DNA of 39,957 nucleotides from Lautropia sp. SCN 69-89 (GTDB lineage: Bacteria; Pseudomonadota; Gammaproteobacteria; Burkholderiales; Burkholderiaceae_E). The stretch lies in NCBI GenBank assembly GCA_001724855.1, contig MEED01000066.1:1-39957 (forward strand), given 5' to 3'. The translations under genes and the position numbers were made by a program. Below the pieces are notes generated by a model. The model was not told where the DNA came from. It searched no databases and saw only the letters and a program-made list of their open reading frames with translations. Shown here piece by piece: positions 1 through 39,957 of the stretch (position 1 is its first letter; every line of letters starts with the position of its first letter).

Positions 1-267
1 GTAGGCGGCGTCGTAGAGCCGCTCGGTGATGCCCGCGCGGTAGGCGAACTGGCCCATCAGCACGAACAGCGGCACCACGCTCAGCCCGTACGACGAGAAT
101 TGCTCCCAGACGTTGGTCGACAGCAGGTGGGTCGCGGCGGGCACCGACAGCAACCAGGCGTTGCCCAGCACGCCGGCGAGCAGCATCGCGAAGCCGATCG
201 GCATGCCGAACAGCATCAGCGCGAACATGGCAACGAGGCCGATGACCGCGATCGTGACCGGATCCAT
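1..267 (-). CDS. dctM: TRAP transporter large permease DctM, N-terminal part (cut by window edge)
   Basis: The reading frame opens with ATG at 267 and runs off the left edge with no stop, giving the first 89 residues. These are hydrophobic and start MDPVTIAVIGLVAMF, with a GMPIGFAM segment typical of the DctM/12-TM subunit of tripartite ATP-independent periplasmic transporters. DctM forms the inner-membrane translocation channel driven by the sodium or proton gradient. It follows dctQ by only 5 bp, and dctP and the ubiD-like gene lie upstream on the same strand, so all four are probably cotranscribed. The identification rests on the N-terminal sequence plus the DctP-DctQ-DctM order. The substrate cannot be read from this fragment. 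Confidence 0.88.
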   Translation of the reverse strand, partial: MDPVTIAVIGLVAMFALMLFGMPIGFAMLLAGVLGNAWLLSVPAATHLLSTNVWEQFSSYGLSVVPLFVLMGQFAYRAGITERLYDAAY

Positions 268-272
268 CGTCG

Positions 273-800
273 CTACCGTTGCGTCGAATCCGGCACGGCA
301 GGGCGGCCCTGCCGTGCGGCGCTGCGCAGGCGCGCCACCGACTTCACGAACTCGACCAGCAGCGCGAGCGCCAGCCCTGCGGCGCCGGCGGCGACCACGT
401 AGACCCACGGATAAACGATAGCCTTGAGCGTCTCCGACAGCGAGCCCGTTTCCTGGAGCACCCGCCCGTAGCGCGCCAGTTGCCAGGCGACCGCCGCGAA
501 CAGCAGCAGCGCGAGCAGGCTGGTGACCAGTTCGATCGCGGCGCGCGTGCGGTCCTTCAGGCGCGTGGTGAGCAGGTCGATCGCGACGTGGCCGCGGTGC
601 ACCTGCGTGTAGCCGAGCGCGAGCGCCATCGCGGCTGCCGACAGCCAGCCGATGATCTCGTACGACCCGGCGACCGGCCGGCCCAGCGCGCGCAGCGCCA
701 TGTCGCCGACGGTGAACAGCATCATCGCGATCAGGGCGAGGCCGGCGGCCCAGGCCAGCGCCCCGTTCACGGACTCGCTGAGCTTCTCGAGCAGGCGCAT
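273..800 (-). CDS. dctQ: TRAP transporter small permease DctQ
   Basis: This 175-aa integral membrane protein has four hydrophobic stretches, near residues 13-35, 48-65, 90-110 and 130-150, the usual topology and length for the DctQ small subunit. DctQ pairs with DctM in the inner membrane and is needed for transport, although it does not form the main channel. The family-typical pattern of a first helix followed by RPVAGSYEIIGW and then VHRGHVAID is visible. The charged tail is longer than the last helix requires. The gene lies 72 bp after dctP and 5 bp before dctM, which supports a single operon. Confidence 0.9.
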   Translation of the reverse strand: MRLLEKLSESVNGALAWAAGLALIAMMLFTVGDMALRALGRPVAGSYEIIGWLSAAAMALALGYTQVHRGHVAIDLLTTRLKDRTRAAIELVTSLLALLLFAAVAWQLARYGRVLQETGSLSETLKAIVYPWVYVVAAGAAGLALALLVEFVKSVARLRSAARQGRPAVPDSTQR

Positions 801-872
801 GCGCGGTTCAGCCGCCGGTGGCCCGGCCGGCCGCGGCCATCGCAGCGAACCTGTCCTGCGTGCGCGCGCCGG

Positions 873-1916
873 TCACTGCTTTGCGTACTGGTCGCGCAGT
901 TCGCGCGCGCGGGCAAGGTACTTCGCGGCTGGCAGCCCCTTGGCGGCCATCTCCTTGACCCATTCGTCTTCCATCGGCTTGAGCTTCGCGTCCCAGGCCG
1001 CGCGCTCCTGCGCCGACAGCGGCACGATCTGCAACTGGTGCTCCTTCTTCGCCCATTCGAGCGCTCCGCCGACGTTCTGCTTGTCGTGATACTGGCCCGT
1101 CCAGACGGCCATCTCGGGCCCGAGCTCGTCGATCACCTTCTTCACGTCGGCGGGCAGTGCGTCGAAGCGCTTGCGGTCCATCACGGCCGCGAAGGTGACC
1201 ACCACGGTCGGATAGTCGGTGACGTACTTCAGCGTCTCGGCCAGCTTGAAGTCCTGCAGCACTTCACGCGAGGTCATCGTTCCGTCGATCACGCCGGTCT
1301 GCACCGCCTGCGGCACCTCGGGCATCGGCATGCCCACCGGCGCGGCGCCCAGCGCCTTGAGCACCGGCACACCGGTGCCGGCGGCGCGCAGCTTCATGCC
1401 GGCGAGCTCGCCGGCGCTTCCGGCGCGCTTGCGCGACTGGATGTAGCCGGGCTCGGTGGTGAACATCGCGATCACCTTGAAGTTCTCGTATTCCTTCGGC
1501 TGGAACTCCTTCGTGAGATCCCACAGCACGCGGCTGGCCACCGTGGCGTTCGGGAAGCCCAGCGGCAGCGACATGCCGGAGGTGAGCGGGAAGCGCCCGG
1601 GGTCGTACGACGGCGCGCCCAGCCCGATGTCGGCGACGCCCTTCGAGACGCCGTCGTACATCTCGCGCGCACCCAGCAACGTGCCGGCCGGGAAGGTCTT
1701 GACCGCGACCTTGCCGTTGGTGCGTTTCGACAACTCCTCGGCCCAGTGCGCCATCTGCTTGCCGGGAAAGGTGCCGGCCGGTGCGAAGAACGCATAGGTC
1801 AGGTTGACCTCGGCGGCGCGGGCGGCCAGCGGCGCGGACACCGCGATCGCGGCGGCGACCAGCGAAGGAACCGCGCGTATCAGCGCGCGACGTGCAGACG
1901 ACGGGATGGGGTTCAT
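873..1916 (-). CDS. dctP: TRAP transporter periplasmic substrate-binding protein DctP
   Basis: The product is a 347-aa secreted solute receptor. It has an N-terminal signal peptide (basic n-region, a hydrophobic core near residues 18-32, and an AARAAE cleavage region). The mature part begins VNLTYAFFAPAGTFPG, as in DctP/SmoM-family receptors. The family's conserved region is seen as MKLRAAGTGVPVLKALGA, whose arginine normally salt-bridges a substrate carboxylate, followed by an MPEVPQAVQTGVIDG stretch. DctP receptors capture organic acids in the periplasm and deliver them to DctQM. The gene starts 9 bp after the ubiD-like stop, so the ligand may be the acid that the decarboxylase uses. That link is inference from context. 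Confidence 0.92.
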   Translation of the reverse strand: MNPIPSSARRALIRAVPSLVAAAIAVSAPLAARAAEVNLTYAFFAPAGTFPGKQMAHWAEELSKRTNGKVAVKTFPAGTLLGAREMYDGVSKGVADIGLGAPSYDPGRFPLTSGMSLPLGFPNATVASRVLWDLTKEFQPKEYENFKVIAMFTTEPGYIQSRKRAGSAGELAGMKLRAAGTGVPVLKALGAAPVGMPMPEVPQAVQTGVIDGTMTSREVLQDFKLAETLKYVTDYPTVVVTFAAVMDRKRFDALPADVKKVIDELGPEMAVWTGQYHDKQNVGGALEWAKKEHQLQIVPLSAQERAAWDAKLKPMEDEWVKEMAAKGLPAAKYLARARELRDQYAKQ

Positions 1917-1925
1917 GGTTTCACC

Positions 1926-3341
1926 TCACTGTTGTCGGGCCGAAGCCGTTGGCGGAATCACCAGGTCGAGGCCGTCGAGGCCCGTCGGCCGCACTTTCGC
2001 GCGGTCGTAGCCGGGCGTGTGCGGAAACGGACGCGTGGCGTCGAAGCCGACCTTGGCGCCGAGATAGTCGGGAAACGAAGGATTCAGGCCGTGTCCGAAG
2101 ACGTTTTCGACCACCATGATGCCTTTCGACGGATCGAGGCGGGTGGCCATGGCCCACTCGATGTCGGCGGGATCGCGGATGTCGACGTCGTCGTCGACCA
2201 CGGTGACCATCTTCAGCGGCGGGAACGCGGCGAACGCCGCCATCAGCGCCTGCTTCGCCCAGCCGGCGCGCTTCTGGGCGATCTGCACGATCGCGTGGTA
2301 GAAGCCGCAGCCGCCGTGCGAGAAATAGACATCGGTGACGCCCGGTACCTGCCTTTGCAGCAGCGCCAGCACGTTCGCTTCGCCGAGCAGCCCGACCGAA
2401 TTGAACACCTCGGCGCCCGAAAGGATCGTCTGGAACACGGGCCGCCGTCGGCGATGGATGCGGAGCACGCGCACCAGCGGACGCGGCGCGACCGTCGCGT
2501 AGTAGCCGGTAACCTCGGCGAACGGACCCTCGTCGTGCAACTCGCCCGGCACGATCTCGCACTCGAGCGCAAACATCGCGTGCGCGACCATCTCCACCGG
2601 CGAGACGGTGCCGCGTACCAGCTGCAAGGGCTGGCCGTGGAACTCGCTGGCGATGCCGAGTTCGTCGGTGTCGATCGGCGCGGCCTCGGCGGGCGTGGCC
2701 GCCGCGAAATGCAGCCCGGGCCCTACCCCGACGTTCAGCGTGAACGGCAGCGACTGCCCGAGACGCGCCGCCTTCGCGAGGTAGGCCTCGAGGTGCCGAC
2801 CCGCGTCGATGTTGACGGCAAGCCGGTTCTTGCCGATCACCATGAACCGCTGGATCGAGGCGTTGCGCACGCCGGTTTCGGGATCGCGCGCGATGACCAC
2901 CGCGGCGTCGAAGTAGGGGCCGCCGTCGCGCTCGGCGTGCACCGGCGCCGGCAGCTTCGACAGATCGACGTCGGGTTCGGTGACCTGCAGCACCGGCCCG
3001 TCGTCGACGACGACCGGCTCGACCGGGCGCTGCTGCCAGTTGCGGATGCACTGGGAGACGTGCTGCGGCAGCGAGTGCTCGGGCAGGCCGAACAGGTCAG
3101 CGAGCAGCTCGCGCGACCAGTACAGGCCGGTGAAGACCGGATGGCGGCTCCCCCTGACCTTCTCGAACAGCACCGCCTGCCCGCGGCCCTCGAAGCACGC
3201 GGCGATCGACGCCAGTTGGTGAACCGGGTCGACCTCGGAGCGCACGCGCACCAGCCGTCCGCGGCGATCGAGCGTGCTGATGATCGCGCCGAGATCGGCG
3301 ACGACGGGCACGCCAGACACGCCGGACACCTTGCCGGGCAT
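1926..3341 (-). CDS. UbiD-family (prenylated-FMN) decarboxylase
   Basis: This 471-aa protein belongs to the UbiD/Fdc1/AroY family, which uses prenylated FMN to decarboxylate or carboxylate unsaturated and aromatic acids. The catalytic triad of the family is visible: Arg165 in ASIQRFMV, and Glu271 and Glu276 in EGPFAE followed by VTGYY, with the five-residue spacing known from Fdc1. The length matches the family. The start ATG at 3341 gives MPGKVSGVSG and is preceded by GGAGGA on the minus strand. It is the first gene of a run with dctP, dctQ and dctM, unlike housekeeping ubiD, which normally lies with quinone genes. A catabolic role on an imported carboxylate is therefore more likely than ubiquinone synthesis. 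No ubiX-type prenyltransferase is present here, so cofactor must be supplied from elsewhere. Confidence 0.88.
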   Translation of the reverse strand: MPGKVSGVSGVPVVADLGAIISTLDRRGRLVRVRSEVDPVHQLASIAACFEGRGQAVLFEKVRGSRHPVFTGLYWSRELLADLFGLPEHSLPQHVSQCIRNWQQRPVEPVVVDDGPVLQVTEPDVDLSKLPAPVHAERDGGPYFDAAVVIARDPETGVRNASIQRFMVIGKNRLAVNIDAGRHLEAYLAKAARLGQSLPFTLNVGVGPGLHFAAATPAEAAPIDTDELGIASEFHGQPLQLVRGTVSPVEMVAHAMFALECEIVPGELHDEGPFAEVTGYYATVAPRPLVRVLRIHRRRRPVFQTILSGAEVFNSVGLLGEANVLALLQRQVPGVTDVYFSHGGCGFYHAIVQIAQKRAGWAKQALMAAFAAFPPLKMVTVVDDDVDIRDPADIEWAMATRLDPSKGIMVVENVFGHGLNPSFPDYLGAKVGFDATRPFPHTPGYDRAKVRPTGLDGLDLVIPPTASARQQ

Positions 3342-3389
3342 GGTCTCCTCCAGGTTGTCGTTGCGCCCCCAAGAGCGGCGCGTGCGCGG

Positions 3390-4784
3390 TCACCGGGAGG
3401 AGCGATTGTTTGCGTGCATGGTAGTGGATGCGTCGGCAGGTGTGAAGTGCGCGCCGCCGTACGGTGCGGCGCCGGCTTCGGCGAGCGGAACGCGCACGCA
3501 CGCCACGGTGCCGCCGCCGTCGCGCGCCGCGAGGTCGACGCTCCATCCGTTGGCATCGGCGAGCTGGCGAACGATGGCCAGGCCCAGCCCGCTGCCGCCG
3601 GTGGCGCTGCTGCGCGAGGGCTCGAGCCGGTGGAACGGCCGGAACACCGCCTCGCGTTCCGATTCCGGAATGCCCGGCCCGCGGTCGAGGACGCAGATGT
3701 CGACGCGACCGTCGACGAGACGATATTCGATGTCGATCGGCTGTCCGCCGCTGTAGCGCAGCGCGTTGTCGACCAGGTTCGCCAAGATGCGCTTGAGCGC
3801 CAGCGGCTTGGCGCGCACCCGGCAGTCGGGCCCCTTGCGCCCGTGGATCTCGGCGCCCTCGTGCGCCCGTTCGCCGGCGACCTCGGCGAGCAGGTCGCAC
3901 AGGTCGAACTCGATCGACTCCTGCTCGGCGAAATCGCGGCTCACTTCGAGGCAGCGTGCGATCAGCTCGTTCATGTCGTCGACGTCGCGCATCACGCGCT
4001 CGAGCAGGTCGCGATCGGGCTTCTCCGACATCATGCCCAGCGCGAGCGAGATGCGCGCCAGCGGCGTGCGCAGGTCGTGCGAGATGCCGGCCAGCAGGGT
4101 GGTCCGGTTGGCGAGCAGCTCCTGAACCTGCTCTCCCATCCGGTTGAACGAGCGCGCCAGTGCGGCCAGTTCGGCGGGCCCGGACTCCGGCAGCGGATCG
4201 GGACGCCGGCCCTGGCCCACGCGCTGCGCGGCCAGCGCCAGTTGCGACAACGGCGCGATCAGCCATTGCGCCAGCCATCCGGAAGTGATCAGCGCAACCA
4301 CCGTGCCGACCGTCAGGATCAGCATCATCGCCAGCCAGGGCTGGACGTCGACCCGGCTGGCCGGAAAGCCCACGCGGACGATGTCGCCGTCGATCGGCAA
4401 GTCGGCCCAGTACCACTCCTCGCCGTCGCTGGCGCGGCTGGCGAGCAACTCGATGCGCTGGTCGAGCCGGGCACCGAGCGCGGTTTCGAGCAGCCGGAAG
4501 TAGGGCAGTTGCCGCGGGAAGGCGCCTGCCGGGCCGCGCGGGTCCTGCACCTGGAGACGGTGCACGCGGAAGATCCGCTCCTGGAGCCAGACGCGCTCGT
4601 CGACCGGCTCCGACACCCATGAGCGGGCAGTGTCGATCATCAGCGCCGCGAGGTCGCTGGTGGCGTGGCGACCCAGCGGCATCAGCGCGAACCAGGTGAT
4701 CACCGTGATGGTGAACGCCTGGAACGCGAACGATACCAGCGCGATCACCAGCGTGGCGCGGCCGAACAGCGTGAGCGGGCGCAT
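3390..4784 (-). CDS. EnvZ-like sensor histidine kinase
   Basis: A 464-aa membrane-bound kinase. A transmembrane helix near residues 9-35 and a second near 150-172 bracket a periplasmic sensor of about 115 residues, followed by a HAMP linker. The H-box SHDLRTPLARI places the phospho-accepting His at 236. The ATPase part shows an N-box (NLVDNALRYSG), a G1 box (DRGPGIPESE) and a G2 box (GGSGLGLAIV). This architecture is that of EnvZ. The ATG at 4784 overlaps the regulator stop codon by one base (TGATG), which indicates translational coupling. The gene ends 48 bp before the ubiD-like start, so the pair may sense or control the acid-uptake operon next to it. The ligand is unknown. Confidence 0.93.
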   Translation of the reverse strand: MRPLTLFGRATLVIALVSFAFQAFTITVITWFALMPLGRHATSDLAALMIDTARSWVSEPVDERVWLQERIFRVHRLQVQDPRGPAGAFPRQLPYFRLLETALGARLDQRIELLASRASDGEEWYWADLPIDGDIVRVGFPASRVDVQPWLAMMLILTVGTVVALITSGWLAQWLIAPLSQLALAAQRVGQGRRPDPLPESGPAELAALARSFNRMGEQVQELLANRTTLLAGISHDLRTPLARISLALGMMSEKPDRDLLERVMRDVDDMNELIARCLEVSRDFAEQESIEFDLCDLLAEVAGERAHEGAEIHGRKGPDCRVRAKPLALKRILANLVDNALRYSGGQPIDIEYRLVDGRVDICVLDRGPGIPESEREAVFRPFHRLEPSRSSATGGSGLGLAIVRQLADANGWSVDLAARDGGGTVACVRVPLAEAGAAPYGGAHFTPADASTTMHANNRSSR

Positions 4785-5485
4785 CAGGGCCTGGCGCCCG
4801 GCGAGAACAGGTAGCCCTCGCCCCAGACGGTGCGCAGGTAGATGGGGTGCGCGGGATCGGGCTCGATCCTGCGGCGCAGCCGGGTGACGCGCACGTCGAC
4901 CATGCGGTCGAACGGCGTGCGCTCGTAGCCCTTGAGCAGCTCGACCAGCGCGTCGCGGCTGAGCACGCGATCGGGATGCTCGAGCAGCACTTCGAGCAGC
5001 TTGAACTCCGCACCCGAGATCTCGACCTCCTGGCCGTTGCGGGTGAGCCGGCGGGCTTCCAGGTCGACCTCGAAGGGGCCGAAGCGGCGCAGTCGGCCCG
5101 CGGGTGCCGGCGCGGCGCGTCGCCGCAGCACCGCCGCGATCCGTGCGAGAAGCTCGCGGTGGCTGAACGGCTTCGGCAGGTAGTCGTCGGCGCCGACCTC
5201 GAGCCCGACGACTCGGTCGATCTCCTCGCCGCGCGCCGACAGCATGATGATCGGCGGCGAGCCCTCGGCGCCCAGTGCGCGCGCCAGCGACAGGCCGTTT
5301 TCGCCGGGCAGCATCACGTCGAGCAGGATCAGGTCGACCCGGTGGGTCGCGAGATGGCGCTTCATCGCCGCGCCGTCGGGCACGCCGACGGCGTCGTAGC
5401 CGTTGTCGACGAGGTAGCGCACGAGCAACTCGCGCAAGCCCTCGTCGTCGTCCACCACCAGTATGCGACCGCGGCCACCGGCCAT
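4784..5485 (-). CDS. OmpR-family response regulator
   Basis: A 233-aa two-domain DNA-binding regulator. The receiver domain begins ILVVDDDEGLREL, with acidic pocket residues at 12-13 and the phosphoacceptor Asp56 in LLDVMLPG, and carries the conserved Lys in YLPKPF. The C-terminal half is a winged-helix OmpR/PhoB domain ending in LRTVWGEGYLFSPG. I chose the ATG at 5485 because it directly precedes the receiver fold and has a GGGGGTG ribosome-binding site. The frame stays open upstream, but that extension has no homology-like content. It is the partner of the kinase encoded immediately after it. Confidence 0.93.
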   Translation of the reverse strand: MAGGRGRILVVDDDEGLRELLVRYLVDNGYDAVGVPDGAAMKRHLATHRVDLILLDVMLPGENGLSLARALGAEGSPPIIMLSARGEEIDRVVGLEVGADDYLPKPFSHRELLARIAAVLRRRAAPAPAGRLRRFGPFEVDLEARRLTRNGQEVEISGAEFKLLEVLLEHPDRVLSRDALVELLKGYERTPFDRMVDVRVTRLRRRIEPDPAHPIYLRTVWGEGYLFSPGARP

Positions 5486-5500
5486 GGCGCCACCCCCTGA

Positions 5501-5516
5501 AACAACTCGTAACAAA
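5501..5516. promoter_or_regulatory. Candidate OmpR-type tandem binding site
   Basis: Two similar hexamers, AACAAC at 5501-5506 and AACAAA at 5511-5516, lie exactly 10 bp apart, one helical turn, in the 108-bp gap between the divergent regulator gene and the sulfur-oxidation genes. OmpR-family dimers bind direct repeats with this period, so this could be an autoregulatory site. With only two short half-sites the match could be chance. Confidence 0.3.
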
Positions 5517-5593
5517 CGCGGGCCGGCGGCAACACGCCGGAAACCGGTCACGCCTAGTCTGTGCCATGACCCGTCGAAAAACCGGAGGGGCCG

Positions 5594-5934
5594 ATGAGAG
5601 CGCGCGCGATTCTCCTGATTTCGATCATCTTTGCAGCAGGCTCGGCGGTGGCCGAGCCGATCGGCATGCGCGCGAAGGGCGGCCACCCGGAGTACCTGTT
5701 CCTCGAGAAGGCACCGCGTGCCGAGGTGCAGGACACGGCCCGCAGACCGCCTTCACGACGATGGGCAAGCAGGCGGTCTACCGCCACATGGAGCCCATTC
5801 GCCTGATGGCGCCGTGCCTGCCCTGCCACGGCAAGGCCAAGGGCGAGCCCGACATGCTCGGGTATTCGAAAGACGGACTCGAGGCGGGCGACCTCATCGG
5901 CCTGATGAGCGTCACCGTCGCGGTCGACGACTGA
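5594..5934 (+). pseudogene. DUF3365/Tll0287-like haem protein, frame-shifted and shortened
   Basis: An ATG at 5594 encodes a clear signal peptide (MRARAILLISIIFAAGSAVA) and about 25 mature residues. The frame then changes near 5728-5745, and the homologous-looking remainder continues in another frame. That remainder contains CLPCHGKAKG and GYSKDGLEAGDLIGLMSV and stops at 5934. The CxxCH followed by GY...GDL.G..SV resembles the end of DUF3365 haem-binding sensor or cytochrome domains. Such domains usually have about 100 more residues between the signal and the haem motif, so this copy seems internally shortened as well as frame-shifted. If the shift is a sequencing error, the product would be a periplasmic mono-haem protein of about 113 aa. 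It heads the sulfur-oxidation gene run. Confidence 0.6.
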
Positions 5935-5960
5935 TTCCACTCCTGCGAGGAAGCACCACG

Positions 5961-6593
5961 ATGAAGATGTGTTCCCTGATTCCGCGAAAGGCCGCCCTGT
6001 GCGCGGCCGTCGCGCTCGCCGGCCTGGCGCCGGGGGCACTGTCGCAGGCGCGCGCGCAGGCGCAGGCGCCGACACCCGAGATGGCCGAGATGCGACGCGG
6101 CATGGAGCTGATGCAGAAGCAGATGGCGGTCATGACGCCCGAACTGGTCGAGAAGGCCAACGCGTTGTCGCCGCAGATCAAGCAGTTCCTGATGAAGGTG
6201 GCACTGAAGCATCCGCGCCAGAGCGACCGGCTGACGCTGCGGCAGGTCATGCAGGAGATCCTCGCCGATTACCAGTCGGTGGCCGGAGCCATCGCCGTCG
6301 ACAACGGCGAGCTGGCGGCCGACGCTGCCCGCCGCATCGCCAACCACCGGCTGCCGCGCGGCGGGATGCTGCCCTACCTGCCCCTCGAAATGGTGACGAA
6401 CCAGGCGCTGTCGGTGCTGCCGGCGATGGAGGAAGCGGTCGAGGGCGGCGCGCGAAAGCTCGCCGAGGCCGCCGAGAAGGGCGACATGGTGGCAGCGGCG
6501 CAGCACTTCGGGACGGTGACCTCGGGTTGCGTGGCCTGCCATGCGCATTTCAGGGGACAGCCGGGCACGTCGCCGCGGGTGCGCGCGCCCTGA
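5961..6593 (+). CDS. Periplasmic c-type cytochrome, cytochrome c'-like
   Basis: A 210-aa secreted protein with an N-terminal signal sequence (cleavage probably near SQARAQA, residues 28-34). It is helix-rich, with a single haem-attachment motif, C190-V-A-C193-H194, close to the C-terminus. One haem at the end of a predicted four-helix protein resembles cytochrome c' and cytochrome c-556 types, although overall similarity is not obvious by eye. It starts 26 bp after the DUF3365-like remnant and is followed by the outer-membrane protein and soxXA, so it may carry electrons to or from the Sox proteins. That role is inferred from its location. Confidence 0.75.
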   Translation: MKMCSLIPRKAALCAAVALAGLAPGALSQARAQAQAPTPEMAEMRRGMELMQKQMAVMTPELVEKANALSPQIKQFLMKVALKHPRQSDRLTLRQVMQEILADYQSVAGAIAVDNGELAADAARRIANHRLPRGGMLPYLPLEMVTNQALSVLPAMEEAVEGGARKLAEAAEKGDMVAAAQHFGTVTSGCVACHAHFRGQPGTSPRVRAP

Positions 6594-6642
6594 CGAAGCT
6601 TCGATTCAGCGCGACGACGATCGCGCATAGGGGGAGACACGG

Positions 6643-8103
6643 ATGAAGATCGATCTGAAGAAGGTGGCCTGTCGCACCGCTGCGGCCACGGCACTGTCAT
6701 CGGGTGCCGCAGCGGCGCTCGCGGCCGACTGGGTGATGCTGCAGGCGATGGAGCCGCCGACTGCCACGCACCGGGTGTTCGGCGTGGTGCAGGCCTCGTA
6801 CACGAACTTCTTCGGCTGCGACAAGCTCGAGGGCATGCGCGACGTCGGCCCGAACCGCTTCTCGCTGCTCAACGGGAGCTACAACGGCAATTGCCGCGTC
6901 GGTCCGGAACTGCGCGACAGGCAGTCCGACTTCAACCTCGACAACCTCGGCTTCGGAGCGCGCGGCAACCTGATTCCGTCGCGGATCAACTACTTCCTGA
7001 TGGCCAACGCCGGCATGAACGGCGCGACCTACGATCCGCTCGACACGAAACGCGCGCGGCTGATCGGCGTCACCGACGCCACGATGACCTTCAGCTACGT
7101 GCCGGGCGTGCGAGTGCGCGTCGGCCTGATGAAGAAGCCTGGCCCCGAGGAGATCTACCAGGGCGCGGACGCGATCAACTACATCTGGCCCACCGATTTC
7201 ATCGCCCGCGTGCAGCTCGAGCGCTTCGTGCGCACCAACACGAAGGGCACGAAGCCGATTCCCGGCCAGAGCGACGGCACGCCGTCGTTCTCCGGCTACG
7301 ACAGCGATCTCGGACGCGACTGGGGAGTGCAGTTCTTCGACGCGTTCAAGGCCGGCAAGTGGACCCACACCTACGCCGCGATGATCGGCCAGGGAAGCGG
7401 CGTGCACGACCTGAGGGACTACAACGGCTCGAAGGACCTGAACCTCTACTTCTCGTCCGAGTACGACCTGCCCGGCGGCATGGGGCCGAACAAGCATGGC
7501 GTGAAGCTCTACGCGTATCGCCAGAGCGGCACGCGCAACTTCGAGATCACGCCCGACGGCACGCTCAGCGACGACTTCGACTTCACCCGCCACGGATTCG
7601 GGGTGAAGGCGCTGGGCGAGATCTTCGGCGCGGGTCGCGGCCGCCATCGGCTCGGCGCCGAACTGATGTACGCCAACGGCATGGTGTTCTACACGCCCAC
7701 CGGCAACGTGATCGACGAGGCCTTCGGTGGGCAACTTCAGATCGCCGCCGAGAAGGGCAACAAGGCGCGCGGCCTCACGCTCGACTACGGCTACTACCTG
7801 AATGCGACCTGGGACTTTTCCGTGCGCTACTCGCTCAACGACGAGCTGTACCGCACGCTGGGCACGCCCACCTGGAATCGCGCCGACTACCGCAAGATCA
7901 AGGGGCTGACCTTCGGCGTGAACTACCGCTACAACCCGAGGACGCGGCTCACCGTGAACCTGGAGCTTCGCGACGTGAAGGCGCCGAACGACGTCTACCT
8001 GGGCGGCACGGCGGCACTGCGCGAGATCCAGACCAGCAACGCCCGCATCGTCTCCGATGCCGTGGGCGCCCGCTTCGGCGTGCAGCTGACCTACAGCTTC
8101 TGA
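6643..8103 (+). CDS. Outer-membrane beta-barrel protein (porin-like)
   Basis: A 486-aa protein with a signal peptide ending near AAAALAA (residues 20-28) and many alternating, aromatic-rich short segments. It ends in GVQLTYSF, and the terminal phenylalanine is the outer-membrane assembly signature. This marks it as a beta-barrel protein, plausibly a porin. I do not recognise a named family with confidence. Two cysteines in the N-terminal part (FFGCDKLEG and GNCRVG) are unusual for a porin and could form a disulfide. It lies between the first cytochrome gene and soxX on the same strand, 14 bp before soxX. It may therefore admit thiosulfate or another sulfur compound to the periplasm; this is inference. 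Confidence 0.7.
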   Translation: MKIDLKKVACRTAAATALSSGAAAALAADWVMLQAMEPPTATHRVFGVVQASYTNFFGCDKLEGMRDVGPNRFSLLNGSYNGNCRVGPELRDRQSDFNLDNLGFGARGNLIPSRINYFLMANAGMNGATYDPLDTKRARLIGVTDATMTFSYVPGVRVRVGLMKKPGPEEIYQGADAINYIWPTDFIARVQLERFVRTNTKGTKPIPGQSDGTPSFSGYDSDLGRDWGVQFFDAFKAGKWTHTYAAMIGQGSGVHDLRDYNGSKDLNLYFSSEYDLPGGMGPNKHGVKLYAYRQSGTRNFEITPDGTLSDDFDFTRHGFGVKALGEIFGAGRGRHRLGAELMYANGMVFYTPTGNVIDEAFGGQLQIAAEKGNKARGLTLDYGYYLNATWDFSVRYSLNDELYRTLGTPTWNRADYRKIKGLTFGVNYRYNPRTRLTVNLELRDVKAPNDVYLGGTAALREIQTSNARIVSDAVGARFGVQLTYSF

Positions 8104-8117
8104 CGGAACGCATCCCG

Positions 8118-8678
8118 ATGAAGCGCCAGGCAGCGACGTACGCAGCCGCCCTTGCTCTCGCCGCGTTGGCCGGTTGTGCGCAGGCACCGGCCACCGTGGC
8201 GCCCTCGGCCGCGGCGGCGCGCTCGGCCGCGGCGCCGCCGGTTGGCGCGCAGCCGTCCGCCAACACAGAGCCGCCGTCCGCGCGACCCGGGGCGTCGCCG
8301 GCGCAGGGCTTCGCCGCGTTCCCTTGCCTGAGCTACACGCTGCCGTGCGGCAAGGTGGCCACGCGCAAACCGGTGGCGAAGCCGCTCGAAGGCCCGCTCG
8401 CCGGCGACGCTGCGCGCGGCATGCGGATTGCGCACGCGCGCGATAAGGGCAACTGCCTCGCCTGCCACGTGATGAAGGGAGGTACGCAGCCGGGCAGCCG
8501 CGGGCCGGACCTGTCGCACTACGGCAGCACCGGGCGAAGCGACGCCGAAACCTTCGGCGCGGTCTACGACATGCGCACGCGCATTCCGGACACGCTGATG
8601 CCCCCATTCGGCACCCATGGAATCCTCGACGACCAGGAGCTCCGCGACGTGGTCGCCTACCTGCAGGCTTCGCGATGA
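8118..8678 (+). CDS. soxX: SoxX, sulfur-oxidation c-type cytochrome subunit
   Basis: The product (186 aa) is the small mono-haem subunit of the SoxXA complex, which joins thiosulfate to the SoxY carrier cysteine and takes up the electrons. The haem site is C113-L-A-C116-H117 in GNCLACHVMKGG. It is followed by the SoxX hallmarks GSRGPDLSHYG, VYDMRTRIPDTLMPPFG (M161 the likely axial Met) and GILDDQELRDVVAYLQ. The N-terminus carries a lipobox (ALAGC, Cys20) and then an Ala/Pro-rich linker to about residue 65, so this SoxX may be lipid-anchored rather than freely soluble. Its stop overlaps the soxA start (ATGA), as expected for a stoichiometric complex. Confidence 0.95.
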   Translation: MKRQAATYAAALALAALAGCAQAPATVAPSAAAARSAAAPPVGAQPSANTEPPSARPGASPAQGFAAFPCLSYTLPCGKVATRKPVAKPLEGPLAGDAARGMRIAHARDKGNCLACHVMKGGTQPGSRGPDLSHYGSTGRSDAETFGAVYDMRTRIPDTLMPPFGTHGILDDQELRDVVAYLQASR

Positions 8679-9592
8679 ATCGAATCCATCTCGCTCGCGT
8701 CGCGGGCTGCGTCGCGCTGGCAGCCGGCGTCGCGGCCGGCACGGCCCTGGCGGCCGGCGAACCGTACCGCGAGACCTATCCGCGCGCGCAGATCGACCCG
8801 GCGCGCGGCGTCGAGGGCGACGTCGGCTTCAGCGACACGATCCAGTACTGGAGAACCGAGCAGGCGCTGCAGCGTCACGCCGGCTGGGTCGGCGATCCGC
8901 AGCAGCAGTGGAAGCTCAACTGGAAGTTCATGGACCTCGACCGCATCGACCTGCATCCGGGACACTTCGCCGTCGAGACCGGCGAGGCGCGTGCCGCTGC
9001 GCTGGCCAAGCGCGACCGGCGTTTCCTCAGCTGCCTCGGTGAGGGTCGCGAGAATCTCGCCGGCCTGGCGGCCCACTACCCGAAGTACGACGCGGCGCTG
9101 GGCCGGGTGGTGACGGTCGAGGACCGCATCGAGAGCTGCGCCGCCGCCGCGCCGGGCGAGAAGGTGCCGCAGGGCTCGGTGGCCAACAACGAGATCTCGG
9201 TCTGGTTCAAGTCGCTGTCGGCGGGCAAGCCGATCCGCGTCGACATCGGCGACCCGCGGCTGCTGGCGGCATACCGGCGCGGCGAGGACCTCTTCTACGC
9301 GAAGACCGGCCAGCTCAACTTCGCCTGTGCATCGTGTCACGTGCCCGGCAGCATCATGGGCCACAAGCTGCGCGGCGAGACGCCGACCACGCCCTTCGCG
9401 GATGCCGCGCACTACCCGACCTACCGCACGCCGGTGAGCATGCTCGAGTCGATCCAGCAGCGCTTCGCGCGCTGCCACGGACAGATGCGCACGCAGGCAC
9501 TCGCCCCGGGCGATCCGGCCTACGTCGACCTCGAGGTGTTCATGACCGTGCTTTCCAACGGGTATCCGGTATCGGTGCCCTCGGCTCGCTGA
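8675..9592 (+). CDS. soxA: SoxA, mono-haem thiosulfate-ligating cytochrome subunit
   Basis: A 305-aa periplasmic protein with a signal peptide ending near ALAAG (residue 28). SoxA is the catalytic subunit of SoxXA. The C-terminal domain has the haem motif C218-A-S-C221-H222 and the active-site cysteine at 267 in QQRFARCHGQMR, the residue that carries persulfide in this family. The N-terminal domain has no CxxCH. Instead Cys120 (FLSC) and Cys155 (IESC) remain, as in the mono-haem SoxA type in which the first haem is replaced by a disulfide. It overlaps soxX by four bases and is followed 32 bp later by soxY. Confidence 0.96.
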   Translation: MNRIHLARVAGCVALAAGVAAGTALAAGEPYRETYPRAQIDPARGVEGDVGFSDTIQYWRTEQALQRHAGWVGDPQQQWKLNWKFMDLDRIDLHPGHFAVETGEARAAALAKRDRRFLSCLGEGRENLAGLAAHYPKYDAALGRVVTVEDRIESCAAAAPGEKVPQGSVANNEISVWFKSLSAGKPIRVDIGDPRLLAAYRRGEDLFYAKTGQLNFACASCHVPGSIMGHKLRGETPTTPFADAAHYPTYRTPVSMLESIQQRFARCHGQMRTQALAPGDPAYVDLEVFMTVLSNGYPVSVPSAR

Positions 9593-9624
9593 CGCGGGCC
9601 AGTTTCAAGAAGGAGTCGAATCGA

Positions 9625-10095
9625 GTGGATCAGCATCGCAGATCGATCTTGAAAGAGTGCGGGGCCGGCAGTGCGCTGGCGCTCGCTGCGGCTGCCGGCC
9701 TGCTGCCCTGGCGGGACGCGACAGCCGCGCCGCGCCATGCGGAAGGCTTTGCCGCGAAGTCGCCCGGCGCCGCGCTCGCCGCCATCGGCGCGGCCGACGC
9801 GGTCCAGAGCGCGGACATCGTGATCGCCACGCCCGAGATTGCCGAAAACGGCGTGCTGATCCCGATCGAGGTGACGACCACGATCCCCGGGGCCCAGTCG
9901 ATCTCGCTGCTGGTGGAGAAGAACCCGTTCCCGCTGCTTGCGCACTTCGACCTCTCCAACGGCGCGGAACCCTACATCAACACGCGTTTCAAGGCTGGCC
10001 AGACCTCGACGGTGAAGGCCGTGGTCAGGGCCGGCGGCAAGACCTGGTTCGCAACCCGCGAAGTGAAGGTCACGATCGGCGGCTGCGGCGGCTGA
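9625..10095 (+). CDS. soxY: SoxY, sulfur-carrier protein
   Basis: SoxY carries sulfur intermediates covalently on the cysteine of its C-terminal swinging arm. The sequence ends in GGCGG, the defining motif. I set the start at GTG 9625 because AAGGAG lies at 9609-9614 and the protein then opens with an RRSILK twin-arginine motif and a hydrophobic segment. SoxY is normally exported folded through Tat, often with SoxZ. The predicted 156-aa precursor has the usual length, and the core IVIATPEIAENGVLIPIEV is typical. The frame is open upstream inside soxA, but that portion lacks a ribosome site and the Tat motif would then not be N-terminal. Confidence 0.95.
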   Translation: MDQHRRSILKECGAGSALALAAAAGLLPWRDATAAPRHAEGFAAKSPGAALAAIGAADAVQSADIVIATPEIAENGVLIPIEVTTTIPGAQSISLLVEKNPFPLLAHFDLSNGAEPYINTRFKAGQTSTVKAVVRAGGKTWFATREVKVTIGGCGG

Positions 10096-10122
10096 TCGAT
10101 CAATGGCAGCGAGGAGCAGCAC

Positions 10123-10437
10123 ATGGCATCGAGCATGAAGATCCGCGCGCGGATCGTCGACGGATCGGCCCACGTCGCGGTGCTGATCATGCACCCGATG
10201 GAGACGGGGCAGCGCAAGGATCCGGCTACCGGCAAGACCTTTCCGGCGCATTTCATCCAGACCGTCACCGCAACGATCAACGGCCGGCCGGTCGTGGACG
10301 CCCAATGGGGGCCGGCCATCTCGCGGAACCCGTTGCTCGGGTTCCGGGTACGCGGCGCGAAGGCCGGCGACCGCCTGGTCGTCGAATGGGAGGACAACAA
10401 GGGCGAGCGCGATCGCGCCGAAGCGACCATCGGATGA
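10123..10437 (+). CDS. soxZ: SoxZ, SoxY partner protein
   Basis: A 104-aa protein with no signal peptide of its own, as expected since it is carried out with SoxY. The sequence shows the SoxZ pattern: KIRARIVDG, VLIMHPMETGQRKD, FIQTVTATINGRPV and GPAISRNPLLGFRV. SoxZ forms the immunoglobulin-like half of the SoxYZ heterodimer that presents sulfur to SoxXA, SoxB and, where present, SoxCD. It follows soxY by 27 bp with a GAGGAG ribosome site and ends overlapping or just before the next cytochrome gene. Confidence 0.96.
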   Translation: MASSMKIRARIVDGSAHVAVLIMHPMETGQRKDPATGKTFPAHFIQTVTATINGRPVVDAQWGPAISRNPLLGFRVRGAKAGDRLVVEWEDNKGERDRAEATIG

Positions 10438-10454
10438 ACAAGGGGAGCAGCCTC

Positions 10455-10940
10455 GTGAGACACTCGATCCGATCCCTCGTGCTGATCGCCTTCGGCGCGC
10501 TGCTCGCGGTCACGCTCGCCCCGGTGGCCGGCCCGGCGCAGTCGTCGTTGCCGCCACCGGGGGCCGACGGCCGTTCGGCGCTGGTGCTCAGCGATGCCGA
10601 GCGGCACCTGGTCCTCGAGGAGATGCGCAACTTCCTCGCGGTGCTGCAGACGATCAGTGAAGCGCTGCCCGGCGAGGACATGAAGTCGGTGGCCGCCGCG
10701 GCACGGAAGATGGGCAGCGGTGCCGCCAACGAAATTCCGCCCGAGACGGTGGCAAAGCTGCCCGACACGTTCAAGCAACTGGCGGGCGCGGTCCACACGA
10801 GCTTCGACACCATCGCGCTCGATGCCGAGTCGCTGGGCGATCCGAAGCACACGATGGGGCAAGTCGGCGAGATGCTCGGCAAGTGCAACGCCTGCCACGG
10901 CATCTACCAGATCGCGGTGCAGGGCCCCGCCGCGAAGTAG
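10455..10940 (+). CDS. Small periplasmic c-type cytochrome at the end of the sox run
   Basis: A 161-aa secreted mono-haem protein, with signal segment RSLVLIAFGALLAVTLAPVAG and haem motif C144-N-A-C147-H148 near the C-terminus in an otherwise helical sequence. That is the cytochrome c'/c-556-like plan, similar in design to the cytochrome encoded at 5961-6593. I favour GTG 10455 because AGGGGAG sits at 10441-10447. An in-frame ATG at 10434 overlaps the soxZ stop as ATGA and would add seven residues. It is the last gene of the plus-strand run, 2 bp from the end of the opposing EAL gene. It may accept electrons from SoxXA; that is inferred. Confidence 0.8.
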   Translation: MRHSIRSLVLIAFGALLAVTLAPVAGPAQSSLPPPGADGRSALVLSDAERHLVLEEMRNFLAVLQTISEALPGEDMKSVAAAARKMGSGAANEIPPETVAKLPDTFKQLAGAVHTSFDTIALDAESLGDPKHTMGQVGEMLGKCNACHGIYQIAVQGPAAK

Positions 10941-10942
10941 AT

Positions 10943-12289
10943 TCAGGCCAACTGTCGTTGCGCTGCGGGCCCGCGGCGCTCGTTTGCCTCGTCGCGGCGC
11001 GCCAGGCACCAGAGTGCGAGTTCGTCGGCGCGCAGCGCGGCCGACACGTGCCAGCCCTGCGCCAGGTCGCAGCCGAGCTCGCGTAGCGTATCGGCCGAGG
11101 CGCCGTCCTCGACGCCTTCGGCGACCGCATCCATGCCGAACGCATGCGCAAGCTCGACCAGCGACCGGACGACCCGCAGGCTGGCCGCATCGGACTGGAC
11201 GTTCTGTACGAACGAGCGGTCGATCTTCAGTTCGTTGAACGAGAACTGGCGCAGGTACGCATAGGGCGAGTAGCCGGTGCCGAAGTCGTCGATCGACAGT
11301 CGGCAGCCGAGGCGATGGAGCTGCTTCATCGCTTCACCAGCCACCCGCTGGTTGCGGATCAGCGCGCTCTCGGTCAGTTCGAGCGTGAGCCGGCTCGCCG
11401 GTACGGACCAGGTCTCCAGCGCCTGCGACACCATCATCGGCAGGGTGGGTTCCGACAGCGTCGCGGCCGACAGGTTGACAGCGACCGAGAGGTCCAGGCC
11501 ACGCGTCGCCCACTCGGACACCCGGCGCAACGCGGTGTTCAGCGTGAACCGCGTCAGCTGCAGGATCAGCTCGCGTTGTTCGCACAGCGCCACGATCGCC
11601 TCGGGATTCGCGGCGCCTCCGTCCTCACGACGCCAGCGGATCAGCGCTTCGGCCGAGCGGCATTCGCCAATGCGCAGGTCCAGCTGCGGCTGGAAATGAA
11701 CCTCGAGTTCGTTGGCGTCGAGGGCGCGCATCAGGTCGCCCTCGGCCTTCTTTCGCGCGGCCAGGTTGTCCCGACTGGTGCGCACGCGGCGCACCACGAC
11801 CCGCTGGGCTGCGTGTCTGTGGCACGTAGCGCTCGCGTCGGTGGCCACCGAGAGGATCGACAAGGCGTCGATCCCGCCAGTGGCGGCCGTCCAGGCGACT
11901 CCGAGCGACGGCTGGAGCTGGATCGCGGACGGTGCGTCCTGCGACGCTGGCATCGCGATCGGCTGGCGCAGATGGTCGAGCAGTGTGCGGCCGGCGAGTT
12001 CGGCCAGCGACTCGCTGGGGAGATCGGGAAGCAGCACCCAGAGCTCCTCCCGCGACGCGAATGCGTAACGATCGGTGTCGCGCAGGATGGCGTCGACCCG
12101 GCGTCCGACCTCGACGAGCACGGTTCGTACGGTGCGACCGCGACCGACCGCCAGTAGCCGCTCCAAGGGGCTCAGCGCGATCGCGAGCAGTGCGATTCGC
12201 GAGCCATCGGCGCGCGCCAGCCGCTCGCCAAGGAGCCGCAACAGTTCCGCAGGCGGCACGCGCGAGGAGGGACTCTCAGGCGGGAGCAA
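10943..12289 (-). CDS. EAL-domain c-di-GMP phosphodiesterase with degenerate GGDEF region
   Basis: A 448-aa cytoplasmic protein with no membrane helix. Residues 1-170 resemble a GGDEF fold but have no GG[DE]EF motif, so cyclase activity is not expected. Residues 185-430 are an EAL domain with the catalytic set in place: E214 in EALIRW, N272 in VNLSA, E304/E307 in ELTES, D334-D335 in DDFGTGYS, K355 in KIDRSF, E391 in AEGVE and Q411. It is therefore probably an active c-di-GMP hydrolase. Its start lies 14 bp inside the end of the HD-GYP gene, so the two are translated as a pair. No REC or PAS sensor is visible, so the input is unclear. Confidence 0.9.
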   Translation of the reverse strand: MLPPESPSSRVPPAELLRLLGERLARADGSRIALLAIALSPLERLLAVGRGRTVRTVLVEVGRRVDAILRDTDRYAFASREELWVLLPDLPSESLAELAGRTLLDHLRQPIAMPASQDAPSAIQLQPSLGVAWTAATGGIDALSILSVATDASATCHRHAAQRVVVRRVRTSRDNLAARKKAEGDLMRALDANELEVHFQPQLDLRIGECRSAEALIRWRREDGGAANPEAIVALCEQRELILQLTRFTLNTALRRVSEWATRGLDLSVAVNLSAATLSEPTLPMMVSQALETWSVPASRLTLELTESALIRNQRVAGEAMKQLHRLGCRLSIDDFGTGYSPYAYLRQFSFNELKIDRSFVQNVQSDAASLRVVRSLVELAHAFGMDAVAEGVEDGASADTLRELGCDLAQGWHVSAALRADELALWCLARRDEANERRGPAAQRQLA

Positions 12290-13733
12290 GAATGCCGCCC
12301 TCGGAGGAAGCGTCTTCGTCGGCGTAGTAATCGTGCAGTCGCAGCCCGTAGGCCCCCGCCGGGAGGCCGCGCGCGATGCGTATCGCGTGGCGGGTGCCGT
12401 CTTCGGGGCCGTTCAGCAGATCGCGCTCGAAGGGCTTGTCAAGCGGTTTGTGATCGGCGCGGGCCAGCACCAGCACGCGTGGCTCGAGGCGGCGCACGAG
12501 GTTGTGTGCAAGCACGATCGCCGCCTCGCCGTTGGACAGCTCGACGAGGCTGCCAACCGGAAACACGCCGATGGCCTGGACGAACTGCTCGACCAGTGGC
12601 GCGTGGAACGAGGTGCCGCCCCACTGGTAGATCTGCATCAGAGCTTCCTGTGGCGAGATCGCCTTCGCATACGGCCGATCCGAGGTCATGGCAGCGAAGC
12701 AGTCGGCGATTGCGGCCATGCGTCCAAAGACGCTGATCTCGTTGGCCTCGAGCCGTTGCGGATAGCCGGAGCCGTCGAGCCGCTCGTGGTGTTGCAGGAT
12801 GCCTTGTTCGACCATGGGGTCGAGTACCATGCTCTTGCGAAGCGCTTCGATGCCGAACTGCACGTGACGCTTCAGGGCGGCATACTCGGACGACGTCAGT
12901 ACGCCCGGCTTCTCCAGAAGCGCGCCTGGCACGAGCATCTTGCCGACGTCGGCCAGCATGCCGATCTGCCCGAGCCGCCCCAGGTCCTCGCGCGGGAAGC
13001 CGATGTGGCGACCGAGCGCGATCAGGTGCACTGCGACCTTCATGCTGTGAAGATAGGTGCCCCTGTCCCGGTTGCGCAGACGCGCCACCCACAGCATCGC
13101 GTCGGGCGTCTCGATCATGCTGTCGACGAGGCCTTCGGCGACCTCGTCGAGGTTGCGCAACTCGGTGTACGCCTGCTTGTGCAAGTCGTCCATCAGCGCG
13201 CGCAACGTCTCGGCGCCACGCGACCATGATTGACTGGCGCGCGGCAGCTCGGCTTCGATCGCAACCGGTGCGGCGTAGGGACTGAGCGTCGTGCCTGCCG
13301 GCAACCCGAGTGCGGCGCAGCTTGCCGGCGACTGCGCCCTCACGCCGTCATGGGCTACGCCCCTTCGGCTGTCGCGGGATCGCATCCGGTCGAACGGCTT
13401 GCCGGGTGCGGCAGGGTTCCTGTCGCGCGCCTCGATCGCGTGGGCGGGCGCAGGCAGGGCGCGCGCGGCAGTCGGCTTGCCGGCATGGCGTGCGAGCGCG
13501 CTGCGCAGGGCGTCGGCGGTCGCGCCCGTCGAGCGCTCGAGGTCGACGTGCACGAAGCGGCAGTATTGGCGAAGCGTTCTCAGTTCCGCCTCGTCCCGGA
13601 TGTTCAGGCCCTCGAGCAGGAATGGCGTATCGAGCCAGGGACGGTCGAGTTCGGCCACGAACAGGCCGTAGTCGAGATCGTCGACCGAAAGTCGGATCCT
13701 GGCGGGTGAGGGCGGCGAAGGCGCGGCGAGCAT
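12276..13733 (-). CDS. HD-GYP-domain protein with DUF3391-like N-terminus, HD motif altered
   Basis: A 485-aa protein. Residues 10-80 resemble the DUF3391 module found before HD-GYP domains, a low-complexity linker spans about 85-165, and the HD-GYP domain covers about 180-400. HD-GYP enzymes hydrolyse c-di-GMP with a bimetal centre. H229 (YLHSMKVA), H290 and the HHERLDGSGYP signature (315-325) are intact, but the expected H-D pair is A261-D262 in MLADVGKM, so one metal-ligand histidine is missing. Activity may be lost or altered. The C-terminal tail of about 85 residues is an extra module of unknown role. It overlaps the EAL gene by 14 bp, pointing to a joint c-di-GMP function. Confidence 0.88.
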   Translation of the reverse strand: MLAAPSPPSPARIRLSVDDLDYGLFVAELDRPWLDTPFLLEGLNIRDEAELRTLRQYCRFVHVDLERSTGATADALRSALARHAGKPTAARALPAPAHAIEARDRNPAAPGKPFDRMRSRDSRRGVAHDGVRAQSPASCAALGLPAGTTLSPYAAPVAIEAELPRASQSWSRGAETLRALMDDLHKQAYTELRNLDEVAEGLVDSMIETPDAMLWVARLRNRDRGTYLHSMKVAVHLIALGRHIGFPREDLGRLGQIGMLADVGKMLVPGALLEKPGVLTSSEYAALKRHVQFGIEALRKSMVLDPMVEQGILQHHERLDGSGYPQRLEANEISVFGRMAAIADCFAAMTSDRPYAKAISPQEALMQIYQWGGTSFHAPLVEQFVQAIGVFPVGSLVELSNGEAAIVLAHNLVRRLEPRVLVLARADHKPLDKPFERDLLNGPEDGTRHAIRIARGLPAGAYGLRLHDYYADEDASSEGGILAPA

Positions 13734-13901
13734 CGATGCGGGGCGGGCTGGCTTTCGGCCATGGTAGGCACGCCGATCCGGGGTGCCAAGAAATCGGACA
13801 CGCTTTCGACGGTGAACCGCAACGGATGCCGACGAGCGGCGGCGTCGGCGGCGCCGGCGGCGAGTCTCCGGCGTGCCGCTGCGTCCGGGATACGATGGTG
13901 G

Positions 13902-14870
13902 CTAGCGGTCCGTCGGAGCTGCATCTCCGACGGACCGCTGGCGCAGGCTGCGCCTGAGCAAGGGCGTGAGCAGCAGTGGCGCGAAGTACATCGGGATCTG
14001 CGCGATCCCCACGTAGAGCGAGAACGCCTCGCCCGCGGTGCCGGCGGTGACGACCAGCATCAGTCCCATGTTGCGATTGCCGCTCATCAGCGCGGCGCTG
14101 TAGGCGGCCGTCACGCCGGCGCGTCGGAACACCCCATACCCGGCCAGGTGCAGCGCAGCGGTGGCCAGACAGGCGATCAACAGCAGCTCCGCGATGAAAG
14201 CCGGATCGCGCAGCAGGCGATCGGTCACCCCGTCCATGACCGCGATCGCGAACACGAGCAGCAGCGCCACGTTCAGCCCGCCGAGCAGTTCGTCGTGCCG
14301 CGCCAGGCGCGCGGTGCCGAAGCTGCGCCGCAGCGCCCATGCCAGCGCGAACGGCGCCACGACCAGCAGCACGACGCGCACGAAGAACGCGACGAGGTCG
14401 ACCTGCACGCCGGCCTGCGGCAGCAGCAGTGCGACCAGCGCGGTCAGCGTGAGCGGCAGCAGCATCGTGGTCGCGACCGTGCCGATCACCGCGAGGATGC
14501 CATCCAGCCCGACGATCATTGCGAACACCGCCGCCGATCCGATCGGCGGCGCGGCGGCCTGCAGCACCAGCAACAGCCCGAGATCCGGCGCCAGGCCGAC
14601 GAGCGCGGCGACGAGCCATGCCAATAGCGGCGAGACGACCAGCTGCCATGCGCTGATCGCGGCCGGCAGCCCCGGCCGACGCGCCGCTTCGGCCAGCCGG
14701 CTCCAGTCGAGCCGCAGCAGCGCCGCGGTCAGCGTGCCGATCACCGCGGCAGTGAGCAGCGGTCGGAGCGCCGCCGCGAGCTCGGGCAGCGCGATGCCGG
14801 CGAACACGCCGGCCGGCAGCGCCCAGCGCGCCTGGCGGCCGAGCACGCGAAGCGCGTGCGCGGGGCTCAT
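13902..14870 (-). CDS. SBF/bile acid:sodium symporter-like membrane transporter
   Basis: A 322-aa polytopic protein with about nine or ten hydrophobic helices and very few charged residues between them. The central VLQAAAPPIGSAAVFAMIVGLD and the later YSAALMSGNRNMGLMLVV fit the BASS/SBF (bile acid:sodium symporter) superfamily, where Asn and Gly-rich broken helices bind sodium. The substrate is not predictable. The start ATG at 14870 gives MSPAHALRVLG. Upstream reading in the same frame is not convincing protein. The end of the gene is embedded in a perfect hairpin (13904-13939). It is oriented like the c-di-GMP pair but separated from it by 168 bp. Confidence 0.78.
   Translation of the reverse strand: MSPAHALRVLGRQARWALPAGVFAGIALPELAAALRPLLTAAVIGTLTAALLRLDWSRLAEAARRPGLPAAISAWQLVVSPLLAWLVAALVGLAPDLGLLLVLQAAAPPIGSAAVFAMIVGLDGILAVIGTVATTMLLPLTLTALVALLLPQAGVQVDLVAFFVRVVLLVVAPFALAWALRRSFGTARLARHDELLGGLNVALLLVFAIAVMDGVTDRLLRDPAFIAELLLIACLATAALHLAGYGVFRRAGVTAAYSAALMSGNRNMGLMLVVTAGTAGEAFSLYVGIAQIPMYFAPLLLTPLLRRSLRQRSVGDAAPTDR
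13904..13939. terminator. Perfect 15-bp hairpin at the 3' end of the SBF-type gene
   Basis: AGCGGTCCGTCGGAG at 13904-13918 is exactly complementary in reverse to 13925-13939, leaving a six-base loop. The stem overlaps the stop codon and last codons of the transporter gene. No T-run follows on either strand, so it is not a textbook intrinsic terminator. It could block 3' exonucleases, aid Rho-dependent ending, or shield the downstream HD-GYP/EAL pair from read-through. Confidence 0.55.
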
Positions 14871-15063
14871 GCGGCACCCGCCGGCGTGGGCGTTTCGTCG
14901 TTGTCGCTGCGCATCGCAGCGAACGATAACCGAGGAATCCCCGACGCCGCAGAGGTCGGGTTTTGCGAGTGGCCGTTGCAGCGGAGTAACCTGCCAGTGG
15001 AAGCCGCATCCCGGAGCGCCGGGTGGCGGCTGCAGTGTCGTTCGACGATACGAGGAGCGCATC

Positions 15064-15492
15064 ATGGCAGTCATCCAGCGCACGGCATCGGCAACCTGGC
15101 GAGGCGACCTGAAGGCCGGCGCCGGCCAGATCGACAGCACCAGCGGCGTCCTGGCGGGCACCCCGTACACCTTCATGACCCGCTTCGAGAACGCCAAAGG
15201 CACGAACCCGGAAGAGCTGATCGCGGCGGCCAACGCCGCCTGCTACAGCATGGCCCTCGCGCATCACCTGAGCCAGGAGGGCCACGTGCCCGAGTCGATC
15301 GTGACCGAGGCCACGCTGTCGCTCGACAACGGCGTGATCGCCCGCATGCACCTGCGAACCCGCGGCCGGGTGCCCGGGCTCGGCGAAGCCGACTTCAAGC
15401 GGATGGCCGAGGACGCCGAGAAACAGTGCAAGGTGTCGAACGCGCTGCGCGGCAGCGTGGCGATCACGCTGGACGCGGCGCTTGCGACCTGA
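15064..15492 (+). CDS. OsmC/Ohr-family peroxide-detoxifying protein
   Basis: A 142-aa cytoplasmic protein of the OsmC family, which reduces organic hydroperoxides with two cysteines. The two are visible: one in NAACYSMALAHHL (about residue 60) and one in EKQCKVSNAL (about residue 125), the spacing used in OsmC proteins. The N-terminal TASATWRGDLKAGAGQID and the TNPEELIAAANA segment are typical of the OsmC rather than Ohr branch. The ATG at 15064 has a GAGGAGC ribosome site. It is divergent from the SBF-type gene. Confidence 0.92.
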   Translation: MAVIQRTASATWRGDLKAGAGQIDSTSGVLAGTPYTFMTRFENAKGTNPEELIAAANAACYSMALAHHLSQEGHVPESIVTEATLSLDNGVIARMHLRTRGRVPGLGEADFKRMAEDAEKQCKVSNALRGSVAITLDAALAT

Positions 15493-15591
15493 CAGACCGC
15501 GCCGCGACCCGAAACCACTTTCGCGGATGCGTGTTATCCCGCGCGTCAAGCCGCGGCCCCTTAGACTCGCCGCTGGCAACCGGGAGACGAC

Positions 15592-15822
15592 ATGTCGGAC
15601 AAGTGGCTGAACAGCCTGATCACCAGCGGCCCGCAGGAGGGTTTCGAACTGGCCATCAAGCTTTCGCGGATGGGCGTGAAGTACACGCAGCCTTCGGGCG
15701 AGGTGCGCGACAAGCTGCGCCCCGAGTATGCCGAGAACGCCGACAGCCTCACCGCGGCATCGCAGGTGATCGCGATCAACTTCCAGACTGTCGCGGCGGC
15801 GAACAACTACTGGCGCAGCTGA
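15592..15822 (+). CDS. Small hypothetical protein, 76 aa
   Basis: I do not recognise this protein. It has an ATG start with a GGGAGA ribosome site, ordinary codon use for the region, and a balanced, soluble composition with no signal or membrane segment. It starts MSDKWLNSLITSGPQEGFEL, and its C-terminal half (SLTAASQVIAINFQTVAAANNYWRS) looks like one amphipathic helix. A -10-like TTAGACT lies 24 bp before the start. It stands between the OsmC-like gene and the NSS symporter without overlap to either. It is probably a real gene, given the clean start and codon bias, but no function can be assigned. Confidence 0.6.
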   Translation: MSDKWLNSLITSGPQEGFELAIKLSRMGVKYTQPSGEVRDKLRPEYAENADSLTAASQVIAINFQTVAAANNYWRS

Positions 15823-15925
15823 GCGCCGGCCGCGCGGGCTGCCGGAAATCGGCTCGCGCAGGCTCGACTCAACCCGGACGCACTCCTGGGGTAGAGTCCC
15901 GGTCTGCATCGCGGACTGGGCCTGC

Positions 15926-17296
15926 ATGACTGCGCAACCCGAGAAGTGGTCCGGGCGGATCGGCTTCATCCTCGCCACGATCGGATCGGCCGTCGGCATC
16001 GGCAGCATCTGGAAGTTTCCGTACGAGGTCGGGGCCAACGGCGGCAGCACGTTCGTGCTGTTCTACGTGCTCGGCCTGGTGCTGGTCGTCGTGCCGCTGA
16101 TGCTGGCCGAGTTCGCGATCGGGCGACGCGGGGGCGCCGACCCTTCGGGCAGCATCGCCGCGGTGGCGCAGGCGGCCGGATCGAGTCCGCGATGGGCTGC
16201 CGCCGGTGTCCTGGGCGTGCTCACCGGTTACCTGATCCTGAGTTTCTACTCGGTGATCGGCGGCTGGACGCTCGGCTACGCAGTCGAGACCGCGCTCTAC
16301 GGCCTGCCCGGCGCGGACCCCCAGGCAGTCGCCGCGCGCTTCGACGCGTTCCTCGCTTCGCCGTGGCAGATGCTGGGCTGGCATGCGCTGTTCATGGCGG
16401 TGAGCGCAGTGGTGGTCGTGCGCGGCGTCGAGAAGGGCATCGAGACCGCCGCGAAGGTGCTCATGCCGTTGCTGGTGGTGCTGATGCTGCTGCTGGCGGC
16501 CTGGTCGATCGCCGAGGGCGATCTCGCCGCGACGCTGCGTTTCCTGCTCGAGCCCGACCTGCGACACCTGAATGCGCGCACCGCGCTCGAGGCGCTCGGC
16601 CTGGGTTTCTTCTCGATCGGCGTCGGCCTCGGGATGATGATCACCTACGCGGCCTACAGCGGCGCCGAGATCAGCCTCAGGCAGGTGGCGGTGGCGTCGG
16701 TGGCGGCCGACACCGTGATCTCGCTGCTCGCGGGGCTCGCGGTGTTCCCGATCGTCTTCGCGCACGGCCTGGATCCGGCGAGCGGGCCCGGGCTGGTGTT
16801 CGTGACGCTGCCGCTGGCGTTCGCCGGCATGCCGTTCGGCGCGACGGCCGCGATCGCGTTCTTCCTGCTGCTGTGCGTGGCCGCGCTGGCCTCGGCAATC
16901 TCGCTGCTGGAGCTCGTCGTCTCGCTGCTGATGCGGCGGATGAAGTGGCGCCGCAAGCCGGCTGTCGCGATCGCCGCCTCCACCTGCTTCCTGGCCGGCA
17001 TCGCCACGGTGCTGTCGTTCAACGCCTGGGCCGACTGGCGTCCGCTGGCGAGCCTGGGCATCGCGTCGAGCGCCACCCTCTTCGACCTGCTCGACGAGCT
17101 GACCTCGAACCTGATGCTGCCGCTCGGCGGCCTTGCGATCGCGCTCTTCGCAGGCTGGGCGGCGCCGCAACCGATGCTCGTCGAGGAACTCCGGCTCGGC
17201 CCGACCGGCGCGCGTGCACTGCGCTTCGCGCTGCGCTATGTCGCGCCGCTCGGGATCGTCGCCGCGACGCTGTCGACGATGCTGCTGGGCGGTTGA
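15926..17296 (+). CDS. Neurotransmitter:sodium symporter (NSS) family transporter
   Basis: A 456-aa inner-membrane protein with eleven or twelve hydrophobic helices. The first helix has GRIGFILATIGSAVGIGSIW and KFPYEVGANGG, the NSS hallmark where the unwound helix binds sodium and an amino-acid-like substrate (LeuT fold). The FFSIGVGLGMMITYAAY stretch corresponds to helix 6 of bacterial members. Bacterial NSS proteins import amino acids or related amines with sodium. The substrate here is not known. The gene ends 9 bp before the stop of the opposing lectin-like gene. Confidence 0.93.
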   Translation: MTAQPEKWSGRIGFILATIGSAVGIGSIWKFPYEVGANGGSTFVLFYVLGLVLVVVPLMLAEFAIGRRGGADPSGSIAAVAQAAGSSPRWAAAGVLGVLTGYLILSFYSVIGGWTLGYAVETALYGLPGADPQAVAARFDAFLASPWQMLGWHALFMAVSAVVVVRGVEKGIETAAKVLMPLLVVLMLLLAAWSIAEGDLAATLRFLLEPDLRHLNARTALEALGLGFFSIGVGLGMMITYAAYSGAEISLRQVAVASVAADTVISLLAGLAVFPIVFAHGLDPASGPGLVFVTLPLAFAGMPFGATAAIAFFLLLCVAALASAISLLELVVSLLMRRMKWRRKPAVAIAASTCFLAGIATVLSFNAWADWRPLASLGIASSATLFDLLDELTSNLMLPLGGLAIALFAGWAAPQPMLVEELRLGPTGARALRFALRYVAPLGIVAATLSTMLLGG

Positions 17297-17305
17297 AGCG
17301 CCGGA

Positions 17306-18028
17306 TCAGTCAGCCGCGAAGCAATAGAGCAACCCGGCGCCGCCGGTCGAGCGCAGCGCCTCGTCGCTGCAACCCCGGCTCGGGTGCGATGAGTTCCACG
17401 AGCGCGCCGGTTCGTCGTCGCGCAAGCCGAGGCGATCGTGATGCCCGAGGATCGCGCTGCCCGCGCCGCTCTTCGTCCAGTTGCCGCAGGTCGTGTCCTC
17501 GGGCCCGGCGAAGGCCGTGCCGTCGGGCTTCGAACCGGTGAGGATGTCGTGCCGGTTCGGCGTGTCGCCGCGGCCGTTGACCACTTGCCCTTTTTCGGTC
17601 AGCGCGGTCTGCTTGTTCAGGTTGTTGGCGCCATGCAGTTCCTGGACGTTGCGCGCGATCACCACGCCGGCGGCGTTGCGCCATGGCCCCTGGCCGATGC
17701 GGTCGCGGGCGTTGACCGCCGGCGCGCCGCCGTTCGCGCTCGCGCTCAGGTAGGCGCGCCAGGTGCGCTGGCCAGCGCCGGCGGCTGCGGCGAGCGACTG
17801 GCAGTGCCGGTCGGCGCCGGCAAGGCCGCCGAAATCGGCGCCCTTGCCCGAGCCGACACTGGTCACGAAGAAACCCATCTGCGGCTCCGAAGGGCCCGGT
17901 GCCGCGCAGGCGCCGATCGCGAGGACGGTCGTGGCCAGGGCCAGTCGGGAAATCGAACACTTCTCCGGGGGTTGGGTGGGCGCTCCATCATAGATTCCAG
18001 GCGCAGTCGCCGCAATGGCCGGCCGCAC
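17306..18028 (-). CDS. Lectin-like (DUF1554-type) lipoprotein, start uncertain
   Basis: The mature protein begins with a lipobox (LAIGAC) and contains MGFFVTSVGSGKGADFGGLAG, ADRHCQSLA and RTWRAYLSA. This is the pattern of small secreted proteins annotated as lectin or DUF1554-like. Several cysteines near the end (TTCGNW, SRGCSDE, LLYCFAAD) suggest disulfides. It is likely exported and lipid-anchored. The signal peptide (SRLALATTVLAIGAC) is in frame but no ATG lies close upstream. The nearest usable codon is GTG at 18028, which gives an unusually long n-region, while the ATG pair at 17990-17995 lies in a different frame. The true start or a small frame error is unresolved. Confidence 0.65.
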   Translation of the reverse strand: MRPAIAATAPGIYDGAPTQPPEKCSISRLALATTVLAIGACAAPGPSEPQMGFFVTSVGSGKGADFGGLAGADRHCQSLAAAAGAGQRTWRAYLSASANGGAPAVNARDRIGQGPWRNAAGVVIARNVQELHGANNLNKQTALTEKGQVVNGRGDTPNRHDILTGSKPDGTAFAGPEDTTCGNWTKSGAGSAILGHHDRLGLRDDEPARSWNSSHPSRGCSDEALRSTGGAGLLYCFAAD

Positions 18029-18087
18029 TACCCCCTGGCCTCGTGGTCTTGTGCGGCGCCCCCGTTGCCTCACGACGGCTGCGGAGT

Positions 18088-18093
18088 TACAAC
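18088..18093 (+). promoter_or_regulatory. Candidate -10 box close to the malic enzyme start
   Basis: TACAAC lies six bases before the GTG start of the malic enzyme gene. If used, transcription would begin at or next to the start codon and the mRNA would be nearly leaderless. The same layout occurs before tetR (21038) and hemE (36802). No strong -35 element is seen. Confidence 0.3.
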
Positions 18094-18099
18094 TGCGCG

Positions 18100-19446
18100 G
18101 TGAGCGACGAGGACCAGAAACTCGCGAAGGCGAGCCAGCCGGCCGACGAGGCGATGCGGCTGCACCCGTTCTATCGCGGAAAGATGCAGACGCTGCCGAA
18201 GTGCGCGATCCGCTCGATCGCCGACTTCGCGGTCTGGTACACGCCCGGCGTCGCGGCGCCGTGCAAGGCGATCGAGCGCGACCCGGATCTGTCGTTCGAG
18301 CACACCAATCGCGCCAACCTGGTCGCGGTGGTTTCGGACGGCAGCCGCGTGCTGGGGCTCGGCGACATCGGTCCCGAGGCTGGCTTGCCGGTCATGGAGG
18401 GCAAGGCGCTGCTGTTCAAGTACCTCGGCGGCGTCGACGCGGTCGCCCTGTGCCTGCGCAGCGGCAGCGAAGACGAGTTCGTCCGCGCGGTCGGGATGCT
18501 CGAACCCTCGTTCGGGGCGATCAACCTCGAGGACATCGCGCAGCCGAAGTGCTTCCGCATTCTCGATGCGCTACGCGCGCGGATGAAGATCCCCGTCTGG
18601 CACGACGATCAGCAGGGCACTGCGGTGGTCGTGCTCGCGGGGCTCGTCAATGCGCTCGAGGTCGTGGGCAAGCGGCTCGGTCGGGTGCGCATCGCGATGG
18701 TCGGCATCGGCGCGGCCAACACCGCCACCTACCGGCTGCTGAAGGCGGCCGGCGTCGCACCCGGCCGGATCGTCGCCTGCGATTCGCGCGGCACGCTGCA
18801 CCGCGGACGCGCCGACATCGAGGCGCGGCAAGCCGAATTCGCACAGAAGTGGGCGATCTGCACCGAGTCGAACGGCGACGCGATTCGCGGCGGCGTGGCC
18901 GATGCGCTGCGCGGTGCCGACGTCTGTCTCGCGTTCTCCACGCCGGGGCCGGGCACGATCGAGCCCGCGTGGGTCGCGACGATGGCGCGCGACGCGATCG
19001 TGTTCGCCTGCGCCAATCCGACCCCCGAGATCTGGCCATGGGCGGCGCGCGAGGCCGGTGCGCGCATCGTTGCCACCGGACGCGGCGACTTCCCGAACCA
19101 GGTCAACAACTCGCTGTGTTTTCCCGCGGTCTTTCGCGGCGTGCTCGACGTGCGCGCGCGCACGATCACCGACTCGATGGCGATCGCCGCCGCGCTCGAA
19201 CTGGCCGCGGTCGCGCGCGACGCGGGCCTGTCCGACGAGCGCATCGTGCCGAGAATGGACGAGCCCGATCTCTATGCGAGGGTTGCGGCGGCCACCGCGC
19301 TGGCGGCGCAGTCGGAGGGCATGGCGCGGCTGCACAAGTCCCGCGAGCAGCTGCTCGGCGGTGCTGCCGCGACGATCGCGGCGGCACGTGGCGCCACCGA
19401 AGCACTGATGCGCGAGGGCTTCATCGCCGCGCCTCCGGCCGGCTGA
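18100..19446 (+). CDS. Malic enzyme (malate dehydrogenase, decarboxylating), short form
   Basis: A 448-aa enzyme that oxidatively decarboxylates malate to pyruvate with NAD(P)+. The family landmarks are in order: VWYTPGVAAPC with the catalytic Tyr, EGKALLFKYLGGVDAV with the catalytic Lys, INLEDIAQPKCF and WHDDQQGTA with the metal-binding acids, and the nucleotide fold IAMVGIGAANTATYRLL. It lacks the phosphotransacetylase-like C-terminal domain of the long proteobacterial MaeB. The N-terminal HPFYRGKMQTLPKC resembles a shorter type seen in actinobacteria and archaea, which I recall rather than tested. The GTG start at 18100 is the first after an in-frame non-coding stretch. A later ATG at 18154 would truncate the first helix. 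Confidence 0.9.
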   Translation: MSDEDQKLAKASQPADEAMRLHPFYRGKMQTLPKCAIRSIADFAVWYTPGVAAPCKAIERDPDLSFEHTNRANLVAVVSDGSRVLGLGDIGPEAGLPVMEGKALLFKYLGGVDAVALCLRSGSEDEFVRAVGMLEPSFGAINLEDIAQPKCFRILDALRARMKIPVWHDDQQGTAVVVLAGLVNALEVVGKRLGRVRIAMVGIGAANTATYRLLKAAGVAPGRIVACDSRGTLHRGRADIEARQAEFAQKWAICTESNGDAIRGGVADALRGADVCLAFSTPGPGTIEPAWVATMARDAIVFACANPTPEIWPWAAREAGARIVATGRGDFPNQVNNSLCFPAVFRGVLDVRARTITDSMAIAAALELAAVARDAGLSDERIVPRMDEPDLYARVAAATALAAQSEGMARLHKSREQLLGGAAATIAAARGATEALMREGFIAAPPAG

Positions 19447-19529
19447 ATCGGGCGCCGGGCAGGTATACCCCGCTCCCGGGCAGGCACGCCCTGGCCCCGG
19501 GACGGCTCCTCAGGCCTCGAGCCGGCTCC

Positions 19530-20380
19530 TCAGGCGTCAGGCCGGCTCGCGTGCCAGGCGCGGCACTCCGCCTCGCGCCCGCGCACCACCCGATGGCCGG
19601 CCAGCGCGCCGCGCGTCTCGCTGACGACCGTTCGCTGCAGCTCGGGTTCCGCGTCGCGAACACCCGGTCGAGTTCGTGCGCGCGTGCGGTATTCGAGTAC
19701 AGCGCGGTGAGGTGCCAGTCGTCGACGGTCGCGTGCAGCACCGGCAGCCAGGCCTTGCCCTCGGGGTTGAAGCGCCTGGGTGCGATCGTCGGCAGCTTGC
19801 CGGCCGCGGCTTCGGCGCGATAGCGGCGGTCGACCTCGAGCAGAAGGCTCACGGGCGGCTCGACGCCGGACTGCGGTGCCGGTCCGCGCCGCCTGCGGCG
19901 CGAGCGGTCGAGCATCGCGGTGAGCGAATCGCGGATCGCGGCGGCGCGCCGCGGGCCGACGCCGGGAACGGTCGCCAGCCGGCCTTCGTGGCCGGCGACT
20001 TCCAGCGCCTCGAGCGTGTCGACGCCGAGGTGCTCATGCAGCCGCTCGGCGAGTTGCGCACCGACCCCTGGAATCGTCTGGAACAGCCGCACCGCGTCGA
20101 TCGTGCCGCGCAAGCGATCGAGCTGGCTCCAGCTGCCGCTGCCGAGCATCTCGGCGATCGCGGCGGCGATGCCGGGGCCCACGTTCGGGATCGCGTCGAG
20201 ACCGGGCAGGCCGCGCGCCTCGAAGATCGCGCGCAGCGCCTCGGGCAGCGCGGCGAGCGTGTCGGCGGCCTTGCGGTAGGCGCCGACGCGAAACGGGTTG
20301 GCGCCCTGCGCCTCGAGCAGGTCGGCGCCTTCGCGAAGGCGCTGCGCGATGTCCTGGTTCTCGGCGCGCGGGGCGCTCAT
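19530..20380 (-). pseudogene. Helix-hairpin-helix DNA-binding protein (PolX-N-terminus-like), frame-shifted near the end
   Basis: The first 230 residues match a PolX-like helix-hairpin-helix protein: an N-terminal domain (ENQDIAQRLREGADLLEAQG, NPFRVGAYRKAADTL) and HhH repeats IPNVGPGIAAAIAEML, IPGVGAQLAERL and VPGVGPRRAAAIRD. These bind DNA without base specificity. After TARAHELDRVF, near 19645, the original frame turns into Arg-rich low-quality sequence that runs to 19421. A neighbouring frame restores an expected ending (TVVSETRGALAGHRVVRGRE ... ECRAWHASRPDA) and stops at 19530. A small deletion or indel has therefore broken the last 40 residues, or the sequence has an error here. It lies 19 bp after folE on the same strand. 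Confidence 0.7.
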
Positions 20381-20399
20381 TGCCGGATCGGTCGCCGCT

Positions 20400-20978
20400 T
20401 CAGCGGCTGCGCTCCAGCGACAGCAGTTCGGTGCGCATCGCGAGGTTGGTGAGCAGCTCGCCGAGCATCGCCGAGGTGACGGTCTCCTCGCCGATCGCGC
20501 GGATGCCGCGGCTTTCCATGCACATGTGCCGGCAGCGCACCACCACGCCCACCGCGACGGGGTCGAGGTGCGTCATCAGCGCGTCGGCGATCTGGCGCGT
20601 CATGCGCTCCTGTACCTGCAGCCGCTTGGCGAAGCAGTCGACCAGCCGCGTGAGCTTGGACAGCCCGACGATCGCGCCCTTGGGCACGTACCCGACGGTG
20701 GCCGTGCCGAAGAACGGAGCGAGGTGGTGCTCGCAATGGCTGTAGACGGGGATGTTGCGCACCACGATCAGCTCGCTGTACTGCTCGGCGCCGTCCTCGA
20801 ACACCTTGAGGATCTCGGCCGGGTCCTGCTCGTAGCCGGAGGTCCAGTGAGCCCACGCGCGCTCGACCCGTGCGGGCGTTTCGCGAAGGCCCGGGCGATC
20901 GGGGTCTTCGTGCAGGCTGCGCAGCAGGCGGCGCCAGTCGGAGCGATTGAAGGGTCGATCGTCGGAGCCGTCGTCCAT
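20400..20978 (-). CDS. folE: GTP cyclohydrolase I
   Basis: A 192-aa enzyme that converts GTP to 7,8-dihydroneopterin triphosphate, the first step of folate and pterin synthesis. The zinc ligands C82 and H85 (YSHCEHHLAPFFG) and C153 (RHMCMESRG) are present. The signature VPKGAIVGLSKLTRLVDCFAKR and the QVQERMTRQIADAL helix are intact, and length is normal for the family. It starts with ATG and a GAGG ribosome site. It is probably cotranscribed with the helix-hairpin-helix gene that follows. A second folE copy elsewhere cannot be excluded. Confidence 0.96.
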   Translation of the reverse strand: MDDGSDDRPFNRSDWRRLLRSLHEDPDRPGLRETPARVERAWAHWTSGYEQDPAEILKVFEDGAEQYSELIVVRNIPVYSHCEHHLAPFFGTATVGYVPKGAIVGLSKLTRLVDCFAKRLQVQERMTRQIADALMTHLDPVAVGVVVRCRHMCMESRGIRAIGEETVTSAMLGELLTNLAMRTELLSLERSR

Positions 20979-21037
20979 GTCGCGTGCCTCGCCGTTGATG
21001 AATTCCGCAGTCTACTGGACGGGCCCGAGGGATCGGG

Positions 21038-21050
21038 TACGATCCGGGCC
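21038..21050 (+). promoter_or_regulatory. Candidate leaderless promoter of the tetR gene
   Basis: TACGAT at 21038-21043 fits a -10 box and is followed after exactly seven bases by the ATG of the TetR gene. No ribosome-binding site precedes that ATG, so a leaderless transcript is plausible. A -35 element is not evident. Confidence 0.35.
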
Positions 21051-21701
21051 ATGGTCAAGCCCGCCCCCGCCAGGGACCGTACGGTCAGCCGCGATCCCGA
21101 AGCCACCCGCGAGGCCATTCTTTCCGCCGCCACCGACGAGTTCGCGCAGCACGGGCTCGCCGGGGCGCGCGTCGATCGCATCGCCGAGCGCGCCGGCGTC
21201 AACAAGCGGATGCTGTACTACTACTTCGGCCAGAAGGAAGGGCTGTTCCTGGCCGTTCTCGAGGGCGCGTATCAACGCATCCGCGAGGAAGAGCACAAGC
21301 TGAACCTCACGCAGGTCGAGCCCACCGAGGCGATCCGCCGTCTGGTGGCCTTCACCTGGGAGTACCACATGGCGCATCCGGAGTTCGTCACGCTGCTGAA
21401 CACCGAGAACCTGTATCGCGCCAGGCACCTGAAGAAGTCGTCGAGGGTGCGCACCTGGCACTCTCCGTTCGTCGCGATGATCGCCGAGGTGCTCGAGCGT
21501 GGCCACAAGGCGGGAGTGTTCCGTGCCGGCGTCGACCCGGTGCAGCTGTACATCTCGATCGCCGGCCTGGCGTATTTCTACCTGAGCAACCGCTTCACGC
21601 TGTCGACGATCTTCGATCGCGACCTGATGACACCGAAGTCGCGGGTGGAGCGGCTGTCGCACATGACCGACCTGGTGCTCGGCTACCTCGTGCGCGACTG
21701 A
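21051..21701 (+). CDS. TetR/AcrR-family transcriptional regulator
   Basis: A 216-aa repressor-type protein. The N-terminal helix-turn-helix spans about residues 20-65, with TREAILSAATDEFAQHGLAG, then RVDRIAERAGVNKRMLYYYF and QKEGLF, an orthodox TetR domain. The C-terminal ligand domain includes HPEFVTLLNTENLYRARHLKKS, a pattern I associate with RutR/YcdC-like TetR proteins. It is convergent with the adjacent ABC importer operon (16-bp gap), and no other regulator lies near the catabolic genes to 32272. Three copies of an inverted repeat in the promoters of that block are the likely binding sites. This assignment is inference. The protein is probably released by an intermediate of the pathway. 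Confidence 0.9.
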   Translation: MVKPAPARDRTVSRDPEATREAILSAATDEFAQHGLAGARVDRIAERAGVNKRMLYYYFGQKEGLFLAVLEGAYQRIREEEHKLNLTQVEPTEAIRRLVAFTWEYHMAHPEFVTLLNTENLYRARHLKKSSRVRTWHSPFVAMIAEVLERGHKAGVFRAGVDPVQLYISIAGLAYFYLSNRFTLSTIFDRDLMTPKSRVERLSHMTDLVLGYLVRD

Positions 21702-21717
21702 GTCGCCCCGGGCTGCT

Positions 21718-22485
21718 TCAGTCCATGCCGAGCAGCTTGTAGATGCGCCGCGTGTAGGCGCCGAATTTCTCGCTCGTCTTGATGTCGAGCGTGCGCGGAC
21801 GCGGCAGGTCGATCTCGAAGTTGTCGGCCATGCGCGCCGGCCCGGCGGTGAAGACGACCACGCGCGTGCCGAGGAACACCGCCTCGGAGATGCCGTGCGT
21901 GACGAAGATGATCGTCTTGCCCGATTCCTTCCAGATGCGCAGCAGCTCGAGGTTCATCTTCTCGCGCGTGAGCGCGTCGAGCGCGCCGAACGGCTCGTCC
22001 ATCAGCACCAGCTTCGGGTCGTGCACCAGCGCGCGCGCGATCGCCGCGCGCTGCTGCATGCCGCCCGAGAGTTCGTACGGGTACTTGTCTTCGTAGCCCG
22101 CGAGGCCGACCAGCGCGAGCAGCTCGCGGCCGCGCTCGCGCGCCGCGGCCATCGGCAGGCCGAGCAGTTCGGCCGGCAGCAGCACGTTGTCGAGGATGCG
22201 CCGCCACTTCAGCAGCAGCGGCGCCTGGAACACCATGCCGATGTCGCGCGCCGGATCGAACGGATGCGTGGAAGAGCCGATGCGCACCTCGCCACCGTCG
22301 TGCGGATGCAGCCCGGCGAGGATCTTCAGCAGCGTGGACTTGCCGCAGCCCGACGGACCCACCAGAGAGACCAGCTCGCCGGGCATCACGTCGAAGCTGG
22401 CGTCGGAGATCGCCAGGTGTTCCTTGCGTCCGGTGCGGTAGACCTTGGTGACGCCGGACAGATGAATGAAGGGTTCGACGCTCAT
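21718..22485 (-). CDS. ABC transporter ATP-binding protein, nitrate/taurine/NMT1 type
   Basis: A 255-aa ATPase with Walker A (GPSGCGKST, near residue 44), Q-loop (GMVFQAPLLLKWRRILDNV), signature (ELSGGMQQRAAIARAL), Walker B (LVLMDEPFGALDALTRE) and the H-loop (FVTHGISEAV). These match the SsuB/TauB/ThiZ-like importer class. It energises import together with the permease encoded just upstream (four-base ATGA overlap at 22482-22485) and the binding protein encoded at 24510. It is the last gene of a minus-strand operon with the permease and the DapA-like gene. Confidence 0.95.
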   Translation of the reverse strand: MSVEPFIHLSGVTKVYRTGRKEHLAISDASFDVMPGELVSLVGPSGCGKSTLLKILAGLHPHDGGEVRIGSSTHPFDPARDIGMVFQAPLLLKWRRILDNVLLPAELLGLPMAAARERGRELLALVGLAGYEDKYPYELSGGMQQRAAIARALVHDPKLVLMDEPFGALDALTREKMNLELLRIWKESGKTIIFVTHGISEAVFLGTRVVVFTAGPARMADNFEIDLPRPRTLDIKTSEKFGAYTRRIYKLLGMD

Positions 22486-23249
22486 CCGACGCGCGCGTCC
22501 TTCGGCACCAGCAGGCGCTCCATGCCGAGCACCACCCCGTAGAGAATCATGCCGAGCAGCGTGATCAGCATCACGGCCATGAACATTGCCGGCGTGTCGA
22601 GCGTGACCTGCACCTGCAGCATCAGGTAGCCCAGCCCCTTGTCGGAACCGAGGAACTCGCCGACGATCGCGCCCGCGACCGCGAGGATTGCGGCGACCTT
22701 CATGCCGGCGAAGATGTAGGGCAGCGACCCGGGCAGCTGGATCTTGATGAACAGCTGCCAGCGCGAGCCGCGCAGCGAGCGGACCAGGTCGAGCAGGTCG
22801 GGCTCGATCTCGCGCAGGCCGCGCGCGGTGGTGAGCAGGATCGGGAACACCGCGATCGAGAACGCCATGACCGTGTTCGGGAAGACGCCGTACTTGAACC
22901 AGACGATGATCAGCGGCCCGAGTGCCACTTTCGGGATCATGTTCAGCGTGACGAGAATCGGCATGAACAGCGATTCGAGCGTCTTCGACCAGGTGAAGAC
23001 GAGCGCGAGCAGCACGCCGATCACCAGCGCCAGGAAGTATCCGCCGAAGATCTCGGTGGCGGTGACCGACACGTTGGCCCACCAGTCGTAGTTCGGCGAC
23101 AGCAGCGCTTCGAAGGTGGCCCCTGGCGACGGCATCACGAACTTCGGCACGTCGCCGAGGCGCACGAACAGGTACCAGATCACGAGCAGCCCGAGGTGGG
23201 CGAGCACCGCCAGTGCATAGCGGCCGAGCGAGGTATTGAGCCGATCCAT
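22482..23249 (-). CDS. ABC transporter permease, nitrate/taurine/NMT1 type
   Basis: A 255-aa inner-membrane permease with about six helices. The cytoplasmic coupling loop is visible as PLIIVWFKYGVFPN and the EAA-like stretch GLREIEPDLLDLVRSLRGSR...IKIQLPGSLPYIFAGMKVA, typical of SsuC/TauC/ThiX-like permeases. A homodimer would form the channel. The ATG at 23249 follows the DapA-like stop by 14 bp. It overlaps the ATPase gene by four bases, so the importer components are translationally coupled. Confidence 0.95.
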   Translation of the reverse strand: MDRLNTSLGRYALAVLAHLGLLVIWYLFVRLGDVPKFVMPSPGATFEALLSPNYDWWANVSVTATEIFGGYFLALVIGVLLALVFTWSKTLESLFMPILVTLNMIPKVALGPLIIVWFKYGVFPNTVMAFSIAVFPILLTTARGLREIEPDLLDLVRSLRGSRWQLFIKIQLPGSLPYIFAGMKVAAILAVAGAIVGEFLGSDKGLGYLMLQVQVTLDTPAMFMAVMLITLLGMILYGVVLGMERLLVPKDARVG

Positions 23250-23263
23250 CGCGCGGGATTCCG

Positions 23264-24325
23264 TCAGGCGAGCCACTTCGACAGGTTGGCGGCGACGAAC
23301 GCGTCGTCCGACAGGTCGGCATGCTCGCGGCAGACGCGGTCGATCTCTTCGGCCTGGCCGGGCGACAGCGCCTCGGACGGGTCGAGGCACCAGGTGCCGG
23401 CCATCAGGCCCTGGCGGCGCAGCACCTCGTGGCAGCCGGGAATGCAGCCGGCGAAGTCGTGCGCGACGTCGAAGAACGCGCTGTTGCAGTCGGTGACGCG
23501 CGAATCGAGCGCGAGCAGTTCCGCGTCGATGCGGCCGGAGTCGATCGCGGCGTGGATGCGATCGAGCAGCGCCACCGCGCTCTTCGTCCAGACGCTCCAG
23601 TGCCCGAGCAGGCCGCCGCGGATGCGCACCGTGACCTGTTCGTCGCCGCGGCGCACCGCGAACGGCGCCAGCAGGTCGAGCACGATGTGGTCGTCGTTGC
23701 CGGTGTACAGCGTCACCCTGTCCTGCGCGCCCGCCGCGACGACGCCGCGCACCACGTCGAGCGTGCGATAGCGGTCGAACGGCGCCATCTTGACCGCGAC
23801 GACGTTGTCGATCGACGCGAAGCGGCGCCAGAACTCGGCCGGCAACGCGATGCCGCCCACCGCGGTCTGCAGGTAGAAGCCTGTCAGCGGGATGACGCGA
23901 GCCACCGCCTCGCAATGCGCGATCAGTTCGTCGAGCGACGCGCCTTTCATCGCCGCCAGCGAAAGCAGGCCGGCGTGGTAGCCGTGGCCGAGCGCGACCT
24001 GCGCCTCGCTGCATGCCTGCGCGGTGCGTCCGGCGAGCCCGGCGATCATCACCAGCGGCCGATCGGTGGCTTCGCGGGCGGTGCGGGCTGCGAGTTCGAG
24101 CACCGGTTCGTACAGCCCCACCTCGCGGATCGCGAACTGGGTGGAATGCACGCCGACGGCCAGTCCGCCGCAACCGGCGTCGACGTAGTAGCGGGTGAGC
24201 GCGCGCTGGCGCACCGGGTCGAGCCTGCGCGAGGCGTCGAGGGCGAGCGGGTGTGCGGGAATGACCGTGCCGCGCCGAAGCAGCGCCAGCACCTCGGCGG
24301 GCAAATCCGACCGGTGAAGGGACAT
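23264..24325 (-). CDS. Dihydrodipicolinate synthase/N-acetylneuraminate lyase-family aldolase
   Basis: A 353-aa TIM-barrel protein of the DapA/NanA superfamily, which uses a Schiff-base lysine to make or break a C-C bond next to a keto acid or to dehydrate sugar acids. The likely catalytic Lys179 lies in NVVAVKMAPF, with Tyr151 in GFYLQTAVGG at the usual position. It is about 50 residues longer than DapA, mostly at the C-terminus. It is not next to lysine-synthesis genes. It heads the importer operon, so it probably acts on the imported compound or a product. Its promoter contains operator-like site A. Confidence 0.85.
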   Translation of the reverse strand: MSLHRSDLPAEVLALLRRGTVIPAHPLALDASRRLDPVRQRALTRYYVDAGCGGLAVGVHSTQFAIREVGLYEPVLELAARTAREATDRPLVMIAGLAGRTAQACSEAQVALGHGYHAGLLSLAAMKGASLDELIAHCEAVARVIPLTGFYLQTAVGGIALPAEFWRRFASIDNVVAVKMAPFDRYRTLDVVRGVVAAGAQDRVTLYTGNDDHIVLDLLAPFAVRRGDEQVTVRIRGGLLGHWSVWTKSAVALLDRIHAAIDSGRIDAELLALDSRVTDCNSAFFDVAHDFAGCIPGCHEVLRRQGLMAGTWCLDPSEALSPGQAEEIDRVCREHADLSDDAFVAANLSKWLA

Positions 24326-24342
24326 TGCGGGAAAATGCTTGT

Positions 24343-24371
24343 TTATCTCGCGCCGACGGCTCGGCTATACT
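24343..24371 (+). promoter_or_regulatory. Candidate promoter for the binding-protein gene
   Basis: TATACT at 24366-24371 is a good -10, with a weak TTATCT at 24343-24348 spaced 17 bp before it. Operator-like site A lies 11 bp downstream of the -10. The binding-protein ATG follows at 24510 with AGGAGA before it. Confidence 0.4.
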
Positions 24372-24381
24372 TGGCGGTGAT

Positions 24382-24397
24382 GTAACCAGACAGTTAA
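24382..24397. promoter_or_regulatory. Operator-like inverted repeat, site A
   Basis: GTAACCAGACAGTTAA contains TAACC-N5-GTTA, an inverted repeat with arms TAAC/GTTA. It lies between the divergent promoters of the DapA-like gene and the binding-protein gene, four bases downstream of the minus-strand -10. Sites B and C carry the same pattern and spacing. Confidence 0.6.
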
Positions 24398-24400
24398 TTT

Positions 24401-24429
24401 ACTCTAACGCAGCGGCCCGCCATCGTCAA
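24401..24429 (-). promoter_or_regulatory. Promoter of the DapA-like/ABC importer operon
   Basis: On the minus strand TTGACG (24429-24424) and TAGAGT (24406-24401) are separated by exactly 17 bp, a near-consensus sigma-70 promoter. Site A follows immediately, so a bound repressor would cover the start point. Confidence 0.65.
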
Positions 24430-24509
24430 CGACTGCGGCGCGTTGACGGTGCTTCGAGCACGCCGATCGCATCGCCCACCCTGCCGCGACCGAAACACCA
24501 GGAGACACC

Positions 24510-25502
24510 ATGTTCGCGCGAACGATACTCGGAGCCGCGGCCGCGGCCATCGCTTTTGCCTCGGCGCCCGCGCTGGCGCAGCAGAAGCTCGACTTCATCC
24601 TCAACTGGGTGCCGGGCGGCGACCACGCGCCCTACTACTACGCGAAGAAACTGGGCTGGTACGCGAAGGAGGGCATCGACCTGAACCTCGAGCCAGGCAA
24701 GGGCTCGGCGCTGGCCACGCAGAAGGTGGGCGCGGGCGCGAATCCGGTCGGCCTGGCCGACATGGCCGGCGTGCTGGTCGCGAAGGGCAAGGGTGCCGAC
24801 ACGGTCGCGGTCTTCAACGTCTACGCGAATTCGCCGCAGGGCATGTACTGGCTGAAGAGCTCGGGCATCAAGGGCGTGAAAGACTTCGCCGGCAAGAAGA
24901 TCGGCAACCCGGCGGCCGACGGCGCGCGCGTGATGTGGCCGGCGCTCGCCAGGGCCAACGGCCTCGATCCGAAATCGGTCACCTGGGTGAACATCGACGC
25001 CAACGCGAAGCTCGCGGCGCTGAAGGCGAAGTCGATCGACGTGACGACCTCGTTCTACAACCTGCACCACGTCTTCCAGCGCGAGCTGGGTGACGACATG
25101 GGCTTCCTCGCCTGGCGCGACGCGGGCCTGAACCCGTACGGCAACTCCATCATCGTCAACGCGAAGTTCCTGGAAGCCAACCGCGCGACGATCGACAAGT
25201 TCGTCAAGGTCACGCAGCGCGCGTTCGCCGCCTGCGTGAAGGAACCCGAACCCTGCGTGCAGGCGCTGGTCGACGCCAACGGAGCGCTGAAGTTCGACAA
25301 CGAGTTCACCAACTGGAAGCTCGTCGAAGTGCTGATGAGCGACAAGTTCTCGCGCGAAGTGGCGCTGGGCATCCACGAAGACGGGCGGATGAAGGCGGAC
25401 TACGAGCTGGTGAAGGAGTACATCGGGCTGGACAAGCCGTTCGACGTGAAGACGGTCTACACGAACGAGTTCCTCGATCGCTCCATCAAGATGCCAAAGT
25501 GA
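24510..25502 (+). CDS. ABC transporter substrate-binding protein, NMT1/THI5-like
   Basis: A 330-aa periplasmic receptor with a signal peptide ending ALAQQ (residue 24). The mature sequence begins KLDFILNWVPGGDHAPYYYAKKLGWYAKEGID, the standard opening of NMT1/THI5-like binding proteins. Such proteins bind pyrimidines, riboflavin precursors, sulfonates or aromatic compounds; the ligand cannot be chosen from sequence. Two cysteines (AACVKEPEPCVQAL, about residues 243 and 250) may form a disulfide. It is transcribed away from the operon that encodes its ATPase and permease, from the shared control region around 24343-24429. Confidence 0.93.
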   Translation: MFARTILGAAAAAIAFASAPALAQQKLDFILNWVPGGDHAPYYYAKKLGWYAKEGIDLNLEPGKGSALATQKVGAGANPVGLADMAGVLVAKGKGADTVAVFNVYANSPQGMYWLKSSGIKGVKDFAGKKIGNPAADGARVMWPALARANGLDPKSVTWVNIDANAKLAALKAKSIDVTTSFYNLHHVFQRELGDDMGFLAWRDAGLNPYGNSIIVNAKFLEANRATIDKFVKVTQRAFAACVKEPEPCVQALVDANGALKFDNEFTNWKLVEVLMSDKFSREVALGIHEDGRMKADYELVKEYIGLDKPFDVKTVYTNEFLDRSIKMPK

Positions 25503-25520
25503 TCTCCGCTGCGGCGGCGG

Positions 25521-25904
25521 CGTTTACGTCCCGACGGGCTGTGCGCGGGCGCCGCTTCGGGGACGGCTTCGGGTCTCGGCGCTGCGAGGGGGCGCTGCCC
25601 GGCGGCGGGGCGTAGCGCTCGCGTGCGCCCCGGGGCGCTGGCCCCGCTTCGCGGGGCTTCCCTCGCCTTCCTCGGAATTCCGCACCCGCGGCCGACACGC
25701 GCTGCGCGCGTGACGGCGACGGGTCCCGCGGAATTCCTTTCGGAAGCGCTCGGCTTGCACAGGCCCGGCGCATGCCGAGCCGCACAGCGCCCCGGGGCGC
25801 ACGCGAGCGCTACGCCCCGCCGCCGGGCAGCGCCCCCTCGCAGCGCCGAGACCCGAAGCCGTCCCCGAAGCGGCGCCCGCGCACGGCCCGTCAGGACGCA
25901 AACG
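25521..25904. repeat. Large inverted repeat, two 120-bp arms around a 144-bp centre
   Basis: The left arm 25521-25640 and the right arm 25785-25904 are reverse complements over 120 bp with only three mismatches, all near the outer end. The centre (25641-25784) has a further hairpin, GCCCCGC-TTC-GCGGGGC at 25641-25657, and two copies of GGAATTCC. The element fills most of the 434-bp gap between the convergent binding-protein and GNAT genes. Its high identity suggests recent origin or maintenance, for example two head-to-head copies of a dispersed repeat or a non-autonomous element. No transposase or flanking target duplication was identified. The remaining bases of the gap show nothing recognisable. 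Confidence 0.85.
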
Positions 25905-25936
25905 CCGAACGAGGCTCCGATCCGCTGAAGGGGGCG

Positions 25937-26872
25937 TCAGCCGAGCTCGGGGCCGGCTACGAGGACGACGGGGGTGGGGTCGCCGGGGGCTCTGCGCAGG
26001 CCCCGGGTCATTCGGGTGAAGGGGCGCTGGAAGGCGAAGCCGCGGGACTGGAGCCAGGGGAGCAGGTCGGAGTGGCGGTCGGCGAGGTCGAGGTAGACCG
26101 GGCCGCCGATGGTGGAGAGGGCGGCTTCGAGAAGGGCGCGTGCGGTGGCGGTGTCGGGGGCGAGCAGCGGGCCGAGCTGGCTGGCTTCGCGGCCGTCGCG
26201 GCCGAAGACGAAGCCGGTGATGCGGCCGTTGTGTTCGGCTGCGTGGGCGGCGCGGGGCAGGCGCGCGGCGAGCGAGCGCAGCAGCGCTTCGCGGTCGGCG
26301 CCGAAGGCCGGGCGATCGATGCGGAGGATTGCCGGCCAGTCGGCGTCGCGCAGCGGGCGCACGGCGGCGCTCTCCGAGGTCTCGGTGACGCCGGGGCTGC
26401 TTGATGCGGCGGCCGGTACCGGCCTCGCGGCCGCCGTGCCGGCGCTGCCGCTGCGCGTGCCCGCCGGCGCTTCGCGCCGATAGCGGCTGAATCCCCAGCA
26501 GTCGACGAAGCCCAGCGGCAGGTAGATCGGGCGGCCGGCGGGTGTGGCGTCGAGGATCGCCGCGATGCCGCGCCACGCCAGTTCGTCGAGCGCGTGGGCG
26601 AGCAACTGCGTCGCGTAGCCGCGTCCGCGGAACTCGGGCAGCACCAGCACCATGCTGACCCATGCGAACTCGCTGCCGTAGGGCAGCGTGGCCACCGATG
26701 CGGCGAGTCGCTCGATGCCGGCGGCATCGGCGGCGCGAATGCCCCAGGCGCGCCCCAGCGTGAGCATCAGGCGCCAGTCGGCTTCGTTCTGGTTCCACGA
26801 GGCCGAGGCCGACAGCGCGACCGCTTCGGCGAGGTCGGCAACGGCCAGCCGCGCGATCTCAATACTTGCCAT
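25937..26872 (-). CDS. Two-domain GNAT acetyltransferase-like protein
   Basis: A 311-aa protein. The N-terminal domain (about 1-135) is a GNAT fold with an acetyl-CoA-binding motif, VLVLPEFRGRGYATQLL. After an Ala/Ser/Pro-rich linker (about 135-165) comes a second GNAT-like domain (about 170-290) lacking an obvious R/QxxGxG/A motif, ending RGFAFQRPFTRMTRG, the pattern of YitI/DUF1248-type C-terminal domains. It may acetylate a small metabolite or an amino-sugar intermediate; the substrate is unknown. Its start overlaps the SDR gene by 14 bp, so it belongs to the minus-strand catabolic operon. The linker length and low complexity are unusual but in frame. Confidence 0.85.
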   Translation of the reverse strand: MASIEIARLAVADLAEAVALSASASWNQNEADWRLMLTLGRAWGIRAADAAGIERLAASVATLPYGSEFAWVSMVLVLPEFRGRGYATQLLAHALDELAWRGIAAILDATPAGRPIYLPLGFVDCWGFSRYRREAPAGTRSGSAGTAAARPVPAAASSSPGVTETSESAAVRPLRDADWPAILRIDRPAFGADREALLRSLAARLPRAAHAAEHNGRITGFVFGRDGREASQLGPLLAPDTATARALLEAALSTIGGPVYLDLADRHSDLLPWLQSRGFAFQRPFTRMTRGLRRAPGDPTPVVLVAGPELG

Positions 26873-27899
26873 CTCGGGTCGAGAAGTGCGTCGGCTTGCC
26901 CAGGCTCGGCTGGCCGCGCTCGATCCAGTCGGCGACCCAGTCGATCATCGTGTCGATCGGCACGCGCGGCTTGCCGAACAGGCGCTGCGACTCGGTGGTG
27001 TCTTCCAGCCACGCGGTGGGCGCTTCCTCGCCCACCAGCACCGGCTTGCGCCCGAAGCGCCTGCCGAACTCGCTGGCCAGCCAGCGGACGCTCGTGTGCC
27101 CGGGGCCGGTGATGTTGATCGGCGAAGTGGGGGTCGTGCAGTGCGCGAGCAGGCGCAGCGACTGCTCGTTCGCGTCGCCCTGCCAGATCACGTCGGCGTG
27201 GCCCATCGTGATGTCGAGCGGCGTGCCGCCGAACACCGCGGAAGCGACGTCGAAGAGCACGCCGTAGCGCGTGTCGATCGCGTACGAGAGCCGCACCAGC
27301 CGGCCGGGCGTGCCGTACCTGTGCGAGCCGTGCTCGAACATCCGCTCGCGGCCGACGCAGGAGTTTGCGTAGTCGCCCGGCGGCGGCGTGGCCGGCGTGC
27401 GCTCGTCGGCGCCCGGGCCATCCACCGGCACGAACGGATACACGCATGCGGTGGAGAACGCCACGATGCGCATCTCGCGGAAGGTCTCGGCCACCATCAT
27501 CGGCACGCCGACGTTCATCATCCAGGTGAGCGACGCGTTGTCGGCGGCGCCGAACTTGTGTCCGGCCATGAAGACCAGGTTGCGCACGCCGTCACCCACG
27601 TTGGGCAGGTGCTCGAGCGCGGACCGGTCGAGCAGGTCGCAGGCGATGCACTCGACGCCGTGGCGCTCGAGCGAGGCGACGAGCGTCGGGTCGGAGAATC
27701 GCGCGACGCCGATCACGCGTCGACCGGGCGCGGCGCGGCGCGCCATGCGCGCCAGCGTCGGCCCCATCTTGCCGCCGACGCCGAGCACCATGATGTCGCC
27801 GTCGACCTTCGCGAGGTCGGCGACCAGCGCCGGGGAGGGTTCGCTCATGAAGGTTTCGAGCGCCTCGACGTCGTCGAAGCGCTGCGGCAGGGCGGTCAT
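26859..27899 (-). CDS. NAD-dependent epimerase/dehydratase-family (extended SDR) protein
   Basis: A 346-aa protein with an N-terminal Rossmann fold, GDIMVLGVGGKMGPTLARM (GxxGGKxG type), and an extended-SDR core (FSTACVYPF). The catalytic Tyr is in GDYANSCVGRERM, but the lysine four residues later in the YxxxK motif is Cys. Family enzymes oxidise, epimerise or dehydrate sugars; loss of the Lys makes normal hydride chemistry doubtful. The ATG at 27899 has a GGAGA ribosome site. It is the middle gene of the MetE-core, SDR, GNAT operon. The match to epimerases is clear from the fold motifs, but the reaction is unknown. Confidence 0.8.
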   Translation of the reverse strand: MTALPQRFDDVEALETFMSEPSPALVADLAKVDGDIMVLGVGGKMGPTLARMARRAAPGRRVIGVARFSDPTLVASLERHGVECIACDLLDRSALEHLPNVGDGVRNLVFMAGHKFGAADNASLTWMMNVGVPMMVAETFREMRIVAFSTACVYPFVPVDGPGADERTPATPPPGDYANSCVGRERMFEHGSHRYGTPGRLVRLSYAIDTRYGVLFDVASAVFGGTPLDITMGHADVIWQGDANEQSLRLLAHCTTPTSPINITGPGHTSVRWLASEFGRRFGRKPVLVGEEAPTAWLEDTTESQRLFGKPRVPIDTMIDWVADWIERGQPSLGKPTHFSTRDGKY

Positions 27900-27967
27900 G
27901 TCGGTCTCCAGTCGAATGCTGTCGCGGGCGCGCGTGCTGCGCCCGCGCGCGGCGGGTGGGTGCAGCT

Positions 27968-28984
27968 TCAGCCAGGCTCGCGGGTCGCGATGCCTTCGAA
28001 GCGGTCGCGGCCGGCGCGAAGCGCCCGGATCTTGGCGTCGGCGATCGAGCGCTTGAGCATCCAGAAGCCGCAGTCGGGGTGGATGTAGCGCACGCGGCCG
28101 GCGCCGAGCGTCTTTTCGGCGCGCTCGATCGCGCGCGCCACGTCGTCGGCGCTCTCGACGTCGGTCACCTTGATGTCGACGACGCCCAGCCCGAAGCCGA
28201 TGCGCGGATCGAGGTCGGCGAACACCGCGAGTTCCTCGGGTGGCCGGTGCGCGCATTCGAGCACCACGTGGTCGGCGTGCAGCGCGTTCAGGTAGCGCAG
28301 GAGCTTGTCCCAGCCGCCCTTCTGCACGGTCTGGCCGCCGTAGTTGCCGAAGCACAGGTGCACCGCGGGCGTGCCGGGCACCGCGTCGAGCACGCGGTTG
28401 ATCGCCGACGCCGCCCATTCCCATTCGTCGGGGTGGCCGGGCAGGTTCGCTTCGTCGATCTGCACCACGTCGGCGTCGAGGTGGCGCACCTGCGAGGCCA
28501 GTACGTCGGCCAGCGCGTGCGCGAGCTCGGGCATGCCGCGGTAGTGCCGGTCGATCAGCGTCTTGGCCAGCATGTGCGGGCCGGTGACGGTGAACTTGAA
28601 CGGTTTCGCCGCCAGCGCCTTCGCCCGCGCGCAGGCGAGCGGCAGGTCGAGGCTGCCGTGACCGAGCGGCCCGATCACGGTGCCCGGCGGGCGGGTGCGG
28701 AACTTCATGCCGCTGTCCGAGCGCCAGGCGATCAGGTCGTCGAACGAGAAGCGCTGCGTGATGCCGTCCATCGGGCGCACGAAGTATTCGATCATCCCGT
28801 TGGTCTCGGGATGGTCGATGTCGAAGCGGTACAACTCGCCGTCGCAGACCAGGTCGATGCCGGCCTGCTCCTGGATGCCGATCACCACGCGCGTGGCGTC
28901 GAGCAGCGCCTGTTCGGACGGGCTCGCAACGAGCCAGTCGGGCACCGGATAGGAGCCGACGACGGTGGTCTTGATCCTGGGCAT
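27968..28984 (-). CDS. Stand-alone MetE-core (cobalamin-independent methyltransferase-type) protein
   Basis: A 338-aa protein equivalent to the C-terminal barrel of MetE. The four zinc ligands are all present: H209 and C211 (VHLCFGNYGG), E243 (LECAHRPPE) and C305 (HPDCGFW). The family VQIDEANL segment is also intact. Full MetE is more than twice as long, and its N-terminal half is missing, so this is not normal methionine synthase. Short members of this family include methyl- or alkyl-thiol transferases such as epoxyalkane:coenzyme M transferase. In this operon it may move a methyl or alkyl group from the imported compound to a thiol. That is inference. Its promoter carries site B. Confidence 0.85.
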   Translation of the reverse strand: MPRIKTTVVGSYPVPDWLVASPSEQALLDATRVVIGIQEQAGIDLVCDGELYRFDIDHPETNGMIEYFVRPMDGITQRFSFDDLIAWRSDSGMKFRTRPPGTVIGPLGHGSLDLPLACARAKALAAKPFKFTVTGPHMLAKTLIDRHYRGMPELAHALADVLASQVRHLDADVVQIDEANLPGHPDEWEWAASAINRVLDAVPGTPAVHLCFGNYGGQTVQKGGWDKLLRYLNALHADHVVLECAHRPPEELAVFADLDPRIGFGLGVVDIKVTDVESADDVARAIERAEKTLGAGRVRYIHPDCGFWMLKRSIADAKIRALRAGRDRFEGIATREPG

Positions 28985-29012
28985 GGGTGGAATCCGCTGG
29001 CGGGCTGGTTGT

Positions 29013-29026
29013 TAACCGGATGGTGA
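29013..29026. promoter_or_regulatory. Operator-like inverted repeat, site B
   Basis: TAACC at 29013-29017, five bases, then GTGA at 29023-29026: the site A/C pattern with one mismatch in the second arm. It sits just downstream of the minus-strand -10. An overlapping shorter repeat, GGTT-GTT-AACC at 29007-29017, may strengthen it. Confidence 0.5.
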
Positions 29027-29033
29027 GTAATCG

Positions 29034-29062
29034 ATGGTAGCGCGACGCCCGCCACGCTTCAA
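29034..29062 (-). promoter_or_regulatory. Promoter of the MetE-core/SDR/GNAT operon
   Basis: Minus-strand TTGAAG (29062-29057) and TACCAT (29039-29034) are 17 bp apart. Each matches four of six consensus bases. Site B starts seven bases downstream, and the MetE-core ATG is at 28984. Confidence 0.5.
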
Positions 29063-29068
29063 GCGCTC

Positions 29069-29098
29069 TTGACGCAGCGACCTGCGCGGCCCTAGACT
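29069..29098 (+). promoter_or_regulatory. Promoter of the Gfo/Idh-DUF993-TIM operon
   Basis: TTGACG at 29069-29074 and TAGACT at 29093-29098 with an 18-bp spacer make a near-consensus sigma-70 promoter. Site C begins three bases after the -10, and the Gfo/Idh ATG follows at 29134. Confidence 0.65.
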
Positions 29099-29101
29099 GA
29101 T

Positions 29102-29115
29102 TAACCAACGAGTTA
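29102..29115. promoter_or_regulatory. Operator-like inverted repeat, site C
   Basis: TAACC (29102-29106), five bases, GTTA (29112-29115), within TTAACCAACGAGTTAC. It covers the expected transcription start of the plus-strand operon. Spacing is identical to sites A and B. Confidence 0.6.
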
Positions 29116-29133
29116 CAAAAACGGGCTTTGCCA

Positions 29134-30285
29134 ATGGGCACGCAACGACTCGGCATCGTGATGCACGGCGTCACGGGCCGCATGGGGATGAACCAGCACC
29201 TGATCCGCTCGATCAGGGCGATCCGCGAGCAGGGCGGCGTGAAGCTTGCCAACGGCGATCGGGTGATGCCCGATCCGATCCTCGTCGGGCGCGGCGCCGA
29301 GCGCATGGAGGCGCTCGCGAAGGCGCACGGCGGACTGCGCTGGAGCACCGACCTCGACCGCGCGCTGGCCGACCCGCAGGACACGGTGTTCTTCGACGCC
29401 GCCACCACGCAGATGCGCCCGTCGCTGGTGAAGAAGGCGATCGCGGCCGGCAAGCACGTCTATTGCGAGAAGCCGTCGGCGACGAACCTCGCCGAGGCGA
29501 TGGAGATCTACCAGGCGGCGCGCAAGGCCGGCGTCAAGCACGGCGTGGTGCAGGACAAGCTGTGGCTGCCGGGGCTGCTCAAGCTGAAGATGCTGATCGA
29601 CTCGGGCTACTTCGGCCGCATCCTGTCGGTGCGTGGCGAGTTCGGTTACTGGGTGTTCGAGGGCGACCTGCAGCCTGCGCAGCGTCCGTCGTGGAACTAC
29701 CGCAAGGAGGACGGCGGCGGCATCATCCTCGACATGCTGTGCCACTGGCGCTACGTGGTCGACAACCTGTTCGGCGAAGTGAAGAGCGTCTCGTGCCTGG
29801 GCGCCACGCACATCCCGCAGCGCCGGGACGAGAACGGCAAGCCGTACGCGGCCACCGCCGACGACGCGGCGTACGCCACCTTCGTCACCGACCAGGGCGT
29901 CATCGCGCACTTCAACAGCTCGTGGTGCGTGCGCGTGCGACGCGACGACCTGCTCACGCTGCAGGTCGACGGCACGCATGGTTCGGCGGTGGCCGGCCTG
30001 CGCAGCTGCCGCACGCAACCGCGCGTGAACACGCCCAAGCCCGTCTGGAATCCCGACCTGCCGCAGCCGATCGACTTCTTCGAAGGCTGGCAGGAGGTGC
30101 CAGACAGCGTCGTGTTCGACAACGCGTTCAAGGCGCAGTGGGAGCTGTACATCCGCCACGTCGTCGAGGACGCGCCGTTCCCGTGGAACCTGCGCGAGGG
30201 CGCCAAGGGCGTGCAGCTGGTCGAGGCCGGGCTGCAGTCGTGGCGCGAGCGCCGCTGGGTCGACCTCGAAGCGCTCGAAGCCTGA
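29134..30285 (+). CDS. Gfo/Idh/MocA-family oxidoreductase
   Basis: A 383-aa NAD(P)-dependent sugar or polyol dehydrogenase-type protein. The N-terminal Rossmann region ([13 protein letters not shown], atypical in its exact glycine spacing) leads to the EKP signature in [16 protein letters not shown]. The C-terminal beta-sheet domain carries [19 protein letters not shown], where the Asp/His pair is at the usual catalytic place. Such enzymes often oxidise a sugar carbon to a ketone so that the next enzyme can eliminate or cleave. I chose ATG 29134 over a TTG six bases earlier. It starts an operon with the DUF993 and TIM-barrel genes (11-bp gap, then a four-base overlap), controlled by the promoter with site C. 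Confidence 0.9.
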
Positions 30286-30296
30286 CGGGGCCGTCG

Positions 30297-31475
30297 ATGC
30301 CGACGATCGTCCTGCCCACCGCCGACGGCCGCCTGGCGCCCTTCACGCTGTCGGCGCCCGGGGGCTGGCCGCAGCGCGCAGCCGGCGCGTTCAACCGCGT
30401 GGCCTATTCGGCGGCGCACGTGGTCGCCGATCCGCTCGCGCCGGTCGACCCGTGGATCGACTGCGCGATCGACTGGGACACCACGATCGCGTATCGCAAG
30501 CGGCTGTGGTCGCTCGGCCTGGGCGTGGCCGAGGCGATGGACACCGCGCAGCGCGGCATGGGGCTCGACTGGCCCACCTCGCTCGAGCTGATCCGGCGCT
30601 CGGTCGACGCGGCGCGCGACCACCCGGGCGCGCTCGTCGCCTCGGGATGCGGCACCGACCACGTGGCCGCGAATCCGTCGATGTCGATCGACGCGGTCGT
30701 CGCCGCCTACGAACAGCAGATGGAGGCGATCGAGGCGCTCGGCGGACGGCTGATCCTGATGGCGAGCCGCGCGCTGGCCGCCTGCGCGAAGACGCCCGAC
30801 GACTACGGTCGCGTCTACGACCGGCTGCTCTCGCAGGTGCGCGAGCCGGTGATCATTCACTGGCTGGGCGACATGTTCGACCCGGCGCTGGCCGGCTACT
30901 GGGGCCACGCCGACCCGATGGCTGCGATGGACGTCGCGGTCGACATCCTGAACCGCCACGCCGCGCGCGTCGATGGCGTGAAGATCTCGCTGCTCGACAA
31001 GGACAAGGAGATCGCGATGCGGCGCCGGCTCGCGCCCGGCATCCGCATGTACACCGGCGACGACTTCAATTTCGCGGAGTTGATCGCCGGCGACGAGCAC
31101 GGTTACTCGGACGCGCTACTCGGCATCTTCGACGCGATCGCGCCGGCTGCGTCGGCGGCGCTGAGCGCGCTGGCCGTGGGCGACACCGCCCGCTTCCACG
31201 AGATTCTCGGCCCCACCGTGCCGCTGTCGCGTCACGTCTTCTGCGCGCCCACGCGCTTCTACAAGACCGGCGTGGTGTTCATGGCGTGGCTCAACGGCCA
31301 CCAGGATCACTTCGTGATGGTGGGCGGCCAGCAATCGACGCGCAACATCCGGCACCTGGCCGAACTCTTCCGGCTCGCCGACGCGGCCGGCCTGCTCGAA
31401 GATCCCGATCGGGCCTGCGCGCGGATGGCGCAGCTGCTCGCCACCCAGGGCCTCGACGCGCGGGTGAGGAAGTGA
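30297..31475 (+). CDS. DUF993-family protein (DapA-superfamily-like)
   Basis: A 392-aa protein that I recognise as DUF993, a poorly characterised family found beside Gfo/Idh and sugar-isomerase genes. The sequence shows LILMASRALAACAKTPDDY, HWLGDMFDPALAGYWG and VDGVKISLLDKDKEIAMRRRL. The last contains a lysine placed like a Schiff-base lysine in class I aldolases, but this is only a suggestion. There is no signal or membrane segment. It starts 11 bp after the Gfo/Idh stop. The stop codon overlaps the next start (GTGA). A C-C or dehydration step on a keto-sugar-like intermediate is plausible. Confidence 0.8.
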   Translation: MPTIVLPTADGRLAPFTLSAPGGWPQRAAGAFNRVAYSAAHVVADPLAPVDPWIDCAIDWDTTIAYRKRLWSLGLGVAEAMDTAQRGMGLDWPTSLELIRRSVDAARDHPGALVASGCGTDHVAANPSMSIDAVVAAYEQQMEAIEALGGRLILMASRALAACAKTPDDYGRVYDRLLSQVREPVIIHWLGDMFDPALAGYWGHADPMAAMDVAVDILNRHAARVDGVKISLLDKDKEIAMRRRLAPGIRMYTGDDFNFAELIAGDEHGYSDALLGIFDAIAPAASAALSALAVGDTARFHEILGPTVPLSRHVFCAPTRFYKTGVVFMAWLNGHQDHFVMVGGQQSTRNIRHLAELFRLADAAGLLEDPDRACARMAQLLATQGLDARVRK

Positions 31476-32272
31476 GTGCGCCGCCGCGCGCCGAACTGCT
31501 GTCGCTGAACACCGCGACGGTGCGCGAGCAGTGGAACCTGCGCCAGATGATCGAGGGCTGCGCGCGCCACGGCATCCGCGGTATCTCGCCGTGGCGCGAC
31601 AAGCTCGACGAGCTCGGCGCGCAGGAGGCCGCGCGGCTGATCCGGCAGCACGATCTCACCGTCACCGGCCTGTGCCGCGGCGGGATGTTCCCTGCCGCCG
31701 ACGCTGCCGGGCGACGCGCGGCGATCGACGACAACCGGCGCGCGATCGACGACGCGGCGACGATCGGCGCGCGCTGCCTGGTGCTGGTGGTGGGCGGCAT
31801 CCCCGCCGGCTCGAAGGATCTCGCCGGCGCGCGCCGGATGGTGATCGACGGCATCGCCGCGGTGCTCGACCATGCGCGCGCGAGCGGCGTGCCGCTGGCG
31901 ATCGAGCCGCTGCATCCGATGTACTGCGCCGATCGCGCCTGCGTGAACACGCTCGACCAGGCGCTCGACATCTGCGACGCGCTCGATCCCTCGCCGCCGG
32001 GTGCGGCACCGTCGGGCGCGATCGGCGTCGCGGTCGACGCCTATCACGTCTGGTGGGACCCGAACCTGCCGCGCGCGCTCGAGCGCGCGCGCCCCGAGCG
32101 GCTGCTCGCGTATCACATCTGCGACTGGCTGGTGCCTACCACCGACCTGCTGCTCGACCGCGGCATGATGGGCGACGGCGTGATCGACCTTCCGGCGCTA
32201 CGCGAGCGCGTGGAGGCGAACGGCTATCGCGGCTTCCACGAAGTGCGGGAGCGGTACTTGGGCTGCAGTTGA
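31472..32272 (+). CDS. Xylose-isomerase-like TIM-barrel sugar epimerase/isomerase
   Basis: A 266-aa member of the AP-endonuclease-2/xylose-isomerase-like TIM-barrel family (IolE, Dte-type). The usual metal-binding acids and histidine are in order: Glu in LAIEPLHPMY, Asp in AVDAYHVWWDP, His in AYHICDW and Glu in GFHEVRERY. Such enzymes isomerise, epimerise or dehydrate keto-sugars. The GTG at 31472 overlaps the DUF993 stop, so it is translationally coupled. It ends 103 bp before the stop of the opposing lipoprotein gene, with a strong hairpin between. Together with the Gfo/Idh gene it suggests oxidation followed by carbonyl chemistry on a sugar-like substrate. Confidence 0.87.
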   Translation: MSAPPRAELLSLNTATVREQWNLRQMIEGCARHGIRGISPWRDKLDELGAQEAARLIRQHDLTVTGLCRGGMFPAADAAGRRAAIDDNRRAIDDAATIGARCLVLVVGGIPAGSKDLAGARRMVIDGIAAVLDHARASGVPLAIEPLHPMYCADRACVNTLDQALDICDALDPSPPGAAPSGAIGVAVDAYHVWWDPNLPRALERARPERLLAYHICDWLVPTTDLLLDRGMMGDGVIDLPALRERVEANGYRGFHEVRERYLGCS

Positions 32273-32275
32273 GGC

Positions 32276-32310
32276 TCGGGCGGCGCGGTCAGCTGACCCG
32301 CGCCGCCCGA
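32276..32310. terminator. 13-bp hairpin between convergent genes
   Basis: TCGGGCGGCGCGG at 32276-32288 pairs perfectly with 32298-32310 around a nine-base loop. It starts four bases after the TIM-barrel stop and lies between that gene and the convergent lipoprotein gene, so it could end transcription from both sides. No U-run follows, so it is a weak classical terminator but a likely 3' barrier. Confidence 0.6.
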
Positions 32311-32374
32311 ACTGAAGCTCGATCACGGGAGGGCCAGCTCCACGCTCATGCCGTGCATGCCGCCCGTCCCGCCC

Positions 32375-34843
32375 TCAGGGCCAGAAGGCGCCGAGCAGCG
32401 GCTCGTCGCTGCCGCTCGAATACTCGGACCACAGCACCACGGCGCGGCCCGACGCGCCGACGGCCAGCGCGCGTTGCCAATCGACGCGCCCGTCCTGACT
32501 GCTCGAAGCCAGGCGCTGCGCATCGTGCCAGGTGCCATCGTGAACGCGGGCCCAGGTCTGGTAGATCGAGTTCGTCTCGTCGCTCTGCTTCCAGCTCACG
32601 ACGAGGCGGCCGGAGGCGTTCATCGCCGCGTTTGGCGACTCGGCCCAGCGGCCGACCGTCGACAACCGCTCCAGCGCGCCCCAGCCGCCGGCGGTCGAGA
32701 AGCGGCGTGTCCAGATCGCGTCCTTGCCGTCGCCGTCGCGCAGCATCCAGACCGCGGCGGCGTCGCCGCCGGCCGACCCGGCGAGCGCCAGGTTGCGCGC
32801 GAAGGGCCAGCCGATCGCGTCGACGTCGGCCGGTGCGCTCCACCCTGTGTTGCCGGTCGAGCGAGACCAGCGCAGGCGGTCCCCGCCGTCGGTGGAGTCG
32901 ATCCAGATGGCCAGCGCGTTGCCGTCCGCGTCGACGGTGACGCGCGACGTGCCCACCGATCGCCCCTTCTCCCGTATCACCTGGGGCGATCCGAAGCCGC
33001 TGCCCAGGTCGACCGGCACCGCGATCACCGTGTCCGAGGTCTCGCTGAAGACCACGAAGCCTCGCCCGGTGCCGTTGACGGCCATCGAGATCACGCCGGA
33101 GATCGCGCCGCGGTCGATCGCCGCCGGCGACGACCAGCCGGCCCCGGCGTCGATGCTCGCGTAGACACCGTACCGGCCGCCGGCATCGGGCTGCGACCAG
33201 ACGAGCAGCGCGCGACCGGTGTCGTCGATCGCGAGATGGTGTTCGCTCGAGTTGCCGGACAGCGAGGTGTCGACACGCACCACTGGTCCCCAAGCGCTGC
33301 CGTCGAAACGCGCCGCGGCGAGGTGATACGCGCTGCCGATCGCGTAGCCCCAGGCCGCTACTGCCCTGCCGTCGGTTGCCACGGCGAGGCGGGTTTCATA
33401 ACCGTTGACACCACCGTCGATAAGCGCTGGCGCCGACCAGCCGCCGCCACTGGCGCTGGCGCTGGCGAAGTAGGCGCGCGCGGTGGTCTGGCCCGGTGGG
33501 TAGGCCATCCAGACGGCGAGGGCACGGTCACTGCCGTCGATGCCGGCCGCCGGGTCGTAGTTCGTACCGAGGGCCTGTATGGTCGACGCTGCGGACCACA
33601 CAGTCGTTGCCGCCTCCTTGACCGTGAGCGTCGCTGCGATGCTCGACTCGCTTCCCGCCGTGTTCGTCGCAACGACGCGGAACTGGTTGCCGTCATCCGT
33701 GATCGTTGTGGCGGACGTCGTATGGGTCGCGGCCGTCGCTCCCGCGATGTCGACCCAGGTGGCACCGTCGGTCGACCGCTGCCACTGCAGCGTCGGCGCC
33801 GGGGTTCCGCTGGCCGAAGCGCTGAACGTGGCCGTCATTCCGACGGTCACCGTTGCATTCGCCGGTTGCGTGACGAAAGTCGGTGCCACTGCCGGCAGCG
33901 GGGCGATGTTGTCGCCATAGAACATCAGCGTCCCGCCGGCCGACGCCCGATAGCTGCGACCAGGCCGCTGGCACGAGAAGCGCACGTCGTACGCGCCGAG
34001 CCCGTTGTCGGCCTCCGACATCGGCAGTTGCCAGAGGTGGTTGCCGCGGCGTCGTTTCGCGTTTTCGGGATCAGTGCTCAGCGGCACCGCGGTGTCGATC
34101 AGCGTCGCGGCAAGACGGCCGCCGTTCGCGCGGCGCGTGACTGTGAGTTTCGCGTCGCCGCAGTCCGCTGCAGCCGAGTAGTTCAGCGTGATGTCGAGCG
34201 TCGTGGCCTTCGTGACCGTCCACGCGATCGACTCGGGGCCACTGTGACGCTTCGTGATCGCGTCGGCTATCGAACTCACGACGCTCGGCTGCACGTTGGG
34301 CGTGACGCAACTGTACGGATCGTCGGTTCGCGGCGCGCAGACGCCGACCATGAACCACGAGAAGGAGTTGGCCAGCCACGACGCCGTACCGCCGTCGATC
34401 GTTGCGCCGACCGGCAACCAGACGTCCGACGGCGACGCCTTGAACGGCAGCTGGTCGTTCGCCCCGGCCGTCCACGGCATCTCGATCGTCACCGGATAGA
34501 GGAAGACGAGATCGTGTGGCGTGATCTCGTAGACCTTGTCGCCGACGGTGTAGCCATCGGGCGGCGCCGAAGGGCTGCCGGCGGCGGTGCGCGCAATGCG
34601 GATCACGGTCGGCTCGGTGAGAGCGCCTGCCGGGATCTTGACGACCACGCCAGCGGGGCCGGTGACCGTGCCGCCCTCGGCGCCGATCGTCGCGCTGGCC
34701 TCGACCACCTGTGCAGGCGGATCGTCCCCGCTGCTGCACGCCATGAGAATCGCTGCAAACAGGCCGGCGATGCCGGCCCGGATCATGCGACGAACGCAGG
34801 AGCCTTCTCCGCCGGCCTGCGGCGGACCATCGAAACCATCCAT
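32375..34843 (-). CDS. Large lipoprotein with ZU5-like, Ig-like and repeated propeller-type segments
   Basis: An 822-aa exported protein. The ATG at 34843 has AGGGGAAA before it. A signal segment (IRAGIAGLFAAILMAC) ends at a lipobox Cys (residue 36), so it is probably lipid-anchored. Residues about 45-170 resemble a ZU5 domain (IGAEGGTVTGPAGVVVKIPAGAL). About 330-420 is an Ig-like domain (VTQPANATVTVGMTATFSASA ... QWQRSTDGATWVD). From about 430 to the end, some eight repeats of about 45-50 aa carry motifs such as RALAVW, RAVAAW, RALLVW and NALAIW, suggesting a beta-propeller. It may bind ligands or polymers at the cell surface; no enzyme motif is visible. A 5' leader with a bulged hairpin (34866-34890) precedes it. 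Confidence 0.8.
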   Translation of the reverse strand: MDGFDGPPQAGGEGSCVRRMIRAGIAGLFAAILMACSSGDDPPAQVVEASATIGAEGGTVTGPAGVVVKIPAGALTEPTVIRIARTAAGSPSAPPDGYTVGDKVYEITPHDLVFLYPVTIEMPWTAGANDQLPFKASPSDVWLPVGATIDGGTASWLANSFSWFMVGVCAPRTDDPYSCVTPNVQPSVVSSIADAITKRHSGPESIAWTVTKATTLDITLNYSAAADCGDAKLTVTRRANGGRLAATLIDTAVPLSTDPENAKRRRGNHLWQLPMSEADNGLGAYDVRFSCQRPGRSYRASAGGTLMFYGDNIAPLPAVAPTFVTQPANATVTVGMTATFSASASGTPAPTLQWQRSTDGATWVDIAGATAATHTTSATTITDDGNQFRVVATNTAGSESSIAATLTVKEAATTVWSAASTIQALGTNYDPAAGIDGSDRALAVWMAYPPGQTTARAYFASASASGGGWSAPALIDGGVNGYETRLAVATDGRAVAAWGYAIGSAYHLAAARFDGSAWGPVVRVDTSLSGNSSEHHLAIDDTGRALLVWSQPDAGGRYGVYASIDAGAGWSSPAAIDRGAISGVISMAVNGTGRGFVVFSETSDTVIAVPVDLGSGFGSPQVIREKGRSVGTSRVTVDADGNALAIWIDSTDGGDRLRWSRSTGNTGWSAPADVDAIGWPFARNLALAGSAGGDAAAVWMLRDGDGKDAIWTRRFSTAGGWGALERLSTVGRWAESPNAAMNASGRLVVSWKQSDETNSIYQTWARVHDGTWHDAQRLASSSQDGRVDWQRALAVGASGRAVVLWSEYSSGSDEPLLGAFWP

Positions 34844-35280
34844 GTTTTTCCCCTGTCTGGGCTGCCGGCAAGGCCTTCAGCGGCCTGCCGATTCGCGACG
34901 ACTTCTTGCTTGTTGCTTATGGGGTCGGCGCGCGGGGCGGATAGCGGATCAATGCGGGATACGGCCGAATGCGCGGCGCGAGCGCTGTGCGCTCGGCGAT
35001 GCCATTCGCCCGCGTGTGGATCAGGATCGCTCCGGGGTGAAGATTGTGAGAATTTCGTATCGCGGAGTATGGGGCGACGATTGACGGATTTGCAAGCGTT
35101 TTCGCACGACGCCAACCGATCCGCGCCGTACCTCGCCGCGTTCACCCGCAACCCCTGACTGCCGCGAGCGGCACGCCGCGCGAATCACCGCTCCGCATGA
35201 GCCGCTCCGGGGCATAGAATGCCGATTCAGCCACGCTGCTCGCCCGTTTCAGCGTCGCTGCGCATGTCGATGGCAGCGGC
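34844..35280. other. Divergent intergenic region, 437 bp
   Basis: It separates the lipoprotein gene (minus) from the AraC-type gene (plus). It holds the lipoprotein ribosome site (AGGGGAAA), a leader hairpin CGGCA-a-GGCC/GGCC-TGCCG at 34866-34890, and TAGAAT at 35215-35220, which could be a -10 box for the AraC gene. From 35221 on the frame already encodes AraC-type sequence (see that entry). I see no RNA gene or known riboswitch in the rest. Confidence 0.6.
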
Positions 35281-36063
35281 GTGCTGCAACAGCCGGCATC
35301 GTTCGACGAGAGCAGCGACGCCGGACGCCTGCACCTGTTGCGCAGCGGATCGGCCCAGGTACTGCACGAGGGCTGGACCCCGCTGAAGCTGTCGCGGCCG
35401 AGCCTGCTGTTCTATCCGCGGCCGTTCGCGCACCGGCTGCAGCCCGAACCGGGGCCGGCGGTCAGCTTCGTCAGCGCGGCGATCCGTTTCGACGGTGGCT
35501 CGGTCAGCCCGCTGGCGGCCGCGTTGCCACCGCTGCTGGTGCTGCCGCTGGAGGCGCTCACCGACGCGCGCGCCACGCTCGATCAGCTTTTCGACGAAGC
35601 CGATGCGGCGCGCTGCGGCCGCAACATCGCGCTCGACCGCCTGTGCGACCTGCTGCTGGTGCAGGTGCTGCGGCACGTGATCGACCGCTCGCTCGCCAAC
35701 AGCGGCATGCTGGCCGGACTCGCCGATGCGCGGCTGTGCAAGGCGCTCACGCTGCTGCACGACCAGCCGCAGCGCGACTGGCGCCTCGAAGACCTCGCCG
35801 CGCGGGCCGGCATGTCGCGCGCGCGCTTCGCGGCGCGCTTCAAGCAGGTGGTCGGCATCGCGCCGGGCGAATACCTGACGCGCTGGCGCATCAGTCTCGC
35901 GCAACACCTGTTGCAGCAGGGGCGCCCGGTGAAGGAGGTGGCGGGCGAAGTCGGATATGCCAGTCCCGCAGCGCTCGGCAGGGTGTTCGCCACGCGAACC
36001 GGCGCCACGCCGAAGGCCTGGGCGCACACGCGCAACCAGGCGACGGCGTCCGGATCGGCGTGA
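35281..36063 (+). CDS. AraC-family transcriptional regulator (cupin_6 type), 5' end broken or mis-called
   Basis: At least 260 aa. The C-terminal two helix-turn-helix units span about residues 155-250 (WRLEDLAARAGMSRARFAARF and VKEVAGEVGYASPAALGRVF, then ATRTGATPKAW). The N-terminal part resembles the AraC cupin_6 ligand domain, including SLLFYPRPFAHRL. From GTG 35281 the frame is open, but conserved sequence (ATLLARFSVAAHVDGSG) continues upstream in the same frame to 35221 and reaches a TAG at 35215-35217 without any ATG. An ATG at 35219 lies one base out of frame, so a single missing base may have broken the natural start. The regulated genes are not known. Confidence 0.75.
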   Translation: MLQQPASFDESSDAGRLHLLRSGSAQVLHEGWTPLKLSRPSLLFYPRPFAHRLQPEPGPAVSFVSAAIRFDGGSVSPLAAALPPLLVLPLEALTDARATLDQLFDEADAARCGRNIALDRLCDLLLVQVLRHVIDRSLANSGMLAGLADARLCKALTLLHDQPQRDWRLEDLAARAGMSRARFAARFKQVVGIAPGEYLTRWRISLAQHLLQQGRPVKEVAGEVGYASPAALGRVFATRTGATPKAWAHTRNQATASGSA

Positions 36064-36114
36064 ACTGCGGGCGGCCGACGCACCAGTGGGCGTACGCGTG
36101 ACGGAGTCGGCAGC

Positions 36115-36804
36115 TTGAACGCCTTCGGCGCGCTCGACTGGACCGGGTTGGCCGTCTGGGTGCTTGCCTGGCTTGGCTATTCGCTGTACGCCGAGCGCCT
36201 CGGCAAGCCCCAGGCGAACCTGATGGCGTCGGTTGCACGCTTCCGGCGCATCTGGATGCGCGAGGCCTATCTTCGCGATCCACGCATGACCGACGTCGCG
36301 CTGCTCGGCAACCTGATGCACAGCGCCACGTTCTTCTCGTCGACGACGCTGCTGGTGCTCGGCGCATCGTTCGCGTTGCTGGGCACGATCGAGCGCGGCA
36401 CCGAGATCCTCGAAGTGATGAAGACCCTGCCGTTTGCCACGCGCGTGTCGCAGGAGCTGCTCGAGTCGAAGGTGGTGCTGCTGACGCTGCTCTTCGTCTA
36501 CGCGTTCATGCGCTTCACCTGGTCGCTGCGCCAGTTCAACCTGCTCAACATCATGCTGGGCGCGTTCCCGGCCAGCCGCGACGGGCATGAGGTCGACGAG
36601 GCGCTGGTCGCCACGGCCGGTCGGCTCAACGAACTCGCCGGCCTGAACTTCACGCAGGGGCTGCGCGCCTACTACTACGCGGTGCCGATGCTGCTATGGC
36701 TGGTGAACGCATGGCTGCTGATCGGAGGCGCCGTCGGCGTCACTGCGGTGCTCTATTACATGGAGTTCCGCTCGGCGACGGTTCGGGCGTTGGGCACCGG
36801 GTAG
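36115..36804 (+). CDS. DUF599-family membrane protein
   Basis: A 229-aa integral membrane protein with about four hydrophobic helices (near 8-22, 68-88, 120-140 and 180-215). Sequence marks such as [20 protein letters not shown] and SVARFRRIW match the DUF599 family, whose function is unknown. The start is TTG at 36115, supported by CGGAG at 36102-36106. An in-frame ATG inside the first helix would remove part of it. The gene ends just before hemE. Members of this family are often next to housekeeping genes, and the neighbours give no functional hint here. Confidence 0.85.
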
Positions 36805-36807
36805 AAT
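36802..36807 (+). promoter_or_regulatory. Candidate -10 box of hemE, possibly leaderless
   Basis: TAGAAT lies seven bases before the hemE GTG, overlapping the end of the DUF599 gene. No clear ribosome site precedes the GTG except CCGG-type sequence, so a leaderless transcript is possible. No good -35 box is seen. Confidence 0.35.
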
Positions 36808-36814
36808 CGGCCGG

Positions 36815-37903
36815 GTGAACACACTCGCCAACGACACCTTCCTTCGCGCACTGCGCCGCGAACCCACCGAATACACGCCGATCTGGCTGATGCGCCAGGC
36901 CGGCCGCTACCTGCCCGAATACAACGCGACGCGCAGGCGGGCGGGCAACTTCCTCGCACTGTGCAAGACGCCCGAGCTGGCGTGCGAGGTCACGCTGCAG
37001 CCGCTCGAACGCTATCCGCTCGATGCGGCCATCCTCTTTTCCGACATTCTCACGATTCCCGACGCGATGGGGCTCGGGTTGTACTTCGCCGAAGGCGAGG
37101 GCCCGAAGTTCGAGCGCCCGGTGCGCGACGAGGCGGCGGTGAAGCAGCTCGCGGTACCCGACCCTTCGGGCGAACTGCGCTACGTCACCGACGCGGTGCG
37201 CACGATCCGTGGCGCGCTGGCGGGTCGGGTGCCGCTGATCGGCTTCTCGGGCAGCCCGTGGACGCTGGCCTGCTACATGGTCGAGGGCGGGGCGAGCGAC
37301 GACTTCCGCGAAATCAAGACGATGCTGTACCGGCGGCCCGACTTGCTCACGCGCATCCTCGACGTGAACGCGGACGCGGTCGCGGCCTATCTCGACGCGC
37401 AGATCGAAGCCGGCGCGCAGGCGCTGATGATCTTCGACTCCTGGGGCGGGGTGCTGGCCGACGGCGCTTATCAGCGCTTCTCGCTCGAGCCGATGCGGCG
37501 CGTGATCGCGTCGCTGAAGCGCCGGGTCGACGAGCCGCTGATCGTCTTCACCAAGGGCGGCGGGGCCTGGCTCGAGGAGATGGCCGGCATCGGCTGCGAC
37601 GCGATCGGCGTCGACTGGACGGTGAACCTGGGCCGCGCGCGGGCGCGGGTCGGCGACCGCGTCGCGCTGCAGGGCAACCTCGACCCAATGGCGCTGATGG
37701 CCGGGCCCGAGCAGGTGCGCGCCGAGGCGATCAGGGTGCTGGATGATTTCGGGGCGCCCGCGGACGGCGCCGGGCACGTGTTCAACCTCGGCCACGGCAT
37801 CTCGCAATTCACGCCGCCCGACAACGTGGCGGTGCTGGCCGAGACGGTGCATGCCCACGGTCGGCGGCTGCGCAAGGGCGGCGCGAGCGCGTCCTCACTT
37901 TAG
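36815..37903 (+). CDS. hemE: Uroporphyrinogen III decarboxylase
   Basis: The 362-aa enzyme removes four carboxyl groups from uroporphyrinogen III to give coproporphyrinogen III in haem and related tetrapyrrole synthesis. Family signatures are intact: [15 protein letters not shown] (substrate-binding Arg residues), the active-site Asp in [26 protein letters not shown] and HVFNLGHGI near the C-terminus. It starts with GTG, which fits the start of homologues (xNDTFLRAL). The gene precedes priA, an order common in betaproteobacteria. The 326-bp gap that follows is AT-rich. Confidence 0.97.
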
Positions 37904-38229
37904 GCCGCAAGTAGTACCGGCGCGGCTTGCAAACCCGAAAAAATTGTGGTTCGAAAAGGCGGGTGAACACTGACTTATGCACAGTCGGCGAGCCGATGCC
38001 CAGCAGCTCGCAGGGTTTTCCCAGAATTTTGCCGGAATCTCCTAAGTCATTGATCCATAAGGAATTGGCTCTGATCAAAAAAAGGGCAAACGACCGTAGA
38101 CCGTGATCTGGCGGGCACTTGCACCAGATGTGGACGGCTTGCCCACAGTTTTATCCACAGCTTTTGTGAACGACTCGTAAAAGCGCTTTGAAGGCCAAAT
38201 CTTAGGGCCGCAACTTAAAGCAAAGTCTC
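37904..38229. other. AT-rich hemE-priA gap with DnaA boxes
   Basis: The 326-bp interval is much richer in A+T than the rest of the window and has A- and T-tracts. It holds an exact DnaA box TTATCCACA at 38151-38159, a good match TTATGCACA at 37975-37983, and a weaker TTGCCCACA at 38139-38147. It contains no gene of usable size. It could be a replication origin, a DnaA-titration or regulated site, or simply the priA promoter region. Confidence 0.5.
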
Positions 38230-39957
38230 ATGAATCTCGGCCTTTCGGACCATTCGCTGGCCGTCAGGGTCGACCGCCCGGACGAGGCTTTTTCGGTGCC
38301 CGACGGCGCTTCCGATCGCTTCGCGCGCGTTGCGCTCGACGTGCCGCTGACGCAGTTGGGCGCCTCGCTGTTCGACTATCGTGTGCCCCCCGGCCTGGCG
38401 GCAGTGGTCGCGGTCGGCAGCTGGGTCGTGGTGCCGTGGGGGAGGGGCCGCCGGGTCGGGCTCGTCGCCGAGCTGGCCGGGCGTAGCGAGATCGAGCCCG
38501 CTCGGGTCAAGCCGCTGTCGGCAGTGCTCGCCGACGCGCCGGCGCTGCCGCCGCCCTGGTTCGACTTGCTGCGCTTTTGTGCCGATTACTATCACCGCGG
38601 ACTCGGCGAAGTGGCGCTGCCGGCAATCCCGAAGCTGCTGCGCACGCCGCCCGCTGCGCGCGCGCGCGGTTCGGCGTTCGCGCGTGCACGCGACCGTTTT
38701 GCGCCGCCGGGCACGCGGCCTGCCTCGCAGCCGCCGCCGCTCAACGATGCGCAGCGCGCTGCGCTCGAAGCGCTGCAGGCCGTCGACGGGTTCGCGGTGC
38801 ACCTGTTGCACGGCATCACCGGCAGTGGCAAGACCGAGGTCTACCTGCACTGGCTGGAGCGGGTGCTCGCGCGTGACGAGCGCGGACAGGTGCTGCTGCT
38901 CGTGCCCGAGATCGCGCTCACGCCGCAGCTGGCCGTGCAGGTCGCGGCGCGCTTTCCCGCGCATCGGGTCGCGGTGCTGCACAGCGACCTGGCCGACGGC
39001 GAACGCGCGGCTCACTGGCTGGCCGCGGTCGAGGGCCGCGCGCGGGTGGTGATCGGCACGCGCCTCGCGGTGCTGGCGCCCCTGCCTGCGCTCGCTGCGA
39101 TCGTCGTCGACGAGGAGCACGACGCCTCGTACAAGCAGCAGGAGGGCGTGCGTTATTCGGCGCGCGACCTCGCGATCGTCGCCGCCTCGCAGCGAAAGGT
39201 GCCGATCGTGCTGGGTTCGGCCACGCCGTCGCTCGAGAGCTGGCACGCGGCGCGGCGCGGCCGCTACCGACTGCTGGCGCTGCCCGAGCGCGTCGGCGGA
39301 GCCCGGCTTCCGGCGCTCAGCCGCATCGACCTGCGCGGACGCACGCTTCGCCAGCAGCTCGCGCCCGAGTCGATCGACGCGATCGAGGCCGCGCTCTCGC
39401 GCGGCGAGCAGGCGCTGGTCTTCATCAATCGGCGCGGCTATGCGCCGGTGCTCGCCTGCGAGAGCTGCGGCTGGCTGAGCCGCTGCAGCGAATGCTCCGC
39501 GTACCGGGTGCTGCATCGCGTCGCCGCGGAGCGAGGTTCGCGGCCCGTGCGCTACCGACTGGTCTGCCACCACTGCAGTGCGGAGCAGTCCGTGCCGCGC
39601 ACCTGCCCCGACTGCGGCAACGTCGACCTGTCGGCGCTCGGCCGCGGAACGCAGCGGCTCGAAGAGGGGCTCGCCGAACTGTTCCCCGGGCGGCGCATCG
39701 CGCGGCTCGATCGCGACGTGGCGCGTGCGCGCGGCGCGGCGCAGAAGGTGATCGACGCCGCACATGCCGGCGAGGTCGACATCCTGGTGGGCACGCAGAT
39801 GCTCGCCAAGGGGCACGATTTCCGGCGCCTGACGGTGGTGGTCGTGGTCGACAGCGATGGCGGGCTGTTCTCGTCCGACTTTCGCGCGCCCGAGCGGATG
39901 TTCGCGACGCTGATGCAGGTGGCGGGCCGTGCCGGGCGCGATCCGCAACGCGGGGGC
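38230..39957 (+). CDS. priA: Primosomal protein N' PriA (3' end beyond window)
   Basis: An open frame of 576 codons from ATG 38230 to the window edge. It encodes most of the PriA helicase, which restarts stalled replication forks. The N-terminal DNA-binding part begins after about 25 extra residues with VALDVPLTQLGASLFDYRVP. The helicase has Walker A (GITGSGKTEVY, near residue 196) and a DEEH motif (VVDEEHDASYKQQEG). The zinc-binding cysteines follow (ACESCGWLSRCSEC ... LVCHHC ... CPDCG), then GTQMLAKGHDF. About 150 residues at the C-terminus are missing because of the window edge. The start is uncertain, since no strong ribosome site precedes it. Confidence 0.95.
   Translation, partial: MNLGLSDHSLAVRVDRPDEAFSVPDGASDRFARVALDVPLTQLGASLFDYRVPPGLAAVVAVGSWVVVPWGRGRRVGLVAELAGRSEIEPARVKPLSAVLADAPALPPPWFDLLRFCADYYHRGLGEVALPAIPKLLRTPPAARARGSAFARARDRFAPPGTRPASQPPPLNDAQRAALEALQAVDGFAVHLLHGITGSGKTEVYLHWLERVLARDERGQVLLLVPEIALTPQLAVQVAARFPAHRVAVLHSDLADGERAAHWLAAVEGRARVVIGTRLAVLAPLPALAAIVVDEEHDASYKQQEGVRYSARDLAIVAASQRKVPIVLGSATPSLESWHAARRGRYRLLALPERVGGARLPALSRIDLRGRTLRQQLAPESIDAIEAALSRGEQALVFINRRGYAPVLACESCGWLSRCSECSAYRVLHRVAAERGSRPVRYRLVCHHCSAEQSVPRTCPDCGNVDLSALGRGTQRLEEGLAELFPGRRIARLDRDVARARGAAQKVIDAAHAGEVDILVGTQMLAKGHDFRRLTVVVVVDSDGGLFSSDFRAPERMFATLMQVAGRAGRDPQRGG

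Follow-up and report, generated by a model that had tools for sequence, protein, structure and literature searches.

The segment between positions 21051 and 32272 of a contig of Lautropia sp. SCN 69-89 (MEED01000066.1; the whole 39,957-nucleotide stretch analysed is hereafter the window) probably encodes a single, horizontally transferable catabolic regulon, repressed by a TetR-family protein, that would oxidise, isomerise and cleave a polyhydroxylated acid-like compound and carry out a methyl-type step. Conserved synteny, a common and conserved repeat, and the presence or absence of the block at one site in the genus all favour one TetR-linked catabolic regulon, as an earlier note on this DNA had proposed; its description of the gene combination as undescribed holds as far as our search of the literature on these families reached. 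That the substrate is a modified sugar acid is a guess.

Organisation of the island

The island comprises 11 adjacent genes, one more than the ten counted in the earlier note, and all the genes named there were found in place. A gene for a TetR-family regulator (TetR_N and TetR_C_29 domains; 21051-21701, + strand), the presumed repressor of the island, is followed on the - strand by those for the ATPase (21718-22485) and the SsuC/NrtB-like permease (22482-23276) of an ABC importer and for a DapA-like protein (23264-24325). The binding protein gene, sbp (24510-25502, +), makes the importer complete, as had been claimed, and the association of an NMT1 binding protein with this permease and ATPase places it in the NMT1/THI5 ABC type. 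There follow, on the - strand, genes for a protein with two GNAT-like stretches (25937-26872), an extended SDR (PF01370; 26859-27899) and a core MetE zinc protein (PF01717; 27968-28984), and, on the + strand, those for a Gfo/Idh/MocA oxidoreductase (29134-30285), DUF993 (30297-31475) and a xylose-isomerase-like TIM barrel (AP_endonuc_2; 31472-32272). Judging from gene order and spacing, dapA-abcP-abcA, sbp, metE-sdr-gnat and gfo-DUF993-tim would be four operons; they start in two divergent intergenic regions. A frame error around tetR was considered and rejected, the gene lying on the + strand inside a longer open frame.

An operator-like repeat

The four units had been credited with common operator-like sites, and each divergent region indeed holds one exact TAAC-N6-GTTA: the first (core 24383-24396 of a repeat at 24380-24399) lies between dapA-abcP-abcA and sbp, the second (core 29102-29115 of 29099-29118) between metE-sdr-gnat and gfo-DUF993-tim. 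A degenerate third copy, with one mismatch in its core (29013-29026), occupies 29010-29029. In 100 dinucleotide shuffles of the window the mean number of exact sites was 0.01, and none had two. A stricter pattern has a single match in the 3.8-Mb genome, at 24380; it misses the second site of the window (29102), which fits the looser form only. Upstream of the window's own tetR there is neither an exact nor a one-mismatch site. A first search for common sites in the gaps of the window had returned a long inverted repeat only.

In Alpha- and Betaproteobacteria the repeat is again found upstream of orthologous operons, in 79 of 328 module intergenic regions (0 sites in the control, a single mononucleotide shuffle) and in 54 of the 124 loci that yielded such regions. 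By gene, it was found in 21/32 regions upstream of dapA, 23/42 of gfo, 27/60 of sbp, 24/73 of metE and 11/43 of tetR, a minority of the module regions in the last two cases. Elsewhere it is rare, being present in 16 of 789 other intergenic regions and, with one site, in 2.1 Mb of coding DNA. Identical intergenic regions were counted once and some genomes stand under two locus identifiers (e.g. L032, L093); several of the sites classed as outside the module (L093, L107, L127, L133) are module regions, so classed because they had been dropped as duplicates. In many loci a tetR orthologue lies next to the core or module, the TetR domains are present, and the palindromic site is conserved along with the regulator. 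The TetR repressor may bind a 20-bp inverted repeat, approximately wwKTAACYRnnYRGTTAmww, in both divergent promoter regions, and would keep all four operons silent until the substrate, once imported, or one of its products releases it.

Conservation of the gene set

A scan with MetE gave at least 538 relatives, of which the best 80 loci were kept, many on short contigs; metE was called in 75, and in 72 its product was less than 90% identical to that of the window. Within the fetched flanks of these 72 loci (from the best 80 of at least 538) we found sdr in 41, sbp in 37, gnat, a conserved partner across loci, in 36, abcP in 35, dapA in 31, abcA and DUF993 in 29 each, gfo in 25, tim in 21 and tetR in 19; seven genes of the window that are not part of the island (folE, malic, hhh, hemE, araC, ig and duf599) gave 0 each. 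In 16 of the 72, four or more of tetR, abcA, abcP, dapA, sbp, gnat and sdr were accompanied by two or more of gfo, DUF993 and tim. Near relatives in these counts are not independent, and since the gene caller returned few or no genes in L038, L044, L126, L128, L148, L150 and L152 (metE being uncalled in the last five), neighbour counts are low for those seven loci.

We also collected DUF993 loci at the family level (20 of 25 places outside the own genome, leaving out fragments and one partial contig) and more widely, with 20 order-level and 20 further loci chosen from 31 and 42 genomes with a match; one of the further set, L073, belongs to the same order. Neighbourhoods in which these genes are not associated had been named in the earlier note as evidence against its reading. 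The comparison gave a conserved set and a common operator; yet metE stood in 4/20 and 1/20 of the wider DUF993 loci, and because the core so often lacks it, the association fails for part of the set. Two modules have the operator in common: a Gfo-DUF993-TIM core, often accompanied by other importers and lacking MetE, and MetE-SDR-GNAT-DapA-importer. In the genus, the block lies between folE and araC-hemE in five genomes, and in six more folE-araC-hemE stands without the block. Packages related to it occur in other Proteobacteria as well. A chance grouping of genes in a GC-rich genome, in favour of which nothing was found, is refuted by the synteny counts and by the operator counts and shuffles, and is exceedingly improbable.

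DUF993 and its putative catabolic partners

The DUF993 protein matches PF06187 over the entire model (positions 1-382 of 382; 617 bits against a cut-off of 24). Its predicted structure is a TIM barrel of the DHDPS/NAL aldolase type (Foldseek to 7lvl: TM 0.84 by target length, E 1.7e-10), at a sequence identity of about 15%. Class I aldolases of this type carry the Schiff-base lysine on strand 6 and, where strand 5 ends, a catalytic tyrosine. In DUF993, Lys229 lies inside the strand 225-230 of the predicted model, strand 6 when counted by secondary structure rather than superposition, and His188 occupies the place of the tyrosine, so we filed the protein as sharing the fold and not as a DHDPS or NAL. 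Both residues are kept in 84 of 86 sequences, and the two exceptions (Lys229 to Arg, His188 to Gln) are the two orphan DUF993 genes, in L045 and L046, which have no module gene around them. The closest solved relative, 4dnh (SMc04132), has been available since 2012 without a named function, and a passage of PMC12542648 gives SMc04132 as an uncharacterized protein. No function of PF06187 is described in the portions available to us of the literature on the family, the solved entries, the Sinorhizobium meliloti locus tags and the family combinations.

The DapA-like protein is no ordinary DapA, a candidate assignment that we rejected: PF00701 matches with 23 bits against a cut-off of 22.1, and there is no NCBIfam match. 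Its predicted model nevertheless has the DHDPS/NAL fold, in which strand 5 bears a tyrosine and strand 6 a lysine; Tyr151 and Lys179 are kept in 37/37 sequences, and the lysine aligns with that of the NAL 8u8w. The pyruvate-binding motif of DHDPS and NAL, G-x-T/S-T-G-E, is absent, the stretch reading GVHTTQ (HTTQ versus STGE in the alignment partner). A profile comparison found no sequence similarity between DUF993 and the DapA-like family. The suggestion that both could cleave or dehydrate fits their common predicted fold.

The remaining core enzymes have intact active sites. Enzymes of the Gfo/Idh/MocA family carry an EKP lysine and a D-x3-H motif; the island protein matches the Pfam domains and keeps K113, D200 and H204 in 62/62 sequences (closest solved relative 3oqb). 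Isomerases and epimerases of the AP_endonuc_2 family hold a metal with a quartet of E, D, H and E, which the TIM protein keeps (E145, D189, H215 and E257, in 62/62; closest solved 3qc0 and 3ju2, the latter SMc04130). Residue counts refer to sequences longer than 80% of the window protein, with identity floors of 60% for gfo and 45% for tim.

The MetE-SDR-GNAT genes

The assignment of a MetE-core zinc protein is borne out by the zinc ligands H209, C211, E243 and C305, which align with those of 3rpd and 1t7l and are kept in 84/84 sequences. E50 and D177 are likewise kept in 84/84, and S11, which lies outside the HMMER alignment and was placed by eye, in 77/84 with 7 gaps; a Ser, a Glu and an Asp bind homocysteine in the MetE-type core, according to PMC7857596. 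All of the nearest named models, which are methionine synthases, score below their cut-offs, and MesD (3rpd) gives 100 bits with the profile. A search for MesX (DUF1852) gave 0 matches in the own genome, and 0 in the control too. The genome also encodes MetH and three further Meth_synt_2 matches, and we rejected the core MetE as its only methionine synthase because MetH was found. Extended SDRs have a catalytic YxxxK motif; here it reads Y177-A-N-S-C181, with cysteine at the expected place of the lysine in 48/48 sequences.

Known systems and alternative explanations

A close parallel is in S. meliloti, where the relatives of the TIM protein (3ju2, SMc04130) and DUF993 (4dnh, SMc04132; 69% identical in the model match) have both been solved. 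Locus L048, judging from its gene content the probable counterpart of the SMc041xx genes in strain 1021, carries tetR, gfo, DUF993, a gene annotated as mandelate racemase and tim one after the other, with operator matches before tetR and gfo; unlike the block in the window, it has a sugar-type ABC importer and additional Gfo/Idh genes on its flanks, and metE, sdr, gnat and dapA occur in none of the 6 plasmid records compared. Catabolism of myo-inositol (IolG, IolE, IolI) and rhizopine (MocA, MocC) also pairs a Gfo/Idh dehydrogenase with a xylose-isomerase-like TIM protein. The island TIM matches IolI (1i60) distantly, and those pathways are not known to involve DUF993, a DapA-like protein, MetE or an NMT1 importer. 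DHDPS and N-acetylneuraminate lyase share the fold and the strand-6 lysine of the DUF993 and DapA-like models, but have a catalytic Tyr where DUF993, about 15% identical, has His188. As in the MesA-MesD proteins, the island MetE is a stand-alone catalytic domain with zinc ligands and homocysteine contacts; it is distant from MesD, and it lies within a catabolic regulon in a genome that has MetH.

Galactarate and glucarate catabolism (Gar/Gud) employs an enolase-superfamily dehydratase, a DHDPS-family lyase, a 2-hydroxy-3-oxopropionate reductase and a glycerate kinase. By analogy, an acid sugar might be dehydrated and split by DUF993 into pyruvate and tartronate semialdehyde; a reductase and a glycerate kinase would follow, in a pathway that ends in glycerate. 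An enolase-superfamily-like gene, without a match among solved structures, does occur in 20/67 loci (cluster 6; representative MR_MLE_C 30.3 bits versus 29.4), as do genes resembling the reductase in 3/67 (cluster 79) and glycerate-2-kinase in 4/67 (cluster 53), and some loci have TctABC carboxylate importers. The look-alikes of reductase and kinase are nevertheless rare in the sample and below NCBIfam cut-offs, and all three enzymes are absent from the window block, leaving this route unlikely. We regard as rather unlikely that two independent systems, an importer/DapA/MetE set and a separate Gfo-DUF993-TIM pathway, merely adjoin: the same repeat precedes both sets in the window and its relatives, both lie in one block in the genus, and 16 of 72 MetE loci (best 80 of at least 538) hold both in large part. 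Their separation is frequent all the same, for the core trio is common without MetE, DUF993 occurs in only 29 of those 72 loci, and metE is found in other contexts, e.g. near HpaB and PEP-mutase family genes (L158, L163, L166, L170, L171).

The MetE core could instead be a folate-independent methionine synthase of the Mes type in a pathway of methionine or one-carbon salvage, the other genes supplying the methyl donor. Its zinc ligands and homocysteine-binding Glu and Asp match MetE and 3rpd, the MesD protein; MesD is reported to need oxygen; and a PhyH (Fe/2OG dioxygenase-like) gene lies one to four genes from metE in 16/80 loci (best 80 of at least 538). Against this stand MetH and the three further Meth_synt_2 matches of the genome and the many wider DUF993 loci, most of them, without MetE, and we think the explanation improbable.

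Proposed pathway and implications

In the single regulon that we favour, the NMT1-type importer would take up a compound that is small, polar, polyhydroxylated and probably acidic. The identity of the substrate does not follow from the importer, since related cores occur beside importers of various types. The Gfo/Idh enzyme might then convert a hydroxyl group by oxidation into a ketone; the TIM protein, which depends on a metal, might epimerise or dehydrate at the neighbouring position, and DUF993 might cleave (or dehydrate) the keto acid via a Schiff base on Lys229, with the DapA-like protein as a possible second Schiff-base lyase. MetE-SDR-GNAT would be an add-on module whose zinc protein moves a methyl-like group between a branch of the substrate and a homocysteine-like thiol. 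A bolder version, which we hold improbable as well, is an aerobic route that would degrade a polyhydroxy acid or cyclitol bearing a methyl group: a free-standing zinc enzyme of the MetE type, with PhyH nearby in the 16/80 loci (best 80 of at least 538) mentioned above, would demethylate it without a corrinoid and pass the methyl to methionine, and DUF993 would be a new Schiff-base C-C lyase with His in place of Tyr.

The conserved regulon, readable operator, intact active sites of the partners and cluster-specific binding protein open the function of DUF993 to a direct test in a laboratory rhizobium. If the bolder version is true, the common operator would allow a single substrate to be inferred for all genomes with the set. 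The regulon would also suggest a role for the core MetE proteins, a large clade of which one scan gave at least 538 relatives.

Gene content and conservation of the block

Gene prediction, using a codon model trained on the window, together with Pfam and NCBIfam scans places eleven genes in the block at 21051-32272, rather than the ten counted in the earlier note. In order, its left-hand part comprises tetR on the forward strand, abcA, abcP and the dapA-like gene on the reverse strand, and sbp on the forward strand; its right-hand part comprises gnat, sdr and the metE core on the reverse strand, followed by gfo, DUF993 and tim on the forward strand. The DUF993 gene matches its own model end to end (617 bits) and is the single match to this family in the genome, a 3.8-Mb draft. 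The match of the DapA-like gene to its family is weak (23 bits).

These genes recur as a set in other genomes. Among 20 family-level loci with DUF993, where several contigs end within the block, tblastn detected gfo (17), tim (16), metE (14), sdr and gnat (11 each) and dapA (7). At larger distances, gfo, DUF993 and tim occur together in 11/20 order-level and 12/20 further loci, tetR in eight and 13, and metE in four and one, respectively. A scan based on MetE, independent of the one based on DUF993, gave 72 loci with a MetE less than 90% identical to ours among the best 80 of at least 538 relatives; these include sdr (41), sbp (37), gnat (36), abcP (35), dapA (31), abcA and DUF993 (29 each), gfo (25), tim (21) and tetR (19). 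Seven window genes taken from outside the block were present in none of these loci. Gene co-occurrence in the two types of scans thus indicates two modules with a putative operator in common that are often but not always together: a core trio (gfo, DUF993, tim) and a MetE-importer module (metE, sdr, gnat, dapA and the NMT1 importer encoded by abcA, abcP and sbp).

Five close relatives of the MetE core (L158, L163, L166, L170, L171; 70-73% identical) share a different neighbourhood, which includes HpaB, a PEP-mutase family protein, an amidohydrolase and, as named by eye, acyl-CoA-dehydrogenase-like proteins. Of two metagenome-assembled genomes whose Bordetella parapertussis titles look like automatic mislabels, L122 has a large part of the block and L124 has metE and sdr. 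Elsewhere in the window, 8675-9592 encodes a SoxA/TsdA-type cytochrome c, whose small neighbours may belong to a sulfur-oxidation set, and at 5596-5934 a short reading frame that contains a haem-binding CxxCH motif looks, by eye, split from its own start by a frame change.

An operator-like repeat shared by the gene groups

The four gene groups of the block, which we read as a putative single regulon, start from two divergent gaps, each with one exact copy of the inverted repeat TAAC-N6-GTTA, at 24383 and 29102. The number expected by chance in the window is 0.01 (mean over 100 shuffles), and no shuffle had two matches. Of the 328 intergenic regions that precede module genes, 79 contain the repeat, spread over 54 of the 124 loci that yielded such regions; one shuffle of the same regions has none. 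It precedes dapA (21/32), gfo (23/42), sbp (27/60), metE (24/73) and tetR (11/43), and was never found upstream of tim (0/12), gnat (0/12) or DUF993 (0/38), three genes that lie inside their groups. Among 789 other intergenic regions 16 contain it, several of these sites being duplicates of module regions or adjoining module genes missed by the labels, and coding DNA has one site in 2.1 Mb. The consensus of 75 distinct 20-mers is wwKTAACYRnnYRGTTAmww. A stricter operator pattern has a single match genome-wide, at 24380; the second window site (29102) matches the looser pattern only.

Between sbp and gnat lies a near-perfect inverted repeat of another type, with arms of 123 nt (25518-25640 and 25785-25907) that are 98% complementary and separated by 144 nt. 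Fifteen of 18 genomes of the genus contain parts of this element, mostly from around 25640-25758, and in several cases these form inverted pairs with some hundred bases between them.

Patchy occurrence in the genus

Of the 18 genomes of the genus examined, hemE was found in all, folE in 13, and both on one contig in 12. The distance between the two genes is 12.1-15.8 kb in five genomes (G000, G060, G062, G070, G072) and 0.9-1.2 kb in six (G061, G066, G067, G068, G069, G071), where araC is the only window gene detected inside the interval. In G064 they are 2.1 kb apart, with a DUF599 gene between them. Homology between G067 and the window ends at 21023 and restarts at 35236, with about 140 bases there instead. 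This interval also includes a long gene encoding ZU5 and Ig-like domains (32375-34843), which is missing from four related blocks (L029, L031, L032, L035). Two genomes with short intervals, G061 and G066, have a DUF993 locus at another genomic place. Since the occurrence is patchy and the set intact, this speaks for one functional, transferable unit, for which the comparison does not distinguish gain from loss.

Predicted folds and conserved residues

The AlphaFold model of DUF993 (pLDDT 85.7) has as its top structural match 4dnh, the structure of SMc04132 from S. meliloti (TM 0.94), followed by dihydrodipicolinate synthases (TM 0.84 by target length). The Schiff-base lysine of this superfamily is on strand 6, and the model places Lys229 on strand 6; this residue is a lysine in 84 of 86 sequences. 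His188 stands in place of the usual tyrosine of the superfamily. The two exceptions, L045 and L046, have arginine at position 229 and glutamine at 188, and are exactly the two DUF993 genes without any module gene nearby, which suggests that Lys229 and His188 both matter in the pathway. These two genes, about 60% identical, are perhaps a paralogue with another role. The DapA-like protein is modelled (pLDDT 92.8) in the same superfamily as DUF993; it keeps Tyr151 and Lys179 in 37/37 sequences and has an altered STGE motif.

The other enzymes also have conserved residues: K113, D200 and H204 of Gfo/Idh and E145, D189, H215 and E257 of the TIM protein are invariant in 62 sequences each. All 84 sequences of the MetE core keep the zinc ligands and the homocysteine-binding Glu and Asp, in agreement with what PMC7857596 describes for MetE and MesD. 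The genome also has MetH and three further Meth_synt_2 matches, so the MetE core is not the sole candidate for methionine synthase. The SDR (26859-27899) keeps Tyr177, and in 48/48 sequences Cys181 replaces the catalytic lysine of the family (Y177-x-x-x-C181), a conserved and odd substitution.

A putative catabolic pathway

The genes beside related cores include importers of the TctABC carboxylate, sugar-type ABC or NMT1 types, enolase-superfamily proteins, a second TIM protein resembling D-tagatose 3-epimerase and, in a few loci, 2-hydroxy-3-oxopropionate-reductase-like and glycerate-2-kinase-like genes. In 16 of the best 80 of at least 538 loci, a PhyH-family (Fe/2OG dioxygenase) gene, so assigned by the scan of one representative, is found at a distance of one to four genes from metE. 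Some other proteobacterial DUF993 loci encode a CoA transferase (7/67), a crotonase (7/67) or an aldehyde dehydrogenase (6/67). These neighbours point to a polyhydroxylated, probably acidic substrate that is cleaved to C3 or acid units. The conserved set, the common repeat, the presence or absence of the block, the predicted folds and the residues are established; the steps of the pathway we infer from family and residues. The substrate would be imported, oxidised by Gfo/Idh, isomerised or dehydrated by the TIM protein and cleaved by DUF993 through a Schiff base; the DapA-like protein could perform a second lyase step, and the MetE core a methyl-type transfer.

In openly licensed papers we found no mention of DUF993 (PF06187), which is not proof of absence elsewhere, and no relevant paper on the gene-family combinations tried; nor did searches of this literature assign a function to the solved relatives or to their S. 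meliloti locus tags. In PMC12542648, SMc04132 is entered as an uncharacterized protein. We rate the block as a regulated catabolic island, which is a known kind of system, having at its centre DUF993, a family for which these searches gave no described function.
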